Shown: piece by piece, positions 1-64,000 of the stretch
Layout of the letters: each line of letters starts with the position of its first letter
Position numbering within the stretch: the stretch's first letter is position 1
Assembly: GCF_000878135.1 (NCBI RefSeq)
Contig: NZ_JXQZ01000027.1
Location: 1 to 64,000, forward strand
Origin: Frigoribacterium sp. MEB024
Lineage (GTDB): Bacteria > Actinomycetota > Actinomycetes > Actinomycetales > Microbacteriaceae
Length of the DNA stretch: 64,000 nucleotides
Direction: 5' to 3'
Notes under the pieces: generated by a model
Told to the model about the DNA's origin: nothing
The model's input: only the letters and a program-made list of their open reading frames with translations
Databases searched by the model: none
Position numbers and translations under genes: made by a program

Positions 1-87
1 AGCCCCGTCCGCGACCGCCCGCCGTGGCCGAAACCGCCCGGGTTCGCGGCGGCCGAGCGGCCGGGCCGCACGACGGCGGCAGAGCGC

Positions 88-126
88 AGGAGGCGCGGTG
101 CGCGACCACCGCGCACCGCGCCTCCT
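88..126. repeat. family A intergenic palindrome (copy 1)
   Basis: Two perfect 16-base arms, AGGAGGCGCGGTGCGC and its reverse complement, enclose a 7-base loop. The element lies just beyond the stop of the NAD kinase gene, so it could end transcription, but no T tract follows. Other full copies are at 51157, 54926, 57976 and 58529, with half copies elsewhere. No gene is seen in bases 1-174. Confidence 0.85.
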
Positions 127-174
127 GGAGGCGGGTGCGTCGGTGCCCGGGGCTGATGCCCCCGGGCGGCCGCG

Positions 175-1173
175 TCAGTGCAGGGGGCTGATGCCGGTGA
201 CGGCGGTGTCGTCGTCGTGGGCGACACCGGCGAGGCCGCCGGCGCGCTCGGCGCGTTCGCGGAAGCGGGCCCGGACGTCGGTCGGGACGAGCTCGAGCAG
301 CTGGTCTTCTCTCAGCGGCAGGTCGAGCAGGCTGAGCTTGAGGCGGCCCTTGCGGCCGTGCCGGTCGGCGTCGAGCCGGATCACCTGGCCGGCGTCTCGT
401 CGCAGCACGAGCCTGATGACGCAGCCCTCGCTGACGTCGGCGACCACGCGGCCGTCGACCTCGAGCGCCGCCGAGTGCGTGCCGTCGCCGATCTCGAACC
501 GCAGCTGTTCGCGCGGGCCGAGGACGACCGAGCGGTCGATGCCCGACATCGGCGCCACCGGGGTGACCACGACGGCGGCGATCGCGGGCGACAGGATCGG
601 CCCGCCCGCGGCGTAGTTGTAGGCGGTCGAGCCGGCCGGCGTCGCCGCGACGATCGCGTCGGCCTTGTAGTAGCCGTAGGGCGTCTCGTCGAGCACGAGG
701 TCGGCCGAGACGACGCCCTCGCCCGGGCGGCGGGCCACCGAGGCGTCGTTGAAGGCCAGGTAGGTGTTCTCGAAGCCGGTCGTCGAGTGCGTGACCTCGA
801 GGGCGTGGTGCGGTTCGAGCGAGAACTGCTTCTGGCCGACGCGGTCGAGCGCTTCGGGCAACTCGTGCGGCTCGACCTCGACCAGGAAGCCCACGTTGCC
901 GTAGTTGACACCCAGCACGGGCACGGGACGTTCGGCGACGAGCCGCATGGCGCCCAGCATCGTGCCGTCGCCGCCGAGGGCCACCACGACGGTGACGCGC
1001 TCGCGGAAGGTGCGCTCGTCGACCAGCTCGACGCCGTCGCCGACCCGGGCCGCGTCGCTCGTCATGGCGACGAGGTGCGCCTGTGAGCGGGTCGTCCAGC
1101 CGCGGATGATCTCGACGCTGTCGAGCACCGACTTCGTGGGGTGCGGAACGAGGCCGACCGTGAACTTGCCCAT
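175..1173 (-). CDS. nadK: NAD kinase
   Basis: Phosphorylates NAD to NADP in the cytoplasm and so sets the NADPH supply. The protein is 332 residues. It carries the family signature GGDGT (about residues 67-71, the nucleotide-binding loop), followed by the NYGNVGFL segment and the glycine-rich ATPAGSTAYNYAAGGP stretch typical of NAD kinases. The ATG at 1173 is chosen over an upstream in-frame ATG at 1194 because family proteins begin close to the first beta strand (KFTVGLVPHP). The C-terminus (about 30 residues, Asp-rich) is longer than usual and probably disordered. A family A palindrome follows the stop. In many actinobacteria nadK lies beside recN; that neighbour would be outside this window. 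Identification is secure. Confidence 0.96.
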   Translation of the reverse strand: MGKFTVGLVPHPTKSVLDSVEIIRGWTTRSQAHLVAMTSDAARVGDGVELVDERTFRERVTVVVALGGDGTMLGAMRLVAERPVPVLGVNYGNVGFLVEVEPHELPEALDRVGQKQFSLEPHHALEVTHSTTGFENTYLAFNDASVARRPGEGVVSADLVLDETPYGYYKADAIVAATPAGSTAYNYAAGGPILSPAIAAVVVTPVAPMSGIDRSVVLGPREQLRFEIGDGTHSAALEVDGRVVADVSEGCVIRLVLRRDAGQVIRLDADRHGRKGRLKLSLLDLPLREDQLLELVPTDVRARFRERAERAGGLAGVAHDDDTAVTGISPLH

Positions 1174-1236
1174 GGACGCGAGGCTAGCCGCCACCCCTGT
1201 CAGCGCGCCCTGTCAGCCCGCCTGCGCACTGCTCTA

Positions 1237-1257
1237 TGCCCCCAGCGAACAGGGGCA
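1237..1257. promoter_or_regulatory. candidate operator upstream of clpC
   Basis: TGCCCC and GGGGCA flank a 9-base centre that contains AGCGAAC. The site is about 110 bases before the clpC start, in the intergenic space shared with nadK. Actinobacterial clp genes are often activated by ClgR, whose site contains GCGAAC-like halves. Only one such half is visible, so the link is weak inference. Confidence 0.25.
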
Positions 1258-1368
1258 GATTAAGCCGCGGGGCCTGGTTACTCTCTCTGTAAACCGGTGC
1301 CGAACCCTGCGGGCGCCAGATGCACATTCGGTGGCGACAACCACCCCGCCACCTAGGGAGCAAAGAAG

Positions 1369-3858
1369 ATGTTCGAGAGATTCACCGACCGTGCCCGTCG
1401 CGTCGTCGTCCTCGCCCAAGAAGAGGCGAAGATGCTGAACCACAACTACATCGGCACCGAGCACATCCTGCTCGGTCTGATCCACGAGGGCGAAGGCGTC
1501 GCCGCCAAGGCCCTCGAGTCGCTGGGCATCTCGCTCGACGCCGTGCGCGAGCAGGTGCAAGACATCATCGGCCAGGGCCAGCAGCAGCCGACCGGCCACA
1601 TCCCCTTCACGCCTCGTGCGAAGAAGGTCCTCGAGCTGAGCCTGCGCGAGGCGCTGCAGCTCGGCCACAACTACATCGGCACCGAGCACATCCTGCTCGG
1701 CCTCATCCGCGAGGGTGAAGGAGTCGCCGCCCAGGTGCTCGTGAAGCTCGGCGCCGACCTCAACCGGGTCCGCCAGCAGGTCATCCAGCTCCTCTCCGGC
1801 TACCAGGGGAAAGAGGCGGTGGCCGTGGGCGGCGAACAGACCCAGGGCGCGCAGGGCGGCAGCCAGGTGCTCGACCAGTTCGGTCGCAACCTGACGCAGG
1901 CCGCGCGCGACAACAAGCTCGACCCGGTCATCGGGCGCGAGAAAGAGATGGAGCGGGTCATGCAGATCCTCTCCCGTCGCTCGAAGAACAACCCCGTCCT
2001 GATCGGTGAGCCCGGCGTCGGCAAGACCGCCGTCGTCGAGGGCCTGGCCCAGGCGATCGTCAAGGGCGAGGTCCCCGAGACCCTGAAGGACAAGCAGCTC
2101 TACTCGCTCGACCTCGGCTCGCTCATCGCCGGCAGCCGCTACCGCGGTGACTTCGAGGAGCGCCTGAAGAAGGTCACCAAAGAGATCCGCACGCGCGGCG
2201 ACATCATCGTCTTCATCGACGAGATCCACACCCTCGTGGGTGCGGGTGCCGCCGAGGGCGCCATCGACGCCGCGTCGATCCTCAAGCCGCTGCTCGCCCG
2301 TGGCGAGCTGCAGACGATCGGTGCGACCACGCTCGACGAGTACCGCAAGCACTTCGAGAAGGACGCCGCCCTCGAGCGCCGCTTCCAGCCCGTGCAGGTC
2401 AACGAGCCCTCGCTGCCCCACGCGATCAACATCCTCAAGGGGCTGCGCGACAAGTACGAGGCCTTCCACAAGGTGTCGATCACCGACGGCGCCATCGTCG
2501 CGGCGGCGAACCTCGCCGACCGTTACGTCAGCGACCGCTTCCTGCCCGACAAGGCCATCGACCTGATCGACGAGGCCGGCGCCCGCCTGCGTCTGTCGAT
2601 CCTGTCCGCACCGCCCGAGCTGCGCGAGTTCGACGAGCGCATCGCCGGCGTCCGCGGCCAGAAAGAGGGCGCGATCGAGGACCAGGACTTCGAGAAGGCC
2701 GCGTCGCTGCGCGACGAAGAGAAGAAGCTGCTCGGTGAGCGCCTGCGTCTCGAGAAGACGTGGCGTTCGGGCGAGGCCGGAGCCGGCGGAACCGTCGACG
2801 AGGGCATCATCGCCGAGGTCCTGGCCCAGGCCACGGGCATCCCGGTCTTCAAGCTCACCGAAGAAGAGACCTCGCGTCTCGTCTTCATGGAGAAGGCCCT
2901 GCACCAGCGCGTCATCGGACAAGAGCAGGCCATCGCGGCCCTCTCGAAGACCATCCGCCGCACGCGTGCCGGCCTGAAGGACCCCAAGCGTCCCTCCGGC
3001 TCGTTCATCTTCGCCGGGCCCACGGGCGTCGGCAAGACCGAGCTGGCCAAGGCGCTCGCCGAGTTCCTGTTCGACGACGAGGGCGCGCTGATCTCGCTCG
3101 ACATGTCCGAGTACGGCGAGAAGCACACCGTCTCGCGTCTGTTCGGTGCCCCTCCCGGGTTCGTCGGCTTCGAAGAGGGCGGGCAGCTGACCGAGAAGGT
3201 CCGCCGCAAGCCGTTCTCCGTGGTGCTGTTCGACGAGATCGAGAAGGCCCACCCCGACATCTTCAACTCGCTGTTGCAGGTGCTCGAAGAGGGTCGTCTC
3301 ACCGACGGTCAGGGTCGTGTCGTCGACTTCAAGAACACGGTCATCATCATGACGACCAACCTCGGCACGAAGGACATCACCGGCGGCCCCGTCGGCTTCC
3401 AGATCGAGGGCGACACGGCGACCTCCTACGAGCGCATGCGTTCGAAGGTCACCGAAGAGCTCAAGAAGCACTTCAAGCCCGAGTTCCTGAACCGCGTCGA
3501 CGAGACGATCGTGTTCCCGCAGCTCAACCAGGAAGAGCTGCTGCAGATCGTCGACCTGTTCATCAAGCGCCTGTCCGACCGTCTGCTCGACCGCGACATG
3601 ACGGCCGTGCTCTCGCAGTCCGCGAAAGAGCGGCTCATCGAGATCGGGTTCGACCCGTCGCTCGGTGCCCGGCCGCTGCGTCGTGCCATCCAGCACGAGG
3701 TCGAAGACCGGCTCTCCGAGCGCATCCTGCAGGGTGAGCTCAACGCGGGCGACCACGTCCAGGTCGACTTCGTCGACGGAGAGTTCACCTTCGCCACCTC
3801 GCGTCAGCCGGGTCGCGAAGAGGTCCTCGTGGGCGACGCCCCCGAGATCGAGAGCTAG
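1369..3858 (+). CDS. clpC: ATP-dependent Clp protease ATPase subunit ClpC
   Basis: Hsp100 unfoldase that feeds substrates to the ClpP peptidase in the cytoplasm. It has 829 residues, the normal ClpC length. Domain order: two N-terminal Clp repeats (residues about 1-75 and 80-145, each with the [13 protein letters not shown] motif), a first AAA+ module with Walker A GEPGVGKT (213-220), a coiled-coil/UVR middle region (about 415-455), and a second AAA+ module with GPTGVGKT near 545. The ATG at 1369 follows GGGAGCAAAGAAG, a usable ribosome site. It is a single gene, followed by a possible terminator. Expected regulators in actinobacteria are ClgR or HspR; no clear HAIR element was found. Identification is certain. 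Confidence 0.98.
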
Positions 3859-3904
3859 GCGCGACACCAGCACGACAGCAACACCGGCACGACAGCAACA
3901 CCGA

Positions 3905-3965
3905 AGGAGGCGCGGGTCGCCTTCGACGCCCGGGGCGGTCTTCCACGACGGAGGCCGCCCTTCGG
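3905..3965 (+). terminator. candidate terminator of clpC with family A half site
   Basis: CGAAGG and CCTTCG flank a GGAGGCGCGGGTCG half site of family A. A GGGGCGGTC / GGCCGCCC stem follows a few bases later. The element lies between clpC and the next gene on the same strand. There is no T tract, so termination is inference. Confidence 0.4.
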
Positions 3966-4049
3966 CGTACCCGGGGCCGGGTCGCGAACGCGTCGCTAGG
4001 CTGGGCGGCGGCCCGCGCCTCCTCGGGTCGTGGTCTTCGAGGGAGTCCC

Positions 4050-4637
4050 ATGTCAGACGCGGCAGACGCGCCCACCGGTGCCGACGGACCCGGCGGTGCC
4101 GACCAGCTCGGCGGGGCCGACCGACACGGCATCACGGTGCGGAACGCGGTCGTCAGCGACGTGCCGCACATCCAGCGGCTGTGCGAGCCGTTCGTGCAGA
4201 AGCGCATCCTGCTCGGCAAGGACCTCGTGACGCTGTACGGCGACGTCCAGGAGTTCCAGATCGCTGTCGGGCCCGACGGGGTCCCGATCGGCTGCGGCGC
4301 GCTGCACGTCATGTGGGACGACCTGGCCGAGGTGCGCACGCTCGCCCTCGACGCCGCGTGGATCCGCAAGGGGGTCGGCCACCGCCTCCTCGAGTCGCTC
4401 GAAGGGGCGGCCCGCAAGCTCGAGATCGGCCGGCTGTTCTGCCTGACGTTCGAGGTCGACTTCTTCGAGAAGCACGGGTACCTCAACGTGGGCGACGAGG
4501 GGCTCGTGTCGCCGGACGTCTACGGCGAGCTCGTGCGCTCGACCGACGAAGGTGTCGCGGAGTTCCTCGACCTGGCCCGGGTGAAGCCGAACACGCTGGG
4601 CAACTCGCGGATGCTGAAGGCGCTGCCCGCGCTGTAG
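4050..4637 (+). CDS. argA: amino-acid N-acetyltransferase (short, GNAT-type ArgA)
   Basis: Likely makes N-acetylglutamate from glutamate and acetyl-CoA, the first step of arginine synthesis. It has 195 residues. The first 25 residues are Ala/Gly/Asp-rich and variable; a GNAT fold begins at about residue 27 (ITVRNAVVSDVPHIQRL). The acetyl-CoA loop region is WIRKGVGHRLLESL, and the C-terminal NTLGNSRMLKALP segment matches the short ArgA form known from actinobacteria such as Mycobacterium. Bacteria with this form lack the long kinase-fused enzyme. It stands alone here, with no arginine operon beside it. The family is firm; the exact substrate is inferred from the family. Confidence 0.85.
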   Translation: MSDAADAPTGADGPGGADQLGGADRHGITVRNAVVSDVPHIQRLCEPFVQKRILLGKDLVTLYGDVQEFQIAVGPDGVPIGCGALHVMWDDLAEVRTLALDAAWIRKGVGHRLLESLEGAARKLEIGRLFCLTFEVDFFEKHGYLNVGDEGLVSPDVYGELVRSTDEGVAEFLDLARVKPNTLGNSRMLKALPAL

Positions 4638-4678
4638 TCGTTCGCGAACTCGCGCACGAACTCGCGTTCGCTGCGGCC

Positions 4679-4750
4679 GGTCGAGTGGTCGCGAATCGTC
4701 CCTCGCCCCGCTGGGAAGGACGATTCGGGACCACTCGACCCGCGCCTCCT
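4679..4750. repeat. family C palindrome joined to a family A half site
   Basis: Two 23-base arms (4679-4701 and 4718-4740; they begin GGTCGAGTGGTCGCGAATCG) differ at one position. They are followed directly by the family A half site CGCGCCTCCT. The element lies between the convergent argA-type and SseB-like genes, so it could stop transcription from both sides. A second copy is at 6236-6309. Confidence 0.85.
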
Positions 4751-4770
4751 GGGCTCTGGGGGCTCGGGCG

Positions 4771-5271
4771 CTAGCCGAGGGCCTTGAGGAGGTCCTCGGG
4801 GTTGGCGGCCATGGTGTGCGGGCCGGCGATGTCGAAGAAGACCTGCTCGATGACGTCGAGGTGGGCCTCGAGGAACGCGCGCAGCGAGAGCGCGTCGTAG
4901 AGCATGACCTGGCGGTTGGGGTCGTCGGGGACCATCGCGGCGTAGGTGTCGTCCGACGAGAAGAGCAGCAGGATGCGCTTGTCGGTGTTCTCGCGACCGA
5001 AGACGCGGACCTGGTCGCCTTCGTCGGGGAGGGCTCCGTCGTCGGGGCCACCGGTGGAGGGTGCGGAGCCGGCGGCGGCGCTCGCGTCGGTCGGCAGCAC
5101 GAGCTTCGGGACGACGACCACGTCGTGCCGCAGGGCGAAGGCGACGGCGGCGGCGTCCTGGGCGGCGAGGGCCAGCTCGAGCGACTCGGAGCGGAAGGTT
5201 CCGTTGCGGTCGGCCGGGTCGACGGGCTCGCGGGGGTCGACGGGCTCGGAGGAGGGGGTGGCTGCGTTCAC
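4771..5271 (-). CDS. SseB family protein
   Basis: Protein of 166 residues with the SseB N-terminal-domain pattern. It has an early beta-strand set (VVVPKLVL), a central charged loop rich in Gly/Asp/Ala, then the block ILLLFSSDDTYAAMVPDD and the segment MLYDALSLRAFLEAH. Such proteins are common and poorly characterised in actinobacteria; no enzyme activity is assigned. It is 13 bases downstream of the gene that stops at 5285 on the same strand and is probably co-transcribed with it. No signal peptide or membrane helix is seen. The family call is reasonable; the function is unknown. Confidence 0.75.
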   Translation of the reverse strand: MNAATPSSEPVDPREPVDPADRNGTFRSESLELALAAQDAAAVAFALRHDVVVVPKLVLPTDASAAAGSAPSTGGPDDGALPDEGDQVRVFGRENTDKRILLLFSSDDTYAAMVPDDPNRQVMLYDALSLRAFLEAHLDVIEQVFFDIAGPHTMAANPEDLLKALG

Positions 5272-5284
5272 GGGTGGGTCACTG

Positions 5285-5965
5285 TCAGTTCAGGATCATC
5301 TGGGCGGTGTCGGCGGAGGTGATGTCGCCGACCGAGACGGCGAGGCGGTAGGTCGCGCCGCCGGCGGTGACGGGTTCGCGCGAGGTCGACTCGCAGGTGT
5401 CGGTGGACGAGCGCGTGCGGTCCCAGGCGATGGGGGGAGTGCTGAGGGTCTGGCCGGCGGTGAGCGTGACGACCTGGTTGGTGCCGTTGACCTGGCAGTC
5501 CTTCGACGACCAGTACTGCTCTTCGCCGCTCGTGATGACGAGGGTCTGTTGCGCCGAGCCGAGGTCGATCGAGCAGTCGGCGCGGCCCGAGTTGGTGATC
5601 GACATCGAGATCTGCGGCAGTTCGGTCGCGGCGTAGCTCGTCTTGTCGGTGACGGGCTTGAGTTCGATGTCGCGGGTCGAGCAGGTCGCGGCGTCGGAGG
5701 CGCCCTCGGTCGAGGTGTCGGCCGGGTCGGCGGTGGCGTCGGCCGCGGGGGCGGTCTCGGTGGCGGCCGGTTCGCTGGGGGCGGTGTCGGCCGGGGGCGC
5801 GGTGGTCGTCGCGGCGGCACCGGGTTCTGCCGAGCCGGACCCGGGGCGGACGACGATCAACACGATGATGACCACGACCGCGATCAGACCGAGCGCGAGC
5901 ACCGCGCGACGACGCCAGTAGACCGAGGGCGGTTGCGGCCCGACCGGGTTCTTGAACGTCGACAT
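5285..5965 (-). CDS. membrane-anchored extracytoplasmic protein of unknown function
   Basis: Protein of 226 residues. A short basic N-terminus (YWRRR) precedes one membrane helix (about residues 23-42, AVLALGLIAVVVIIVLIVV). A low-complexity Ala/Thr/Pro/Asp linker of about 60 residues then leads to a soluble domain of roughly 140 residues with several Cys (in CSTRDIEL, DCSIDL, KDCQV and TCES) that probably pair outside the cell. The start is the ATG at 5965; a GTG six bases earlier is possible. The gene precedes the SseB-like gene with a 13-base gap. The soluble domain resembles secreted beta-sandwich proteins of actinobacteria, but no named family is claimed. Confidence 0.75.
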   Translation of the reverse strand: MSTFKNPVGPQPPSVYWRRRAVLALGLIAVVVIIVLIVVRPGSGSAEPGAAATTTAPPADTAPSEPAATETAPAADATADPADTSTEGASDAATCSTRDIELKPVTDKTSYAATELPQISMSITNSGRADCSIDLGSAQQTLVITSGEEQYWSSKDCQVNGTNQVVTLTAGQTLSTPPIAWDRTRSSTDTCESTSREPVTAGGATYRLAVSVGDITSADTAQMILN

Positions 5966-6135
5966 GGGCACAGGTTAAGGGCCGGTCAGGGGGTTGGCCG
6001 GGACCAGCGCGGCGTGTGGGCTGAGAATCCGCGTGGAGCGGGGTGCAGGTGCCTGGTTAGGCCGCCGACCCGGGTGTACCCCGGTGCGGGCGATGCCGGG
6101 TCGGTGCGGGGGATCGGGCGGTCGGGACGTGGGGC

Positions 6136-6191
6136 CGAGTGGGCAGAAGATGCTCGTCGTGGGCGGGGGAGGAGCATCTTCTGCCCACTCG
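6136..6191. repeat. family D palindrome (copy 1)
   Basis: Perfect 20-base arms (6136-6155 and 6172-6191; one arm begins CGAGTGGGCAGAAGATGC) around a 16-base loop, in the non-coding stretch between the anchored protein gene and radA. A second copy is at 6353-6408. Confidence 0.85.
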
Positions 6192-6235
6192 TGCCCTGGT
6201 CTCGTGTGGGCCGGGCCGGTGTGTGGGGCCTCGGT

Positions 6236-6309
6236 TCCGGAGGCGCGGGTCGAGTGGTCGCAGATCGTCCTTCGGGTGCGTCGGAGGGACGGTTCGGGAC
6301 CACTCGATG
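6236..6309. repeat. family C palindrome (copy 2) with family A half site
   Basis: GGAGGCGCGGGTCGAGTGG opens the element and CCACTCGA closes it. The inner arms GATCGTCC and GGACGGTTC are slightly diverged from copy 1 at 4679. The family A half site abuts the outer arm as it does there, so A and C form one composite unit. Confidence 0.75.
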
Positions 6310-6352
6310 GGGCGGTGTTCGTGCTCTTGGGCGCGGGTGCGGGCGCGGCCGT

Positions 6353-6408
6353 CGAGTGGGCAGAAGGTGCTCGTCGTGTGCGTGGCAGCCGCATTTTCTG
6401 CCCACTCG
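6353..6408. repeat. family D palindrome (copy 2)
   Basis: 18-base arms (6353-6370 and 6391-6408) share CGAGTGGGCAGAAG with copy 1 at 6136. Two or three mismatches lie near the loop. Confidence 0.8.
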
Positions 6409-6426
6409 CGCCCGGTGTCGGAGGTG

Positions 6427-6500
6427 CCGGACGTGCCGACGTGCTGGACCATGCGGGACGTGCCGACGTGCCGACGTGCCGACGTGCCGACGTGCCGAAC
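6427..6500. repeat. 8-base tandem repeat (GTGCCGAC)n
   Basis: An uninterrupted run of five GACGTGCC units at the right side and two more to the left, separated by CTGGACCATGCGG. It lies in non-coding DNA upstream of the anchored protein gene and beyond the end of radA. Length change by slippage is likely. Confidence 0.8.
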
Positions 6501-6679
6501 GGTGCGCGCGGCTTCGGGCTAGGAGTCGCGCCTGGCCCTGACTCCTACTCCGGGTCAGGAGAGGCGGGTCAAGTCACGAGGCGGGTCAGATGGCCTGGGT
6601 CGACCCGACGTCCGGAGTCGTGGGTCGGCTCAGATTGCGCTGGTCGACTCCCGGCTCAGGAGGCGCGGGTCGAGTCGAC

Positions 6680-8044
6680 TCAGAAGGCCCGGTCGAGCTC
6701 GCGGTCGCGTTCGGAGCCGGCGGCGCTGAACGCCCGGCGGAGCGCTTCGCGCAGGTTGCCTGACTCGGCGTCGACGAGCTGGGTGAAGCCGAGGCGGCGG
6801 GCTTCGGAGGCGCGTTGCTTGGGGGAGGACACGGGGCGGATCTCGCCGGCGAGACTGATCTCGCCGACGGCGGCCATGGTCTGGGGGAAGGGTTTCTCGC
6901 GGCTGGCGCTGGCGAGGGCGAGGGCGATGGCGAGGTCGGCGCCGGGTTCGGTGATCTTGATGCCGCCGACGGTGCTGACGTAGACGTCGGCGTCGCCGAG
7001 GCGGATGCCGGCGCGGCGTTCGAGCACGGCGAGCAGCATGGCGACGCGGGAGGAGTCGACACCGTTGACGACGCGGCGGGGTTGGGGCGTCGAGCTGGCG
7101 ACGATGAGCGCCTGGACCTCGACCGGCAGGGCGCGGCGGCCTTCCATGGCGACGGTGATGCAGGTGCCGCTGACGGGGGTGCCGTTGCGGGACATGAAGA
7201 GGCCGCTGGGGTCGGCGACCTCGGCGATGCCGTCGCCGGTCATCTCGAAGCAGCCGACTTCGTCGGTGGGGCCGAAGCGGTTCTTGTGGGCGCGGATGAA
7301 GCGGAGCGCGGTCTGACGGTCGCCTTCGAACTGGCAGACGACGTCGACGAGGTGTTCGAGCAGGCGGGGGCCGGCGATGGTGCCGTCTTTGGTGACGTGG
7401 CCGACGAGCAGGACGGGCAGGTTGCGGTCTTTGCTGACGCGGATGAGGGTCGAGGCGACCTCGCGCACCTGGGAGGTGCCGCCGGCGATGCCGTCGATGG
7501 TCGAGGAGGAGACGGTCTGCACCGAGTCGACGATGACGAGTTGGGGGTCGACCTGGTCGATCTGGCCGAGGATGACCGAGAGGTCGACCTCGGCGGCGAG
7601 GAAGAGGTTGTCGTGCATGGCGCCGGTGCGTTGGGCGCGGAGGCGGACCTGTGAGGCGCTTTCTTCGGCGGTCACGTAGAGGACGCGGGCGCCGGTGGCG
7701 GCGGCGCGGGAGGCGACCTCGAGCAGCAGGGTGGACTTGCCGACGCCGGGTTCGCCGCTGAGCAGGATGGCGGCGCCGGGGACGATGCCGCCGCCGAGGA
7801 CGCGGTCGAACTCGGCGATGCCGCTGGGCCAGTAGGCGACGCTGTTGGCTTCGACCTGGGTGATGGGTCGGGCGATGCGGTCGCCTTCGACGCGGACGGA
7901 GGCGGTGCCGCGGGCGCTGACGAGGGCCGAGGTGACGTCGACGACGGTGCCCCACTTCTGGCACTCGCCGCAGCGCCCGGCCCACTTGAGCGACGTCCAC
8001 CCGCACTCGGTGCAGCGGAACGGGGGAGTGGTGGTGCGAGCCAT
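6680..8044 (-). CDS. radA: DNA repair protein RadA
   Basis: RecA-like ATPase that drives branch migration in recombinational repair. It has 454 residues, the usual length. An N-terminal C4 zinc finger uses Cys11, Cys14, Cys25 and Cys28 (CTECGWTSLKWAGRCGEC). The Walker A motif GEPGVGKS is at 97-104, the RadA signature KNRFG follows in the middle, and a Lon-like C-terminal domain ends the protein (GGIKITEPGADLAIALALAS region). The start is the ATG at 8044. The SGNH hydrolase gene lies 9 bases upstream on the same strand, so the two may be co-transcribed. In many actinobacteria radA is followed by disA; here the downstream space is the repeat-rich stretch instead. Identification is certain. Confidence 0.97.
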   Translation of the reverse strand: MARTTTPPFRCTECGWTSLKWAGRCGECQKWGTVVDVTSALVSARGTASVRVEGDRIARPITQVEANSVAYWPSGIAEFDRVLGGGIVPGAAILLSGEPGVGKSTLLLEVASRAAATGARVLYVTAEESASQVRLRAQRTGAMHDNLFLAAEVDLSVILGQIDQVDPQLVIVDSVQTVSSSTIDGIAGGTSQVREVASTLIRVSKDRNLPVLLVGHVTKDGTIAGPRLLEHLVDVVCQFEGDRQTALRFIRAHKNRFGPTDEVGCFEMTGDGIAEVADPSGLFMSRNGTPVSGTCITVAMEGRRALPVEVQALIVASSTPQPRRVVNGVDSSRVAMLLAVLERRAGIRLGDADVYVSTVGGIKITEPGADLAIALALASASREKPFPQTMAAVGEISLAGEIRPVSSPKQRASEARRLGFTQLVDAESGNLREALRRAFSAAGSERDRELDRAF

Positions 8045-8053
8045 ACCGTCAGC

Positions 8054-8911
8054 CTAGGAGGCGCCCCCGACATCGGCGGAGCCGCCCGTCGGGGACGTGG
8101 CGGCCGTGTGGGCGGCGACGGCTTCGGCCTCGCGGGCTTCGTGCGCGGTGGCGGCTTCGTCGGCGGCGATGCGGGCGAGGCGGGCGGTGATGGCGGGTTC
8201 GAAGGCCGAGGCCCAGACGCGGTAGCCGCGGTCGTTGGGGTGGAAGAGGTCTCCAGCCGAGTTGCGGTAGGTGCGGAAGAAGCCCTGGCGGCGGGTGGTC
8301 TCGTAGAGCGGGGCGACGGTGAGGCCGAACTCGCCGGCGACGCGGCGGACGATGGCGTTGGCCTCGACGAGCTTCTTCTCGCGGTCGGGAATCCACATGG
8401 CGGGCAGGTCGCCGACGATGGCGTGTGAGGGCAGGGCGCCGTAGATGACGCGGAGGTTCTTCTCGAACGACTCAGGGTTGAACTGGATGATGTCGTTGGC
8501 GCCGATGGCCACGGTGACGATGTCGGGTTCGTACTTCTCGAACTTGGGCAGCTGGTCTTTGCGGCAGAGCCAGGTGGTCGAGCCGCTGACGCTGAGGTTG
8601 ACGACGCGCAGCGACGTGTGGCTCTGGCGGCGCATGTAGGCCGAGAGGCGGCCGACGTAGCTGCGGGCCGGGCTCGAGGCGCCGATGCCCTGGGCCGCGG
8701 AGTCGCCCATCGCGACGTAGAGCAGCTTGCCCTTGCGGTCGAAGCGGTCGCGCCACCAGGCGGAGTGGACGGGCAGCAGGGCGTTCAGGTCGGCGGCGGC
8801 CGCGTTGCGGCGCTGCATGAAGTGGCTGACGCCGGCGCCGGCCGCGGCCGTGGTGGCGAGGGTGACGCCGACGCCCGAGAGGAAGGCGGTGAAGGTGTGG
8901 CGTGAGGGCAT
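8054..8911 (-). CDS. SGNH/GDSL-type hydrolase, probably secreted or membrane-bound
   Basis: Esterase/lipase-fold enzyme of 285 residues. A hydrophobic N-terminus (about residues 7-28, TAFLSGVGVTLATTAAAGAGVS) could be a signal anchor. Block I is GDSAAQGIGAS with the nucleophile Ser, the block III equivalent is IGANDIIQF, and the C-terminal block V is LFHPNDRGYRVWA with the catalytic Asp and His. The substrate is not predictable; relatives act on acylated sugars or lipids. The gene precedes radA with a 9-base gap. The start is the ATG at 8911. The family assignment is firm. Confidence 0.88.
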   Translation of the reverse strand: MPSRHTFTAFLSGVGVTLATTAAAGAGVSHFMQRRNAAAADLNALLPVHSAWWRDRFDRKGKLLYVAMGDSAAQGIGASSPARSYVGRLSAYMRRQSHTSLRVVNLSVSGSTTWLCRKDQLPKFEKYEPDIVTVAIGANDIIQFNPESFEKNLRVIYGALPSHAIVGDLPAMWIPDREKKLVEANAIVRRVAGEFGLTVAPLYETTRRQGFFRTYRNSAGDLFHPNDRGYRVWASAFEPAITARLARIAADEAATAHEAREAEAVAAHTAATSPTGGSADVGGAS

Positions 8912-8976
8912 GGGCCGAGGCTACGCCCGGCTCTGATGCCCGCGCCGAGCGTCTGTGCACCCTGTGCACAACCCCG

Positions 8977-8990
8977 AGGAGGCGCGGTGC
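8977..8990. repeat. family A half site
   Basis: AGGAGGCGCGGTGC without a matching second arm, between the SGNH hydrolase start and tRNA-Ser. It is the last family A element before the accessory region. Confidence 0.7.
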
Positions 8991-9048
8991 GGTGGACGAA
9001 CAATCCCCCGGTTTCGTCCCTGCCGCCGGATGTACTAAACTCGTACTC

Positions 9049-9139
9049 GGTACCGTGTCCGAGCGGCCGAAGGATCATGTCTCGAAAACATGTGTGGGGG
9101 TTAACTCCACCGTGGGTTCAAATCCCACCGGTACCGCCA
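9049..9139 (+). tRNA. tRNA-Ser, anticodon CGA
   Basis: Cloverleaf read by eye. Acceptor arm GGTACCG pairs with CGGTACC, followed by discriminator G and an encoded CCA (9137-9139). The anticodon stem CATGT/ACATG holds loop CTCGAAA, giving anticodon CGA, which reads UCG serine codons. The variable arm is long, as expected for serine. The T arm is GTGGG TTCAAAT CCCAC. The gene marks the left edge of the mobile island; 3' ends of tRNA-Ser genes are common integration sites. Confidence 0.95.
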
Positions 9140-9188
9140 CAGGGTTGTTTGCGCATCATCCGAAATTCGTTTGCGGAACTCAGCCCGA

Positions 9189-9223
9189 GAAGAAAGCCCC
9201 CGAGTAGCTCGGGGGCTTTCTTC
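9189..9223 (+). terminator. strong hairpin terminator after tRNA-Ser
   Basis: Perfect 16-base arms (GAAGAAAGCCCCCGAG and reverse complement) around a 3-base loop, then CCGTTTCT. It lies 49 bases after the tRNA and would end its transcript. Confidence 0.85.
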
Positions 9224-9324
9224 CGTTTCTGGGCCAAGAAGCGCTTCCCGGCGAGGGGTTCGGGACCTCTTGGCCTCTCCCTCTCGGCCACCAGGCGTGC
9301 GGGCGGCTTAAACGACGAAGCGAC

Positions 9325-9345
9325 GCGCCCTTCTGGGCGCGCCGG
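9325..9345 (-). terminator. possible terminator of the transposase gene
   Basis: GCGCGCCC/GGGCGCGC-type stem around TTCT, located 66 bases beyond the transposase stop on the minus strand. No T tract is seen. Confidence 0.35.
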
Positions 9346-9410
9346 ATTGACTCGTGAGCGGTGGGGGATAGCGGAAGGCTCGGGTGTGGTGCCTTGGAAC
9401 GGGCCTGGGC

Positions 9411-11315
9411 CTACGTTCGCGGAGGCGGATCGACGGTGGGTCCACTCGTCGGGAACGGGGACAGTTCGGGTCGGACGTAGTCGGCGCGGTAGTTGCTCAT
9501 GCCCTCGGCATCACGACGGCGGGTGCGCCGTGCAGGCACCGGCGTCAGGCCCTTCGCGACGCGGCGGTCGCGGTCCTTCGGCGCTCGGTGCTTGGCGGCG
9601 AGGAAGGTGACGATCTTGCGGATGTTGGCGGCCGTCGCGAGCATGGCGAGAAGGAACTGCTGAGCGGCGAGACCGCGCAGGCGCCGTGCACTGGAGTCGG
9701 CGATGCGCTCGGGACCGGTCTTGATGAAGGCGTTGAAGCTCTCGATGCTGTTGCGGTCGCGGCGGTAGGTCTTGGACCACTCCTTGCTGCCATAAGGCAG
9801 CATCTGGTTCATCTTCTCGCCGTCCTCCGGGCGCACCTTGATCGAGGTCTGGCAGCAGACCTTATCTGTCTGCTTGGGGACGTTGGCGCGCAGCACCTGC
9901 CGGCGTTCCTTGTCCGGCGATGCACGCTTGTCGAGCTTGCGGAGGGGGCACTCGACCGTCGCACTCGGGCCGAGGGCTGGGCAGCGCATCTTCACGTTGC
10001 CGTTGGCGTCGGGACCCTCCTTCTTGTGGAGTCGGTATGCGTCACGCTCGTCGATCTGCTGGGACCACTCGACGTTGTCGATCTCCTTGTTGTTGCGCCG
10101 CACCGTTGCATCGAGGAGTCGCTTCGGTGTGCCGGGGCAGAACTGACCGCCTTCAACGAGCTTGGCTCCGCCGACCTGGCCCCGCACACCGGTCTGGTTC
10201 GCGCGGTTGTAGTCGAAGACGAGGCCGACGCCGAGCTCTCTCATCGGACGGTGGAAGTCCTCCATCGTGAGACCCGCGGAGTACCCGAGGTCGGACGAGA
10301 GGCGCGCGATGTCGTACCCGCGTTCCTGGATGTTCTTCACGAGCTCGACGGTGTGGAACCCGATGCCTTTGTTGGGCGTCGTCAGGCTCGCCCCACGGAT
10401 CAGCTGTGGTGCTTCGGTGGGGTCCCCTGAAGGGTCCTCGTTGACGTCGATGATGAGGTTCGCGGTGTAGGCGAGCAGCCACCGGCTCCGTGCCTGCTTG
10501 ACGCTCGCCTTGCCGTTCTCCTTGGTGTGCTTGCTGAAGACGCGTTCCTTCTCTCCCTTGTCGATCGGGTACAGGTCAGCTTCGAGTTCCATCGCGTACT
10601 TCGGCTGTTCCTTGTCCGTGCCCGCGATGAACATGGGCTGCTCGACGCCGTTCTCCCGCGGCCAACGGTTCTTCTGGCTCGGTGCACGCAGCACTGTCTG
10701 GTCGACGGAGAGCGCGAGACGCTGACGTCGCACGGCTCGAGGCAGGTTCTGGGCGGTGGCCTCCAGCAGCGTGTTCGTGAAGGTCATGCTGCGCTCGTGT
10801 GCGCGGCGTTCGATGTTCTTGTCCCGGAGCGCGTCCAGGCTGCTCCGCTCGTCCCGGGTGAGCAGGCGGCGGGGCGCCGGCCAGGCGTCCCAGAGGTCGA
10901 TGATGCGGTGCATGGCCCGCCATGCCAGGAAGTACCAGTCGTTGGGCTTGTCGTTGTCGTACAGGTGAGCGATGCCGAGCTCGCGACGGGCTTCATCGTC
11001 GAGACGGTGTTCGAAGACGCGGCCCATCTCGCGCACGAAGATCATGGACTGCTCCGACAGGAGCATCATCACCACGGTCAGGATGGCCAGGTCATCGATC
11101 TTCGGTTTGGCACCGCCCGGGGCTTTCTTCTCGCGGTCCTCCGCGCGCCATGTCGCGAGGAGCTCGATGACACCCGATGAACGGAGGAAAGTCATCCACT
11201 CACGGGCGTCGGCGCCGCGGAACTTGGTCGTCTTGGTCGATCCGCTGACGATCCGGTCGGCCGTGTAGATGCCGTTGAAGAACTCCTCGTCATGGAAAGA
11301 GGGCTTGCCGGTCAC
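9411..11315 (-). CDS. DDE transposase (634 residues)
   Basis: DDE-type transposase that should cut and join the element's DNA ends. Candidate catalytic residues are Asp205 (SVDQTVLR), Asp342 (SSDLGYSAG) and Glu525 (NSIESFNAF). The last sits in the YRRDRNSIESFNAF block, followed by an IS1182/IS4-like C-terminal helix region. Between the second Asp and the Glu there is an insertion with several Cys (about residues 393, 445, 456, 487 and 488) that could bind zinc. The protein is longer than ordinary IS1182 transposases. The start is a GTG at 11315 that overlaps the upstream stop as GTGA, so it is probably translated by coupling to the recombinase-like gene. No flanking terminal inverted repeats were recognised. 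The DDE class is well supported; the IS family is uncertain. Confidence 0.82.
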   Translation of the reverse strand: MTGKPSFHDEEFFNGIYTADRIVSGSTKTTKFRGADAREWMTFLRSSGVIELLATWRAEDREKKAPGGAKPKIDDLAILTVVMMLLSEQSMIFVREMGRVFEHRLDDEARRELGIAHLYDNDKPNDWYFLAWRAMHRIIDLWDAWPAPRRLLTRDERSSLDALRDKNIERRAHERSMTFTNTLLEATAQNLPRAVRRQRLALSVDQTVLRAPSQKNRWPRENGVEQPMFIAGTDKEQPKYAMELEADLYPIDKGEKERVFSKHTKENGKASVKQARSRWLLAYTANLIIDVNEDPSGDPTEAPQLIRGASLTTPNKGIGFHTVELVKNIQERGYDIARLSSDLGYSAGLTMEDFHRPMRELGVGLVFDYNRANQTGVRGQVGGAKLVEGGQFCPGTPKRLLDATVRRNNKEIDNVEWSQQIDERDAYRLHKKEGPDANGNVKMRCPALGPSATVECPLRKLDKRASPDKERRQVLRANVPKQTDKVCCQTSIKVRPEDGEKMNQMLPYGSKEWSKTYRRDRNSIESFNAFIKTGPERIADSSARRLRGLAAQQFLLAMLATAANIRKIVTFLAAKHRAPKDRDRRVAKGLTPVPARRTRRRDAEGMSNYRADYVRPELSPFPTSGPTVDPPPRT

Positions 11316-12181
11316 TGAGTCGCTCCCGTTGAGCGGAGAAGCGCGTGAAGCTCAACCTCGGGCATGACCTTGGCCAAGGGCGCGTAGCGAAGGAGGGACG
11401 AGACGTTCTTGAAGCCGGCCGCGTAGACGATGCTCGCCAGGGGCAGAACGTTGATCTGGTCCACGATCCAGGTGATGCGGAGGCGCCGAATAGCAGGACC
11501 GTCGTATCGGGCGCCGTAGTGCATCAGCGCGATCTCCCGCGAGGACTCCTTGCGGTGGGGGATGACCGCGTAGTCATCGTCGCCGAGTCCCTCGAAAGCG
11601 ATGTCTGCGTACGAATTCCACCCGATTCGGATGGGGATGCTTCGCGGCGCCTTTCCGGTCACACGGACGACCCAGCCAGCCGGAGTGCGCGTCAAGTCCC
11701 GGCCACGGACCGCGGCGATCTCGGTCGCACCGAGGCCTGCGCCACCGGCAAGCGCGAGAAGCCCATAAGAATCCCGGCGGGCTCGGTCGGTGGACCTCGA
11801 CGCGGCCCAGCTCTCGAAGGCGGGAAGCTCGGAATGCGAGAAGGGTCGTATCTCCCGGCTCTGCTTGTTGAGGCGGTGAGGAGACGGCTCGTAACCAAGC
11901 GCTTCAGCGAGGTTCAGGAGTCTGGTCTCGGCAAGCTGCTGCGTCTTGGCGCTGGGGTAGGTGCGGGCGAAGCGGTAGATCATGGACGGGTAGAAGAGGT
12001 CATCGCGGCGCAGCTCCGCACCGGCTTCGTGGAACGCCCACACGACGTACCGGCTCGCGAAGGTCAGGAGGATCCTCGTGTAGAGCATGTCGTGGGGTTT
12101 GGCGTCGAGGACGCACGCGAGCGTGAAGTCCCGAACGGGCAGCCACTTGGTCGGGGCGATACGTCGCGGCTGATAGCGCAA
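11312..12181 (-). CDS. tyrosine-recombinase-like protein 1, catalytic residues degenerate
   Basis: Protein of 289 residues when started at the TTG at 12181. That codon has a perfect AGGAGG five bases upstream; a longer reading from 12298 is open but would run through the operator. The C-terminal half follows the tyrosine recombinase pattern. A box I-like segment GLGATEIAAVRGRDL (about 150-164) has Gly where the catalytic Arg is expected. A box II-like RRLRITW keeps Arg (about 235) but lacks the His before it, and Tyr266 sits in SLLRYAPL. It may bind DNA without recombining, or be an accessory factor of the coupled transposase. A paralogue lies at 12769-13737. An 18-base palindrome lies 29 bases before the start. 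Confidence 0.7.
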   Translation of the reverse strand: MRYQPRRIAPTKWLPVRDFTLACVLDAKPHDMLYTRILLTFASRYVVWAFHEAGAELRRDDLFYPSMIYRFARTYPSAKTQQLAETRLLNLAEALGYEPSPHRLNKQSREIRPFSHSELPAFESWAASRSTDRARRDSYGLLALAGGAGLGATEIAAVRGRDLTRTPAGWVVRVTGKAPRSIPIRIGWNSYADIAFEGLGDDDYAVIPHRKESSREIALMHYGARYDGPAIRRLRITWIVDQINVLPLASIVYAAGFKNVSSLLRYAPLAKVMPEVELHALLRSTGATQ

Positions 12182-12209
12182 GATCGCCTCCTGTAGCTCC
12201 AGCGTGGCG

Positions 12210-12227
12210 TGGTCATTAGATTGACCA
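12210..12227. promoter_or_regulatory. shared island operator, copy 1
   Basis: TGGTCATTAGATTGACCA, an inverted repeat of TGGTCA arms. It is 29 bases upstream of the TTG start of recombinase-like gene 1. It matches copy 2 (13763-13780) at 16 of 18 positions and lies at nearly the same distance from its gene. Confidence 0.7.
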
Positions 12228-12340
12228 AAGTGTGCTACGGCACGCTCGAGTTGGGAAGAGGGGGAAGTCGGAGGCTGTGTCTCGTCAGGGGTGGTCACGA
12301 GAGATGGACATGAGACAAGACAAGGCCATCAAGCGGTCTG

Positions 12341-12366
12341 GTGCGCTTTCAGCGCACATCTAGACT
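12341..12366 (+). promoter_or_regulatory. promoter of HTH gene 1 (leaderless type) with GC palindrome
   Basis: Perfect palindrome GTGCGCT-TTC-AGCGCAC (12341-12357), then a -10-like TAGACT (12361-12366) six bases before the GTG start. There is no room for a ribosome site, so the transcript is probably leaderless. HTH gene 2 has the same arrangement. Confidence 0.55.
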
Positions 12367-12372
12367 GCGGAG

Positions 12373-12681
12373 GTGCCTGATCCACGTTTCGAGCCGCGGT
12401 CCTACCTGCGTGAGCCAGGCCGCTTCGGTCGCGACCCCGAAGCTCAGTGGGTCTCGGCGGTGTCGTTCTCGTCAGGCCAGCTCGACCAGTGGGGCGCTGC
12501 TCGCATTCAGCATCGCCTGGCGTGCAGCATCCGAGTCGAGATAGCGAGACAATTCCGCTCTGTCGGGACGTACGCGGCTGCCTCTGGGCAGAGTCCTGAG
12601 CGGCTGGGGCGTCTGCTTAGGGGTGAGGTCGTGATGCGTCTGGAAGACGTGGCAAATGCCCGTCGCCATTTGGGCGTCTGA
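12373..12681 (+). CDS. small HTH protein 1, divergent from recombinase-like gene 1
   Basis: Protein of 102 residues. The C-terminal half (about residues 53-102, ARQFRSVGTYAAASGQSPERLGRLLRGEVVMRLEDVANARRHLGV) has the shape of a XRE-type helix-turn-helix; the first 50 residues match nothing I recognise. It begins at a GTG six bases after a -10 box. It is divergent from the recombinase-like/transposase pair, a layout typical of a self-contained regulator and its target. HTH protein 2 (13841-14116) has the same position relative to the second recombinase-like gene. It probably regulates this locus; the target site is not known. Confidence 0.65.
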   Translation: MPDPRFEPRSYLREPGRFGRDPEAQWVSAVSFSSGQLDQWGAARIQHRLACSIRVEIARQFRSVGTYAAASGQSPERLGRLLRGEVVMRLEDVANARRHLGV

Positions 12682-12768
12682 GGGAACCTGGCCGACGCGG
12701 GAAGTGATCGTCTTGTCCCTATACGGGCGTCATGGCCGCAGCCTCGGCTCGCGCCGGGGTGGTAACCA

Positions 12769-13737
12769 TCAGCGAAGTGAGTACCGCCGGGGGTCGTCGT
12801 CCGCTCTGGCGACGTAAGGCAAGAGCCGGTCGAGCGCTTCGGCTGACTGCAAGCCGGCGACCTCCAACAACAGGTCGAGGGGCGTCCCCCGCCGGAGGTG
12901 TTCCACGATCCAGGTCGCTCGCATGCGTCGGGACTGCAGCTCGACCGCAGGGCGTGGATTCCGGCTGACGAAGTCCGTGACGAGATTGATGTTCCCGCCT
13001 CGCTGCCCGCTCCGGAATGCCCACCGGGAGGCTGCCTTGGACGCCGTTCGGCGCTGCAGGAAGGGGGCCCACTGAGCAAGAACCGGGACGTTTCTCGCCT
13101 CGTCACCCGACACGCGCACCGCGACGCCCCGACTATCTGACGTGATGTTCACGAGTTCTAGATCGATGATCTCCCGCCCCGTCAGTCCTGCCCCGAGTCC
13201 GAGCGCGAGGAGCGCGCCGGCGCTGGTCGTCCGTTCCTCGTCGTGCTGGCTACTGGCCCACGACAACAACGACGCCACCTCGCTCGGGGTGTACGGACGT
13301 GACGCCTCAGCCTTGCCCAGGGCCCGGAATGTACCCGCAGCTTCGTCGCCCAGGAGCGCCTCCGACGTGCGTCTCAACCGAGCGCGCAGGGTGTTCTTTC
13401 CTGCCCTGCTGTACTGCCCGAGGTGATGCTGCACGAAGCGGTTGATGAACCTCGGGTCGAAGACGTTGTCATCTTCGAGGGGAACGTTAGCTACCGCCCA
13501 GGCGAACAGGGCGAGACGGGAAACGGCCGGGTAGAGCTCCTTCTCGGAGTACGGCGTTCTGGGGGCCGTGTCGCGGACGACGCGCCGCACGTAAGGGCGG
13601 ATGGCGGCCCACTGATCAGCAGGCATCTTCGGCGTGTAGTCGTAATGAGCCGCAGCCAGCACCTCGGGCTCCCTCTCGGCCATGCGCTTCATTACCTCGA
13701 GCTGCCGTTCGCGGCGTTCGTCAGCTTCATCGCTCAC
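12769..13737 (-). CDS. tyrosine-recombinase-like protein 2, catalytic residues degenerate
   Basis: Protein of 322 residues, paralogue of the protein at 11312-12181. A SAM-like helical N-terminal part (about 60-140) leads to a box I-like GLGAGLTGREIIDLELVNI (about 180-198), where Thr replaces the catalytic Arg. A box II-like RRMRATWIVEHL follows (Arg near 273, no His), and then a Tyr near 308 (RLLPYVARAD). The Lys and second His positions are not evident. It starts at a GTG with GGAG ten bases upstream. It is divergent from HTH gene 2 and has an operator copy 26 bases upstream. No transposase gene follows it, unlike its paralogue. It may act as a DNA-binding regulator or a decayed integrase. 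Confidence 0.68.
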   Translation of the reverse strand: MSDEADERRERQLEVMKRMAEREPEVLAAAHYDYTPKMPADQWAAIRPYVRRVVRDTAPRTPYSEKELYPAVSRLALFAWAVANVPLEDDNVFDPRFINRFVQHHLGQYSRAGKNTLRARLRRTSEALLGDEAAGTFRALGKAEASRPYTPSEVASLLSWASSQHDEERTTSAGALLALGLGAGLTGREIIDLELVNITSDSRGVAVRVSGDEARNVPVLAQWAPFLQRRTASKAASRWAFRSGQRGGNINLVTDFVSRNPRPAVELQSRRMRATWIVEHLRRGTPLDLLLEVAGLQSAEALDRLLPYVARADDDPRRYSLR

Positions 13738-13762
13738 CGGCGCTCATCTCCAAGCTCGAAAG

Positions 13763-13780
13763 TGGTCATTACAATGACCA
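13763..13780. promoter_or_regulatory. shared island operator, copy 2
   Basis: TGGTCATTACAATGACCA, a perfect palindrome with 8-base arms and an AC centre, 26 bases upstream of recombinase-like gene 2 and inside its divergent promoter with HTH gene 2. Confidence 0.72.
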
Positions 13781-13809
13781 ATTTGTGATACGTTCGACGG
13801 GGCGGCCGT

Positions 13810-13834
13810 GCGCGCGAGCTGGCGCGCCTAGCCT
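13810..13834 (+). promoter_or_regulatory. promoter of HTH gene 2 (leaderless type) with GC palindrome
   Basis: GCGCGC-GAGCTG-GCGCGC (13810-13827) directly precedes TAGCCT (13829-13834), which is six bases before the ATG. Palindrome, -10 box and spacing mirror the promoter of HTH gene 1. Confidence 0.5.
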
Positions 13835-13840
13835 TGCGGC

Positions 13841-14116
13841 ATGGGTAGAACAGCGCGTGCGAAACCAGCCGCGCTGGCCCCGTCCCCGTGGCCAGACGTT
13901 CGCTCGGACGACCCGATCGGGGAAGTGGCTCGCAGATTCGCGCAGAACCTTCGTCAGGCCGTCGGCAGTCGCAGCATCCGGTCGGTAGCCGAAGCTTCAG
14001 GTGTCACCCATACGACTCTGCTCAGCGTCCTGGCGGGCCAGGTGTGGCCGGACCTCGAAACGATCGCGAAGCTCGAGCGGGGGCTCGGCGTTTCCCTTTG
14101 GCCGCGCCACAGCTGA
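13841..14116 (+). CDS. small XRE-type HTH protein 2
   Basis: Protein of 91 residues. From about residue 30 it forms a XRE-like helix-turn-helix: FAQNLRQAVGSRSIRSVAEA, then SGVTHTTLLSVLAGQVWPD, then LETIAKLERGLGVSLWP. The WPDLETIAKLE ending is a familiar form in actinobacterial island regulators. The ATG is six bases after TAGCCT. It is divergent from recombinase-like gene 2. It may repress this promoter or act on the shared operators at 12210, 13763 and 14691; which protein reads which site cannot be told from sequence. Confidence 0.75.
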   Translation: MGRTARAKPAALAPSPWPDVRSDDPIGEVARRFAQNLRQAVGSRSIRSVAEASGVTHTTLLSVLAGQVWPDLETIAKLERGLGVSLWPRHS

Positions 14117-14139
14117 TCGTTCCAACGTGACGGTCTTGG

Positions 14140-14691
14140 TCATGTCGATTCATCAGGCCTTTGCCCGCCCCCGGGGTCTGTCTGCGGCGAGGGTCTGTCG
14201 GGAATGTCCACCATGGTCACCTCGTCGGCCCTGGGGATTGGTGCGAACCGTTGCTGGTTGGCAGTGGGAAGTTCGTCGAGCCAGACTGCTCCTCGCTCTA
14301 CCAGCCGGGCTCGAAGTGACGTTCCGGTGATGTTCTCTGCGGCGTCAGTGACCGGAGTTGCCTCGAGTTGGAACTCACCGAGCCTGAGGCATAGCTCGAG
14401 ATAGGTCAGATAGGTCTGTCGCACATGGGCCAAGAGCTCGTCGGGGGCATCTTCGGTACTCGTCTCGCGGAGCACATCTGACGTCGGCGCCCAGCTGATC
14501 GACGCCTCGTGCTCATCTATGGCTGCTGTGAGGCCCGAGAGTGGGCCGGCAGGGTGAGCTCTCCATGTGACGCTGCTGCTTGGTTGGGCTATGAGCGAGT
14601 CGCTCAGGTCCAGGAAAAGCCCTTGAATCGTGATGATGCCGAAGGCCTTGCGCTGCCCCGAGGTCGGCTTCGCTTGTTTGCTTGCATCCAT
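14140..14691 (-). CDS. unknown protein controlled by the shared operator
   Basis: Protein of 183 residues. No family is recognised. It is mixed alpha/beta by composition, without signal peptide or membrane helix. A hydrophobic stretch (FGIITIQGLFLDLSDSLI) is followed by a helical block (ELLAHVRQTYLTYLELCLRLGEFQLEA), and the tail is Pro/Asp-rich. The ATG at 14691 is preferred over upstream in-frame ATGs at 14697 and 14712, because operator copy 3 overlaps and immediately precedes it. The gene is convergent with HTH gene 2. Its product belongs to the island's regulated set, whatever its role. Confidence 0.55.
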   Translation of the reverse strand: MDASKQAKPTSGQRKAFGIITIQGLFLDLSDSLIAQPSSSVTWRAHPAGPLSGLTAAIDEHEASISWAPTSDVLRETSTEDAPDELLAHVRQTYLTYLELCLRLGEFQLEATPVTDAAENITGTSLRARLVERGAVWLDELPTANQQRFAPIPRADEVTMVDIPDRPSPQTDPGGGQRPDEST

Positions 14692-14708
14692 GGTCATTAC
14701 TATTACCA
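14691..14708. promoter_or_regulatory. shared island operator, copy 3
   Basis: TGGTCATTACTATTACCA agrees with copy 2 at 16 of 18 positions. One half (TGGTCATTAC) is intact and the other diverged. It abuts the start of the 14140-14691 gene and lies just before the divergent open frame at 14715. Confidence 0.6.
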
Positions 14709-14714
14709 CCATCC

Positions 14715-15185
14715 ATGCGGAGGGTCCAGGATCACAAGAAGTTAGAAGGTGGCGGAGTGGCCGAGGGCGAGCAGACTGCAGGGCAATACACGATTGTCGG
14801 ATTAGGCGCGAGCCCGCCGAGCGTGGTCGTCTGGAGAGCGGATGTCTCGCGCGTGGCTCAAGATTGGCGACTTGCCGGAGTCGATCTGGGAATGAGGGAT
14901 GGGAGGCCTTTCGGGTCTCTCCACTTCGAGGAGGTCAACGGATCGCGCCGCGCTCGGGTCGCTGTCCGGTGGGACCACGTGTACGACCAGTTGCAGTGCT
15001 TCGTCACGGATCGGAGCTTTGCGGCGGAGGGGGAGCGCCTCGAGCGAGATGCTCGGCACCGTGTCGGCACGCTGATGGCCGCGTACGCGCAGATCGGGCT
15101 TGCAATCACCGCTGGAGCTGTCGCAGAAGGCTCATTGAGGGCCGCTTCGAACCTCGTGCCGATTGGTCCGAGGCATCCCGGTTGA
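14715..15185 (+). CDS. hypothetical protein, divergent from the 14140-14691 gene
   Basis: Open frame of up to 156 residues from the ATG at 14715; a GTG at 14758 preceded by GGTGG is an alternative start. The protein has an alternating strand pattern (QYTIVGLGASPPSVVVWRAD, DHVYDQLQCFVTD), then a helix and an Ala/Gly-rich tail. No family is recognised. Base composition and frame length are compatible with a real gene, but a chance frame in this G+C range cannot be excluded. Confidence 0.4.
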   Translation: MRRVQDHKKLEGGGVAEGEQTAGQYTIVGLGASPPSVVVWRADVSRVAQDWRLAGVDLGMRDGRPFGSLHFEEVNGSRRARVAVRWDHVYDQLQCFVTDRSFAAEGERLERDARHRVGTLMAAYAQIGLAITAGAVAEGSLRAASNLVPIGPRHPG

Positions 15186-15245
15186 TTGCCACTCGGGGTG
15201 GCGCGGTTAGCCCAGAACCTTTCGAAGAGCATCGGCCCAAGGTGG

Positions 15246-15761
15246 TCACTCCTCGTAGTCGACCGCGCCTTCGATGACGAGAAACAGCATGAATAGCTGA
15301 TCTGCGAGCACTGCCAGGTCGTAAGCGACGTCTTCCACCTGTGCCACGGTGAATGTGCGATCCACGGTCCCCTTGGCCTTGACCCGGCTCGCCGAAGCTG
15401 GTCCTTTTCCCGGTGTTGTCCACGCGCCGTGCAGCAGGTGATTCCGGCTCTCCATCGCAACTTTCGAGTCGGCGGACAGTCGCGTGAACATGTCGCGTAC
15501 CTGCCCCTGGAAGCGGTGCAGCTTCACGAGCTTCGCGCCCAATTCGAGCAGGCCGCTGAAGGAGACGCCACGGGTCACCACAATTCCTATGTCATTTGTC
15601 TCGCGGTCATCGTCGCTGACGAGGGCCATGACGGCGAACGCTAGCGTGCGCTCCAGTCGAGCAGACCAGTACGCGACCTCGCCCATCGCGACTAGGTGCT
15701 CTCGATCAAGGCCGGTGGCGCGTACTCGGGCTCGGTGTTCGGGAGAGGGGCGCTCGCTCAT
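15246..15761 (-). CDS. unknown protein with a HEPN-like RNxxxH motif
   Basis: Protein of 171 residues, mostly helical. The line YWSARLERTLAFAVMALV is followed by GLLELGAKLVKLHR and then SRNHLLHGAW. The RNHLLH element fits the R-x4-H pattern of HEPN ribonucleases, and the helix-loop arrangement around it agrees. No partner antitoxin such as an MNT nucleotidyltransferase is adjacent. It could be a toxin-like or defence effector, or an unrelated helical protein. It is preceded by a GGGAGG element 10 bases from the ATG at 15761. Confidence 0.5.
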   Translation of the reverse strand: MSERPSPEHRARVRATGLDREHLVAMGEVAYWSARLERTLAFAVMALVSDDDRETNDIGIVVTRGVSFSGLLELGAKLVKLHRFQGQVRDMFTRLSADSKVAMESRNHLLHGAWTTPGKGPASASRVKAKGTVDRTFTVAQVEDVAYDLAVLADQLFMLFLVIEGAVDYEE

Positions 15762-16229
15762 GCATCAGATCCGAGGGAGGTAGCCCCGATGCTAACGGGC
15801 TGACAGTCAACGGCTTGACTGGCGATAGGCGCCCAGGACCTGACCGGGTGGTTCGGCTTCTTCAAGGCCCCGCCCGCGCTTTTCTGCATCAGCCGGGCCG
15901 ACCCTCCAAGATCCGCCTGGGCGTCACGCGGGGCTGTGAGGTAGGAAGCGTCGATCGGCGAACAGGCGCTCCTAGGGAGGGGTGACGATGTCATGTCGGC
16001 AGTGTCACATAGTGCCCCGTCACCGGAACCTGTCTCGGACCACCTATCTGAGACGGTTAGATCCGCGCAGCCCCAAGGGGGTGGTCGAGGCTGGCGATCG
16101 TCCGGCTAACGATCCCCCACTGGATCACTTGCTGTGGGGCGAGCGCACTCGGAGAGGACGCCGTCGTGGTCGTTCCGTGTCGTCGGTGAGCGTGGGCGGA
16201 AACGGTCCCTAACGTCGTAGCGTCTAGGG
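15762..16229. other. 468-base stretch without a recognised gene
   Basis: Only short open frames of up to about 100 codons occur, on both strands, none with a family pattern or ribosome site. The right end carries TAGCGT six bases before the ATG of the UDG-like gene, a leaderless-type promoter. Confidence 0.5.
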
Positions 16230-16775
16230 ATGCAGCAGCCCAGGGGCCTCGATCAGCTCGTATCGGAATGGCGGAGCTCCGGACCAGGACGTGCGCGCTT
16301 CGTGCCGGGCTTCGACCCATCAGGTGGAGGAGCAGCGGCGACAGTTCTCGTGCTGATGGAATCACCCGGTCCTGCCACGATCAAGCAGGGCGAGGACGCG
16401 ATCAGCAGTGAGGACAACCCGGGGCCGACGGCGTCTGCGTTCAGGCGAGCACGGATCGAGTCGGGTCTGGGCAGGAACGTCTACCTGCGATGGAACATCG
16501 TCCCGTGGGCCCTTGGTCGGGCGCCGACCGTCACCGATCTCGACGAGGCACGCCCTGCCCTGGCTCAGCTGCTCGTTTCTCTGCCGCAGCTGCGGGCGAT
16601 CGTGACCTTCGGCACTCCGGCCCTGACGGGCGTGATGAGGTACTTCACCCTGGAACCGCGTGCGAGGGTCGTGCCCGTGCTCGCGGCACCCCATCTGTCG
16701 CCGGCGAACGCCACCCGCGCCGGCGAGAAGCACCTGCGGGCCGTCACGGCCCTACGGCACGCTTCGCTTCTCTGA
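16230..16775 (+). CDS. uracil-DNA-glycosylase-like protein
   Basis: Protein of 181 residues with the UDG-superfamily layout. An early loop VLVLMESPGPAT stands where family 4/5 enzymes have GEAPG. An NIVPWALGRA segment follows, then a central strand LRAIVTFGTPAL, and a late HLSPANA loop equivalent to the DNA-binding HPSP. The family removes damaged or uracil bases, but the altered motif A means the activity here is unproven. TAGCGT lies six bases before the ATG, so the mRNA is probably leaderless. It is immediately convergent with the LysR gene: the two stop codons are adjacent. Confidence 0.65.
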   Translation: MQQPRGLDQLVSEWRSSGPGRARFVPGFDPSGGGAAATVLVLMESPGPATIKQGEDAISSEDNPGPTASAFRRARIESGLGRNVYLRWNIVPWALGRAPTVTDLDEARPALAQLLVSLPQLRAIVTFGTPALTGVMRYFTLEPRARVVPVLAAPHLSPANATRAGEKHLRAVTALRHASLL

Positions 16776-17711
16776 TCATCTCGGCGAGGAGTCGGGGCTG
16801 TGCTGCGACGCGGCGATCACGGCCAGGAGATCCTGCGCCCCGGCGCTCAGACCGGCCGACCACACGGCGCGGAACGGGCGCCTCAGGTCGACGGCTGCCG
16901 GGACGGTGACGAGGCGCCCGGCACGGAGGTCGTCCTCGACCAGCAACGAGCTGATGACTCCCGGACCCACACCGCCGGCGATGGCCGCCCGGATGGCGCC
17001 CGTCGACGACAACTGCGCAGCGGGTTCTGCCATCAGGGCAGGGTCGATCCCCAGGGCGAGCTCGAGGGTCCGGCGGGTGCCCGAGCCCGACTCCCGAGAC
17101 ACGAGCGGTGTGGATGCGAGATCCGCTGCCGTCACGGGTTCGGACTTCGATGCCCATGCGTGCCTCGGCGAGACGACGACGAGCAGTTCGTCGACACCCA
17201 GGACGGTCGTGGCGAGCCCGTCGGCCTCATCAGGGGTCTCCGTGAACCCGAGGTGCGCGCGCCCCGAACGGACCTCGTCAACGACCCAGTCGCTGTTGCC
17301 CGATTCCAGGCGTACCCGGACACGATCCGCTGCCGCTGTCATCCAGCGTGGCATCAGCGCCTCTGACACCGTCTGACTCGCCGCGACGAGGAGAGCGTCG
17401 GAGGCGCCGGTCATCAGGGTGTGCAGCGATCGTTCGAAGGTGGTCGCCGCCTCGAGCAGGGGTCGGCCCCACTCGCACACCAGGAGTCCGTGCTCGGTCA
17501 GCGCCGAGCCCGCCCGAGAACGGACGAGCAACGTACGACCCAGCCGCCGCTCGGCGCCCGTGATGCGAGACGACGCCGCCTGCTGGCTGATGCCCACCGA
17601 TGTCGCGGCCCGGCCCAGACTGCCCGATCTCGAGATCGCCTCCAGCAGTCGGAGCGTCTCGAGATCAACAGGGAGTCCGGTCACAAGGATCGATTGTGAC
17701 ACCACAAGCAT
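16776..17711 (-). CDS. LysR-type transcriptional regulator of the TDT transporter
   Basis: About 311 residues from the ATG at 17711; a GTG at 17684 gives 302 and may be the true start, because the palindrome at 17694-17707 would then lie upstream. The N-terminal winged HTH is clear: LETLRLLEAISRSGSLGRAA, then TSVGISQQAASSRITGAERR. A substrate-binding domain follows (LLVAASQTVSEALMPRWM onward). It is divergent from the TDT permease gene, a pair known from sulfite or C4-dicarboxylate efflux loci. It probably activates the permease in response to a small ligand and represses itself. Confidence 0.85.
   Translation of the reverse strand: MLVVSQSILVTGLPVDLETLRLLEAISRSGSLGRAATSVGISQQAASSRITGAERRLGRTLLVRSRAGSALTEHGLLVCEWGRPLLEAATTFERSLHTLMTGASDALLVAASQTVSEALMPRWMTAAADRVRVRLESGNSDWVVDEVRSGRAHLGFTETPDEADGLATTVLGVDELLVVVSPRHAWASKSEPVTAADLASTPLVSRESGSGTRRTLELALGIDPALMAEPAAQLSSTGAIRAAIAGGVGPGVISSLLVEDDLRAGRLVTVPAAVDLRRPFRAVWSAGLSAGAQDLLAVIAASQHSPDSSPR
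17694..17707. promoter_or_regulatory. LysR-type operator between regulator and transporter
   Basis: TTGTG-ACAC-CACAA, a T-N11-A-type inverted repeat, lies 47 bases before the transporter start. This is the expected position for LysR control of a divergent pair. Confidence 0.5.
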
Positions 17712-17753
17712 CCGCCCGTATCGGCAGCCGGACGCACGTACGAAGATCGAGGC

Positions 17754-18902
17754 ATGCCTGCCGCGATCACACCGACTGTCGCCCCTCCCCGCACGCACGG
17801 TCTGTTCCGCCAGCTCGAGCACCGCGGGCAGATCGTGTCGAACCTGACCCCGAACTGGTTCGCGTCGATCATGGGGACCGGCATCGTCGCCAACGCCGCG
17901 GCGACCCTGCCGTTGCAGTTCCCGGGGCTGCGCCCTGCCGCGACCATCGTCTGGGCACTGGCCAGCGTGTTGTTGGTCGCTCTCAGCACGGCGACCGTCA
18001 TGCACTGGGTGCGTTACCGAGCCACCGCGCGGGGGCATCGACTCAATCCGGTGATGGCGCACTTCTACGGGGCACCGCCCATGGCGCTGCTGACCGTCGG
18101 CGCGGGCACCCTGCTCTTGGGCAGAGACGTCCTCGGTACGCCCCTGGCGGTCGGCATCGACTGGGTGTTGTGGACCATCGGTACGGTGCTCGGCCTCGTC
18201 AGCGCGATCGCGGTCCCGTACCTGACGTTCACCCGGCACGACACGGCCCCCGACAGTGCGTTCGGCGGCTGGCTCATGCCCGTGGTTCCCCCGATGGTGT
18301 CTGCCTCGACCGGTGCGCTGCTGCTGCCCTTCCTGCCCGCGGGGCAGGCCAGGCAGAATATGCTCTGGGGGTGCTACGCGATGTTCGGGTTGTCGTTGCT
18401 GGCGTCGATCGTGATCATCACGCTGATCTGGTCACGCCTGGCCCAGCACAAGATCGGCCCGGCCGGCATGGTCCCGACCCTCTGGATCGTCCTCGGCCCC
18501 CTGGGGCAGTCGATCACCGCGGCCAACCTGCTCGGTGGCAACGCCCACCTCGCCGTCGACCAGGGAACCTCGCACGCCCTGTTCGTCTTCGGGCTCGTCT
18601 ACGGTGTGCCCACTCTGGGATTCGCCCTGATGTGGGCGGCACTGGCATCGGCCATCACCCGCCGCACCATCCGCCAGGGGCTCCCGTTCTCACTCACCTG
18701 GTGGTCGTTCACCTTCCCCGTCGGCACCTGCGTGACAGGCCTGAACGGTCTGGCCCTGCACACGGGACTCGTCGCGCTGCAGGTACTGGCGGTCGTGTTC
18801 TACATCGGGCTCGTCGGGGCCTGGGTCACGGTCGCCGTGCGCACCTTCCACGGCAGCGTCATACGCGGAACGCTCCTCGCGCCTCCCCGTCCCCTGCCCT
18901 GA
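17754..18902 (+). CDS. TDT family (TehA/SLAC1-fold) permease
   Basis: Integral membrane channel-like transporter of 382 residues with about ten membrane helices, starting at NLTPNWFASIMGTGIVANAA, a typical TDT opening. The family includes tellurite-resistance TehA, malate permease Mae1 and the sulfite exporter Ssu1. The LysR neighbour and actinobacterial relatives fit sulfite or dicarboxylate efflux, but the substrate is inference. The start is the ATG at 17754. The ends are hydrophilic, and the last 40 residues, with TFHGSVIRG, lie in the cytoplasm. Confidence 0.85.
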   Translation: MPAAITPTVAPPRTHGLFRQLEHRGQIVSNLTPNWFASIMGTGIVANAAATLPLQFPGLRPAATIVWALASVLLVALSTATVMHWVRYRATARGHRLNPVMAHFYGAPPMALLTVGAGTLLLGRDVLGTPLAVGIDWVLWTIGTVLGLVSAIAVPYLTFTRHDTAPDSAFGGWLMPVVPPMVSASTGALLLPFLPAGQARQNMLWGCYAMFGLSLLASIVIITLIWSRLAQHKIGPAGMVPTLWIVLGPLGQSITAANLLGGNAHLAVDQGTSHALFVFGLVYGVPTLGFALMWAALASAITRRTIRQGLPFSLTWWSFTFPVGTCVTGLNGLALHTGLVALQVLAVVFYIGLVGAWVTVAVRTFHGSVIRGTLLAPPRPLP

Positions 18903-18934
18903 CCGCGGACGACGAGGGTGCGTGGGGGAGTGGC

Positions 18935-19378
18935 TCAGATCGAACAGGCGTCGTTCCAGTCACGGCGATAGGCCTCGGGGTCACTGACGTCGACGATGGC
19001 CGAGGCGGCGCCCTTGGGCTCGTCACGCGACCGGTAGCTCTCGAACGCCACCGCACTGCGGTCGTTGCTCGCCGGATCACGCACCCCGGAGGCTTCAACC
19101 CACAGAGTCCAGTTCCACCGCGTCCGGACGCCAGGCTGCAACGCGCCTTCGCCGACGACCAACAGCACGTCCGTGCCGGCGGGTGAAGACTCGAAGTCTG
19201 CGCCCGTGAATGATCGGACCGACGACGTGAGGCCTCTCGCGCTGATCTCCCGAGCTAACTGACTGCCCATGTCCGAGAGATGCTCGCCAGCATCGCCATC
19301 CACAGCCACGATGCCTCCACCGGACGGAAGCTGACTCAGCATCTCGGAAACCAAGTCATGGATGACGGTGTTGCTCAT
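18935..19378 (-). CDS. degenerate P-loop (uridine-kinase-like) protein
   Basis: Protein of 147 residues. It opens with IVAVDGDAGEHLSDMGSQLA. This sits where uridine-kinase-like proteins have VDGxSGSGKTTLA, but the GKT of Walker A is absent. Later blocks, VLLVVGEGAL and WNWTLWVEASG, fit the kinase fold's strands, and YRSRDEPKGAAS the lid region. Nucleotide binding is therefore unlikely in the usual way. It stands alone between the TDT gene and a gap of about 190 bases. The relation to uridine kinase is by eye and only suggestive. Confidence 0.5.
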   Translation of the reverse strand: MSNTVIHDLVSEMLSQLPSGGGIVAVDGDAGEHLSDMGSQLAREISARGLTSSVRSFTGADFESSPAGTDVLLVVGEGALQPGVRTRWNWTLWVEASGVRDPASNDRSAVAFESYRSRDEPKGAASAIVDVSDPEAYRRDWNDACSI

Positions 19379-19571
19379 GATGCTTTCTCCTGCTCACTCG
19401 TTCGTCGAAACGGAAAAGGGAGTCGGCGGCCGCCGACTGATGCGGCTGCACGAAGCGGTCGCGAACCTGATGCAACCACGAGCATGCGCCGACGTTCAGC
19501 CCTGTAGAAGCGCGTGCTTGGAGCGCCCGATAGGGGATCGTCTATCGGACACCTGCGAACTGGTGGACGCG

Positions 19572-19886
19572 CTAATGGTCCGTGCTCTGAAACGACGAGA
19601 TGGCTTCCTGAAGCTGAGCCAGCGACGGAGAACCTGCAAGACCATCGGGAGTGAGGTAGACGCGGCAGGCCAAACCAGGAGGCGCGTCCGGGGCCGGGAA
19701 GAGCGGGGTGCCGTCGATGAGCAGTGTTGGCGAGCCTCGGAAGTCCAACGCTTCTGCGTCGGCCTGCGTTTCAACGCGCTGCTCGATCACGGTGAAGTCA
19801 TTCCGATCTGCCTTAATGACGGCCAGACGCTCGGCTGTGGTTTCCCAGTTCGGGCACCCGTCGAAGTACTGCAAGGTGATTTGCAT
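19572..19886 (-). CDS. thioredoxin-fold protein (arsenic/mercury-locus type)
   Basis: Protein of 104 residues. QITLQYFDGCPNWETTAERL gives a thioredoxin-like first strand and one active-site-type Cys (FDGCPNW). DFRGSPTLLIDG is the cis-Pro region, and APPGLACRVY adds a second Cys. Similar small proteins accompany arsenic and mercury resistance genes. It lies 44 bases downstream of the permease stop on the same strand and is probably co-transcribed with it. A role in thiol chemistry or metal handling is inference. Confidence 0.65.
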   Translation of the reverse strand: MQITLQYFDGCPNWETTAERLAVIKADRNDFTVIEQRVETQADAEALDFRGSPTLLIDGTPLFPAPDAPPGLACRVYLTPDGLAGSPSLAQLQEAISSFQSTDH

Positions 19887-19930
19887 CTCTCGACGCTAAA
19901 CGCTGGCGAGGGCCGGTGGCCTATCTCGGA

Positions 19931-20926
19931 CTACTTGCCAGTTTTCGTGACGGGATGGGCCTTTGTGGTTTGACTGCTCACGAGGCGGGGGATGAGTCGG
20001 ACGAAGATCACCATGCCCATGAGTTCGACGAGCGTCTGGGTCACGACAACGACCGGGGCAAGCGACAGTGACGCCGGCAGGGCCAGCGCGAGCGGCAAGA
20101 CCACGAGCGAGTTCCTGGTCGCGCCGCTGAACACCAGGGCCCGGGTTGCTGGCACGTCGAGTCGGAAGGTGCGAGCAATGCCGATTCCGATCGCCGCCAT
20201 GACGACGAGGAACCCGGCGTAGATCGGCACCAGCACGAGCAACTGCCCCAAGGAGTCCCCAACAGCTCCCGCTTGGGAGGCCACGACGGTGAACAGGGTC
20301 GCCATCATCAGCGGCACCATCACGCCCAGCATCGTCCGCTCGATCACGACACCGGATCGGTGTCGCCGGGCGAGTGCCTGCACGAGCGCGGCCGCGGTGA
20401 GCGGGACAGCGATCAGGAGAAGGAAGGCCCGGGCGAAGGGGCCGACCTCGACCACGGCGACGCCCTCGGGGCCGATGAACACCAGCAGGTACAGCGGCAG
20501 GAGGAGGATCTGCGCCAGCATCAGCAGCGGTGCAGCGGCGAGGAGCCGTTCCGACGCGCCGCCAGCAAGGCCGGCGAACACGATCACGTAGTCGATGCAC
20601 GGGGTCAGCAGCACCAGCAGCACCCCGAACAGCAGCGCCGGCTCGTCCGCAACAAACCGGGACAGCCCGTACGCGACGACCGGGACGACGGCGAAGTTCA
20701 GCACCCCGACCGCGGCGAGGAACCGTCCGTCGCGGAGGGACTTCCCGATCGCGGCGAACGGGACCCCGAGGAACGTCGCGAACAGCAGGAGCGCGAGCAC
20801 GGGCTCGATCGCTGCCTCTAGGTGGTTTGCTCCCGGCACGGTGAGGCCGACGACGCCGGCAGCCAGGATCGCCGCCAGGTAGAGGCCTATCTGCCGGTGT
20901 TCGAGCCAGGAGACGACCGCGTTCAC
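19931..20926 (-). CDS. arsenic-resistance-type permease, BASS superfamily
   Basis: Transporter of 331 residues with about ten membrane helices. The sequence resembles bile-acid:sodium-symporter-like arsenic resistance proteins: FATFLGVPFAAIGKSLRDGRF, the helix break LLTPCIDYVIVFAGLAGG with a Cys, and SGATRNSLVVLPLAL near the end. It is distinct from the Acr3 protein at 24403-25488, so the locus has two candidate exporters. It is divergent from a MerR regulator and followed by the thioredoxin-fold gene. Substrate (arsenite or an organoarsenical) is not determinable. Confidence 0.75.
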   Translation of the reverse strand: MNAVVSWLEHRQIGLYLAAILAAGVVGLTVPGANHLEAAIEPVLALLLFATFLGVPFAAIGKSLRDGRFLAAVGVLNFAVVPVVAYGLSRFVADEPALLFGVLLVLLTPCIDYVIVFAGLAGGASERLLAAAPLLMLAQILLLPLYLLVFIGPEGVAVVEVGPFARAFLLLIAVPLTAAALVQALARRHRSGVVIERTMLGVMVPLMMATLFTVVASQAGAVGDSLGQLLVLVPIYAGFLVVMAAIGIGIARTFRLDVPATRALVFSGATRNSLVVLPLALALPASLSLAPVVVVTQTLVELMGMVIFVRLIPRLVSSQTTKAHPVTKTGK

Positions 20927-20981
20927 GGCTGGACTGGTGTGGAGGAGGAAGGCACGTCAGTGACCGTAGAGGTTCGAGCCG

Positions 20982-21015
20982 CTTGAAGGTCAAGTGGCAC
21001 CGGCGGCTCTATGGT
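20982..21015 (+). promoter_or_regulatory. MerR-type promoter
   Basis: CTTGAAGGTCAAG (20982-20994) forms an inverted repeat overlapping a -35-like TTGAAG. A -10-like TATGGT (21010-21015) is spaced 21 bases away. A long spacer with a dyad is the hallmark of MerR-controlled promoters. It lies between the permease and merR genes. Confidence 0.45.
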
Positions 21016-21021
21016 CGCGGT

Positions 21022-21423
21022 GTGCGAATCTCCGAGGTCAGCAAGCGCAGCGGCGTCCCCGCCACGGCGCTCCGCTACTACGAGTCCATCGGGCTCTTGA
21101 CTGCTGCCAGGACCTTGAACGGGTACCGGGATTACAGCCCGGACGTTCTCAGTCGGCTCGACCTGATCGAGGCCAGCAAGGAACTCGGGCTGCCTCTTGA
21201 TCAGATCGGCGTGCACCTCAGCACCATGGAGTCGACGTCCTGCACCGATGTCCGCGAAGCCTTACGGCCGCTCCTGGCCGAGCAGGTGCGTCAGATCGAG
21301 GAGAAGCAGGCCCGCCTCGACCAGCTCCGATCGCGTCTCTCGCGCGCCGAGCACGACCTGGCCGAATGCCCTGACCGGTCTGAGCGGTGCTCGACCGAGT
21401 GCGTCTTCCGCACCAGCGCCTAG
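21022..21423 (+). CDS. MerR family regulator with Cys-rich C-terminus
   Basis: Protein of 133 residues from the GTG at 21022, where the family's first strand (RISEVSKRSGV) begins; a longer frame starts at 20983. The winged HTH is typical: ATALRYYESIGLLTAARTLNGYRDYSPDVL. A dimerisation coiled coil (EQVRQIEEKQARLDQLRSRL) and a tail with three Cys (AECPDRSERCSTEC) follow. The Cys could sense a metal or metalloid. It is divergent from the BASS-type permease, which is its likely target. Its last four bases overlap the arsN1 stop, so the genes are convergent. Confidence 0.82.
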   Translation: MRISEVSKRSGVPATALRYYESIGLLTAARTLNGYRDYSPDVLSRLDLIEASKELGLPLDQIGVHLSTMESTSCTDVREALRPLLAEQVRQIEEKQARLDQLRSRLSRAEHDLAECPDRSERCSTECVFRTSA

Positions 21424-21935
21424 GAAGGGTCGGTGGGTGAGCGTCGTTCGATCAGAACGGTGTCGCGCCACACGCCGGCATAAGGGCCTGCTTCGGAGCG
21501 CGCGATCCGTTCCCGCGTCCCGATCCGGCGGAACCCCGCCCTGTCGTGGAGGGCCAGGCTCGCCCCGTTCTCGGGGAAGATCGACGACTGAACGGTCCAG
21601 ATGTCCGAAGCATCCACCGAGTCGAGGAACGCACTCAGCAACTCCCATCCAATGCCACGTCCTCGCGCCGCGGCGGTGACGTAGACGGAGTGCTCGACGA
21701 CACCTGCATACGCTGGCCTGGCCGACGTCGCAGACGCCGCCACCCAGCCGAGCACGGCGCCCGCGGTGTCGTCGACCGCGACGAACCGGTGCGCGGCGAG
21801 CTTGCCTGCATCGAACGCGTCCCAGGTCGGGGTGCGGGTCTCGAAGGTGGCGTTACCGGTGTCGATACCCTCCTGGTAGATCTGCTCGATGGCGGGCCAG
21901 TCGTCCGGGGCCATGGCCCGGACGGTGACGCTCAC
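21420..21935 (-). CDS. arsN1: GNAT acetyltransferase, ArsN1/phosphinothricin acetyltransferase type
   Basis: Acetyl-CoA-dependent N-acetyltransferase of 171 residues. The protein shows the PAT pattern: IEQIYQEGIDTGNATFETRTPTW, then a central VEHSVYVTAAARGRGIGWELL acetyl-CoA loop, then SIFPENGASLALHDRAGF. In ars operons this family (ArsN1) acetylates and detoxifies arsinothricin, an organoarsenical glutamate mimic. The GTG start at 21935 overlaps the upstream stop as GTGA, giving coupled translation. An in-frame ATG upstream is rejected for that reason. The subfamily is inferred from context and similarity. Confidence 0.78.
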   Translation of the reverse strand: MSVTVRAMAPDDWPAIEQIYQEGIDTGNATFETRTPTWDAFDAGKLAAHRFVAVDDTAGAVLGWVAASATSARPAYAGVVEHSVYVTAAARGRGIGWELLSAFLDSVDASDIWTVQSSIFPENGASLALHDRAGFRRIGTRERIARSEAGPYAGVWRDTVLIERRSPTDPS

Positions 21936-23275
21936 GAGCAGCACCCACCTGCTGCCGGCCCGTCGACGGCGCACCCGGAGGCGTCCGGGAGGTTCGTCGA
22001 GCAGACACCCGTCTCGGGGAGTTCGAGCTGCACGAGGCGGGCGGCTTCGTGATTGCCAGCGAGTTCGTCCGCGATGGAACGCACCTGCTCGTAGCCGGTG
22101 AGCAGCAGGAACGTCGGGGCACGGCCGTACGACTTCATGCCGGCGATGTAGAAGTTCGGCTCCGGGTGCCCGAGCTCTGCGACCCCGTGCGGGTAGACCG
22201 TGCCGCAGGAATGCAGGTTTGGGTCGATCAGCGGTGCGAGCTGCCGAGGTGCTTCGACGATCTCGTCCAGGGATACCCGGATCTCACGGAGCATGTCGAG
22301 GTCAGGGCGGAACCCGGTCGCGTTCACCACCACGTCCGCGGCGACCGTCAGGGGCTCACCGCGGCGACGCCCGACGAGCTGCACGCCGTCAGCGGTCTTG
22401 GTGACGTCGTCGACCTCGAACCGGTCGACCAGGGCGATCGCGCCGGCACGGACGAGGTCGCGGACGGCGCTGCCGAGGTCACCACGGCCTTCGAGCTGGT
22501 CGGCTGCTGACCCGTAGACCCGGGCGGGGGTGCTGCTGCGGATCGCCCACGTGATCGTCGTCCCGGGGGCGTCCTTGGCGAGGGTGGCGAGCTTGAGGAG
22601 GGTGTTCGCCGCCGAGTGGCCAGCGCCGACGACGACCGTGTGCCGGCCAGCGAACCGTTCCCGGTCGCGGCCGAGGACGTCGGGCAGGGCGTGGCTGATG
22701 CTGCCGGCGACGTCGTCGCCGTGGGAAAGGCCGACCCCGGAGGAGGTGAGGGTGTTGGGGGTCGTGTAGGTGCCTGAGGTGTCGATGACGGCGCGGGCGA
22801 GTTCGTCGCGCACCTCGCCGTCGTGGTCGAGGCGCAGCAGAAACGGCGTCTCGGCCCGCCCGGTGGAGCGGGTGCGGTCCATGCCCTGCCGGGACACTGC
22901 GGCGACCCGGTGCCCGTACCGGATGCGGCCGGACAGCTCAGGGGTCGCGGCGAGGGGTTCGAGGTAGTCGCGGACGAAGTCGGCACCGTAGGGGAGCTTC
23001 TTCGCTGCCGGGGCCTCCCAGTCGGTGGTGTCGAGGAGGCGTGCGGCGGCCGGGTCGACGAGGTGCTCCCACGGGGTGAACAGGCGCGTGTGACCCCACG
23101 CGCGGACCGCCGTCGCGGCACTCGGGCCGGCTTCGTAGATCACGACGTCGACGCCGCGTTCGAGGAGCTGCGCGGCAGCAGCGAGGCCAACAGGGCCGGC
23201 GCCGATGACGGCGACGGGGAGCCCGGCGAGGGTCGGTGCGTCGGTGCGGGGCGGGACAGAGAGGGTGAGGCTCAT
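21932..23275 (-). CDS. FAD/NAD(P)-binding oxidoreductase of the arsenic operon
   Basis: Flavin-dependent monooxygenase-like protein of 447 residues. The FAD-binding VIGAGPVGLAAAAQLLERG is at about residues 19-37, a central NAD(P)-binding VVGAGHSAANTLLKLA follows, and the late VVNATGFRPDLD is also typical. The tail has Cys residues (GVCSTNLPDASGCAV, then GGCC), which may bind arsenic. Such proteins (ArsO-like) recur beside arsC in actinobacteria, but the reaction is not known. The ATG at 23275 overlaps the upstream stop as ATGA. The longer frame to 23431 lies inside the previous gene and is rejected. Confidence 0.8.
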   Translation of the reverse strand: MSLTLSVPPRTDAPTLAGLPVAVIGAGPVGLAAAAQLLERGVDVVIYEAGPSAATAVRAWGHTRLFTPWEHLVDPAAARLLDTTDWEAPAAKKLPYGADFVRDYLEPLAATPELSGRIRYGHRVAAVSRQGMDRTRSTGRAETPFLLRLDHDGEVRDELARAVIDTSGTYTTPNTLTSSGVGLSHGDDVAGSISHALPDVLGRDRERFAGRHTVVVGAGHSAANTLLKLATLAKDAPGTTITWAIRSSTPARVYGSAADQLEGRGDLGSAVRDLVRAGAIALVDRFEVDDVTKTADGVQLVGRRRGEPLTVAADVVVNATGFRPDLDMLREIRVSLDEIVEAPRQLAPLIDPNLHSCGTVYPHGVAELGHPEPNFYIAGMKSYGRAPTFLLLTGYEQVRSIADELAGNHEAARLVQLELPETGVCSTNLPDASGCAVDGPAAGGCCS

Positions 23276-23943
23276 GCGGGGAGACCCTTCGATTCGATGC
23301 CGAGTTCGGCCAGGAGCGATTCGACGAGCTTGCGAACGTCGTCGCGGATGAGGCGCACCTGCTCGAGGGGGAGCCCGGCGGGGTCGGTGAGGTGCCAGTC
23401 GCGGTAGGTCTTGCTGGGGTAGATCGGGCACGCGTCGCCGCAGCCCATCGTGATCACGACGTCGGCTGCCTGCACGACGTCGTCTGTCAGCGGCTTCGGG
23501 AACGCCTCGTCAAGGTCGAGGCCCAGCTCTCGCATCGCTTCCGCGACGACGGGGTGGAGGTCTCGGGCGGGCATAGACCCGGCGGAGCGGACGTGGACGG
23601 CACCGCCGGAGAGGACGTTGGTGAACACGGCTGCCATCTGGGACCGGCCGGCGTTCTGCTCGCAGACGAACAGCACCTCCGGCACCGTCCGCTCGATCGC
23701 CCCGGTGGCCTGCCCGAGAGCAGTCAGCCGGTCGATCGCGAACCGGGTCGCATTGGTGGTCAGGTGCGCCCGGACTTGCGCTGTGCGAAGGAGAGCCGTG
23801 TAGGACTCGAGCACGTACCGCTCGATCGTCTCCGGTCCGAAGATGCCCTCGAACCGGGTGGCGAGGTCGCCCGCGGCACGCTTGAGTGCGTCCTCGGGGA
23901 AGGCAAGGCCCGGCAGGCCGCGCCTCGTGGTCAGGTCCGTCAT
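23272..23943 (-). CDS. arsenate reductase-like protein with N-terminal helical bundle
   Basis: Protein of 223 residues in two parts. Residues 1-80 are helical (FPEDALKRAAGDLATRFEGIF onward), like the three-helix bundle seen in some actinobacterial ArsC proteins. The rest is a low-molecular-weight phosphatase fold: VLFVCEQNAGRSQMAAVF is the P-loop with the nucleophile Cys, and ITMGCGDACPIYP has two more Cys for the thiol relay. It is likely to reduce arsenate with mycothiol. It lies 25 bases after the next arsC gene, so the two are paralogous tandem reductases. Confidence 0.82.
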   Translation of the reverse strand: MTDLTTRRGLPGLAFPEDALKRAAGDLATRFEGIFGPETIERYVLESYTALLRTAQVRAHLTTNATRFAIDRLTALGQATGAIERTVPEVLFVCEQNAGRSQMAAVFTNVLSGGAVHVRSAGSMPARDLHPVVAEAMRELGLDLDEAFPKPLTDDVVQAADVVITMGCGDACPIYPSKTYRDWHLTDPAGLPLEQVRLIRDDVRKLVESLLAELGIESKGLPA

Positions 23944-23968
23944 CGTCGTTTCCTCACAGCTCAGGGGG

Positions 23969-24379
23969 TTAGGCGGTCGCGGGTGCGATCTCGGCCAGGA
24001 GGGCCTGGATGCGGCCCTTGATGTCGTCGCGGATGGGGCGGACGTCCTCGATGCCGCGGCCAGCGGGGTCGGTCAGCTCCCAGTCCTCGTAGCGCTTGCC
24101 GGGGAAGATCGGGCACGCGTCGCCGCAGCCCATCGTGATCACGACGTCGCTGTCCCGGACGGCCTCGGTGGTGAGGACCTTGGGCTGGTTCCCGGCGATA
24201 TCGATGCCTTCCTCGGCCATGGCCTGGATCGCGATCGGGTTGATCCGGTCCTTGGGCTCGCTGCCGGCGGAGAGGACGTCGACGCGGTCGCCGGCCAGGG
24301 CCTGCATGTAGCCGGCGGCCATCTGGGAGCGGCCGGCGTTGTGGACGCAGACGAACAGGACGGTGGGCTTGGTGCTCAT
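23969..24379 (-). CDS. arsC: arsenate reductase (arsenate-mycothiol transferase type)
   Basis: Protein of 136 residues with the LMW-phosphatase fold. VLFVCVHNAGRSQMAA carries the nucleophile Cys11, and VVITMGCGDACPIFPGKRY holds the second Cys pair; a DPAGRG loop follows. It converts arsenate to arsenite, which the adjacent Acr3 exports. It is 23 bases downstream of acr3 on the same strand. Use of mycothiol rather than thioredoxin is inferred from the actinobacterial setting. Confidence 0.9.
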   Translation of the reverse strand: MSTKPTVLFVCVHNAGRSQMAAGYMQALAGDRVDVLSAGSEPKDRINPIAIQAMAEEGIDIAGNQPKVLTTEAVRDSDVVITMGCGDACPIFPGKRYEDWELTDPAGRGIEDVRPIRDDIKGRIQALLAEIAPATA

Positions 24380-24402
24380 GACGGGTTCCTTCGGGTGAGG
24401 GG

Positions 24403-25488
24403 TTAGACCCGTTCAGCGATGCGCGCTGCCGGGGTGGGGGAGGGGAACAGGCGTGGCCGGAGCCACAGGGACAGGTACACCAGCGCCACGAGCGCCGGGA
24501 CCTCGATCAGGGGGCCGACGATCCCGGCGAGGGCCTGGCCGGAGGTCGCCCCGAACGTGCCGACCGCGACGGCGATCGCCAGCTCGAAGTTGTTCCCCGC
24601 AGCGGTGAACGCCAGCGTCGCCGTCCGGTCGTAGGCGAGGCCGATCGCCCGTCCGGTGAAGAACGCGACGAGGAACGTGACGGTGAAGTACACCAGCAGC
24701 GGCAGGGCGATGCGGACGACGTCGAGGGACCGGTCGACGACTTGCTGGCCTTGGAGGGCGAACAGCATCACGATCGTGAACAGCAGCCCGTAGAGGGCGA
24801 AGGGGCCGATCTTCGGCAGGAACCGTGTCTCGTACCAGGTACGTCCCTTGGTCGCCTCGCCGATGCGGCGGGACAGGTAGCCGGCGAGGAGGGGAATGCC
24901 GAGGAAAACCAGGACGCTGAGGGTGATCGACCAGATGCTGAACGACGCGCTCGTTGTCGGGAGTCCGAGCCAGGCGGGGAGGATCTGGAGGTAGAACCAC
25001 CCGAGGCCGGCGAACGCGACGACCTGGAACACCGAGTTCAGGGCGACGAGGAACGCGGCAGCTTCTCGGTCGCCGCAGGCGAGTTCGTTCCAGATCAGCA
25101 CCATGGCGATGCACCGGGCGAGCCCGACGATGATCAGCCCCGTGCGGTACTCCGGCAGGTCGGGCAGGAACACCCACGCCAGGGCGAACATCAGGGCAGG
25201 CCCGACGACCCAGTTCATCACCAGTGACGACACCAGGAGGCGCCGGTCGCCGGCTACGGCGCGGGTGTCGGAGTAGCGGACCTTCGCCAGCACCGGGTAC
25301 ATCATCACCAGCAGCCCGATCGCGATCGGGACGCTCACCTGCCCTACCTGGAACGAGTGCAGCAGCTCACCGAACGCCGGGACGAACACCGCCAGCAGCA
25401 GCCCCGCGCCCATGGCGGCGAGGATCCACACGGGGAGGAAGCGGTCAGCGGTCCCGAGCCGGGCAGGCGCAGTGGTGGTGGTCGTCAT
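24403..25488 (-). CDS. acr3: Acr3 family arsenite efflux permease
   Basis: Arsenite carrier of 361 residues with ten membrane helices. The Acr3 signatures are visible: LVMNWVVGPALMFALAW, then IIVGLARCIAMVLIWNELACGD with the conserved Cys, and later AFTAAGNNFELAIAVAVGTFG. It removes As(III) from the cytoplasm using the membrane potential. The ATG at 25488 is chosen because the longer frame (to 25539) has no support. It is divergent from arsR and heads an operon with arsC, the helical-bundle arsC paralogue, the oxidoreductase and arsN1. Confidence 0.93.
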   Translation of the reverse strand: MTTTTTAPARLGTADRFLPVWILAAMGAGLLLAVFVPAFGELLHSFQVGQVSVPIAIGLLVMMYPVLAKVRYSDTRAVAGDRRLLVSSLVMNWVVGPALMFALAWVFLPDLPEYRTGLIIVGLARCIAMVLIWNELACGDREAAAFLVALNSVFQVVAFAGLGWFYLQILPAWLGLPTTSASFSIWSITLSVLVFLGIPLLAGYLSRRIGEATKGRTWYETRFLPKIGPFALYGLLFTIVMLFALQGQQVVDRSLDVVRIALPLLVYFTVTFLVAFFTGRAIGLAYDRTATLAFTAAGNNFELAIAVAVGTFGATSGQALAGIVGPLIEVPALVALVYLSLWLRPRLFPSPTPAARIAERV

Positions 25489-25573
25489 GCAGCTCCATAG
25501 ATCGATGAGTGTCGATGCGTTGAGCCTGCCCCAACCCATCGACGGCTGTCAATCTGTGTGGAAGAGTGTTCAC
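25489..25573. promoter_or_regulatory. divergent arsR/acr3 promoter region
   Basis: 85 bases between the two starts. ATCGA-TGAGTG-TCGAT (25501-25516) forms a short dyad, and CATCGACGG and CTGTCAATCTGTG follow. ArsR sites are usually imperfect dyads in this position; the exact box is not certain. Confidence 0.4.
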
Positions 25574-25924
25574 ATGCCCGTCGCCGAACTCCTGCCCCTC
25601 ACGGACGTGACCGCGTGCTGCGCACCGCTGGCCCGTGAAGCGATGGACGCGGAGAACGCCGAGAAGCTGGCCCGCAGCCTGAAAGCGATCGCGGACCCGG
25701 CTAGGCTCCGGCTCATCTCGATGGTCGCCGCGCACGACGGCGCCGAGGCGTGCGTCTGCGACCTCACCGAGCCTCTCGGGCTCAGCCAGCCCACGGTCTC
25801 GCACCACTTGAAGGTGCTCGTCGACGCCGGCATCCTCACTCGCGACAAGCGCGGGATCTGGGCGTACTACGCGCTCGTCCCTGGGGCCCTCGATTCCCTC
25901 GGCAAGCTCCTTGTAACGGCCTGA
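25574..25924 (+). CDS. arsR: ArsR family As(III)-responsive repressor
   Basis: Protein of 116 residues from the ATG at 25574. The winged HTH is clear: LARSLKAIADPARLRLISMV, then LGLSQPTVSHHLKVLVDAGIL. Cys15 and Cys16 (VTACCAPL) stand near the N-terminus and Cys60/Cys62 in EACVCDL. An N-terminal Cys pair plus a Cys in the HTH region is the arsenite site described for the Corynebacterium glutamicum repressor, so As(III) sensing is likely. It is divergent from the acr3 operon, which it should repress. The longer frame to 25412 runs through acr3 and is a shadow. Confidence 0.9.
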   Translation: MPVAELLPLTDVTACCAPLAREAMDAENAEKLARSLKAIADPARLRLISMVAAHDGAEACVCDLTEPLGLSQPTVSHHLKVLVDAGILTRDKRGIWAYYALVPGALDSLGKLLVTA

Positions 25925-26061
25925 GTTCTGCTGCGTTTTCCCTCGTCTCTTGGCTGGCGCATGCACTCAAGATGCCGCATGGCTTACAGCTGGAGGGAAT
26001 CAACATCGCGTAGTGTGAGTTGATCTCGTTGATGGGAATCATGACGAATGGGGGGTTGACC

Positions 26062-26679
26062 GTGGAGCGAACCGTTGCTGCTGCATCGATTGCGTCACGT
26101 CTGCTCGTCGCCGCGAACCACGATGGTCGAAGTCTCACCAACCTGCAACTGCAAAAGCTCGTCTTCCTTGTTCAGAGCAAGGGGCTGTCAGAGCGACATG
26201 CGCCGACGTTCCGAGAGCCGGTTCAGGCCTGGAAAAACGGCCCCGTGGTCAAGCCTCTCTACGGCTTGTACAAGGAGTACCACGATCAGCCAATAGCTCA
26301 CATCGACACCTCAGCCATCAGCGTTGAGGAGTTGCGTGAGGAAGTCATCGATGACGTCGAAGACGTGTGGTCGCTTTTTGGAGATATGACTGGGGGCGCG
26401 CTCTGGGCACTGACCCATGAGCCGGGCCGAGTGTGGGACAAGCATTACCGCGAGGGTTCGCTGAACATTGAACTGCCTCAGCCGGAGATCGGAAGCGACT
26501 GGGCCGCGTACCGGCGGGTAGCGGAGCTTCGCAAGGCTGGGCGGTTGCGGGCCTCCGAACATGCCGCGATTGAGCATCCGTCGCTCGGCACTGCTCAATT
26601 TGCTACGACATCTGGTCCCGCCTACGAGGCAGCAAAGTCACGATTCCGCCTTTCGCGGCCCGTTAGGCGTGCCAACTGA
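26062..26679 (+). CDS. Panacea-domain antitoxin-like protein
   Basis: Protein of 205 residues from the GTG at 26062, which has GGGGGG about seven bases upstream; an ATG at 26041 or a TTG at 26020 would extend it. The Panacea (DUF4065, SocA-like) signature is clear: IASRLLVAAN, LTNLQLQKLVFLVQSKGL, then the EPVQAWKNGPVVKPLYGLYKEY block. Panacea proteins act as antitoxins for varied toxins. The next gene encodes a PIN-domain protein and overlaps this one by 11 bases, so the pair is a likely toxin-antitoxin unit. Confidence 0.85.
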   Translation: MERTVAAASIASRLLVAANHDGRSLTNLQLQKLVFLVQSKGLSERHAPTFREPVQAWKNGPVVKPLYGLYKEYHDQPIAHIDTSAISVEELREEVIDDVEDVWSLFGDMTGGALWALTHEPGRVWDKHYREGSLNIELPQPEIGSDWAAYRRVAELRKAGRLRASEHAAIEHPSLGTAQFATTSGPAYEAAKSRFRLSRPVRRAN

Positions 26680-27331
26680 CGCAGGGACGGGATCGCCAGC
26701 TAGGGCTTCACGCCTTGTAGTCATCCTGGACGTGAACGTCTACCTCGACGCCGCCCGAGTCGTCGGCGCGCCGTTCACCTGGGAGCGGCTCGAAGCAGCA
26801 GGGGTCCGGGCGCGAGCCGATGGAGTTCCGCACCGTAGGGATCCGGGACTTGACAGCGTGTTGACCATCCTCGCCTGCGCGGGCGGCCAGCACGCAGACG
26901 GGCGCAGCCTGAGTGTCTGGACGAGCGACCACATCAACCTCATGGTCGCATCTAAGGCTGCCCATCCCACATCGGGCGTCGGGAACCCAGGTCTTGGATG
27001 GCTAGACGCCGATGCCCAGACCTTGCTCGAGGACCTCGTTTGGGAAGTCGTCATTCGCTCGGAGGGTGACACGGTGGGTGAGATCGTGAGCGCCTACGGG
27101 GACCCGCCGCTCGATCATGAAGATGGGACGGTGTACGCAACCGCCCGGGATGCCGACGATCCTGATGATGGCTACGTCGACCGCGTGTGCATCACTCGTG
27201 ACACCGGCTTCCTCAACGCTTCACTCCCAGGCCTGATCCAGGTTGTTTCGCCCAGCACGTGGATCCTGGAATACCAGGCTGAAGAGCGGAAGCGAGCTAT
27301 GCGTCGTCTTAGCGCCGCCCGTCCGCGTTGA
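26669..27331 (+). CDS. PIN-domain ribonuclease-like toxin
   Basis: Protein of 220 residues. VVILDVNVYLDAARVVG gives the first acidic residue of a PIN nuclease. DHEDGTVYATARDAD and later VCITRDTGFL give the other acidic positions. PIN toxins cleave RNA with Mg2+. The GTG at 26669 is taken as the start because it overlaps the Panacea stop by 11 bases, which suggests coupled translation; an ATG at 26561 lies deep inside the antitoxin gene. Target RNA is unknown. Confidence 0.75.
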   Translation: MPTDAGTGSPARASRLVVILDVNVYLDAARVVGAPFTWERLEAAGVRARADGVPHRRDPGLDSVLTILACAGGQHADGRSLSVWTSDHINLMVASKAAHPTSGVGNPGLGWLDADAQTLLEDLVWEVVIRSEGDTVGEIVSAYGDPPLDHEDGTVYATARDADDPDDGYVDRVCITRDTGFLNASLPGLIQVVSPSTWILEYQAEERKRAMRRLSAARPR

Positions 27332-27361
27332 ACCTCACCATTCCTTCTGGCTTTGTCGGAC

Positions 27362-28456
27362 TCAAGAATCCGAAGGTAGTTCGGACAGCACAAGGCGAGC
27401 TTCGTAGGGGTTGTAGCCCACAGCGGCATACAGCTGCGGGAGATCATGATCAGGCAGCCCCATCATCTCGAGAGCTGTTTTGGCGAGATCGTGCGAAGCG
27501 CCGATGGACTGTCCGTCCGCGATGGACGCATAGAAGCGCGCCGCGTAGTTGATCGCATCAGAATCTCCGATCGAATCGGAATGACCGATAGCAAAGGCCG
27601 CAATGCCTTCTGTGAGGCGACGAGCCTGTTCCGCGGTCTTGCACGCATTCAGGACGACGAGAAGGGGAGTTTCGTCGACAGCTTGTAGAGCACGGCCAAG
27701 TAGCCGGCCGGACATCGCGCGGCCGTCATTGTGGGCGTCGACATCCTCTTCGAAGACGATGACGTCCTCGTTGCCGTGGCCGGAGAAGTGGACGACGTGA
27801 GGGGTGCCCTGCGTGAGACCGTTCAAGAGGTCCTCACCCGTCGCAGCCGGCCGGACGTCTAGCCGAACCTGATCGCGACCAGACGCGAACCGAACTGCAT
27901 CCTGGATTTGCTTTTGCTCGCGTCCGACACGGAGGTCATCTCGGCCTGACGAGGTGAGGACGAGGATGCGGAGGCGCTCTTTCTTCGGCTGTCGAAGTTC
28001 GGCTATCGCTCTCTCGTGCACGTCGAAGCGCATCGCCGTCTCGTCGCGCAGACGGCCCGTCTCAGCTCTGGCTGCCGTCACTTGCTGAGCTCGTTGCCGT
28101 TCTAGGGCTGTGTCGGTCTGCTCACGCTTCCGCTCCGACGCCTTCTGTTCCGACCTCTCGGCGGTTGACAGCTGCTTTTGTAAAGCCACTTCCTCAACCA
28201 GGTACTTGCTCGCCTTGGTCTGCCAAGCGGCGGCGTCCTTGCCAGCGGCATTGGCGTCCTGCTCGTACCTGTCCGCGTCCCGCGATCGTGACTTTCGCGT
28301 CGAGTCGTTGCTCGTCTTGGATGCCGCAGCCCGAGCCTTCGTTGCATCGGCGCGCTTGGCGTTCTCCTTCGTTCGCGCTGCCTACGCCTTCTTCTCGGCA
28401 TCGGCCTTTTGTGCGCGCTTCCGCTCGAGTTGAGACCGAATCGTCGAGCTGCTCAT
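27362..28456 (-). pseudogene. CHAT-domain protease gene with an in-frame amber codon
   Basis: From the ATG at 28456 the frame reads a charged, coiled-coil-like sequence for 24 codons (SSSTIRSQLERKRAQKADAE). It meets TAG at 28382-28384 and continues in the same frame for 340 codons to the stop at 27362. The CHAT domain (caspase-like peptidase) is in the second half: VHFSGHGNED with the catalytic His and VVLNACKTAEQA with the catalytic Cys. A GTG at 28189 could still start a 275-residue protein with most of the coiled coil gone. It could be a pseudogene, a sequencing error, or a real readthrough case. CHAT proteins often serve in defence. Confidence 0.7.
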
Positions 28457-29101
28457 GGGACGAGGTTAAGGGAACGGCCCGACTCTCGAACGCGAAAGCG
28501 TCCGAGAGGCCGCACGGCGCGGTGACCTCGGTGCGCCCCCTGCGTCCGCGCATGGGGTGCTCATGCTCGAGGATCCCCCACTGGGCCGCGGGGCGGCCCG
28601 CCACCGCCCAGGTCAACTCGTCAACCATCTGGCGCCGTGGGGAGGCTTGCCCGATCGCAGGCGCGGCCACGGCAAGTCCAGTGCGCTTACGAGGTTGAGG
28701 GAGCCCGCAGGGGAAATCGCAGCGACGCTCGGGGGAAATTCAGCTTCAGTCGGGTGTCCAAGGCCCGACTCCGCGGCGATTCAGGGGTTGTGCAAACAAC
28801 CCGCCACAGAAAACCCCTGGTCATCCAGGGGTTTTCGCTTTTATCCGGCGGGCCGTGGTGCACACGCGGTGCATAATCGGCGAGAACTTGGTCGGGTGAC
28901 CCCGTACCGGATCAGCAAATCGGCGTTTCGCGTCGAGCTGGCACGCTCCCGGTTTCTGGGCTCGCGGCCCCGACGGACGCAGAATGGGCGGCGCCATCTG
29001 CGACCTCGGTTGTGCCGCATTCGAAGGGTTCGCGTTACCGGCAAACTCCCGACTGGCAGAGCCCGGCGGCCTCCTTGGTGCCTTCTGCCTTTCCGGCCCC
29101 T
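28457..29101. other. 645-base stretch without a recognised gene
   Basis: Contains short frames only. A strong hairpin is at 28809-28836. Immediately left of it is CCGCCACAG (28801-28809), identical to the tRNA-Ser 3' end plus three following bases (9134-9142). A GGTT..CAAA..CCC stretch precedes it. See findings. Confidence 0.5.
28809..28836. terminator. hairpin terminator
   Basis: Perfect 12-base arms GAAAACCCCTGG/CCAGGGGTTTTC around TCAT, followed by GCTTTT on the plus strand. It is in free space between the CHAT and Type ISP loci, so which transcript it ends is unclear. Confidence 0.7.
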
Positions 29102-32100
29102 TCACTCTGTCGCGAGTCGATAGTTCAGCGCAGGCAGGTTTTTCACAATGCGCATAGTTTCGAGACTGACCGTAATCATTCGTTGAACGAGTTCGAGGAT
29201 GTAGTTGGGGTCGTCGTGCTCGGTACCCCAGTCGTTTGGGTCATTCACGATCCCGGATGCCTTGTCGGTCTTGACTTGGTACCGCTCCAGGATCCAGTCC
29301 AGCGCCGACCGAGAGCCCAACCTATATTCGTGTGCTTCCTCGGGGATACCGGTGATGGTGAGCGTGCTCGTGACCCGGATCGAGGTGCGGTCCAGATTCC
29401 CGGGTTTCCCGCCGTACCGCATTTTGTCGATGCTGAGGTCAGCGGGCACCGGCCTCGAAAGGCCCACGGGGAAGAGCTCTGCCGACTCGTAGCCGAGGTG
29501 CAATTTGGAGAGGTCCCGGCCAGCGGCAGTGAACGCGTGAAAGTCGGCCACATCTTTCAGCTCAGGAATTCGAGGCAGCATCTTCTTCAGGTCTGCGGCG
29601 AAGTCGCGCCTGTAGTCCTCGGAGTGCAGGAGCCCGTAGACGGCAAAAAACACGTCATCCGCTGTGACGTCTGCCCCGTAGACCTGCCGGTACCGCCTTA
29701 GAGCGCTCGCCGTGATGTTGTCGTGCCGCTGAGGCGAGTCGAACAGCGAGAAAGCGCCGTCCTGCCGCTCCTGGTCGTAGACGTAGCGTGGGAAAAATTG
29801 TCCGCCGGATCCGGCACCGGTCACGTGTAGATCGGGCAGGGTGTCGAGCATCAATACGGAAAACGGAACAGACGAGCCAGCACCGACGTAGTAAAAGCCG
29901 AAGTTCTGCTCTTCCGAGGGGAAGAATTTGGGCTGCTGGCCACGTTCGTGGTTCATAAGCGGGGAGAAGTAGACGCGCTGCTTGTTGAAGGGCCGGTAGG
30001 TGCCAACGGTCATTGCTCCGTTTGAGTAGGCAAGGCGTTCCCCTTTTTTCAGAGCATTACGCAGGCTTCGTGCCCAGCTGATGCGCTCCGGGTCTGTGTC
30101 GATAAAGGTTTCGATGGGTTCTGGGCGCCCGGCTGCCCCCCAGCGGTCGATCTCCGCGTTGTAGGTCTCGATCATTCGATTCACGTTGGCACGCAGGGCC
30201 GGTGCAGAGGAGTTGTAGACCCAGGAGTCACGGCCAGTCTCGAGACCCCTAGAGAACGAACGGAAGAGACCGCTATCTGGTGCCTTGCGGTCGCCCACAG
30301 GCATGAAGGTCGAGAAGACGTCGTTGCGTTGATTGATCCAGTCACCGTGCTCATTCGGCATGAGCTGCTCCCACGGAACGCCGTCCACACCCTTGAACTG
30401 CGCCGTTAGGCCAAGCTTCTGTTCGGCGGTTAGGTAGTCGCCGATGTCGCGGTAGTGGATAGTCCCCGTGGAGGTGCGGTCGGGGTTCTTTACAAGCAGC
30501 GAGATGGCTACCGACGCGCGGCTGCCTGAGCCAAAGACTTTGCCGCCCTCGCGGCGGGATTCTTCGCCTGCGGTTCGTTGGTTGCCTCGGAGATTGAGAA
30601 TGTACAGCTCTGAGAACTCGTCCTCGAGGCTCAGGCGTAGCCCGGACGCGGTGTTGCCGTCGAGGAAGCCGCCGTTGGTGACGAAGGCGACAATGCCCCG
30701 GTCCTTGATCCGATCAGATGCCCACCGGATGGCACGGATGTAGGAGTCATACAGACTGTTCTTGTTTTGCCCCGTCGACCGTGCTGCGTATGTGTTGGAG
30801 ATGCGCTGGTCGAGAGAGGGATACTTGAGATTCTGGTTGTTGTCGTTGGCTGAGTCTTGCCCAGATGAGTACGGCGGGTTGCCGACGATGACGCGAATAT
30901 CGAGTGCGTTCTGGTCTTTCACGCGTTGGTTGTTGTCGCCGAAGATGCCTTCGTCGTCATACTTGTCCTCGTCTTCGGAGGACTGGAAGGTGTCGGTGAG
31001 GACGATTCCGGGGAAGGCGACGTACTCGCCTCCCTGCATCGAGTTGTAGGTCGCCTCGATGTTCACGGCGGCGACGTAGTACGCCAGGAGCACGATCTCG
31101 TTGGCGTGCAATTCGTACCGGAACTTCCGTGCCATATCTTCCGGCTGGATGAGCCCGGACTGCAAGAGCCGCACGATGAAGGTGCCGGTGCCGGTGAAGG
31201 GGTCCAGGACATGGACGCCTTTGTCGGTCAGGCCGGCGCCGAAGTGGTCTCGGGACAGTTGGTCGGCGCTGGTGAGGATGAAGTCGACGATCTCGTTGGG
31301 TGTGTAGACGATGCCGAGGCGTTCGGAGGTGCTCCGGAAGGCCCCGGTGAAGAACTTTTCGTAGAGCCGCTTGATTGTCGTCTGCTTACCTGCGGCGTCT
31401 GTGATTCCGGTCACGGCCCGCTGCACGCCTGCGTAGAACCCAGCGAGGTCTGCGGTCTCGGTGTCGAGGTTCTGATGCTCGAGAGCGTCGACCATGGCCT
31501 GCATCACTTGAGACACCGGATTGTGGTCGGAGAACGCGTGCCCAGAGAACAGAGCGTCGAACACTGGCTGTGTAATGAGGTGTTGGGACAGCATCTCGAT
31601 TGCCTGCGACTCGGTAACGCCGGGGTTGAGGTTGTCTTGCAGCCCTTTCACGAATCGAGTGAATGCGGTGCGGAGCTCGGCGTTGGACCCGTCCACTAGG
31701 CCGGTGATGCGGGTGATCTGGCGTCCCGCGATCTCAGCGACGTCTTTGGCCCAGTTCTCCCAGTAGTCACGTTCGCCGACCTTGTCGACGATTTTGGCGT
31801 AGATGGCGCTTTGCCAGTCGGCACCGAGGACCGACATGTCCAGCGGGACTTGGGTCGAATCGGGTGTCGCATTCTCCGACGAGCCGTTCGGCAGGTCCGC
31901 GTCGGACTGCCAGGTCGCGATAACGGGGCCGGTGTCGGTCCGGGCGTTTAGGTCGATCTGTTCGATCTTTGCCTCGAAGCGTTCGTCGTGAGCGCGGAGG
32001 GCGCGGAGAACGTCCCAGACAACCTTGAACTTACGGTTGTCATTTAGGGCCTGCTCGGGTGTCTGCCCGGCAGGAATCGCCATCGGAAGGACGATATAGC

Positions 32101-33889
32101 CGTAGTCCTTATCGGGGGCTTTTCTCATGACTCGGCCGACCGACTGGACGACGTCGACTTGGCTGTCACGGGAGTTGAGGAAGATGACCGCATCCAGGGA
32201 CGGGACGTCGACACCCTCGGAAAGGCAGCGGGCGTTGGTGAGGATGCGGGCAACGTTGTCGCCTTCGGTATCCGCCTTCAACCAGTCGAGGTGCGTGTTC
32301 CGCTCGAGCACGTTCATGGTGCCGTCTACATGCCGCGCTTCGAGTGCGTATGTCTGCTGCCCGTAGTCGGTGTCGTCGATGCGTCTTCCGGCGATGCTGT
32401 CCGAGCGGACTCCGTCGACCCCGTCGTACCCGTCGAGGAGCCCCTGGACAGCCTTGCTGTCTTTGATGGAGCGCGAGAAGGCGACCGCCCGGCGAAGCGG
32501 TTGATGCGCATTAGGTGCGGTGGTGTCGATTCCGTGCACGCCGCGCTTTGCGAGGCCGTTGTAGATGCCGACGATGCGGGCAGCGTCCGGAATGTTCAGC
32601 TCACCGTTCTGGGCGAACTCCTCTTGAAAGGCACTGCTGATCGAGTCCTCATCGATGGTCAGGACTAGGACCCTGTAGTCGGTCAGGAGGTCGCGTTCGA
32701 CGGCTTCTCCGAAGCCAAGACGGTGGAACACGGGACCGTAGGTGGCCTCGTCGTCCATGGACACCAACACGGCTGCTTTCTCGTCGGCTTCCATGCGGAC
32801 CGATTCGGCATAGATCTTCGGCGTCGCCGTCATGTACAGGCGCCGCTTGGTCTTGATTGCCTCGTCAGAGTGCACCCGCAGGAATGCGGACTCGTTGCCG
32901 TCTTTGAGCGTAAATCCGGCTGTGCGGTGCGCCTCGTCGCAGATGACAAGGTCGAATTCGGCCAAACCTTCTGCTTGGGCTTTTGCGACAACGTCGATGG
33001 ACTGATAGGTCGAGAAGAAGACTGTGAGCCCGTCCGGGGTGCTGGCCTTTGCCACCTGGTCCAGCAGTTGGGGGGTGGAGGTAGTTGCGGGGTAGGCGAG
33101 GTCGGAGACGGTGAAGTCCTCGTTGCTCTTGCCGACCTTCGTGTCGGAGCAGATCGCGAACGCTCGTAGGTCCATCCGTCGTTCTTGCGACCATTCTCGA
33201 AGCGTCTGAGACAGCAGTGCGATCGAGGGGACGAGGAACAACACTTTGCCACCGCGGCCGGCAATTTCCTCCGCGATGCGGAGGCTGGTGAAGGTCTTTC
33301 CCGTCCCGCAGGCCATGATCAGCTTCCCGCGATCATTGTCAGCAAAGCCAGCTTGTACTGCGGCAAGAGCCTGCACCTGATGCTTCCGGAGAGTTTTGAT
33401 CTTCGGCGCAGCAACTTCGTCCGGTTTGGAGAATGAGTATGTAGACCAGTCGATGTCGGACTGATCGAAGTCGTCGACCCCGAGCCGCAGCGTCGTGATC
33501 TGTTGACCGTTCAGGGCCTCCTCCGCGTGCTTGCCCCACTTGGACGAAGTGGACACGAAGATCCGCGACGAGAATGGATGCTTGCCGGACGCGGTGAAGA
33601 ACGAATCGAGGTCTGACTTCTGCATGGTGTGCTCAGGTGCATAGAACTTGCACTGGATCGCGCAGATGTCGCCGGTGTGCCGCTCTCGGGCAACGAGGTC
33701 GATGCCCGTGTCTGGCTTCCCGTCGCGGCCAGGCCAGTCTTGCCACAGCCACACCTCGTCGTAGAGCGCTGTCCACTTCGGATCTGTTGTCAAGAACGTC
33801 CGCGTCAGTCGTTCCAGCAGCAGACCCTTCGTGCGCTTGTCGGGCGCGATCGAGGCGTACTCGGCCAACAGGTCATGAATCGTCTTCAC
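29102..33889 (-). CDS. Type ISP restriction-modification enzyme (LlaGI-like, single chain)
   Basis: One polypeptide of 1,595 residues combines nuclease, helicase-like translocase, methyltransferase and target recognition. The N-terminal Mrr-like nuclease shows GIDLVA (Asp64) and IQCK (Gln79, Lys81). The SF2 translocase has Walker A GTGKT (195-199) and DEAH (318-321). The adenine methyltransferase has motif I LDPFTGTGTF near residue 895 and motif IV NPPYSSG near 1005. The C-terminal part is the likely specificity domain. LlaGI and LlaBIII have similar length and order. The gene needs no partner subunit; its G+C is lower than the core. The recognised sequence cannot be predicted. Confidence 0.92.
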   Translation of the reverse strand: MKTIHDLLAEYASIAPDKRTKGLLLERLTRTFLTTDPKWTALYDEVWLWQDWPGRDGKPDTGIDLVARERHTGDICAIQCKFYAPEHTMQKSDLDSFFTASGKHPFSSRIFVSTSSKWGKHAEEALNGQQITTLRLGVDDFDQSDIDWSTYSFSKPDEVAAPKIKTLRKHQVQALAAVQAGFADNDRGKLIMACGTGKTFTSLRIAEEIAGRGGKVLFLVPSIALLSQTLREWSQERRMDLRAFAICSDTKVGKSNEDFTVSDLAYPATTSTPQLLDQVAKASTPDGLTVFFSTYQSIDVVAKAQAEGLAEFDLVICDEAHRTAGFTLKDGNESAFLRVHSDEAIKTKRRLYMTATPKIYAESVRMEADEKAAVLVSMDDEATYGPVFHRLGFGEAVERDLLTDYRVLVLTIDEDSISSAFQEEFAQNGELNIPDAARIVGIYNGLAKRGVHGIDTTAPNAHQPLRRAVAFSRSIKDSKAVQGLLDGYDGVDGVRSDSIAGRRIDDTDYGQQTYALEARHVDGTMNVLERNTHLDWLKADTEGDNVARILTNARCLSEGVDVPSLDAVIFLNSRDSQVDVVQSVGRVMRKAPDKDYGYIVLPMAIPAGQTPEQALNDNRKFKVVWDVLRALRAHDERFEAKIEQIDLNARTDTGPVIATWQSDADLPNGSSENATPDSTQVPLDMSVLGADWQSAIYAKIVDKVGERDYWENWAKDVAEIAGRQITRITGLVDGSNAELRTAFTRFVKGLQDNLNPGVTESQAIEMLSQHLITQPVFDALFSGHAFSDHNPVSQVMQAMVDALEHQNLDTETADLAGFYAGVQRAVTGITDAAGKQTTIKRLYEKFFTGAFRSTSERLGIVYTPNEIVDFILTSADQLSRDHFGAGLTDKGVHVLDPFTGTGTFIVRLLQSGLIQPEDMARKFRYELHANEIVLLAYYVAAVNIEATYNSMQGGEYVAFPGIVLTDTFQSSEDEDKYDDEGIFGDNNQRVKDQNALDIRVIVGNPPYSSGQDSANDNNQNLKYPSLDQRISNTYAARSTGQNKNSLYDSYIRAIRWASDRIKDRGIVAFVTNGGFLDGNTASGLRLSLEDEFSELYILNLRGNQRTAGEESRREGGKVFGSGSRASVAISLLVKNPDRTSTGTIHYRDIGDYLTAEQKLGLTAQFKGVDGVPWEQLMPNEHGDWINQRNDVFSTFMPVGDRKAPDSGLFRSFSRGLETGRDSWVYNSSAPALRANVNRMIETYNAEIDRWGAAGRPEPIETFIDTDPERISWARSLRNALKKGERLAYSNGAMTVGTYRPFNKQRVYFSPLMNHERGQQPKFFPSEEQNFGFYYVGAGSSVPFSVLMLDTLPDLHVTGAGSGGQFFPRYVYDQERQDGAFSLFDSPQRHDNITASALRRYRQVYGADVTADDVFFAVYGLLHSEDYRRDFAADLKKMLPRIPELKDVADFHAFTAAGRDLSKLHLGYESAELFPVGLSRPVPADLSIDKMRYGGKPGNLDRTSIRVTSTLTITGIPEEAHEYRLGSRSALDWILERYQVKTDKASGIVNDPNDWGTEHDDPNYILELVQRMITVSLETMRIVKNLPALNYRLATE

Positions 33890-34633
33890 AGGTAGCGCCC
33901 CTCAACTACCGGCGTCGGGTCACCCGGTCATATAGAGCGTACCGGGGCCTCCATTAAACGAGAATTGGCCACACGTTTTGCTTAATGCCAGAGTCCTCCC
34001 GATCACTGGTGTCGGCCAAGGCATAAGAGAGAACTGACGCATGCCTGAGAACAGTCGCATCTGGCTCATGCGATGGGGAGAGGGTCTCGCTCGTCTGATT
34101 GGGCTCCGGCATCAGTCGTATCGAGTGCTGCAGCGGCGGTGTCTGAGGAAGGCCCTACGGTCTCTGCATGGTGAGTGGGCGGATCTGGGGACGCGATGCG
34201 GACTGCACTGAAGTGCTGGCCGTGTCGGCAACCTTAGGCGTTCCCGGCCTTCCTCAGCGCACAAGGTCTGTGGCTCATTCAAGTCAGCCCGGCTGACCCG
34301 CTGAGCTACCTCCAAACCCGCACCGTCCGCGGTGGCTCCGTGTTCAGCGTCTACGCGCACTGCCGCGACGGCTCCGGCGGCCGGCCCTGGTTGCACACTA
34401 CGGCCTTAGTTCACTCGGCCGTCGCCTGGACCATACAGCACGCCACTGAGATCCGTTACTTCATCGCGGGCTGCTCTCCGGAGCCCGAGGTGAGGCCTCC
34501 GATTCGGTAGTCGGCCCTTCCATAAGTCGTATTTTGGGGCCGGGCGTGCCCGCGGACGGCGGCTGGCAGGCTGCGCCTTTCTGCCCTAACACGGCATTAC
34601 GCAGCCTTCACGGTCTGACCAAATGAGCCCATC
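33890..34633. other. gene-poor stretch with a possible coding remnant
   Basis: A short frame at 34041-34211 (56 codons) begins PENSRIWLMRWGEGLARLIG. A start-less frame at about 34239-34509 (90 codons) reads FLSAQGLWLIQVSPADPLSY and then SVFSVYAHCRDGSGGRPWLH, which looks coding by composition. A stop precedes it and no start codon is apparent, so it may be the tail of a lost gene. No family is recognised. Confidence 0.35.
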
Positions 34634-35122
34634 ATGAACAAGCCCCTCATCTCGCTAGCCTCCGTGGCCCTCGTCTCCGTCCTCGCCCGCACGGGCTGCA
34701 GCGGCTCCAAGTCTTCTGACTCATCCGGCTCTGACTCGAACGCTGGGTCGAGCAGCGAGCCCTCCGCAGAGGCAATTACCGAAGCAGCTGCGGCACCTGA
34801 CCTCGCAGGGACGTGGAAGCAGACCAATTCCGGAAGTGACGACGCCTATCAGGCGGCTGTCATCACCGGCGATACGATCACCGTTAACTGGGTCAGCGAC
34901 GGCGGTGACACGGAGTCGATCTACTGGGTCGGCACTTTCACGCCTCCCCCTGACGACGCCTCGGCGTGCACGTGGACGTCGACGCGCGATGCTGCCGCGA
35001 CCGACTCGGCAATGCTTGCCTCGACCGATGACGCGAAGGACTGCACCTTCGAGGAAGGCGAGGTCAGCTACAAGGCCAGCGCGATGGGAACGACGACCAC
35101 CGTGCGCCTCGAGAAGGCATAG
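34634..35122 (+). CDS. probable lipoprotein of unknown function
   Basis: Protein of 162 residues. An N-terminal hydrophobic segment (ISLASVALVSVLARTGCSGS) ends at a Cys in a weak lipobox: Arg stands at the -3 position, where Leu/Val is usual. A Ser/Asp/Glu-rich linker of about 30 residues leads to a compact beta-rich domain (DLAGTWKQTNSG, ITVNWVSDGGDTESIYWVGTF) with two Cys. Related small lipoproteins are common in the Microbacteriaceae. Whether lipid is attached is uncertain because of the Arg. No operon partner. Confidence 0.65.
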   Translation: MNKPLISLASVALVSVLARTGCSGSKSSDSSGSDSNAGSSSEPSAEAITEAAAAPDLAGTWKQTNSGSDDAYQAAVITGDTITVNWVSDGGDTESIYWVGTFTPPPDDASACTWTSTRDAAATDSAMLASTDDAKDCTFEEGEVSYKASAMGTTTTVRLEKA

Positions 35123-35440
35123 CCGAGACGCGAACGCGGGCTGTTTCACGCCACCCCTTCAAGCCCCGCCGTGCAACGCGTTTGGCGGGATCTTGCCTTG
35201 CAGCCGGCGGCCGACCTCGGTTCTGCTGCGGGTCCTGACACACCCGAGCGGACAGCCGGAGGCGAGGGGTGCGCGCCTCAATGTCGGTAGCTGGACGTAG
35301 GGCAAGACGCAACAATTGGCACACCCGTTCTGCCTCAGACGTTCCCCCGACTGGAGCGGCGGCTACCTACAAGTGCCAGTAAGCGGCATGATTTGCATGC
35401 GTGCCACGACACAACCACGCAAAACCAGGGGGAACCGACC
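35123..35440. other. 318-base stretch without a recognised gene
   Basis: No convincing frame. An AGGGGGAA ribosome site for the next gene lies at its right end. Confidence 0.5.
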
Positions 35441-35965
35441 ATGACCGCACCCACACCCACACCCACACCGGCTTGGGAGACGCATGACTCTTCGTCATCA
35501 CAGATCAGTGGCGCGATCGTCATTTCGACCATTCTGGGAGTTGCGGTCGGAGGCATCGGGACTGTCCTCCTCATCGGGAAGATTGACACGTCTACAGCAG
35601 AACACGCTGCTCAAGGCGTCCCCATTGTCCTAACCGCTTTTGGAGCGGCAATGGTGGCGATCGGCCTCCTCCTAAGACAGTGGGAGCCTGCCAAAGATGC
35701 CGACGTGCGCTACAAGGAGTGGCGACTCACGACAGCCATCTCAAGGCGACCTGACCTGACAGACCCAGCTCTCGTCAAAGCAGGCATCCTCCTGAAAACG
35801 TTCACGAACCACTACGAGAAAGAAGCTCAGCTGGACACGCAACTCAAATCTTCCAAGAAGAGAGCGGCACGAATTCGCGGGACAGCTTCCGGAATCGAAT
35901 TCGCAGGAGCGATCATTTTGCTTACCGGGGCCGGCTTTGGTGTTTTCGTGTGGGATCTCATTTGA
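35441..35965 (+). CDS. membrane protein of unknown function
   Basis: Protein of 174 residues from the ATG at 35441, preceded by AGGGGGAA at a good distance. The N-terminus is a Thr-Pro run encoded by ACACCC repeats. Two membrane helices (about 25-48, ISTILGVAVGGIGTVLLIG, and 58-78, TAFGAAMVAIGLLL), then a charged helical cytoplasmic part (KDADVRYKEWRLTTAISRRP; QLDTQLKSSKKRAARIRG) and a third helix near the end. The layout recalls small SLATT-like membrane effectors, but no family is claimed. It sits 164 bases before the nuclease-like gene on the same strand; both have low G+C. Confidence 0.7.
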   Translation: MTAPTPTPTPAWETHDSSSSQISGAIVISTILGVAVGGIGTVLLIGKIDTSTAEHAAQGVPIVLTAFGAAMVAIGLLLRQWEPAKDADVRYKEWRLTTAISRRPDLTDPALVKAGILLKTFTNHYEKEAQLDTQLKSSKKRAARIRGTASGIEFAGAIILLTGAGFGVFVWDLI

Positions 35966-36129
35966 TCTGCTCGCGAGCAGATCCCTGACACTGCAGTCGC
36001 TGACCTTGACAGGTGACCGCATGGACACCAGCATCTCCTGGGGTTGGGGCAGTAAAGCTAGTCAGCGCCGAGCCCACTAAATTCCTAACTCGAAAATTGG
36101 CCGACGACGGCCAAAAGGAGTTACACCCC

Positions 36130-37629
36130 ATGCGCAAACCGCCGCCAACGTGGGACGAGTTCAAGTCCGCCGTACGCAAGGTAGATCGCGAAAGTCTGCT
36201 CATCCAGGCCGCCGCGGCAAGTGCGCTCCTTGCGAAAGACGCGATACCCGATGAATGGCGGCGTGGGGGTGTCACTCCGTGGAACGTGGCAGACGTGGCG
36301 CGCACCGCGCTAGCTTGGGGACGATTTCAGGGCAAACGCGCCGACGCCGAGACTCTTATGCGGCTTGCCAACATGAACGTGCAGATCGCTGATGGGCCAT
36401 CCGAGGACATCGATTCCTCTGAGCGGCTAGCCAGAATTCTCGCGCGCACCTTCTTCGAACAATTTCCCTCGCAGCGCTCAGTTTTGCCGGAGTTCGCCCG
36501 AACAATCCTCCTCTTCGGATCGGCCGTCACGACACCCCGCGAATTCACCCCCGAGGCAATGCACCCACGGTGGTTCGAAAACGCCACCGCCGGACTCACC
36601 CTTCATGACTATGTTGAGTCCATTTTCTTTATCTCGGTCGGAGCGATGGAGAATCGGGGCCAGTTCGATCCCGAGTGGCTTGACGGCCCGCAGTTTAAAA
36701 CGTTGGCAGACGTGATCTCACTCGAAGTTGTGACAAGGGTTTTCACGGAGCGTCTTCTGACTGGGGTGGATGAGTTCAAAGCTGAGAACAGATCTCGTCA
36801 AGAATCACTCCCTGCCTATGAGAAGAAGTACGCATTCGATCCTCTCGATAACAAGCCCTTCATTCACGGCATTGCCGAAGCGCCTATCACGCCCGCAGTC
36901 CATGCAGTGATCGCAAAAGCGCTACCTCCGGCGGTTTACCACCTTGGGCTCGCTGCTTACGGCGAGGCGTTCACGCGGGACCTCGGGACAGTTTTCCAGC
37001 ACTACGCCGGACGGCAGCTTGAACTCGTGAAGGGCGATCGATCGGTCGTGCCCGAGGTCGCATATGGGCCGCGGCGCGAGCAACTCGACTCCTGCGATTG
37101 GTTCCTCGACCTTCCAGATCTGCTCGTGCTAGTCGAATGCAAGGCAAGGCAACCAATTGAGTCGCTCAGGACCGGGAGTTCTGATTGGTTGAACTCAGTC
37201 GAGGGAAGTATCGGAAAGGGTATTAAACAGATCAATCGTTCGAATGCTCATATCGACCGCATTAGTGACGCTTCGGCGGCCGTGGATCGAAATAAGCGGC
37301 GGGTGGGGCTAGTAGTAACGCTGGAGCCGTTCTACTTGAACCAGAACCCCTTTATTTGGGATCGACTGGGCAAACGAGACCTACCAGTCGGCGTTGTCTC
37401 AGTGAGTGAACTTGAATTGTTAGTTTGCCTCGACGCTGAAGAGCTCGCACGAGTTCTAGCTGACGCTGCTAACGCAGCTCAGAACGGGACACTCCTGCTG
37501 CACGACGCCCTTGATGCTGCCGCGGCTACAGGCCGTGATAACTCACTCCTCGTCGGAACGTGGGACGCGGTCGGCTTGTTCCGTCGCTTGGACAATGCCG
37601 CCGAAGGACTTGGAATCTCACCGGAGTAG
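36130..37629 (+). CDS. PD-(D/E)XK nuclease-like protein of unknown function
   Basis: Protein of 499 residues. The ATG at 36130 has AAGGAG nine bases upstream, which decides it over the ATG at 36013. The first 300 residues are helical and unassigned (VDRESLLIQAAAASALLAKDAIPDEW and similar). At about 345-375 the stretch CDWFLDLPDLLVLVECKARQ gives Asp, then Glu-x-Lys, of a restriction-endonuclease-like fold. A helix with KGIKQINRSN and a strand VGLVVTLEPFY follow. It may cleave DNA as a stand-alone defence effector. The G+C is far below the core (28 of 60 bases in 36781-36840). Function is inference from the fold motif. Confidence 0.65.
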   Translation: MRKPPPTWDEFKSAVRKVDRESLLIQAAAASALLAKDAIPDEWRRGGVTPWNVADVARTALAWGRFQGKRADAETLMRLANMNVQIADGPSEDIDSSERLARILARTFFEQFPSQRSVLPEFARTILLFGSAVTTPREFTPEAMHPRWFENATAGLTLHDYVESIFFISVGAMENRGQFDPEWLDGPQFKTLADVISLEVVTRVFTERLLTGVDEFKAENRSRQESLPAYEKKYAFDPLDNKPFIHGIAEAPITPAVHAVIAKALPPAVYHLGLAAYGEAFTRDLGTVFQHYAGRQLELVKGDRSVVPEVAYGPRREQLDSCDWFLDLPDLLVLVECKARQPIESLRTGSSDWLNSVEGSIGKGIKQINRSNAHIDRISDASAAVDRNKRRVGLVVTLEPFYLNQNPFIWDRLGKRDLPVGVVSVSELELLVCLDAEELARVLADAANAAQNGTLLLHDALDAAAATGRDNSLLVGTWDAVGLFRRLDNAAEGLGISPE

Positions 37630-38013
37630 ATCGGCCATGACGCTGCGCTCCTTATCCGGCTGAAAAAGATCGAGACTGGCCACCGCTGTTGGCCAGGCCA
37701 GGCCAGCGCCTCAGTCGCCTGGACGCCTACGCCTACGCGGCCGAGCATGGTGCCGCCATTGATGCCGTGCCGTGCACGTCATACGAGTACTGCGCGGGAC
37801 GCGGTCCGACGCTGTGGGCCGGGAACTCGGGTACGTCGATCGCGCGTCCTGAAACGGCTGTGAGGGCAAGGGCGGCTGCCTGGCGTCCAGGCCAGCTTCG
37901 TCCAGGACAATGGCGGCTTCGAAATTTAGCGACGGGTACAGGCAGTCGCTGCAATGTCGGCGATTGTCCGTACATTCGTCGACGTCAGACCCAACGCTAC
38001 GGAAGGATGCACG
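37630..38013. other. 384-base stretch without a recognised gene
   Basis: Contains GGCCA and GCCAGGCCAG short repeats (37678-37704) and no supported frame. CGGAAGGA at its right end precedes the decayed gene. Confidence 0.45.
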
Positions 38014-38832
38014 ATGACCCTTACGATCGCGCTCAGCCACTAGGCCGAAACTCTCGTCGAGGGCACCAGCAATGGCGACAGCAGCACGGATGTCCTCAGG
38101 CCGGCTGAGCGTGCAGCAGAGCTACCTGTACTCGCATGGGTTCCATAGAACGTCCTTCATGTCGACCTCGGCTTCAGACAAACGGGAAGATGTCGTGGTC
38201 CGAAGAGGTGATGCCGCACCTCCGCTCCATGGGCGACGCGTACTTCACCAACTTGCTCGATTTCCTCGCCGCGAGCGGACGCTTCCCCAGCGGACTGGAA
38301 CACCCCCTCAGCAGATACTTAGCGAGGGAGGCTCTGCCTGGACAGTCGTGCGGTGGAACCGAACCGAACCGCAGCGCGGCTGGCGAAGCGAGTCCGCAAT
38401 GGTGTTCTCGAAAGCGTCCAGGGCGTCCTAAAACGCTAAAGATGCCGCGTCCCTGAAACTTCAAGAGGCCTGGCTCGACGCCTATGGCACCAACCCTCGA
38501 GTCTCCGTTGCGTACAACCACGCGCTCGTTGCCGTCGAGATTGCGGCACTGTCCGTTATCCCACCAAGGTCCCTGAACCGACCCTCGCCAATGTCTTCTC
38601 CATCCTCGAAGCTGACACACCGACCTGGCGACTCGTCTTTCGGCGCAACGACAAAGCGCCAGGAGCCAAGAGTCTCGCCGTGATGCTTCGCACTCTCTGG
38701 CGCGGCCACGAGAGCGGACATGGCCGGCCCGACTATGCCGATGCCACAGTCAACGAGGCACGCGCCGCTGTCATCCTCGCTGCCACCTTGGTGCAGTGGT
38801 TCACCTCGGGGGTTGTCGCGCCTGTCAACTAG
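38014..38832 (+). pseudogene. decayed gene of an uncharacterised actinobacterial family
   Basis: A start (ATG 38014 after CGGAAGGA) is followed by an in-frame TAG at 38041. Coding-like pieces then lie in different frames: LLDFLAASGRFPSGLEHPLS near 38250, SAWTVVRWNRTEPQ near 38330, LKLQEAWLDAYGTNPRVSVA near 38455, and from about 38560 a last piece in another frame, ending GHGRPDYADATVNEAR...LVQWFTSG before TAG at 38830. Together they resemble an actinobacterial family whose C-terminal domain resembles the abortive-infection type (AbiJ-Ct/HEPN-like). At least three frame changes and one stop make it inactive. The frames were joined by eye, so exact breakpoints are approximate. Confidence 0.6.
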
Positions 38833-39014
38833 AATTGATGGCCATTCCGCCCGCTGAGACAGGCAGGCGCTCTACGCAGATCATGGCCCGTTACGTCGGT
38901 GTCGGTCTCGCTGGACTGAACCCAAAAGAGCAGATTAGTAGAAGCGCGACACTAACGCTAGTTCGCCCCTGTGCCGATAGATTGCTACGTGATCAAGCTC
39001 AGAGTCTCTACTTG

Positions 39015-40256
39015 ATGTCCGGGTCTTCTCTCGCTGCAGCTCCGACAGCAATCAACGCCAAGCGCGTGCAATATCGGGTAGGGCACGGAGGGTTCCACGC
39101 GAGCATCGTAAGACCGATCAAGACAGGTGATTTTGCACCCCTGTCATACGTGTATGACGTCGGTGCCAGTCCGGACGTATCGCTCCTCGGATCGGCGATC
39201 GGCGAGTTCGTTTATGAGATGACGAGTGCCTCTCTCCTTACCTTGGATTTTGTGGTCATCTCACACGTCGACGAAGACCATGTCAATCGCCTTCCGGCAC
39301 TCATTAGCGCACTCAAGCGGGCGAACATTTCCGTAGGAACCCTTGTGCTGCCCTGGCTTGGGGGTGCATCAAAGTTGCTCGGTCTCATGAGGCTTCGCGA
39401 TAAAGACACGACGGCCATCGCCGCGCAATTGTTACAGTCCGATTCGGCCGTGACACAGTTCGCGGCGAGTCTCGGATTCAGGGATGTGACCTTCGTCAAG
39501 GCGTCGTCGGGCACCATCGACGACAGCCCGGCACCTGACCCCATTCCAGACGGGACCGGAGCAAACCACGTGCCGGTACCAGCGCGGGTGGTCGACTCCG
39601 GAACCGATGTGGCTCCCGCCCACGCTCCGTGGGAAATGCTCGTGGCGCAGCTCGCCGTTCCTGCGGCCATCCTTGACGGGCTAGCTGCGGAGATCACGAA
39701 GGCCACCGGACTGGATGTCGAGAACGAGGCTGACCGGAGAAAGCTTGTCGACACGAGCAAGACTCGAGCGCAACTTAGAGAGATCCTAGAGGTGCTGGGG
39801 CGGACGCATGATCTTGCGCGCCCTGGAGTGACCCTGACGAACTGGTCGTCTATAAGTTTGCACAGCACATCCACGAACCCGTATGCCCGCCACACGGTGC
39901 CAGAGGCGTCAGCACTCAGTTTTTCGGTCAACTGTGAGCATGCGTGGCTTCACACGGGAGATCTACCGTTACACCTCGACGACGTCTGGCAAGAGTTTGA
40001 ATCAGAGTGGGACCGCATAGGGGTGGCGCACGAGGTCTGCACCGTGACCGCTCCGCATCATGGGTCCCAACATGGGCACAACATCAATCTCTATACACGA
40101 TTCGTGACGAGCGCCGTTGTCTTCACGTTTGGACTAACCGTCGGGACCCAGCGAGGGGTGCCAAAATGGTCAAAGCTGCTCGACCCCAAGCCGGTAATGA
40201 GACACCTCAGGCTGCACGGCGCTCTAAAGCTCCGCCTCCTAAATAACCGTCCATAG
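39015..40256 (+). CDS. metallo-beta-lactamase-fold hydrolase
   Basis: Protein of 413 residues from the ATG at 39015, which places the first strand (GGFHASIVRP) about 20 residues in. Earlier in-frame ATGs at 38838 and 38883 are possible. The metal motif is SHVDEDHVNRLPAL (HxDxDH), with further ligands in WLHTGDLP and APHHGSQHG. The long insertion between them (about residues 130-290) is unassigned. The overall plan is like ComEC-related MBL proteins: hydrolysis of a nucleic acid or nucleotide is plausible. The C-terminus is abrupt (LKLRLLNNRP) and could be truncated. It follows the decayed gene in the low-G+C region. Confidence 0.75.
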   Translation: MSGSSLAAAPTAINAKRVQYRVGHGGFHASIVRPIKTGDFAPLSYVYDVGASPDVSLLGSAIGEFVYEMTSASLLTLDFVVISHVDEDHVNRLPALISALKRANISVGTLVLPWLGGASKLLGLMRLRDKDTTAIAAQLLQSDSAVTQFAASLGFRDVTFVKASSGTIDDSPAPDPIPDGTGANHVPVPARVVDSGTDVAPAHAPWEMLVAQLAVPAAILDGLAAEITKATGLDVENEADRRKLVDTSKTRAQLREILEVLGRTHDLARPGVTLTNWSSISLHSTSTNPYARHTVPEASALSFSVNCEHAWLHTGDLPLHLDDVWQEFESEWDRIGVAHEVCTVTAPHHGSQHGHNINLYTRFVTSAVVFTFGLTVGTQRGVPKWSKLLDPKPVMRHLRLHGALKLRLLNNRP

Positions 40257-40373
40257 GCAAAAAAATCGCGAGCATGTTCAGGGAGGTTGGAGGCACTGCG
40301 CTCGGGGGTGAGGCCAGTAATAATACCGGCTGACGTTCATCCCTCGGGCCCCACCTCAGGGGCCGCGCCAGGC

Positions 40374-40778
40374 TCAGCTGCAGGTGTAGGTGACGCCGTC
40401 GACGACGTGGGTGCCCGGGCCGAGGTCCGCGCAGGTCTCGAGGAGGGTCGAGGCACCGACGATGGCCGCGACGATGAACGCGAGGGTGAGCAGCAGCACC
40501 ACGATCGAGATGATGATGCCAGCGAGCGAGAGGCCGCGGGGCTGACCGGCTCGGCCGAGGCGGCGGAACGAGATCGTGCTCATGATCAGGCCCGCGATCG
40601 CCAGGAAGCCGAAGAACGACAGCACGAAGCCGGCGATCTCGAACCCCCGCGACGGACGCTGGACCGCGCCTCCGTCGGGCCCCGCCCCAGGCGCCTGCGG
40701 CACGCCCCCGTATTGCTGCCCGCCGTACTGCTGGCCCTGCTGCCCCTGCTGCCCGTTCTGGTCGCGTCCGTCAGTCAT
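40374..40778 (-). CDS. DUF4190-type small membrane protein
   Basis: Protein of 134 residues. A Gln/Gly-rich disordered N-terminus (GQQGQQGQQYGGQQYGG) precedes two membrane helices (about 46-70, FEIAGFVLSFFGFLAIAGLI, and 82-108, LSLAGIIISIVVLLLTLAFIV). A short outside tail carries two Cys (TCADLG, YTCS) that may pair. The family is widespread and of unknown function. High G+C returns here, marking the right edge of the accessory segment. Confidence 0.75.
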   Translation of the reverse strand: MTDGRDQNGQQGQQGQQYGGQQYGGVPQAPGAGPDGGAVQRPSRGFEIAGFVLSFFGFLAIAGLIMSTISFRRLGRAGQPRGLSLAGIIISIVVLLLTLAFIVAAIVGASTLLETCADLGPGTHVVDGVTYTCS

Positions 40779-40933
40779 CTCGGTCCCCCGTCGTCGAGTG
40801 GTGCTGGTGCCACGACCCTACCGAGGTACTGAGCGAGCGTCACGACCTCCACCTCAGCGTCGCGCCAGGCCCCACCGAACCTGGCCCCGACAGGGCCTGG
40901 TTGCGCCGAACCCCCGTCCGTAGGGTCGGAGGC

Positions 40934-41821
40934 ATGGACAACCGAGCCGAGGTCCGCGACTTCCTCGCCACCCGCCGCGCACGCCTCTCGCCCGAACAGG
41001 CCGGCGTCGTCAGCGCCGGCGGCCAGCGACGCGTCCCCGGACTCCGCCGCGACGAGGTCGCCCGCCTCGCCGGCGTCAGCGTCGACTACTACACCCGTCT
41101 CGAACGCGGCAACCTCGGCGGAGTCTCCGACAGCGTCCTCGACGCCATCGCCCGCGCCCTCGGCCTGGACCAGGCCGAAACCGACCATCTCTACGACCTC
41201 GCCCGCGCCTCCGTTCCCTCCCGCCGCAGGCCCCCGGTCACCAGCGAACAGAAGATCGCCCAGTCCCCGGTGCAACACATGCTCGACGCCATGACCGGCG
41301 CCGTCGCGATGGTCACCAACACCCGCATGGACCTCGTCGCCGCCAACGCCCTCGGCTTCGCCCTGTACTCCGACATGTACCGCAGCACCCTGCGCCCCGC
41401 CAACCACTCGCGCTACATCTTCCTCGACCCCGGCGCCCACGACTTCTACCCCGACTGGGAGCGCGCGGCCGCCGTCAACGTCGCCATCCTCCGACGCGAC
41501 GCCGGCCGCAACCCCCACGACGCCGGCATCGCCGCCCTCATCGGCGAGCTGTCCATCCGCAGCGACGAGTTCCGCGCCCGCTGGGCCGCCCACGACGTCC
41601 GCCGCCACTACACCGGCGCCAAGGAGTTCCGGCACCCGGCCGTCGGCCTATTCGCGCTGGACTTCCAGGTGATGGAACTCCAGGACACCCCCGGGCACTC
41701 GCTCACCGTCTACACGGCCGTCCCGGGCTCCGCGTCCGACGAGGGGCTGCGCCTCCTCGCCTCGTGGGCGGCGACCGAGAACGTCGTCGAACGCGCCCGG
41801 TCCGCCGACCCCGTCACCTGA
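40934..41821 (+). CDS. XRE-type regulator with MmyB-like ligand domain
   Basis: Protein of 295 residues from the ATG at 40934, which has TAGGGT seven bases earlier (leaderless-type promoter). HTH: RVPGLRRDEVARLAGVSVDYYTRLERGNL. The C-terminal half (from about residue 105) is the MmyB-like sensor domain: NTRMDLVAANALGFALYSDM, then DHxRHYTGAKEFRHPAVG-like text. It is 77 bases upstream of the MFS gene on the same strand and may control it. Ligand unknown. Confidence 0.85.
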   Translation: MDNRAEVRDFLATRRARLSPEQAGVVSAGGQRRVPGLRRDEVARLAGVSVDYYTRLERGNLGGVSDSVLDAIARALGLDQAETDHLYDLARASVPSRRRPPVTSEQKIAQSPVQHMLDAMTGAVAMVTNTRMDLVAANALGFALYSDMYRSTLRPANHSRYIFLDPGAHDFYPDWERAAAVNVAILRRDAGRNPHDAGIAALIGELSIRSDEFRARWAAHDVRRHYTGAKEFRHPAVGLFALDFQVMELQDTPGHSLTVYTAVPGSASDEGLRLLASWAATENVVERARSADPVT

Positions 41822-41898
41822 CCCGCGCCTCCTTCTTCCTCCCGCACCACTGGGCCCACCCCCAGGAGGCGCATCCCCGCGCCCGAAAGGACCTCACC

Positions 41899-43110
41899 AT
41901 GTCGACAGCCCCCGTCCCCACCCGCGTGCCCCGCGCCTCCGTCGCCGGAGGGCCCGGCGAGCGGCTGCCGGTGTTCTCGCTGGTCGTCCTGGCGACGATG
42001 GGGTTCATCCTCGTCGCGATGGAGACGATGCCGGCGGGCCTGCTACCCGTCATCGCGAACGGCCTCGACACGAGCGAGGGGGCCGTGGGACTGCTCATCA
42101 GCGCCTACGCACTCGGGACCGTCGTGGCGACCGTGCCGGCCATCACGTTGACCCGGGGGATGCGTCGCAAGCCGCTCCTCCTGATCGCGATCACGGGCCT
42201 GGTCGTCGCGAACACGGTGACGGCGCTCTCGCCCGTCATCGCCCTCGCCCTCGTGTCGCGGTTCGTGGCCGGCGCGTTCTCGGGCGTCATCTGGGGCATG
42301 CTCGCGGCCTACGGTCGGCGGATCAGCCCGCCCGACCGTGCCGGCCTGTCGCTCGCGATCGTCTCGGCGGGTGCGCCCGTCGGCTTCGCGTTCGGGACGC
42401 CGCTGGGCTCGTGGCTCGGGACGGCCTTCGACTGGCGGTGGTCGTTCGGTGGGCTGACCCTGCTCGGGGTCGTCGTCTTCACGCTCGTGGCGAGCATCGT
42501 CCCCGACGCGGCACCGGCACCGGCGGGGGCACGGCTGTCGCTCGGGCGGGTGTTCCGCATCCCGGGGATCGCCGTCATCCTCGCCGTCATCGCCGCGTGG
42601 ATGCTGGCGCACAACACGATCTACACGTACGTCTCGCCGTACCTGCGGGCCGGTGGGTCGGGGCTCGGAGTCGACGTCACGCTGCTGATCTACGGCATCG
42701 CCTCGATCGGCGGGATCGTCGTCACCGGGGCGCTGCTCGACCGGCACCCGCGGGCACTGCTGCACGGCAGCGTCGCGCTGTTCGTCGTCGCGGGGGTGAT
42801 CCTGCTCGTCGGGCACGCCTCGGTGCCGGCGGTGGTCGTCGCCGCGGTGCTGTGGGGCGTCACGTTCGGCGGGGCCTCGGCCCAGCTGCAGGCGGCGCTC
42901 ACCACGGCAGGTGGCGACAACGCCGACGTCGCGAACGCCTTCCTGCCGGTGGCGTTCAACGTCGCGATCTTCTTCGCGGGGATCGTCGGGGCTGCCCTGC
43001 TGACCGTGGCGGACGGGCTGGTGTTGCCCGTAGTGATGATCGGGTTCGGGGTCGTGGCGTTCGCGCTGACGGTGTACGGGCGGCGCAACGCGTTCCCCGG
43101 GACGCTCTGA
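41899..43110 (+). CDS. MFS transporter, drug:H+ antiporter type
   Basis: Permease of 403 residues with twelve membrane helices. The ATG at 41899 has GAAAGGA eight bases upstream. FILVAMETMPAGLLPVIANGL opens the first helix, and RFVAGAFSGVIWGMLAAYGRRI covers helices 4-5; these are typical of AraJ/Cml-like exporters. The last 59 codons plus the stop are duplicated at 44414-44591. An XRE/MmyB-type regulator gene precedes it. Confidence 0.88.
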   Translation: MSTAPVPTRVPRASVAGGPGERLPVFSLVVLATMGFILVAMETMPAGLLPVIANGLDTSEGAVGLLISAYALGTVVATVPAITLTRGMRRKPLLLIAITGLVVANTVTALSPVIALALVSRFVAGAFSGVIWGMLAAYGRRISPPDRAGLSLAIVSAGAPVGFAFGTPLGSWLGTAFDWRWSFGGLTLLGVVVFTLVASIVPDAAPAPAGARLSLGRVFRIPGIAVILAVIAAWMLAHNTIYTYVSPYLRAGGSGLGVDVTLLIYGIASIGGIVVTGALLDRHPRALLHGSVALFVVAGVILLVGHASVPAVVVAAVLWGVTFGGASAQLQAALTTAGGDNADVANAFLPVAFNVAIFFAGIVGAALLTVADGLVLPVVMIGFGVVAFALTVYGRRNAFPGTL

Positions 43111-43114
43111 CCGG
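42937..43114 (+). repeat. direct repeat, left copy (3' end of MFS gene)
   Basis: 178 bases, including the MFS stop codon and four bases after it, recur at 44414-44591 with eight mismatches counted by eye and no gap. The two copies flank the secreted-protein/PLDNc cassette. Confidence 0.9.
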
Positions 43115-43259
43115 CTCGGCCCTGGGCATCATCGATGCTCACCTCCTCAACGGCAAGGGGAAGAAAGTGCAGCAGATGCAACATCTCGAGGGGGGTTGAA
43201 AAAAAAGCAGACCCCTTTGTATGTTTGGGGCTTCAACGCACAGTTCAAGGGGGAATTGC

Positions 43260-44024
43260 ATGAAGAAGCAGATGGTAGGCCTCAGTGTTGCGGCAGCAGT
43301 TTGCGTTTTGGGGACCACGTTGATGGGAGCGCCGGCGATCGCCGCCCCGGCGGGTGTGAGCCAGGTCGAACTCGAGAAGACGAAGTCGTCTCTCGCAGCT
43401 TCCGACATCGCTCCGGCGCAGCAGGCCGAGTTGTTGCAGAAAGTCACAGACGGCGAGCTGTGGGACGCCGCGTCTGGCAAGGCTGCGGTGTCGTCGACCA
43501 CGAAGCAGCAGGGCGACTACAAGGTGACGAAGGACGTCTACGCAGACGGTTCCTACACCGAGATGGGCATTGAGCAGGGGCGCCAAGCTAGTCCCGCCGA
43601 ACTGCAGGCCATGATCGCTCAGGCAAAGCCGTTCTTGGACGGAACCGCCAAGAGCAATGTCGTGCTGCCCCCCAAGACGGGTGGAGTCTTCACTCAAGCC
43701 CAGGGCGTCAGCAACTGTGTCTTCGGTAACAATGGAGGCGTTCGCTACGCGCAGAGCTGCCACGTCCACTACCACGGTGTCACGTGGAGTAACAGTTTCA
43801 ACGCGAATTACCAGATCACCCCGACGTCGTCCAAGTCGCAGCTCATCGCGAATTCCAACAAGGTCGTCACCGTGCTGGCCGTCTCGAATGAGATCGCGTT
43901 CTCACGAAACAACGGCCGCGACATCCGTCACCAGTTCAACCTGTCTGCCGGGGGATGGGGCAACACCCCGTTCTGGCTCGACCTGCGGACGACCACCGGT
44001 GGGGCATCCGTCGCCCGCGCCTAA
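43260..44024 (+). CDS. secreted protein of unknown function
   Basis: Protein of 254 residues. A Sec signal peptide (KKQMVGLSVAAAVCVLGTTL, cleavage near AIAAPA at residue 28-30) is preceded by an AAGGGGGA ribosome site. The mature part has a short helical block, ELEKTKSSLAASDIAPAQQA, with the middle KVTKDVYADGSYTEMGIEQG. Its C-terminal domain is beta-rich (NCVFGNNGGVRYAQSCHVHY, then GVTWSNSFNANYQI) and has two Cys. Its use is unknown; such proteins are sometimes bacteriocin-like. G+C is lower than the flanking MFS sequence, and the gene lies between the two direct repeats. Confidence 0.75.
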   Translation: MKKQMVGLSVAAAVCVLGTTLMGAPAIAAPAGVSQVELEKTKSSLAASDIAPAQQAELLQKVTDGELWDAASGKAAVSSTTKQQGDYKVTKDVYADGSYTEMGIEQGRQASPAELQAMIAQAKPFLDGTAKSNVVLPPKTGGVFTQAQGVSNCVFGNNGGVRYAQSCHVHYHGVTWSNSFNANYQITPTSSKSQLIANSNKVVTVLAVSNEIAFSRNNGRDIRHQFNLSAGGWGNTPFWLDLRTTTGGASVARA

Positions 44025-44057
44025 AATAGAACGTAAGTTAGGAAGAAGGAGAACTTC

Positions 44058-44279
44058 ATGTTCGGACTCGCACCACTCGACCTTTTCTGGTCCGTAGTCC
44101 TCTTGGCTGGCTTGGTTCTCCTCGTCAGTGCCATCGTCTCCATCGTTCGCGACAAGGCGATGTCGGCACAGATGATGACCATCTGGCTCATCGTGGTCGT
44201 CGTGGCCCCGGTTGTCGGGCCACTGGTGTGGTTCGCCCTTCGGGGATCGCTTCACAAGAATGCGGCGAGGACCAGCTAA
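44058..44279 (+). CDS. small PLDNc-domain membrane protein
   Basis: Protein of 73 residues with two membrane helices (LFWSVVLLAGLVLLVSAIVS and TIWLIVVVVAPVVGPLVWF), the second ending in the VVGPLVWFAL pattern of the PLDNc family. GAAGGAGAA lies seven bases before the ATG. It is 33 bases downstream of the secreted-protein gene. In lactic acid bacteria and actinobacteria such small proteins can confer self-immunity to a bacteriocin, so the pair could be a secreted-toxin/immunity unit; this is inference. Confidence 0.75.
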   Translation: MFGLAPLDLFWSVVLLAGLVLLVSAIVSIVRDKAMSAQMMTIWLIVVVVAPVVGPLVWFALRGSLHKNAARTS

Positions 44280-44297
44280 CCCGCAGATGCGACCGGG

Positions 44298-44329
44298 GAG
44301 ACCGCCATCCGTGCCCGGATGGCGGTCTC
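44298..44329 (+). terminator. hairpin terminator of the two-gene cassette
   Basis: Perfect 13-base arms GAGACCGCCATCC/GGATGGCGGTCTC around GTGCCC, 18 bases after the PLDNc stop. It is followed by TCCTGTCTG. Confidence 0.8.
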
Positions 44330-44394
44330 TCCTGTCTGCGGCACGGCATGCGACGCGACGCCCTGCTCTGTCGAACGGGCGCGCGTCGTGCCGA

Positions 44395-44587
44395 CGTGAC
44401 CACCGCAGGGGGCGCCTTCCTGCCGGTGGCGTTCAACGTCGCGATCTTCTTCGCCGGGATCGTCGGGGCCGCCCTGCTGACCGTGGCGGACGGGCTCGTG
44501 CTGCCGGTGCTGATGATCGGGTTCGGGGTCGTGGCGTTGGCGCTGACGGTGTACGGGCGGCGCAACGCGTTCCCCGGGACGCTCTGA
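44395..44587 (+). pseudogene. MFS 3' fragment (duplicate)
   Basis: The frame TTAGGAFLPVAFNVAIFF... repeats the end of the MFS protein. Relative to the intact gene, eight codons (DNADVANA) are missing near its left end, and homology stops before that. It has no start and is not functional. The 178-base core (44414-44591) keeps about 95% identity to 42937-43114. Confidence 0.85.
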
Positions 44588-44640
44588 CCGGCAGTTCCTC
44601 GACCCGGTGGTCCGGCGGACGGCCGGGATCACGACGACGG

Positions 44641-44675
44641 CGAAGGGGCTCCGCAGATCGTGCGGAGCCCCTTCG
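44641..44675. terminator. bidirectional hairpin terminator
   Basis: Perfect 15-base arms CGAAGGGGCTCCGCA and reverse complement around GATCG. It lies between the MFS fragment and the DUF2255 gene, which are convergent. Confidence 0.8.
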
Positions 44676-44698
44676 TCGAGCCGGTGTCGCAGCGGCGG

Positions 44699-45070
44699 TC
44701 AGCGCGGGCTGATCTTCACCGTCGCCGCGATGGTCTTCGCGGTGAGCATGGGAGGCAGGTACGGGCTGCCGTGGTACTTCGCCTCGTACGCGGCGTCGAC
44801 CAGGTCGTCGGCGACCCCCGCAGCGGCCTCGAACGTGACGTCGTGTTCGTCGCCCGCGGCGCGGATGCGTCCTGCTCCCTGCTTCATCGCGGCTCGGTAC
44901 CACCGGGACGAGGTCCCGTTGTAGGCGCGGACGAAGAGCGCGTCGTCGACGACCACGGACCAGATCCAGGTGGGGGTGCCGTGGGTCACGCCGTCGTCCC
45001 GCAAGGGAGAGACGTGCAGGTCGTCGGTACCGCCGATGGCGGCCAGGGTGGCTGGGTCGAAGGTGGGCAC
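44699..45070 (-). CDS. DUF2255 family protein
   Basis: Protein of 123 residues from the GTG at 45070, preceded by AAGGAG seven bases earlier; the longer frame to 45175 is rejected. The family pattern includes LHVSPLRDDGVTHGTPTWIW, then VRAYNGTSSRWYRAAMKQGA. The family has a nitroreductase/pyridoxamine-oxidase-like split-barrel look. It is last in a minus-strand cluster with an MDR dehydrogenase, a MoaF-like protein and a quinone oxidoreductase. Confidence 0.8.
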   Translation of the reverse strand: MPTFDPATLAAIGGTDDLHVSPLRDDGVTHGTPTWIWSVVVDDALFVRAYNGTSSRWYRAAMKQGAGRIRAAGDEHDVTFEAAAGVADDLVDAAYEAKYHGSPYLPPMLTAKTIAATVKISPR

Positions 45071-45131
45071 CGTGAGACTCCTTCTGAGCTCGAGGGGAGG
45101 GGGAGGTGCGAGACCGTTCGTCCGCGGGGAG

Positions 45132-45166
45132 GAGGAGGCGCCCGCTCGCTGGACAGGCGCCTCCTC
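45132..45166. repeat. family A variant palindrome
   Basis: GAGGAGGCGCC and GGCGCCTCCTC flank CGCTCGCTGGACA, between the DUF2255 start and the dehydrogenase stop. Confidence 0.6.
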
Positions 45167-45171
45167 GGTCG

Positions 45172-46206
45172 TCACGGGCGGATGAGAACCTTGAGTGCCT
45201 CGCGGGAGTCCATCAGGCGGTAGCCCTCGGCGATCTCCGACAGGGGCAGCTCGCGGTCGAACACCCGGCCCGGGTCGATGGTGCCGTCGAGCACCTGCGG
45301 GATGGCGGCCTCGAGGTAGGCGCGCACCGTGGCGGGGCCACCGGTCAGGGTCGCGTTCTTGCCGAACAGCGAGGTGAAGCCGACCGGCGCCTCCTCGTAT
45401 TGGGGCACGCCCACGCGGCTGATGGTGCCGCCGGGACGGACGATGCCGTAGGCCTGCTCGTAGGCGGGCATGTGACCGACGGCCTCGAGGACGACGTGTG
45501 AGCCCTCGCCGCCGGTGATCTCCATGACCTTCGCGACACCCTCGTCACCGCGTTCGGCGACGACGTGGGTGGCGCCGAACTCGCGACCGAGGTCGGTGCG
45601 GGCGGTGTGGCGGCCCATCAGGATGATCGTCTCGGCACCGAGCTGCTTCGAGGCGAGGACAGCGGAGAGACCGACGGCGCCGTCGCCGATCACGGTGACC
45701 GTCTTGCCCGGGCCGACCTGCCCCTGCACCGCGGCGTGGTAGCCCGTGAGGTAGACGTCGGACAGGGTCAACAGGCTCGGCATGAGTGCCTCGTCCGTGC
45801 CGGCAGGGACCTTGACGGCGGTACCGTCGGCCTCGGGGACGATGAGCTTCTCGGCCTGGGTCGCCGAGGGCGCACCGTCGAAGAAGCCGCCGTGCACGCA
45901 CGAGGTGGTGATGCCGTCACGGCAGAACGGGCAGGTGCCGTCCGACCAGGCGAAGGGCACGATGACGGTGTCACCGACGGAGAGGGTGCGGACGTCGTCG
46001 CCGATCTCTTCGACGACGCCGATGGCCTCGTGGCCCATGCGGCGGCCCTCGGGGGTGTCGCCGAGGTCGTGGTACGGGTGGAGATCCGAGCCGCAGACGC
46101 AGGCGTAGGTGACGCGGATCAAGGCCTCGGTGGGCTTCTGGACGACCGGGTCGGGGACTTCTTCGACGCGGACGTCGCCGGCGCCGTACATGACTGTTGC
46201 CTTCAT
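45172..46206 (-). CDS. zinc-dependent alcohol dehydrogenase (MDR family)
   Basis: Oxidoreductase of 344 residues. The catalytic zinc motif is YACVCGSDLHPYH and MGHEAIGVVEEIG. A second cluster (CPFCRDGITTSC) has three Cys where structural zinc binds. NAD(P) binding is at VIGDGAVGLSAVLASKQLGA. The N-terminal RVEEVPDPV style is of the TDH/FDH-like group. The substrate is not known. It lies in the operon-like series from 47690 down. Confidence 0.85.
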   Translation of the reverse strand: MKATVMYGAGDVRVEEVPDPVVQKPTEALIRVTYACVCGSDLHPYHDLGDTPEGRRMGHEAIGVVEEIGDDVRTLSVGDTVIVPFAWSDGTCPFCRDGITTSCVHGGFFDGAPSATQAEKLIVPEADGTAVKVPAGTDEALMPSLLTLSDVYLTGYHAAVQGQVGPGKTVTVIGDGAVGLSAVLASKQLGAETIILMGRHTARTDLGREFGATHVVAERGDEGVAKVMEITGGEGSHVVLEAVGHMPAYEQAYGIVRPGGTISRVGVPQYEEAPVGFTSLFGKNATLTGGPATVRAYLEAAIPQVLDGTIDPGRVFDRELPLSEIAEGYRLMDSREALKVLIRP

Positions 46207-46350
46207 GGTGTTCCTTTCAGGGGTGTCGAGTCGGGGTCGACGGTAGGCGGGGCGCCACGAGGCAGGGAGGCCCGCTCAGGGCCTCCCTGCCTCGGCACGG
46301 GTGGACGGCGGAGGCATCGGAACCGGTGCGGGTGCCGGTGCCGGCCGGGG

Positions 46351-46689
46351 TCAGCGGACGCGGGTCCAGGTGCCGTGCAGCTGCACGAACTCGCCACCGA
46401 TGACGGAGCTCGCCATGCAGGCGCCGTTCGTGTAGTCCTCGATGTGGGTGACGTGGTCGCCCGAGTCGGGCTCGGTCCAGCGGACGACGTGCAGACCGTC
46501 GCGGACCTTCGTGGTGGTGTACTCCATCGTCTCGTGGCGGCCCTCGATGGCACCGCCCGTGACGAGGAACGAGACCTGGGTCTCGGTGTCGAAGGTGATC
46601 TCGACGGTGAAGTGGCCGAGGGGCGTGTCGGGGCCGAGGTCGGCGAGCCAGGTCTGTCCGATGCTGGGGAGGGGTGCGGCGATGTCCAT
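46351..46689 (-). CDS. MoaF-like lipocalin-fold protein
   Basis: Protein of 112 residues. A beta-barrel pattern (PLGHFTVEITFDTETQVSFLV, TMEYTTTKVRDGLHVVRWTE, HVTHIEDYTNGACMASSVIG) matches the MoaF-related domain. The role is unknown; it probably binds a small molecule. It lies between the dehydrogenase and quinone oxidoreductase genes, with gaps of 144 and 53 bases. Confidence 0.7.
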   Translation of the reverse strand: MDIAAPLPSIGQTWLADLGPDTPLGHFTVEITFDTETQVSFLVTGGAIEGRHETMEYTTTKVRDGLHVVRWTEPDSGDHVTHIEDYTNGACMASSVIGGEFVQLHGTWTRVR

Positions 46690-46742
46690 GGGATGTCCTT
46701 GTCTTGTGGTGGAGCTGGGTTCGGGAGTGGGGATCGGGTGGG

Positions 46743-47690
46743 TCAGAACTCGAGGATCAGACGGCCGCGGAGGCCGCTCTGCTCGAGCCGGGAGTGGGCG
46801 GTCGAGGCGTCGGCCGCGGGGAGCGTGCCGGCGACACGGGTCGCGATCTCACCTCGGTCGGCCAGCTGCGCGAGTGCGCTGATGACGTCGTGGCGACGGT
46901 GGGACCGCATCACGTACGACGAGAAGACCTGGACGTCGCGACCGGGTGTGCTGTCGGTGGGGAGGTAGAACGCCGCTTGTCCTCCGTCGCGGACGGCACC
47001 GAAGACGGATTCGCCGACGATCGCCGGGTCGGCGAGGGCGTCGGCGCCACGGCCCCCGGTCAGGGCCAGGACTCCGGCGGCGAAGTCCTCGCCGCGGTCG
47101 ATGACGTGGGTCGCCCCGAAGCCCCGGACGAGTTCCGCTTCCGCCTCGGATGCCGAGGCGATGACGGTGATGCCCCGGCGGGTGGCGAGCTCGACGAGGT
47201 AGCCGCCCACGGCTCCGGTGGCACCGGTCACGGCGAGGGTCGCTCCGGGGTCGAGCGCGAGGTGCTCGAGCGTGATCTCGGCGGTCAGGGCGTTGGAGAG
47301 GAACGACGCACCCTCGACGAACGTGAGGTCGCCGGGCAGCCGGGTGACCGACTCCGCCGGGAGGACGACGTGTTCGCTGTAGCCTCCGTGGCTGCCAGCG
47401 GGGACCACGAACCCGATGACCGCGTCACCGAGCTGCAAGCCCTCGTCGGTGGCGAGGTCGTCGCCGAGCTCGTCGACCACGCCGGTGACGTCCGTTCCGG
47501 GGACGACCGGTTCGACGACGGCGCCGTCGTTGCCGGCGAAGCCGCCGGAGCGGATGATCGTGTCGACGGGGTTCACGGCCGCGGCACGGACGCGGATGCG
47601 GACCTCTCCGGGCCCTGCGTGGGGCTCGGGGACGTCCACGGGGTGGAGGACGCTCGGTCCTCCGAATTCGATGAGGCCGATGGCCTTCAT
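46743..47690 (-). CDS. NADP-dependent quinone oxidoreductase (MDR, zinc-free)
   Basis: Enzyme of 315 residues. KAIGLIEFGGPSVLHPVDVP opens the fold; no zinc ligands are present. The NADPH loop is LAVTGATGAVGGYLVELATRRG. It probably reduces quinones or enals. The ATG at 47690 has AGGAGG six bases upstream. It is divergent from an XRE regulator at 47855, which may control it and the following genes. Confidence 0.87.
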   Translation of the reverse strand: MKAIGLIEFGGPSVLHPVDVPEPHAGPGEVRIRVRAAAVNPVDTIIRSGGFAGNDGAVVEPVVPGTDVTGVVDELGDDLATDEGLQLGDAVIGFVVPAGSHGGYSEHVVLPAESVTRLPGDLTFVEGASFLSNALTAEITLEHLALDPGATLAVTGATGAVGGYLVELATRRGITVIASASEAEAELVRGFGATHVIDRGEDFAAGVLALTGGRGADALADPAIVGESVFGAVRDGGQAAFYLPTDSTPGRDVQVFSSYVMRSHRRHDVISALAQLADRGEIATRVAGTLPAADASTAHSRLEQSGLRGRLILEF

Positions 47691-47854
47691 GGTGTCCTCC
47701 TGTCGCCGCCGGAAGGGGATCTTCCGGTGTCGTGAGATCACGTTGCCACTCGCATCCGGCGCTCCACAGGGGAAGGAAAATGACCCCCCAGCTCGTCGCT
47801 CGCGGCAGGACCGGCGCTCCCGCCGTCACTCCGGTGGTCTGGCAGGATCGGCGC

Positions 47855-48700
47855 ATGGCAGCGGCACCGAAATGGCGAGAGCTCGGCGACTTCCTCCGTG
47901 CCCGGCGAGCGGAATTGCAGCCCCACGACCTCGGTCTGACGGACGACGAGCACCCCCGACGCGTCCCCGGACTGCGCCGCGAGGAGGTCGCGCGAGCCGC
48001 CTCCATCAGCACGGATTACTACACGCGTCTCGAGCAGGGACGACTCCCGGCGTCGGCGCCCGTGCTCGACGATCTCGCTCGGGTCCTCCGACTCGGCCCG
48101 GATGAGCGGGCTTACCTGGCCGGACTGGCCGGGAAGGTCCTGCCCGACGACGCGCCTCCTGTGTCGGTGGGCGTCGCCCCCTTCGTCCTGAGGATGATCG
48201 AGGACCTCGGCGCCACGCCCGTCTTCGTCATGGGCCCCCGGACCGAGATCGTCGCGTGGAACCCCATGGCGGCGTCCCTCATCACCGACTTCTCGGCCGT
48301 CCCCGAGGGCGAGCGGTACTTCATCCGCCTGTTGTTCACCGATCCCGCCCTCCGCACCCTGTACTCGGACTGGCTCGGGGTGGTCGACCTCGCCCTCGCG
48401 CAGTTGCGGATGGACAGTGCCCGGGACCCGGAGGACCCGCGGCTCCAGGCCCTGATCGCCGAGCTCGTCGCCCTCGGCACCGAGTTCGCGGATCTCTGGA
48501 CGGCGCACGAGGTGGCGACGCGCGGCACGGGCACGAAGGTGTTACGGCATCCCGTCGTGGGGGAGCTGACGCTCGACTGGGGAGCCCTCGATGCCGGAGG
48601 CGGCCACACGGCCATCGTCTGGACGGCGGAACCCGGGTCGCCCTCGCAGGAGGGGCTGCGGCGTCTCGCCGACCTCGGAGCCGCCGCACGACGCTCATGA
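47855..48700 (+). CDS. XRE-type regulator with MmyB-like ligand domain
   Basis: Protein of 281 residues from the ATG at 47855. HTH: PRRVPGLRREEVARAASISTDYYTRLEQG. The C-terminal sensor domain begins near residue 105 (IEDLGATPVFVMGPRTEIVAWN) and has the late VLRHPVVGELTLDW. It is divergent from the oxidoreductase cluster at 45-47.7 kb. No classic ribosome site is visible; CAGGAT, nine bases before the ATG, could be a -10 box. Confidence 0.85.
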   Translation: MAAAPKWRELGDFLRARRAELQPHDLGLTDDEHPRRVPGLRREEVARAASISTDYYTRLEQGRLPASAPVLDDLARVLRLGPDERAYLAGLAGKVLPDDAPPVSVGVAPFVLRMIEDLGATPVFVMGPRTEIVAWNPMAASLITDFSAVPEGERYFIRLLFTDPALRTLYSDWLGVVDLALAQLRMDSARDPEDPRLQALIAELVALGTEFADLWTAHEVATRGTGTKVLRHPVVGELTLDWGALDAGGGHTAIVWTAEPGSPSQEGLRRLADLGAAARRS

Positions 48701-48735
48701 TTAGCGGTGAGCGCCGCGCGCGCGGTCGACCCGCA

Positions 48736-48815
48736 CCGCGCCTCCTCGGCGTTCAGGCCCCAGGAAGTCGCCGAGACCCCTGCTCGCGAGTGGGGGTCTC
48801 GGCGACTTCCTGGGG
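48736..48815. repeat. family B palindrome with family A half site (copy 1)
   Basis: A GCACCGCGCCTCCTCGG half site, then 23-base arms (48758-48780 and 48793-48815, one begins CCCCAGGAAGTCGCCGAGAC) around a 12-base loop with CTCGCGAG. It lies between the convergent XRE and DUF2200 genes. Confidence 0.9.
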
Positions 48816-48837
48816 TCTCGGCGTCACCGCCGACGCC

Positions 48838-49182
48838 TCACCCCTCCCGCAGCACCTTCGCCATCGGGCGGCCGCGCGCGACCTCGTCGACGAGCTTGTC
48901 GAGGCGGCGGATGTTCGCGGTCAGCTCGTCGTCGAGGGCCTCGATGCGGACGCCGCAGATGACGCCGGTCACGAGTGAGGCGCGGGGGTTGAGGTCGGCG
49001 CCGGCGAAGAAGTCTCGGAAGGTGGTGCCGTCGGCGACGTGCTGGTCGATCTGCTGCTGATCGTAACCGGTCAGCCACGTCACGACCTCGTCGACCTCGG
49101 CCTGCGTGTGGCCCTTGCGCTCGACCTTGGCCACGTACAGGGGGTAGACCCTGGCGAACGGCATGTCGTCCAAGCGGCTCAT
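48838..49182 (-). CDS. DUF2200 family protein
   Basis: Protein of 114 residues from the ATG at 49182, with the family line MPFARVYPLYVAKVERKGHT. It then reads WLTGYDQQQIDQHVADGTTF and CGVRIEALDDELTANIRRLD. It is helical, cytoplasmic and widespread, and its function is unknown. Composite family A+B repeats flank it on both sides. Confidence 0.82.
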   Translation of the reverse strand: MSRLDDMPFARVYPLYVAKVERKGHTQAEVDEVVTWLTGYDQQQIDQHVADGTTFRDFFAGADLNPRASLVTGVICGVRIEALDDELTANIRRLDKLVDEVARGRPMAKVLREG

Positions 49183-49210
49183 GCCGAGATCGTACGCGGG
49201 CCGGTCGACC

Positions 49211-49295
49211 GGCACCGCGCCTCCTCGGCTCAGACCCCAGGAAGTCGCCGAGACCCCTGCTCGCGAGTGCGGGTCTCGGCGACTTCCTGGGGTCT
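49211..49295. repeat. family B palindrome with family A half site (copy 2)
   Basis: GGCACCGCGCCTCCTCGG is followed by 25-base arms (49232-49256 and 49271-49295, beginning AGACCCCAGGAAGTCGCC) with a CTCGCGAG loop. It lies upstream of the divergent DUF2200 and MaoC genes, so termination cannot be its only role. Confidence 0.9.
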
Positions 49296-49316
49296 CGGCC
49301 GACCTAGGGTGAAGGC

Positions 49317-49835
49317 GTGCCCTACGAACCGGACGCGACCGCAGCGGCGGCCGACGACGCCTCGCCCTTCGCGCATCGGCTCGCCGACCGCTTCCTCGAC
49401 GACTACGTGACCGGCCTCACGCTGGAGCACGGCTCGTACCGCGTCACGGCGGACGAGATCGTCGACTTCGGCCGCCGGTTCGATCCGCACGACATGCACG
49501 TCGACGCCGAACGGGCCGCGGTGACTCCCCTCGGCGGACTCGTGGCCAGCGGCTGGCACACCACCGCCATGATGATGCGCCTGATGGTGGAGTCCTACCT
49601 CAACCAGGGCGCCAGCGTCGCGTCGCCCGGCGTCGACGAGTTGCGCTGGTCGGCGCCCGTCCGCCCCGGCGACGTGCTCCGCGCTCGGTTCACCGTCGTC
49701 GACGCCCGCCCGTCGGCGTCCCGTCCCGACCGGGGAGTGGTCCGCACCCGCATCGAACTCCTCGACCAGCACGACCGGGCCGTGATGACGCAGGTCATGA
49801 CGAACCTGATCCTGGCCCGCCCCGCCGCCGGCTGA
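49317..49835 (+). CDS. MaoC-type hot-dog dehydratase/hydratase
   Basis: Protein of 172 residues. The MaoC pattern is FGRRFDPHDMHVDAERA with the catalytic Asp-x4-His, then LGGLVASGWHTTAMMMRLMV and DELRWSAPVRPGDVLRARF. It acts on enoyl-thioester substrates. The GTG at 49317 follows TAGGGT by six bases, a leaderless-type start. Confidence 0.88.
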   Translation: MPYEPDATAAAADDASPFAHRLADRFLDDYVTGLTLEHGSYRVTADEIVDFGRRFDPHDMHVDAERAAVTPLGGLVASGWHTTAMMMRLMVESYLNQGASVASPGVDELRWSAPVRPGDVLRARFTVVDARPSASRPDRGVVRTRIELLDQHDRAVMTQVMTNLILARPAAG

Positions 49836-49905
49836 CCCCGCCTGCAACCAGCTGATCCCGGCCTGCCACCGGCCGACCCCGGCCTGCGACCAGCTGACCC
49901 CGGCA
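49831..49905. repeat. 21-base imperfect tandem repeat after the MaoC stop
   Basis: About 3.6 units of GCTGACCCCGGCCTGCRACCA (the first unit 20 bases), starting at the MaoC stop codon. The unit length is a multiple of three. Confidence 0.65.
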
Positions 49906-49923
49906 CGGCCGCGAGGGCCCGGG

Positions 49924-50313
49924 TCACCCGGCCCGGGTCTCCGGACGCTCGACGCCGGCGTCCTCGAGGGCGCCGAGGTAGCTCGTGAGGGCGTCGCGGT
50001 TCTGGGTGAGGAACTCGATCTTCTCGGTCATCCGGTCGCGCTCGGTCTCGAGCAGTTCGACGAGCCCCGGTTCGGCGTTCTCGACGACGATCGTCTGCGG
50101 CTGGCCGAGGCAGGGCAGGATGTCCGTCACGATCCGGGTGGGGATGCCCGCGTCGATCAGGCCGCGGATCTTGCCCACGCGGTCGACGAGGTACTCGTCG
50201 TAGTCGCGGTAGCCGTTCGCCAGCCGGGTCGGGGTGATCAGGCCCTGCTCCTCGTAGTAGCGGAGCATCCGCGACGGGACGCCCGTCCTCGTCGACAGCT
50301 CACCGATGCGCAT
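49924..50313 (-). CDS. MerR family regulator
   Basis: Protein of 129 residues. The HTH is standard: RIGELSTRTGVPSRMLRYYEEQGLITPTR, then LANGYRDYDEYLVDRVGKIRGL. A coiled-coil C-terminus (VELLETERDRMTEKIEFLTQ) has a single Cys in LPCLGQ. It is divergent from the dinucleotide-binding reductase and has a MerR-type promoter between them, so it probably regulates that gene. Confidence 0.87.
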   Translation of the reverse strand: MRIGELSTRTGVPSRMLRYYEEQGLITPTRLANGYRDYDEYLVDRVGKIRGLIDAGIPTRIVTDILPCLGQPQTIVVENAEPGLVELLETERDRMTEKIEFLTQNRDALTSYLGALEDAGVERPETRAG

Positions 50314-50328
50314 GCGTCCTCCTCCGAC

Positions 50329-50359
50329 TTGACCTTCACACTAGTGGCAACGTTCACAC
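50329..50359 (+). promoter_or_regulatory. MerR-type promoter with 19-base spacer
   Basis: TTGACC (50329-50334) and TCACAC (50354-50359) are 19 bases apart, with the dyad CACTAGTG (50339-50346) between. The long spacer is the hallmark of MerR-activated promoters. Confidence 0.6.
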
Positions 50360-50366
50360 TGGAGCC

Positions 50367-51143
50367 ATGTCTGACGTACGAGAAGAAGAACGAGCACACC
50401 TGACGATCGGGATCATCGGGGCCGGCTCCATCGGTTCCACCATCGCCCGCCGCCTCGCCCGCCACGGGCACGACGTCGCCATCGCCAACTCGCGCGGCCC
50501 CGAGACGATCGACGAGGCGGCCCTCCGCACCGGCGCCCGCGCCGTGGACGCCGCCGAGGTCGCCCGGGGCGTCGACGTCCTGATCGTCTCGGTGCCGATG
50601 AACCGCAACGCCGACATCGCCGAGCACGTCCGCTCGGCCCCCGAGGGCGCGGTCGTCGTCGACACGTCGAACTACTACCCGATGCGCGACGGCTCGATGC
50701 ACGACTTCGAGCAGGGCGTCCCCGAGAGCGTCTGGCTGTCCGAGCTGTTCGGACGCCCGATCGCCAAGGCGTGGAACGCGATCATCTCGCAGTCGTTCGA
50801 CGCGAAGGCCACCGAGCCCGGCGACCCCGCCCGCGTCGCCATCCCCGTGGCCGCCGACCGCGACGCCGACCGCGCCGTGGCCATGCAGCTCGTCGAGCAG
50901 ACCGGGTTCGACGCCGTCGACGCCGGCGTCCTCGCCGAGTCGTGGCGCCAGCAGCCCGGGGCGCCCGTCTACTGCACCGACCGCACGCGCGCCGAGATGC
51001 CCGGGTGGCTCGCCGCCGCCGACAAGGAACGCGTCCCGCAGCGCCGCGACCTCGCGATGGAGGTCATCGGCGGCCACGTCGAGGCCGGCGGCACCGTCGA
51101 CGGACCGTTCCTCGTGGCGATCAACCGCGCCTGCTACAGCTGA
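50367..51143 (+). CDS. NADP/F420-dependent reductase-like protein
   Basis: Protein of 258 residues with a Rossmann fold. The nucleotide loop is TIGIIGAGSIGSTIARRLARHG; AIANSRGPE and VLIVSVPMN follow. It resembles F420H2:NADP oxidoreductase and related NAD(P)-binding proteins, but the cofactor is not certain. Its MerR neighbour is divergent. A family A palindrome follows 14 bases after the stop. Confidence 0.8.
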   Translation: MSDVREEERAHLTIGIIGAGSIGSTIARRLARHGHDVAIANSRGPETIDEAALRTGARAVDAAEVARGVDVLIVSVPMNRNADIAEHVRSAPEGAVVVDTSNYYPMRDGSMHDFEQGVPESVWLSELFGRPIAKAWNAIISQSFDAKATEPGDPARVAIPVAADRDADRAVAMQLVEQTGFDAVDAGVLAESWRQQPGAPVYCTDRTRAEMPGWLAAADKERVPQRRDLAMEVIGGHVEAGGTVDGPFLVAINRACYS

Positions 51144-51156
51144 CGCGACCGAGCGC

Positions 51157-51195
51157 AGGAGGCGCGGTGCCGGTCGGGCCGGCACCGCGCCTCCT
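51157..51195. repeat. family A palindrome (copy 2)
   Basis: 17-base arms AGGAGGCGCGGTGCCGG and reverse complement around TCGGG. It is between the convergent reductase and SDR genes, where it could end both transcripts. Confidence 0.9.
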
Positions 51196-51207
51196 GAATC
51201 CCACCGG

Positions 51208-51918
51208 TCAGCGCGCGGCGAGCTGCGGGTAGAGCGCCTCGAGCGGTGCCGACAGGCCCGCCTTCACCTGGCGCGAGGTCTCGTCGGCGAGGACCTCGTG
51301 CTCGCCGGCCTCGAGGGCGTCGAGCACGTCGGCGACCAGGGCCGCCGGGTCGGTCTTCGCGTCGGTGACGCCCGCGGCCATCGCGGTGTCGACGTAGCCC
51401 ACGTGCACGCCGACGACCTGGACGCCCGCGGGCTGCAGCTCGAGGCGCAGCGAGTTCGTGGCCGACCACAGCGCGGCCTTCGTCGCCGAGTAGATGCCCG
51501 CGACGGCGAACCACGACAGCGCCGAGTGGATGTCGATGATGGCCGTGCCGCCGCCGTGCGCCGAGAGGAGCGGTGCGTAGGCCCGGGCGAGGAACAGCGG
51601 CCCGAAGAAGTTGGTCTCGACGTTGGCGCGGATCTCGTCGTCGGTGTGGCTGAGGATGCCGGGCGTGGGGGTGTTCGCGCCGGCGTTGTTGACCAGCACG
51701 GTCACGTCGGGCGCCGCCTCGACGACGGCGGCGATCGAGGCCGGGTCGGTCACGTCGAGGGTGAGGGGCACGACGCGCTCGTCGTCCCAGGTGCGCGGGG
51801 TGCGGGCCGTGGCGTAGACCTTCGCGGCGCCGCGGGCGAGGGCGGCCTCGACGAAGCGGGTGCCGATGCCCCCGTTCGCTCCGGTGACGAGGACGACGGA
51901 GCCGGTGATGTCGGTCAT
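51208..51918 (-). CDS. SDR family oxidoreductase
   Basis: Short-chain dehydrogenase of 236 residues. The cofactor loop is VTGANGGIGTRFVEAA, the core motif NNAGAN, and the catalytic YSATK lies in GIYSATKAALWSATN. The substrate is unknown. It is divergent from a TetR regulator and has an operator-like dyad upstream, suggesting control by that protein. Confidence 0.9.
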   Translation of the reverse strand: MTDITGSVVLVTGANGGIGTRFVEAALARGAAKVYATARTPRTWDDERVVPLTLDVTDPASIAAVVEAAPDVTVLVNNAGANTPTPGILSHTDDEIRANVETNFFGPLFLARAYAPLLSAHGGGTAIIDIHSALSWFAVAGIYSATKAALWSATNSLRLELQPAGVQVVGVHVGYVDTAMAAGVTDAKTDPAALVADVLDALEAGEHEVLADETSRQVKAGLSAPLEALYPQLAAR

Positions 51919-51995
51919 GGGTGTTCCTTCCGTGGGTGGTGCGAAGATGAGGCGACCCGTGATCGAGTCGCCCCGTTGCTGACTCCTGTCATAAT

Positions 51996-52007
51996 TGAGT
52001 TCAGTCA
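51996..52007. promoter_or_regulatory. TetR-type operator candidate 1
   Basis: TGAGTTCAGTCA, matching the palindrome upstream of the 52741-53736 gene at 10 of 12 positions. It lies between the divergent SDR and TetR genes. Confidence 0.5.
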
Positions 52008-52080
52008 GTTTTTATTCCGACCGCCGGCCTCCATCTCTTCGACCGTCGTCCTTCCGTCCACCGTCACCCCAGGAGAACCC

Positions 52081-52683
52081 ATGTCGTCGACCGCCTCGTC
52101 GCTCGGCCGCCGAGAGCGCAACAAGCAGGAGAAGCTCGAGCGCATCACGCAGGCCGCGTCCGACCTGTTCAGCCGTCACGGGGTCGACGAGGTCACGACG
52201 CAGCAGATCGCCGAGGCGGCCGACGTCGGCGCCGGCACGCTCTTCCTGTACGCGAAGACCAAGGGCGAGCTGCTGCTGCTCGCGCAGAACGCGGCGTACG
52301 CGCGCTCCCTCGACGAGGGGATTCGCGCCTCCTCGTCCGCCTCGACCGCGCTCGACGCGGTCGTCGCGGTGCTCGAGCCGATCGTGCACTGCAACCGCGC
52401 GCAGGTCGAGAACGGCCGCACCTACCTGCGCGAGATGGCGTTCGGCGACGCCGCCGAGCCGCACCACGCCGAGGCGCTCGCCATCGTCGCCCGGACCGAG
52501 GAGGCGGTGGCCGGGATCGTCACGCGCCTCACCTCGGCGACGCCCTCCGACGCGGCCGCGTTCGCGCACGTCGTGTCGGCCGTGATGATGCTCGCGATGT
52601 CGTCGGCGGTCGACGAGTCCGTGCCGGACGACGAGATCGTCGCGGGGGTGCGGCGCCAGCTCGAAGTGATCCTGCCGCGCTGA
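52081..52683 (+). CDS. TetR family regulator
   Basis: Protein of 200 residues from the ATG at 52081, preceded by CAGGAGA. HTH: RITQAASDLFSRHGVDEVTT, then QQIAEAADVGAGTLFLYAKTKGELL. The C-terminal ligand domain is helical. It is divergent from the SDR gene and next to the quinone-oxidoreductase-like gene; a matching dyad is upstream of both. Confidence 0.92.
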   Translation: MSSTASSLGRRERNKQEKLERITQAASDLFSRHGVDEVTTQQIAEAADVGAGTLFLYAKTKGELLLLAQNAAYARSLDEGIRASSSASTALDAVVAVLEPIVHCNRAQVENGRTYLREMAFGDAAEPHHAEALAIVARTEEAVAGIVTRLTSATPSDAAAFAHVVSAVMMLAMSSAVDESVPDDEIVAGVRRQLEVILPR

Positions 52684-52740
52684 CGGACGTTGACGGGCGT
52701 TGACGGGCGCCGGCGGGTTCGTCGGCCGCGGTGCCGACCG

Positions 52741-53736
52741 TCACGGGAGGGTGACGACCGCCTTGCCGCGGATGCGGACCTTCCCGAGGCCGTCGAGCGC
52801 GGTCGCCGTCTCGGCGAACGGGTGGGTCGCGCCGACGACCGGGCGGACGGCCCCGGCGTCGACGAGGGCCGCGATCTCGCGGAGCTGGGCGCCGTCGGCG
52901 TGCATCCAGAGGAACTCGTAGCGGACGCCGAGCGTCCTCGCCCGGGCTCGGACCCCGCGGCTGAGGGCCGCGACGGCGAGGCGGACGACCGGGTTCAGCC
53001 CTGCGGCCTTCGCGAAGGAGGGGGTGGGCGGGCCCTGGATGCCGACGGCGATGCCGCCGGGGCGGAGCACACGCAGCGACTTGGCCAGGTTCTCGGCGCC
53101 CAGGCTGTCGAGGACGAAGTCGTAGCCGGACAGCTCTTGTTCGAAGTCCTGGGTGCGGTGGTCGACGACGACGTCGGCGCCCAGCTCGCGCACGAACTCG
53201 GCGTTCGACGCGGAGGCGGTGGTCGCGACGTACGCGCCGAGGTGCTTCGCGAGCTGGATCGCGATCGAACCGACCCCGCCGGCACCCGCGTGGATCAGCA
53301 CCTTCTGGCCGGGCTGCACGTCGCCGCGTTCGACGAGGGCCTGCCAGGCGGTGAGGGCCACGAGGGGGAGCGATGCGGCCTCGACGGCGCTGATCGAGGT
53401 CGGGGCGAGGGCGACGTCGGCCTCGTCGACGGCGATGCGCTCGGCGAACGTGCCGATCCGGTGGTCGCGGGGGCGGGCGAAGACCTCGTCGCCGGGCTTG
53501 AGGTTGCGGACCGAGCCGCCGACCTCGATGACCGTCCCGGCGACGTCGTGGCCGAGGACGAGGGGCGTCCGGTACGGGAGGATCAGCTTGAACTCGCCCT
53601 CGCGGATCTTCGCGTCGAGGTGGTTCAGACCGGCGGCGGCGACCGCGATCAGGACGTCGTGGTCACCGACGGTGGGCTCGGGCACGTCGACTTCGTGCAG
53701 GGGCTTCTCGTAGGCGTCGAACGCGAAGGCTCGCAT
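52741..53736 (-). CDS. NADP-dependent oxidoreductase (MDR, zinc-free)
   Basis: Quinone-oxidoreductase-like enzyme of 331 residues. RAFAFDAYEKPLHEVDVPEP opens the chain. LVLGHDVAGTVIEVGG and the NADPH loop LIHAGAGGVGSIAIQLAKHL are typical. The start is the ATG at 53736; the longer frame to 53868 is rejected since it crosses the palindrome at 53844. It is probably regulated by the TetR protein at 52081-52683. Confidence 0.88.
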   Translation of the reverse strand: MRAFAFDAYEKPLHEVDVPEPTVGDHDVLIAVAAAGLNHLDAKIREGEFKLILPYRTPLVLGHDVAGTVIEVGGSVRNLKPGDEVFARPRDHRIGTFAERIAVDEADVALAPTSISAVEAASLPLVALTAWQALVERGDVQPGQKVLIHAGAGGVGSIAIQLAKHLGAYVATTASASNAEFVRELGADVVVDHRTQDFEQELSGYDFVLDSLGAENLAKSLRVLRPGGIAVGIQGPPTPSFAKAAGLNPVVRLAVAALSRGVRARARTLGVRYEFLWMHADGAQLREIAALVDAGAVRPVVGATHPFAETATALDGLGKVRIRGKAVVTLP

Positions 53737-53843
53737 GGGGTGCTCCTGGGGGGCTGGGGCTGCGGGTGGTGGGCTCGCCGGCGCGGCCCGTGACGTCCTC
53801 GGTCCGAGGGGTCGCGGCTCGAGCATCCGAGTGTGCTCAATTC

Positions 53844-53855
53844 TGAGTGCACTCA
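53844..53855. promoter_or_regulatory. TetR-type operator candidate 2
   Basis: TGAGTGCACTCA, a perfect 12-base palindrome, 108 bases before the oxidoreductase start. It shares 10 of 12 bases with 51996-52007. Confidence 0.55.
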
Positions 53856-54001
53856 GCAAAGTTGTCAAGCGCGGACCTCGACGGTGACCGACCCGTCGCC
53901 GACCGTCGGCGCGCCTCCTCGGCTCCGCCGTCCCCAGCCCATGGGGCCGTCCCCAGGCCGAGGCGTCGGGCCCAGCCCGCGGGGTGCCCCGGCCGGGGTG
54001 C

Positions 54002-54586
54002 TCAGTCCTTGGGGTGGAGGCTCTCGTCGGCGGCGGACGTCGTCCACGAGGTGAAGTGCACGGTGAGGTCGGCGCGCGAGGGGGCGCAGCAGAAGGGCCC
54101 GGCGCTCGCCGCGGCGTCGGGAGCGAGCGGGGCGACCCGGACCAGACGCCACGGCTCGGCGTCGACGCGGGCCCGCACGGTGAGGGCGTCTCCCGAGCGG
54201 CTGGCGCGGATCGTCACGGTGCGACCGGTCCACTCGACCGGGGAGAGCGACCAGTCGGACTCGCCCCGCGTCACGACGGCACCGAGGCTCTGCTCGCCGT
54301 CGCTGAGTTCGACCCCGGCCTTGACCCAGGTCTCGGGGTCGACCGAGACGAAGATGCCGGCCTGGTCGAACTGGGCCGTGAAGTCGAGCACGAACGACAC
54401 CTCCATCGCGGTGCCCTGCTCGAACGGCGCGACCAGGGCGTGCTCGGTGTCGTGCACGAACCCGTACGACGTGAGGCGCCAGGCGTCGCTGCCCTCGGCC
54501 GCCGTGACGCGCAGGCCGTCGTCGGCGACGTCGACCGCGGTCGGCTCGGTGGTCCAGGTGCCGGTGGCCCAGGCGATGTCGGTCAT
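54002..54586 (-). CDS. DUF1349 family protein
   Basis: Protein of 194 residues with a concanavalin-like beta-sandwich pattern: MEVSFVLDFTAQFDQAGIFV, VDPETWVKAGVELSDGEQSL, then WTGRTVTIRASRSGDALTVR. The family is like sugar-binding/glycosidase-related domains but has no shown activity. The start is the ATG at 54586. It is 47 bases downstream of the small membrane gene. Confidence 0.85.
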   Translation of the reverse strand: MTDIAWATGTWTTEPTAVDVADDGLRVTAAEGSDAWRLTSYGFVHDTEHALVAPFEQGTAMEVSFVLDFTAQFDQAGIFVSVDPETWVKAGVELSDGEQSLGAVVTRGESDWSLSPVEWTGRTVTIRASRSGDALTVRARVDAEPWRLVRVAPLAPDAAASAGPFCCAPSRADLTVHFTSWTTSAADESLHPKD

Positions 54587-54633
54587 GGCGTCCTCGTGCT
54601 CGATGGTCGTCGGGGGTGGCGTCAGTGCCGGCG

Positions 54634-54858
54634 TCAGCGCTCGTGCGTCGGGGCGTCGCCGGCCTCGAGGGCGGCGTGCTGCCTCTCGACGCGCCGGGTC
54701 ACGGCCATGGCCCGCAGCCCGACCACGATCGAGGCCGAACCACTGATGATCATCAGCACGCCCACGAGGTCACTGCCACCCCTCGTCAGCAGCGCGCCGC
54801 ACACCACCACTCCGGCGGAGAGGATGAGCTGCAGGGTCGTCCACGTCGTCGTCGTCAT
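54634..54858 (-). CDS. small membrane protein of unknown function
   Basis: Protein of 74 residues with two membrane helices (LQLILSAGVVVCGALLT and LVGVLMIISGSASIVVGLRA) and a charged C-terminal tail. No family is recognised. It precedes the DUF1349 gene on the same strand, so it is probably co-transcribed with it. Confidence 0.6.
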   Translation of the reverse strand: MTTTTWTTLQLILSAGVVVCGALLTRGGSDLVGVLMIISGSASIVVGLRAMAVTRRVERQHAALEAGDAPTHER

Positions 54859-54925
54859 CCCTCGACCCTACGAGCGTTCGGCCACGAACGGCTCGCCCGC
54901 GCGGCGGAGCGACCCGACGACCCGG

Positions 54926-55045
54926 GGAGGCGCGGTGCCATGTCGAATCGCACCGCGCCTCCTCGGTGGGGTGCGGTGCTCAGACCCCAGGAAATTGCCG
55001 AGACCCCTGCTCGCGAGTGGGGGTCTCGGCGACTTCCTGGGGTCT
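54926..55045. repeat. family A palindrome plus family B palindrome (composite)
   Basis: Family A: GGAGGCGCGGTGC / reverse complement (54926-54938, 54950-54962). Family B: 25-base arms 54982-55006 and 55021-55045, the left one with two changes (AAATTG in place of AAGTCG). A follows the same A-then-B order as at 48736 and 49211. Confidence 0.9.
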
Positions 55046-55052
55046 CGGCGCC

Positions 55053-55463
55053 TCAGCCGGCGTCCGAGCCGGCGTAGTCGGCGTCGGTGATGCGCTCGAG
55101 CCAGGTCGTGGTGGTGGCCGGATCGTCGGCTGCCTCGAGGACGGCGATGTGCTCCATGAAGCTGCCCTCGGCGGCGGCGTGGAAGTGCTCCTCGCCCGGC
55201 GCCACGAAGATCGTCTGCCCGGGGTGGACGTCGACGACCTTCCCGTCACGGGTGCCGAACCGGGCGACGCCCTCGGTGACGTACAGGAACTGGCCTCGCG
55301 CGTGGTGGTGCCAGGCGGTCCGCGCGCCGGGCGCGAAGCGGACCTTCGCGACCGTCGTGCGCTGGTCGTCGGTCTGCGGGGTGACGATGGGGTCGAGCCA
55401 CACCTGGCCCGGGAACTGCTCGTCGGGGTTGAGGGTCGTGGGTTGCGGGGGCAGGATCTTCAC
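55053..55463 (-). CDS. cupin-domain protein
   Basis: Protein of 136 residues. The cupin metal motifs are visible: ARTAWHHHARGQFLYVTEG and PGQTIFVAPGEEHFHAAAEG. It probably binds a divalent metal and a small substrate. It is 7 bases downstream of the carboxymuconolactone decarboxylase-like gene, and the two form an operon common in actinobacteria. Confidence 0.87.
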   Translation of the reverse strand: MKILPPQPTTLNPDEQFPGQVWLDPIVTPQTDDQRTTVAKVRFAPGARTAWHHHARGQFLYVTEGVARFGTRDGKVVDVHPGQTIFVAPGEEHFHAAAEGSFMEHIAVLEAADDPATTTTWLERITDADYAGSDAG

Positions 55464-55470
55464 GGGTTCC

Positions 55471-55857
<387 letters not shown>

Positions 55858-56263
55858 GGCTGAGCTCCTGGTGATGGGTGTCGGGGCCGGGACGTCCGGT
55901 GCCGGACGCCGACTCCGGGAGGCGGCGGGGTGCCTGCCGGTCCGGGCCGGGTCGCTCTCGACGCTAGGCCGGCGCGGACGGGGCAGGGAGGCCCCGCCAG
56001 GGTCACCCTGCCCCGACACGCCCCGCCCCGCCCCGGCGGGAGCCGGGCGCCGACGTCGCACCGCCGACTGGACGTCGCACCGCGCACGTGGGCGGTGCGA
56101 CGTTCAGTGGGCGGTGCGACGCAGGGCAGCGACGCGGGGCAGCGACGCGAGGGGGGTACTGCTGGTACCGGGGGCGGCGGGACCTGACCGGCACCGCGCC
56201 TCCTTGGTTGTCTGGGGGGAGCGGCGCGTCGGCGACCGCGACGCACGAGAGAGAAGAGACCAC
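55858..56263. other. 406-base stretch with repeats but no gene
   Basis: Holds CGTCGCACCGC twice in direct (56054-56064, 56073-56083) and twice in inverted orientation (56092-56102, 56111-56121), a GCAGCGACGCGG tandem (near 56128) and a family A half site (56190-56205). The promoters of the CMD-like and SDR genes lie at its ends. Confidence 0.6.
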
Positions 56264-57094
56264 ATGTCGACCTGGTTGATCACCGGCTGCTCCACGGGGT
56301 TGGGGCGAGCCTTCGCCGAGGAGGCGCTGGCCCGCGGACACGACGTCGTCGTCACCGCGCGCGACGCCTCGGCCGTGCAGGACATCGCCGACGCCCACCC
56401 CGACCACGCCGTGGCCACCGCCCTCGACGTCACCGACCCCGACCAGGTGACCGCGGCCGTCCGCCTCGCCACCGAGCGGTTCGGCGGCGTCGACGTCCTC
56501 GTCAACAACGCCGGCTACGGCTACCGCTCCGCCGTCGAGGAGGGCGACGACGCCGACGTGGCGCGCCTGTTCGACACGCACTTCCACGGCAGCGTCCGCA
56601 CCGTCAAGGCCGTCCTGCCCGGCATGCGCGCCCGCCGCAGCGGCACGATCGTCAACCTGTCGTCGATCGGTGCCCGCCGCACCGGCCCGGGCTCGGGCTA
56701 CTACGGCGCCGTCAAGGCCGCGATCGAGCAGATGACCATGGCCCTGCGCACCGAGCTCGCCCCGCTCGGCATCACGGCGACGGTCGTCGAGCCGGGCTCG
56801 TTCCGCACCGACTTCTCGGGCCGCTCGCTCACGCAGTCCGCCACGCCGATCGCCGACTACGCCGAGACGGCCGGCAAGCGCCGCATCGAGGCCGACACCT
56901 CGGACGGCAGGCAGCCGGGCGACCCCGCGGCGGGCGCGCGGCTGCTCGTCGACGCGGTCGAGTCGGGCGAGGCGCCGTACCTGCTGCTGCTCGGCTCGGA
57001 CGCCGTCGAGATCGTCACGGGCGCACTCGACGACCTCCGCGCCGACGTCGACGCGTGGGCCGACCGCAGCCGCGCCACCGACTTCGACGCCTGA
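56264..57094 (+). CDS. SDR family oxidoreductase
   Basis: Short-chain dehydrogenase of 276 residues. The cofactor loop is ITGCSTGLGRAFAEEAL, the core motif NNAGYG, and the catalytic YYGAVKAA. The type is like SDRs with a C-terminal extension (about 245-276). The start is the ATG at 56264 with AGAAGAGA upstream. The longer frame to 55856 crosses the repeats and is rejected. Confidence 0.9.
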   Translation: MSTWLITGCSTGLGRAFAEEALARGHDVVVTARDASAVQDIADAHPDHAVATALDVTDPDQVTAAVRLATERFGGVDVLVNNAGYGYRSAVEEGDDADVARLFDTHFHGSVRTVKAVLPGMRARRSGTIVNLSSIGARRTGPGSGYYGAVKAAIEQMTMALRTELAPLGITATVVEPGSFRTDFSGRSLTQSATPIADYAETAGKRRIEADTSDGRQPGDPAAGARLLVDAVESGEAPYLLLLGSDAVEIVTGALDDLRADVDAWADRSRATDFDA

Positions 57095-57108
57095 GCCGGA
57101 CGCCTCAC

Positions 57109-57155
57109 CTGCAGGAGGTGCGGTGTCGGTTCAGACGACCCCGCGCCTCCTGCAG
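57109..57155. repeat. family A variant palindrome
   Basis: CTGCAGGAGG and CCTCCTGCAG are the outer arms; the inner parts diverged. It is just after the SDR stop. Confidence 0.65.
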
Positions 57156-57327
57156 GCCGTCACCTCCGGAGTGCCCGCGACCCCCCGCGGCCACCCCGGC
57201 CCGACCGGTGACGCCCCTGCCACGACGACCCGACGGCGCCTCGTCGCCCGGGCTGGCCCACGCCGGTGACGTCGGCTGCCGGCGACGCGGTGACGCGATC
57301 GGCTGACGCGTGGCTTCGAGGTCACGC

Positions 57328-57346
57328 TAGTCCAGTTGGTACTAGT
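57328..57346. promoter_or_regulatory. dyad next to the PadR gene end
   Basis: CTAGT-CCAGTTGGT-ACTAG lies just beyond the PadR stop codon, reading on the minus strand. It has the look of a regulator site, but no gene begins downstream of it. Confidence 0.35.
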
Positions 57347-57348
57347 CA

Positions 57349-57921
57349 TCAATGGACGGGACGAAAAAAGGGTGCCCCGCTCTCCGGGGCCCTGGGTGCA
57401 CCGATCTCGCCGTCGCGCGAGTAGTCCTCGACCCAGGCCCGCTCGCTGCGCAACTGGTCGAGCAGGTGCCGGAACATCGCGACGGACTGCACCGGGAAGC
57501 GCGTCGCGTCGTCGTCGCTGGCGTCGAGATAGGCCTGGGCCGTCGCCATGCGCTCGTCGAGGGCCCGGACGCGCGTGGCGAAGATCGTCGCCCGCGTCTC
57601 CTCGTCGACCAGGTTCAGCAGCGCGAATCGGACGTAGAACTCCTCGTCGTCGCCGGCGCGGGAGAGTGGGAAGTCGGCGATCCGCCCGATCAGCAGGTCG
57701 CGCCCCGCGTCGGTCAGCGAGAACACCTGGCGGTTCGGCCGACCCGTGGTCTCCTCGGTGCGGCGGTCGAGCGCACCCCGGTCGTGCAGGCGCTTGAGCG
57801 TCGTGTAGACGGCGTTGTTGTTGACCACGCCGAGGCCCGGGCGCCGCACGTTCCGCTTGATGTCGTACCCGTGCTGCGGCCCGGCGAGCAAGTTGCTCAG
57901 GATGAGGATCTCGGTGACCAT
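57349..57921 (-). CDS. PadR family regulator
   Basis: Protein of 190 residues from the ATG at 57921 (a GTG at 57927 is possible). Winged HTH: TEILILSNLLAGPQHGYDIK, then AVYTTLKRLHDRGALDRRTE. A helical C-terminal dimerisation domain follows (FALLNLVDEETRATIFATRV). Its target is unknown; the dyad near its stop may be its site. A family A palindrome separates it from the VOC gene. Confidence 0.88.
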   Translation of the reverse strand: MVTEILILSNLLAGPQHGYDIKRNVRRPGLGVVNNNAVYTTLKRLHDRGALDRRTEETTGRPNRQVFSLTDAGRDLLIGRIADFPLSRAGDDEEFYVRFALLNLVDEETRATIFATRVRALDERMATAQAYLDASDDDATRFPVQSVAMFRHLLDQLRSERAWVEDYSRDGEIGAPRAPESGAPFFRPVH

Positions 57922-57975
57922 CCCCACATCATGGTGCGTGTCCGGCCCGTCGACGTCCCGACGACGTGACCGGAC

Positions 57976-58018
57976 GCAGGAGGCGCGGTGCCGGTTCGAC
58001 CGACACCGCGCCTCCTGC
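57976..58018. repeat. family A palindrome (copy 4)
   Basis: 15-base arms GCAGGAGGCGCGGTG and reverse complement, with a CCGGTTCGACCGA-type centre. It lies between the VOC stop and the PadR start on the same strand. Confidence 0.9.
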
Positions 58019-58029
58019 AGGCCCCGACG

Positions 58030-58386
58030 TCAGTCGGTCGGGGGCGTGTAGAACTGCAGGTCGTTGCCCTCGGTGTCCTTGAAGGGCAGGATGCGGCCCC
58101 ACGGGTGCTCGCTGATCGTGCCCGTGACGTCGGCGCTGCGCGACTGCAGGTCGGCCAACGCGTCCTCGAGGGTGCCGTCGGGCTGGAATGTGATGACCGC
58201 CCCGCCCTCGCTCGAGGCCGCGGCCTCTTCGCGACCGTTCAGGCCGATCATCAGGCCGTTCGCGTCGATCTCGGTCCAGTCGTCGCTCTCGCTCTTCACC
58301 GTGAGGCCGAGCGCGTCACGGTAGAACGCCGTCGCCCGCCCCATGTCGGTCACGGGCACCCACACTGTTGCCACTCCGCTTGCCAT
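58030..58386 (-). CDS. VOC family (glyoxalase-like) protein
   Basis: Protein of 118 residues from the ATG at 58386. [20 protein letters not shown] is the typical first module, and [18 protein letters not shown] the last. Binding of a small substrate is likely; no metal ligand set is obvious beyond Glu and Asp. It is alone, with family A palindromes on both sides. Confidence 0.85.
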
Positions 58387-58713
58387 GTCGACTCCTTCGT
58401 CCGGCACCGGACCACCCGGTGCTGCGTCCGGTCCTTGCTACGCCGTCCACCGCGCGAGCCGTGTCGCGAGTCAGGGCACTTTCCCACCCGGAAGCGTGTC
58501 TCACGGGTGCCGTCGCCCTGCCGGGCCACCCGCAGGAGGCGCGGTGCCGGTCGGACGCGCACCGCGCCTCCTGCGGGCCGTCGCGTCGGGGGCCCTGCCA
58601 GGGCCTCCCACGATCGGCGCGGGGGCGTAGCGTCGAGGACGAGGAGCCCGTCGTCGAGCACCGCGTTCCGACCCGCCCCTCGTCCCCGTACCGAATCCAC
58701 CCCCAGGAGACCC
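58387..58713. other. 327-base divergent intergenic stretch
   Basis: Holds family A copy 5 (58529-58577) and the promoter of the alcohol dehydrogenase. No gene is seen. Confidence 0.55.
58529..58577. repeat. family A palindrome (copy 5)
   Basis: 19-base perfect arms (58529-58547 and 58559-58577, one begins CCCGCAGGAGGCGCGG). It lies between divergently transcribed genes, so it is unlikely to be only a terminator. Confidence 0.92.
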
Positions 58714-59760
58714 ATGCGCACCGTCAACGCCTACGCGGCACCGTCCGCCACCGAGCCCCTCGTCAAGACGACCATCGAGCGCCGCGACGTCGGCCCGAAG
58801 GACGTCATGATCGACATCGCCTACGCCGGCATCTGCCACAGCGACATCCACACCGTCCGCGGCGAGTGGGGCGAGATCCAGTACCCGCAGGTCGTGGGTC
58901 ACGAGATCGTCGGCACCGTCTCGGAGGTCGGCTCCGAGGTCACCAAGTACGAGGTCGGCGACCGCGTCGGCGTCGGCTGCATGGTCAACTCGTGCGGCGA
59001 GTGCGAGTACTGCAAGCGCGGCGACGAGCAGTACTGCGCCAAGGGCAACACCGGCACCTACACGAGCGTCGACCCGGCCGACGGCACGGTCACCCAGGGC
59101 GGCTACTCGCAGGCCGTCGTCGTCACCGAGGACTTCGTGCTGCGCGTGCCCGAGTCGCTCGACTACGACAAGGTCGCACCGCTGCTCTGCGCCGGCATCA
59201 CGCTGTACTCGCCGCTGCACCACTGGGGCGTCACCGAGGGCACCAAGGTCGCCATCGTCGGCATGGGCGGCCTCGGCCACATGGGCGTGAAGATCGCCGC
59301 CGCACTCGGTGCCGACGTCACCGTGCTGTCGCAGACCACCTCGAAGAAGGAGGACTCGCTGCGTTTCGGCGCCAAGGCGCACTACGCGACCAGCGACGAG
59401 CAGACCTTCACCGACCTGGCCAACTCGTTCGACCTGATCATCAACACCGTCTCGGCGAAGGTCGACATGGGCGCGTACCTCGGCCTGCTCGCCGTCGACG
59501 GCACGCTCGTCAACGTCGGCGCCCCGTCCGAGCCGCTCGAGGTGCCCGCGTTCGCGCTGATCCCCGCGCGTCGCAGCTGGGCCGGTTCGGCCATCGGCGG
59601 CATCCGCGAGACCCAGGAGATGCTCGACTTCTGCGCCGAGCACGGCATCGTGCCCGAGACCGAGCTGATCGACGCCGACCAGATCAACGAGGCCTACGAC
59701 CGCGTCCTCAAGTCGGACGTGCGCTACCGCTTCGTGATCGACGCGGCGACCTTCGCCTGA
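58714..59760 (+). CDS. NAD(P)-dependent alcohol dehydrogenase (CAD/YahK type)
   Basis: Zinc MDR enzyme of 348 residues. The catalytic zinc site is [10 protein letters not shown] and [10 protein letters not shown]; the structural zinc has four Cys in [20 protein letters not shown]. The cofactor loop is [17 protein letters not shown]. Reduces aldehydes, typically with NADPH. The ATG at 58714 follows CAGGAGACCC. Confidence 0.92.
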
Positions 59761-59779
59761 TCCGACCCCGTCCCGCCGG

Positions 59780-59808
59780 ACGCCCCCGCACCGTGTGTGC
59801 GGGGGCGT
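59780..59808 (+). terminator. hairpin terminator of the alcohol dehydrogenase gene
   Basis: 12-base arms ACGCCCCCGCAC/GTGCGGGGGCGT around CGTGT, starting 20 bases after the stop. Confidence 0.8.
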
Positions 59809-59902
59809 TCGTCGTCCCCGGGGGCCGCTCTTGCCGGGTTGCGGTTCGCCGGACCGCATCGCTCGACGCGCCATGCGTGACTTCCTTCGCCGATGAACCC
59901 GC

Positions 59903-59946
59903 TTTCGAACGATGCACCCGGAAGCTTCTGGGTGCATCGTTCGAAA
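59903..59946. repeat. family E palindrome
   Basis: 17-base arms TTTCGAACGATGCACCC and reverse complement around GGAAGCTTCT, in which GAAGCTTC is itself palindromic. It is between the convergent dehydrogenase and AraC genes. Only one copy is in the window. Confidence 0.85.
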
Positions 59947-59975
59947 CCGGGTGTCTCGAGGCGGGCGTCGGCGGC

Positions 59976-60842
59976 TCAGCCCTTCCGCTGTGCCCGGTAC
60001 GCCGTCGGCGAGACCCCGTGGACGGCCTTGAACTGGCGGGCGAAGTAGAAGGGGTCGACGTAGCCGACGCGCTCGGACACGAGGCCGACCGGCGAGTCGG
60101 TCGTGTCCAGCAGCTCGCGGGCCCGCGCCATGCGCAACTGGGTCTGGTACCGCAGCGGCGTGACGCCGGTCTCGCGGCGGAAACGGGTGGCGAAGTGCGA
60201 GGGGCTCAGCCGGGCCATCGCGGCGAGCTCGTCGACCGAGACGCGCTCGGTGACGTGCTGGCGCAGGTACTCCTGGGCCTGACCGACCGCGGACACCCGT
60301 GGTGCCCCGGCCGTCCGCTCGGACGACACGAGCGCCATGAGGTGCCACGCGGCTCCCGAGGCGGCCAGGGCGCTGGCGAAGGTCTGGTCGCGCTCCATGG
60401 CCTGGACGACCTCCTCGACCAGGGCCACGATGCGGTAGACGTCCGACAGCTCGCGCACCGGGGCGCCGGCCCGGACCCCGGCGACGCGGAGGAACTCGGC
60501 GAGGTCGTGCCCGGCCACGTGCAGCCACCAGAGGGTCCAGGGGGTGGCGTCGTCGGCACCGTAGGCGTGCGCGACGCCCGGAGGCACGATCACGACCTGC
60601 CCCGACCGTACGGGGTGCCGCACCCCGGCGACCTCGCACCAGCCCGAGCCCCGGGTGCAGACCAGCACCACGCACTGGTCGACGCCGTCGGGCCGGGTCA
60701 TGCCGTGCGCCCGGGCCCGGGGGAAGTAGCCCGCGTCGGTGACGACGAGGTGGGACGTGCCCGGCCGCGAGAGGGCGGCCCGCACCCGGGGTCGGGGCAT
60801 GACGAGCAGGCGTTGACCGGGGAAGCCGTCCTCGAGGAGCAT
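59976..60842 (-). CDS. AraC family regulator
   Basis: Protein of 288 residues. The N-terminal cupin-like arm (CVVLVCTRGSGWCEVAGVRH, then VVIVPPGVAHAYG) binds a sugar or similar ligand. The C-terminal double HTH has VSVDELAAMARLSPSHFATR and VGYVDPFYFARQFKAVHG. It is divergent from the DUF5107/TPR gene, with 92 bases between, and probably controls it. Confidence 0.88.
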   Translation of the reverse strand: MLLEDGFPGQRLLVMPRPRVRAALSRPGTSHLVVTDAGYFPRARAHGMTRPDGVDQCVVLVCTRGSGWCEVAGVRHPVRSGQVVIVPPGVAHAYGADDATPWTLWWLHVAGHDLAEFLRVAGVRAGAPVRELSDVYRIVALVEEVVQAMERDQTFASALAASGAAWHLMALVSSERTAGAPRVSAVGQAQEYLRQHVTERVSVDELAAMARLSPSHFATRFRRETGVTPLRYQTQLRMARARELLDTTDSPVGLVSERVGYVDPFYFARQFKAVHGVSPTAYRAQRKG

Positions 60843-60934
60843 GTGGACGAGTCTGGTCCGCCGCAGTGGTTTCGTCCAGGCAGTCGGCAGGATCGGTCGT
60901 TCCGACGGGCTCGGGGCCTCCGTACGCTCGGACC

Positions 60935-63900
60935 ATGCTCACCGCCGAGTCGAAGATGGCTCTTCCCCCCGTGCCCACTGATCAGGCCGCCGCCGGAGTC
61001 GCCGTCTGGTCGGAACCCCTCGTCCTCGACACCTACCTGCCGGGCGAGCCCGACCGGTACCCCGCCTTCCTCGACGCCCGCGTCTACCAGGGATCGTCCG
61101 GGCGGGTCTTCCCGCTGCCGTTCCACGAGCGCATCTCCGCCGAGAAGCGGCCGCACGAGTGGCAGGCCGTCCACCTCGAGAACCGCTGGCTGCGCCTGGT
61201 GATCCTGCCCCAGCTCGGAGGACGGCTGCACGTCGCCTACGACAAGACCGCCGACTACGACGTCTTCTACCGCAACAACGTCATCAAGCCGGCCCTGGTC
61301 GGCCTGGCCGGTCCGTGGATCTCGGGCGGCGTCGAGTTCAACTGGCCCCAGCACCACCGCCCCGCGACCTTCCTGCCGACCGACGTGTCGATCGAGCGAG
61401 AGGCCGACGGGTCGGTGACGGTGTGGTGCTCCGACCACGACCCCTTCGCCCGGATGAAGGGCATGCACGGCATCCGGCTGCGCCCCGACTCGTCGCTCAT
61501 CGAGGCCAGGGTGCGCCTCTTCAACCGCAGCGACGAGACGCAGACCTTCCTCTGGTGGGCCAACGTCGCCGCCGCCGTGGGCGACGACTACCAGTCGTTC
61601 TTCCCCACCGACGTGCGGCACGTGGCTGACCACGCCAAACGGGCCGTCGTGACCTTCCCCCGGGTCGAGGGCGACTACTACGGCGTCGACTACCCGGCCC
61701 GCGTCGACGACGAGCACCCCGACGCCGACCGCCTCGACTGGTACCGCAACATCCCCGTGCCGACCTCGTACATGGTGACCCACACCGACGACGACTTCTT
61801 CGGCGGCTACGACCACGGGCGGCGCGCGGGCTTCGTGCACTGGGCCGACCGGGCCATCTCGCCCGGCAAGAAGCAGTGGACCTGGGGTGACGCCCCCTTC
61901 GGCCACGCCTGGGACGCGAACCTCACCGACGGCGACGGCCCCTACGTCGAGCTCATGGCCGGCGTCTACACCGACAACCAGCCCGACTTCTCGTTCCTCA
62001 CCCCGGGCGAGACGAAGACCTTCAGCCAGTACTGGTACCCGATCACCGAGATCGGCCCCGCCCACCAGGCGACCCGTGACGGGGCCCTGCGCGTCGAGCA
62101 GCTCGACGACCCCGCCGGGGCCGGGAGCGCCCTGCGCATCGGTCTCGCCGTCACGGCCGTCCACCCGCGGGCCGAGATCGTCGTCCGCACGGTCGACGGC
62201 ACCGTCCTCGACTCGGTCACGGTCGACGTCGAACCCGGCCTGCCGTCGGTGCTCGACCGGTCCCTGCCGGCGGACGTCCTCCTCTCCGACGTCGTCGTGG
62301 AGGCGCGCTCCGCCGGACGCACGCTCGTCACGGTGCTCGGCTCCACGGTCCGGGCGAGCCTCGACGCGGTGGCCGCGGCCGGCACCCCGGAGGCCGACAC
62401 CCCCGTGGACGGCACCCCCGAGGCCGCCCCCGAGACGGCCGCCCCCGAGGCCGCCGTCGCCCCGCCCGCCCCCGCCGACGTCGAGACCGTCGAGGAGCTC
62501 TTCCTCATCGGCCAGTACCTGCGGCAGTACCGTCACGCGACCCGCTCGCCCGAGCCCTACTGGCGCGAGGCGCTCCGCCGCGACCGGGGCGACGTCCGCA
62601 GCAACGTCGCCCTGGCGACCCTCCTCCACGCCGCGGCCCGCTACGACGAAGCCCTCGCGCTCCTCCGTGTCGCGGTCGGCCGTCAGTCGGCGTGGGCGCC
62701 GAACCCGGCCGACGGCGAGGCCCTCTACCGTCTCGGCCTCACGCTCGTGCGCCTCGGGCGCACCGACGAGGCGAAGGAGGCGCTGGAGAAGTCCGCCTGG
62801 AACGCCGCCTGGGTGGCTCCCGCGTCGCTGGCCCTGGCCCGGCTCGCCGGTCCGGCCGACCCCGTCCGGGCCGAGGCCCTCTTGCGCACGGCCCTGTCGC
62901 ACGGCACCGACAACCTGCAGGTGCGCGACCTGCTCGCGCTGACCCTGCGCGGCCTCGGCCGGCACGACGAGGCGGACAGGCTGCTCGCCGAGACCCTCGA
63001 GCTCGACCCGCTCGACCAGTGGGCGCGACACCTCGCGGGCCGACGCCTCACGGACGACGCCCCGACGCTGCTCGACGTCGCGCTCGAGTACGGCTCGTCC
63101 GGGCACGTCGACGAGGCGCTCCGCGTCCTCGACCTCGCCCAGGGGGCCGTCGCGTCCACCGCGCTCGGGCAGGTGGCGGTCGGTCCGCTGCTCGCCTACC
63201 ACCGCGCCTCCTCGTTGGCGAGGACCGGCCGCGTGGACGAGGCGCGTCGGGCACTCGCCGCGGTCCACGCCCTCGACGCGACCAACTGCCTGCCCTCGCG
63301 CCTCGACGACGTCGCGGCCCTGCTCGACGCCGTCGCCCTCGAGCCGGCCGACGGCCTCGCCTGGTCGCTGTTGGGCAGCTGGTGTTACGACCGGGGCCGC
63401 GGGCAGGACGCCGTCGACGCCTGGCGACGGGCCGCCGCGACCGACCTGGACGACGCGCAGGCCGCCGTCGTGCAGCGGAACCTCGGCGTGGCCGCCTACA
63501 ACGTGCTGGCCGACCCCGACCTCGCGGCTCGTCACTACGACGACGCGCTGCGCGTCCGTCCCGACGACTCCCGGCTGCTCTTCGAGTCCGACGAGCTGGC
63601 CGGGCGGCTGGGGGCGTCCGCCGACGACCGGCTGGCCGAGCTCGAGTCACGGATCGACCTCGTCGCCGAGCGGGACGACCTCTGCGTGGTGCGCGCCCGA
63701 CTGCTCACCGAGGTGGGACGCCCGGACGACGCGCTCGCCGTGCTCACCTCGCGCAGCTTCCAGCCCTGGGAGGGTGGCGAGGGCCAGGTGCTCGGCGCCT
63801 GGGACGACGCCTGCCTCGCCGTGTCCCGTCGGGCGCTGGCCGAGGGCGACGCCGAGCGGGCGCGATCCGCCGTCGAGGCCGCCCTCACCCCACCCGCCAC

Positions 63901-64000
63901 CCTCGGCGAGGCGCGGCACCCGCTCGCCACCACGGCCGAGCTGCACCTGGCCCTCGGCGACGCGCTCGCCGCGGCGGGAGACGCCGACGCCGCCCGGGCC
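60935..64000 (+). CDS. DUF5107-TPR protein (truncated by the window end)
   Basis: 1,022 codons are open to the last base, so the gene continues outside. The N-terminal half is a DUF5107 carbohydrate-related domain: NRWLRLVILPQLGGRLHVAY, GVEFNWPQHHRPATFLPTDV, then the Trp-rich YWYPITEIGP end (about residue 375). A linker of Ala/Pro/Glu repeats follows (about 490-515). The rest is tetratricopeptide repeats from about residue 530. Proteins of this plan are thought to act on or sense sugars. It starts at the ATG 60935; an ATG at 60956 is possible. The AraC regulator is divergent. Confidence 0.85.
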   Translation, partial: MLTAESKMALPPVPTDQAAAGVAVWSEPLVLDTYLPGEPDRYPAFLDARVYQGSSGRVFPLPFHERISAEKRPHEWQAVHLENRWLRLVILPQLGGRLHVAYDKTADYDVFYRNNVIKPALVGLAGPWISGGVEFNWPQHHRPATFLPTDVSIEREADGSVTVWCSDHDPFARMKGMHGIRLRPDSSLIEARVRLFNRSDETQTFLWWANVAAAVGDDYQSFFPTDVRHVADHAKRAVVTFPRVEGDYYGVDYPARVDDEHPDADRLDWYRNIPVPTSYMVTHTDDDFFGGYDHGRRAGFVHWADRAISPGKKQWTWGDAPFGHAWDANLTDGDGPYVELMAGVYTDNQPDFSFLTPGETKTFSQYWYPITEIGPAHQATRDGALRVEQLDDPAGAGSALRIGLAVTAVHPRAEIVVRTVDGTVLDSVTVDVEPGLPSVLDRSLPADVLLSDVVVEARSAGRTLVTVLGSTVRASLDAVAAAGTPEADTPVDGTPEAAPETAAPEAAVAPPAPADVETVEELFLIGQYLRQYRHATRSPEPYWREALRRDRGDVRSNVALATLLHAAARYDEALALLRVAVGRQSAWAPNPADGEALYRLGLTLVRLGRTDEAKEALEKSAWNAAWVAPASLALARLAGPADPVRAEALLRTALSHGTDNLQVRDLLALTLRGLGRHDEADRLLAETLELDPLDQWARHLAGRRLTDDAPTLLDVALEYGSSGHVDEALRVLDLAQGAVASTALGQVAVGPLLAYHRASSLARTGRVDEARRALAAVHALDATNCLPSRLDDVAALLDAVALEPADGLAWSLLGSWCYDRGRGQDAVDAWRRAAATDLDDAQAAVVQRNLGVAAYNVLADPDLAARHYDDALRVRPDDSRLLFESDELAGRLGASADDRLAELESRIDLVAERDDLCVVRARLLTEVGRPDDALAVLTSRSFQPWEGGEGQVLGAWDDACLAVSRRALAEGDAERARSAVEAALTPPATLGEARHPLATTAELHLALGDALAAAGDADAARA

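Follow-up and report, generated by a model that had tools for sequence, protein, structure and literature searches.

Repeated HTH and recombinase-like gene modules as the probable control and targeting end of a 19.7-kb mobile element at a tRNA gene of Frigoribacterium

When a mobile element sits at a tRNA gene, a tyrosine integrase is normally held responsible for the integration. The closest precedent for a dead tyrosine recombinase that accompanies a DDE-type transposon is TnsF of the Tn7-like element Tn6022. According to the accessible text of PMC10293859, this non-catalytic protein, derived from a tyrosine recombinase, was shown to select the target comM.

The window analysed here (the whole stretch of 64,000 nucleotides from Frigoribacterium sp. 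MEB024) contains at positions 9142-28802 what is almost certainly a tRNA-homing DDE transposon. The full model, in which this transposon lies at the 3' end of a tRNA-Ser(CGA) gene and its proteins have the roles proposed below, appears likely. The element is 19,661 bp long, its ends are 11-bp perfect inverted repeats, and it is flanked by a 6-bp target-site duplication, GCCACA, whose left copy takes in the final four bases of the tRNA gene (Table 1). Two modules, each with an HTH gene and a recombinase-like (REC) gene, had been described in a previous sequence-only reading as paralogous and as a duplicated regulatory cassette of a mobile element. Paralogy is borne out by the REC proteins (27% identity over 277 columns, E 1e-14) and weakly by the HTH proteins (37% over 57 columns, E 2e-6). 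The mobile element also stands, but the modules do not seem to be primarily regulatory, the REC genes standing upstream of the DDE gene; together with the neighbouring DDE gene, they would rather make up the transposition module of a 19.7-kb mobile element located at the end of a tRNA gene, and serve it in control and targeting.

Table 1. Features of the element and its flanks in the window
Feature	Position	Strand	Basis
tRNA-Ser (CGA), target gene, 3' end intact	9049..9139	+	ARAGORN
Target-site duplication, left copy GCCACA (last 4 tRNA bases + CA)	9136..9141		sequence
Left terminal inverted repeat GGGTTGTTTGC	9142..9152	+	sequence
Left-end direct repeats GTTTGCG, 9147-9153 and 9169-9175, 22-bp period	9147..9175	+	sequence
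DDE transposase-like protein, 634 aa, distant IS1182 kin	9411..11315	-	ORF, profile, alignment
Recombinase-like protein 1 (rec1), start GTG 12298 or TTG 12181, catalytic residues apparently lost	11312..12298	-	ORF, alignment
18-mer operator-like site 1, TGGTCATTAGATTGACCA, kept in 6 other close copies	12210..12227		motif search
TAGACT, presumed -10 of leaderless HTH1 transcript	12361..12366	+	sequence
HTH1-like protein, 102 aa, no Pfam match	12373..12681	+	ORF, Pfam
Recombinase-like protein 2 (rec2), 322 aa, tyrosine-recombinase fold by model, catalytic residues apparently lost	12769..13737	-	model, alignment
18-mer operator-like site 2, TGGTCATTACAATGACCA	13763..13780		motif search
TAGCCT, presumed -10 of leaderless HTH2 transcript	13829..13834	+	sequence
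HTH2, 91 aa, PF01381 HTH_3	13841..14116	+	Pfam
Hypothetical protein, start overlapping 18-mer site 3	14140..14691	-	ORF
Third 18-mer, TGGTCATTACTATTACCA, 1 mismatch, absent from the earlier reading	14691..14708		motif search
Hypothetical protein, divergent from the 14140..14691 gene, start GTG 14757 assumed	14757..15185	+	ORF
Cargo region, arsenic-type cluster	15246..28189		mechanical ORFs + Pfam
Right terminal inverted repeat GCAAACAACCC, element end	28792..28802	-	end scan
Target-site duplication, right copy GCCACA, then the sequence that follows the G002 tRNA	28803..28808		flank comparison

In the DDE protein family, residues D205, D342 and E525 are invariant in the 14 members compared (14/14). 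The kinship with IS1182 is distant: the profile match is weak (E 1e-5 for the window protein, 1e-9 for that of L109) and, at 24.6 bits versus a family cut-off of 270, falls far short of membership. IS1182 is the sole transposase match in NCBIfam for four DDE proteins, a fifth having no match, and no integrase-core (rve/TnsB) family was found by Pfam in six DDE proteins at E up to 1. The structure model of the DDE protein (pLDDT 32) is unusable. Among the cargo products are a SLAC1-family channel, two SBF-family transporters, a MerR regulator, an FAD oxidoreductase and two low-molecular-weight phosphatase/ArsC-like proteins; ten cargo proteins were taken for the Pfam scan, three of them matched no family, and neither Cas1 nor PolB is among the ten.

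The boundaries of the element can be compared with other genomes. From the duplication onward, the right flank of the window is identical for 34 bases to the sequence that directly follows the tRNA gene of G002, and the right flank of G004 is identical to the sequence directly after the G005 tRNA gene for the 30 bases compared. These uninterrupted sites belong to other strains, and the G002 flank may itself be an island end because an imperfect tRNA-end repeat is present 4.8 kb further on. A block that is 99.58% identical between the Frigoribacterium genomes G000 and G007 corresponds to window positions 9022-28813, so that it stops only a few bases away from the element's right end; to its left the matching blocks are 87-90% identical and to its right there is no match in the G007 DNA compared. 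Judged from these alignments, the element has been transferred as a unit.

The ends of 30 islands were searched by a scan that combines an inverted repeat with an exact duplication, with 20 shuffled left ends for each island as a null. When only inverted copies of the first 70 bp were looked for, most of 14 loci scored close to the null, and it was the addition of the exact duplication that resolved 17 of the 30 islands, in which the match was better than all 20 shuffles. The resolved elements carry inverted repeats and duplications of 5-7 bp, and include five of the seven Frigoribacterium elements of the window type, whose duplications are GCCACA, GCCAGA, GCCACG, GCCAGA and GCCAAA. In the sister genomes G007, G011, G014 and G004 the duplicated bases are unlike those of the window, yet the left and right copies are equal to each other. 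The same scan gave no convincing right end for the remaining 13 islands: that of G009 reaches the end of its contig and, among those with a candidate end, five were matched or beaten by at least one of the 20 shuffles. Direct repeats with a period of 22 or 23 bp are present at 19 of 31 left ends (three of these 19 being near-copies); between 11 and 35 bp, no other individual lag occurs at more than one left end. Sequences that resemble the left end follow the right end in G297, G286, G628, G797, G021 and G004 (the last four recognized by eye), a pattern that suggests repeated insertion at one tRNA gene.

Related elements are present in many other actinobacteria. In a sample of the host family, DDE matches, fragments included, occur in 59 of 299 genomes. 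No relatives were found in viral contigs with a single-protein query or in phage records, and nine plasmid records gave weak matches. Gene arrangement was compared in 52 DDE loci among the matches listed by class and family searches, with seven known elements (L220-L226) left out; for five of the 52 (L160-L164), the genome had supplied rows of the DDE profile. Among these listed loci, 43 of 52 have a convergent tRNA or tmRNA gene within 500 bp of the DDE stop, at a distance of 60-296 bp (38 of 47 without the five profile-row loci). The chance reference for this proximity was the comparison of both flanks of the DDE gene: a tRNA gene lies on the 3' side in 44 of the 52 loci listed and on the other side in none (0/52). 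A REC gene adjoins the DDE gene in 42 of the 52 listed loci and in 41 of the 43 listed DDE genes that are near full length (at least 500 of 587 positions). Nine of the 52 lack a tRNA gene within 500 bp of the DDE stop, among them L189, L229 and L237, which are full-length, with REC and more than 1.4 kb of DNA. In terms of gene order, these loci show a conserved core: one or more recombinase-like genes, followed by the DDE gene with its 3' end toward a tRNA gene.

The REC proteins appear to have lost catalysis while keeping the fold and one active-site arginine. In one MAFFT alignment of 38 REC with 10 integrases of the same genomes, the HxxR Arg is found in 37 of the 38 REC, Arg I in seven, the HxxR His in one, the third-box His and Trp in none, and the Tyr in 14; the full integrase set R-H-R-(H/W)-Y is found in none (0/38). 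As the Tyr is present in 14 of 38, the loss of catalysis is argued from the other columns. The predicted structure of rec2 assigns it to the tyrosine recombinase superfamily fold: in Foldseek it matches XerA, Cre and the Tn1549 Int (prob 1.00, best E 5e-6) with low TM-scores (0.33-0.46, rmsd >12; 47 matches at E up to 0.001). For rec1, a TTG start (12181) had been proposed instead of GTG 12298. The variable columns of six genomes fall on codon positions 1, 2 and 3 as 2:3:5 from the GTG to the TTG and as 12:5:62 downstream of the TTG, which mildly favours TTG 12181; if GTG 12298 is the start, the 18-mer described below would fall inside the coding sequence.

In the proposed mechanism, the DDE protein would cut and join DNA, and the recombinase-like proteins would recognize the 3' end of the tRNA gene and bring the transposase to it, a role like that of TnsF in Tn6022. 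It is slightly more probable that the dead recombinases are the tRNA target selectors than that they are not. Tree topology lends no preference to REC in the selector role, because overall there is no clustering by tRNA type beyond chance (with all labels, 26 and 23 of 200 shuffles were as low for the REC and DDE trees, respectively); the strongest single label is Ser-CGA on the DDE tree, with 21 of 500 shuffles as low. A possible alternative, to which we give rather less than an even chance, is that the DDE protein itself recognizes tRNA ends, the REC proteins acting in end synapsis, excision control or regulation. The DDE and REC trees have several cherries in common, and DDE elements of the Dada type are described in the accessible text of PMC3706591 as targeting tRNA and snRNA genes with 6-7-bp duplications. 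However, TnsF is an experimentally tested example of target selection by a dead tyrosine recombinase (PMC10293859, accessible text), and a REC gene stands beside those 41 of 43 near-full-length DDE genes among the loci listed.

Target selection by REC would be accompanied by control through the HTH proteins. The motif TAGnCT, reported at exactly six bases before both HTH starts, is indeed there (12361-12366 and 13829-13834); judged by the pattern of actinobacterial promoters, its best reading is the -10 element of leaderless mRNAs. TAnnnT with a 6-base gap is found at 15 of 16 HTH starts from four genera and the sixteenth has a 7-base gap. A single genus contributes 12 of the 16 as near-copies; for the others, the start codon was set by alignment to the window proteins. 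The GC-rich palindromes reported upstream of both HTH genes are present as inverted repeats that are weak by themselves.

The shared operator-like 18-mer, TGGTCATTAnnnTGACCA, was also recovered, with 0 mismatches, at 12210-12227 and 13763-13780, both copies agreeing at 16 of 18 positions (89%). The third site covers the start codon (ATG, 14691) of the minus-strand ORF that comes next, and a fourth, at 3338, has three mismatches. With up to three mismatches, the window contains eight strand matches (four sites on both strands), versus a mean of 0.24 and a maximum of 2 in shuffles. The site is separated from the start by 25 bases in rec2 (GTG 13737) and by 28 in rec1 if the latter starts at TTG 12181. 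With at most one arm mismatch, only three sites were found within the element, all of them at gene starts, and none is found at the element ends or the tRNA gene. The presence of the 18-mer in homologous islands holds for six other close module copies of Frigoribacterium (L022-L027) and fails in the five more distant loci scanned (L028-L032, two of the same genus), which yielded no site even when one arm mismatch was allowed; for this reason it seems to be a lineage-specific operator candidate and not a defining part of the element. No common palindrome was found upstream of rec among nine stretches from other lineages.

The HTH proteins, presumably produced from leaderless mRNAs, would repress the module, with the Frigoribacterium 18-mer as operator at the starts of rec2, the rec1-DDE operon and the third gene, and transposition would be off unless this repression is lifted. 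Chances are about even that an HTH protein, and not a recombinase-like one, binds the 18-mer. Binding by the recombinase-like protein is conceivable, if somewhat doubtful: TGGTCA-N6-TGACCA looks like a pair of recombinase arms with a spacer between them, as in Xer sites, and each HTH gene has a different palindrome upstream, but three sites at gene starts, with none at the ends or the tRNA gene, fit a repressor.

It is very improbable that the modules are a duplicated regulatory cassette and the adjoining transposase an unrelated insertion sequence. Although the 18-mers are kept in the window and six other close copies and the HTH genes are divergent, this explanation is contradicted by the conserved REC-DDE-tRNA arrangement (DDE adjoins REC in 41 of 43 near-full-length cases among the loci listed). 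The 4-bp overlap between the rec1 and DDE frames in the window also speaks against it, as do the five other homologous loci scanned, in which the 18-mer was not found. An ordinary tRNA genomic island with REC as unusual but active tyrosine integrases is scarcely credible: tRNA and tmRNA genes are the usual target of these enzymes (PMC4383910, accessible text), the REC fold fits and G007 has a 31-bp tRNA-end repeat, but the resolved elements show 5-7-bp duplications with inverted repeats and none of the 38 REC has the catalytic set. A phage-type att island was rejected, the G007 repeat being about 76 kb away, by a canonical PF00589 integrase, and the element ending at 19.66 kb. The far end carries no displaced tRNA fragment, the right end repeating 6 bp, and a search of G000 for the final 22 bases of the tRNA gene, with three mismatches allowed, gives a single match.

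Such elements were not found described in the published open-access literature searched. On balance, and by a little, we favour an undescribed and widespread actinobacterial class of tRNA-homing DDE elements in which former tyrosine integrases, once directed to tRNA genes themselves, would have lost catalysis and turned into the target selectors of an IS1182-like transposase, without TnsABC or TniQ. TniQ was found in none of seven genomes and in none of the control genomes; TniB-profile matches occur in all seven, but also in 13 of 14 control genomes, and those of G000 (C57:1942-2403 and C7) are both outside the element. If true, this class would explain tRNA-linked islands devoid of an active integrase, and its members would re-insert in tandem at the same tRNA gene. 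A DDE transposon appears to integrate at many tRNA types with 5-7-bp duplications, which would make it a second example, after TnsF, of a DDE transposase served by a dead tyrosine recombinase, and a system of few proteins in which the choice and change of targets could be studied. Island finders that look for an integrase together with a displaced tRNA fragment are expected to overlook such elements.

Different known systems share some of these traits. The DDE protein has a weak profile match to IS1182, from which the element differs by a score below the cut-off, a large cargo and a fixed tRNA target. Dada elements, also DDE transposons, duplicate 6-7 bp at tRNA and snRNA genes, but they are eukaryotic and insert inside the gene, and the accessible text of PMC3706591 mentions no recombinase partner. 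Casposons share inverted repeats and target duplications (PMC4046053, accessible text); they have Cas1 and PolB, whereas a DDE protein and apparently dead recombinases are found here. Tsy elements combine tyrosine-recombinase-type proteins and HTH in one element, but their recombinases are catalytically needed (PMC10293859, accessible text), while the proteins of the present element lack catalytic residues and are accompanied by a DDE gene. Tn6022 uses, according to the same text, TnsA, TnsB, TnsC, TniQ and TnsE, whereas the elements described here have a single DDE protein, distantly related to IS1182, with one to three proteins of the recombinase-like type, and target tRNA and tmRNA ends.

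A transposon of 19,661 bp lies beside tRNA-Ser(CGA) in the window, and its ends, target-site duplication, target, transfer unit and gene content are directly visible. The left end, GGGTTGTTTGC, starts immediately past the tRNA gene, an inverted copy closes the right end, and from GCCACA onward the right flank equals the tRNA-adjacent sequence of genome G002 over 34 bases. The window's genome (G000) and G007 share a block (window 9022-28813) of 99.58% identity, whereas identity is 87-90% in the blocks on its left side, and no matching block to its right was found in the G007 DNA compared; the element is the unit that moved. Elements of this two-module type occur in 7 of 16 Frigoribacterium genomes, and in five of them the ends are resolved, with duplications GCCACA (G000), GCCAGA (G007), GCCACG (G011), GCCAGA (G014) and GCCAAA (G004); those of G001 and G009 have no resolved ends. 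G004 carries two successive right ends, with left-end-like sequence after the first, and its far flank matches the tRNA flank of G005 across the 30 bases compared.

Features of the element and its surroundings (window positions)
Feature	Position	Strand	Remark
tRNA-Ser(CGA)	9049-9139	+	target
Element	9142-28802		left end to right end
Target-site duplication GCCACA	9136-9141; 28803-28808		both flanks of the element
DDE transposase-like gene	9411-11315	-	634 aa
rec1, recombinase-like	11312-12298	-	start GTG 12298 or TTG 12181
HTH1	12373-12681	+
rec2, recombinase-like	12769-13737	-
HTH2	13841-14116	+
Third gene, hypothetical ORF	14140-14691	-
18-mer, first and second copies	12210-12227; 13763-13780
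18-mer, third copy	14691-14708		overlaps start of next minus-strand gene
Cargo	20983-25539		part that looks like an arsenic-type cluster
Low G+C stretch	26000-41000		~60%

The adjoining downstream DDE protein is, judging from sequence comparison, a distant relative of IS1182; the residues D, D and E do not vary across 14 DDE sequences, whose identity to it is 18-37%. In the class search the DDE profile matched 29 of 394 genomes and in the family search 59 of 299; the two sets overlap. Among the matches listed, 52 loci were analysed (30 from the class search and 22 from the family search). A convergent tRNA or tmRNA gene lies less than 500 bp past the DDE stop (60-296 bp) at 43 of them, a tRNA is present at 38 of the 47 loci that were not profile rows, and none of the 52 has a tRNA on the opposite side of the DDE gene. 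No tRNA was found within 500 bp of the stop at L183, L186, L187, L189, L229 and L237; L170 and L188 have just 246 and 83 bp of sequence past the DDE gene, and the nearest tRNA at L248 is a tRNA-Arg 642 bp away. The targets are tRNA-Ser (CGA, GCT, GGA), Leu (CAG, GAG), Pro, Met, Ala, Val and Gly, and also tmRNA. Inverted repeats with an exact duplication, unmatched by 20 shuffled left ends, delimit 17 of 30 islands, the smallest measuring 6.6 kb (G286) and the largest 49.7 kb (G019). Two direct repeats are present in 19 of 31 left ends, spaced at 22 bp (nine) or 23 bp (ten) and never both, and their sequence varies from element to element. Left-end-like sequence follows the right end in G297, G286, G628, G797, G021 and G004.

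A tmRNA gene is the target at L107, L108 and L181, at 1.6 kb and 4.0 kb from the DDE gene in the first two, with other DNA intervening, and at 247 bp in the third. G308 harbours two family members, at Gly-CCC and Met tRNA genes (L112, L113). At L106 (G164), three tandem recombinase-like stretches precede the DDE match, and no tRNA was found in the 19.5 kb of sequence covered.

A recombinase-like gene accompanies the DDE gene at 42 of the 52 loci, and at 41 of the 43 with a near-full-length DDE gene. The two such proteins of the window are paralogues, as the sequence-only reading had proposed. Neither has a Pfam match at E <= 1; a PHROGs search gave a single match (E 0.13), and rec2 matched XerD in NCBIfam (E 0.0028). 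The predicted rec2 structure (pLDDT 81.5, from 8 sequences) matches, at low TM-scores, XerA, Cre, the Tn1549 integrase and XerH. At E <= 0.001, a profile built from 11 of these proteins hit 149 of 396 genomes, strong relatives first and then a weak tail, presumably of ordinary integrases. In an alignment of 38 family members with ten integrases from the same genomes, the HxxR Arg is kept in 37 of the 38, Arg I in 7, Tyr in 14, the HxxR His in one and the third-box His in none; no member has the complete integrase catalytic set.

Transposition would be catalysed by the DDE protein. The recombinase-like proteins may recognise the 3' end of the tRNA, where the enzymes they descend from usually act, and recruit the transposase. 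An experimentally tested precedent for such target selection is TnsF of Tn6022 (PMC10293859). The type of tRNA targeted fits the tree of the recombinase-like proteins no better than chance, nor better than the DDE tree, so the DDE protein itself could be the target selector.

The 18-mer proposed to be shared by both modules is real: at up to three mismatches it gives 8 strand matches (4 sites) in the window, versus 0.24 matches expected. In the window and six close copies it marks the start of each of three units (rec2, rec1-DDE and the third gene), but it was not found in five other homologous loci. Our guess is that it might be an operator through which one HTH protein holds the module off. 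The TAGnCT described six bases ahead of the start is present for both HTH genes, and TAnnnT with the six-base gap precedes 15 of 16 HTH starts inspected in four genera (12 of the 16 are near-copies, the remaining starts having been picked by alignment). Going by actinobacterial promoters in general, we take this motif to be the -10 box of leaderless mRNA.

The cargo includes MerR, an FAD oxidoreductase, two ArsC-like phosphatases and an SBF-family transporter, which together resemble an arsenic-type cluster. In G005 (L064), where the element left end does not adjoin this tRNA, ORFs of similar appearance are found in its vicinity. The low G+C stretch extends well past the right end, and that part is probably another island. 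In G007, contig C2 (1136353-1137131) has a PF00589 integrase of canonical type accompanied by a tRNA-Ser end repeat of 31 bp; they lie ~76 kb from the tRNA and probably belong to a second island, of the ordinary kind, past the transposon at the same tRNA. At L065 (G010), the element left end (~175 bp after the tRNA) is soon followed by sequence similar to the gene at window 14757-15185, with no DDE or recombinase-like match, which looks like a decayed copy. A divergent recombinase-like and DDE pair lies in opposite orientation at the same tRNA-Ser locus in G003 (L031, ~2.5 kb from the tRNA) and G013 (L032, where ARAGORN finds no tRNA).

Searches of the open-access literature found no account of the present transposon family. 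To our knowledge, Tn6022 is the one precedent for pairing a DDE transposon of fixed target site with a tyrosine recombinase that is catalytically dead. Casposons (PMC4046053) and Dada elements (PMC3706591) likewise generate duplications of a few bases at tRNA genes, although their enzymes differ.
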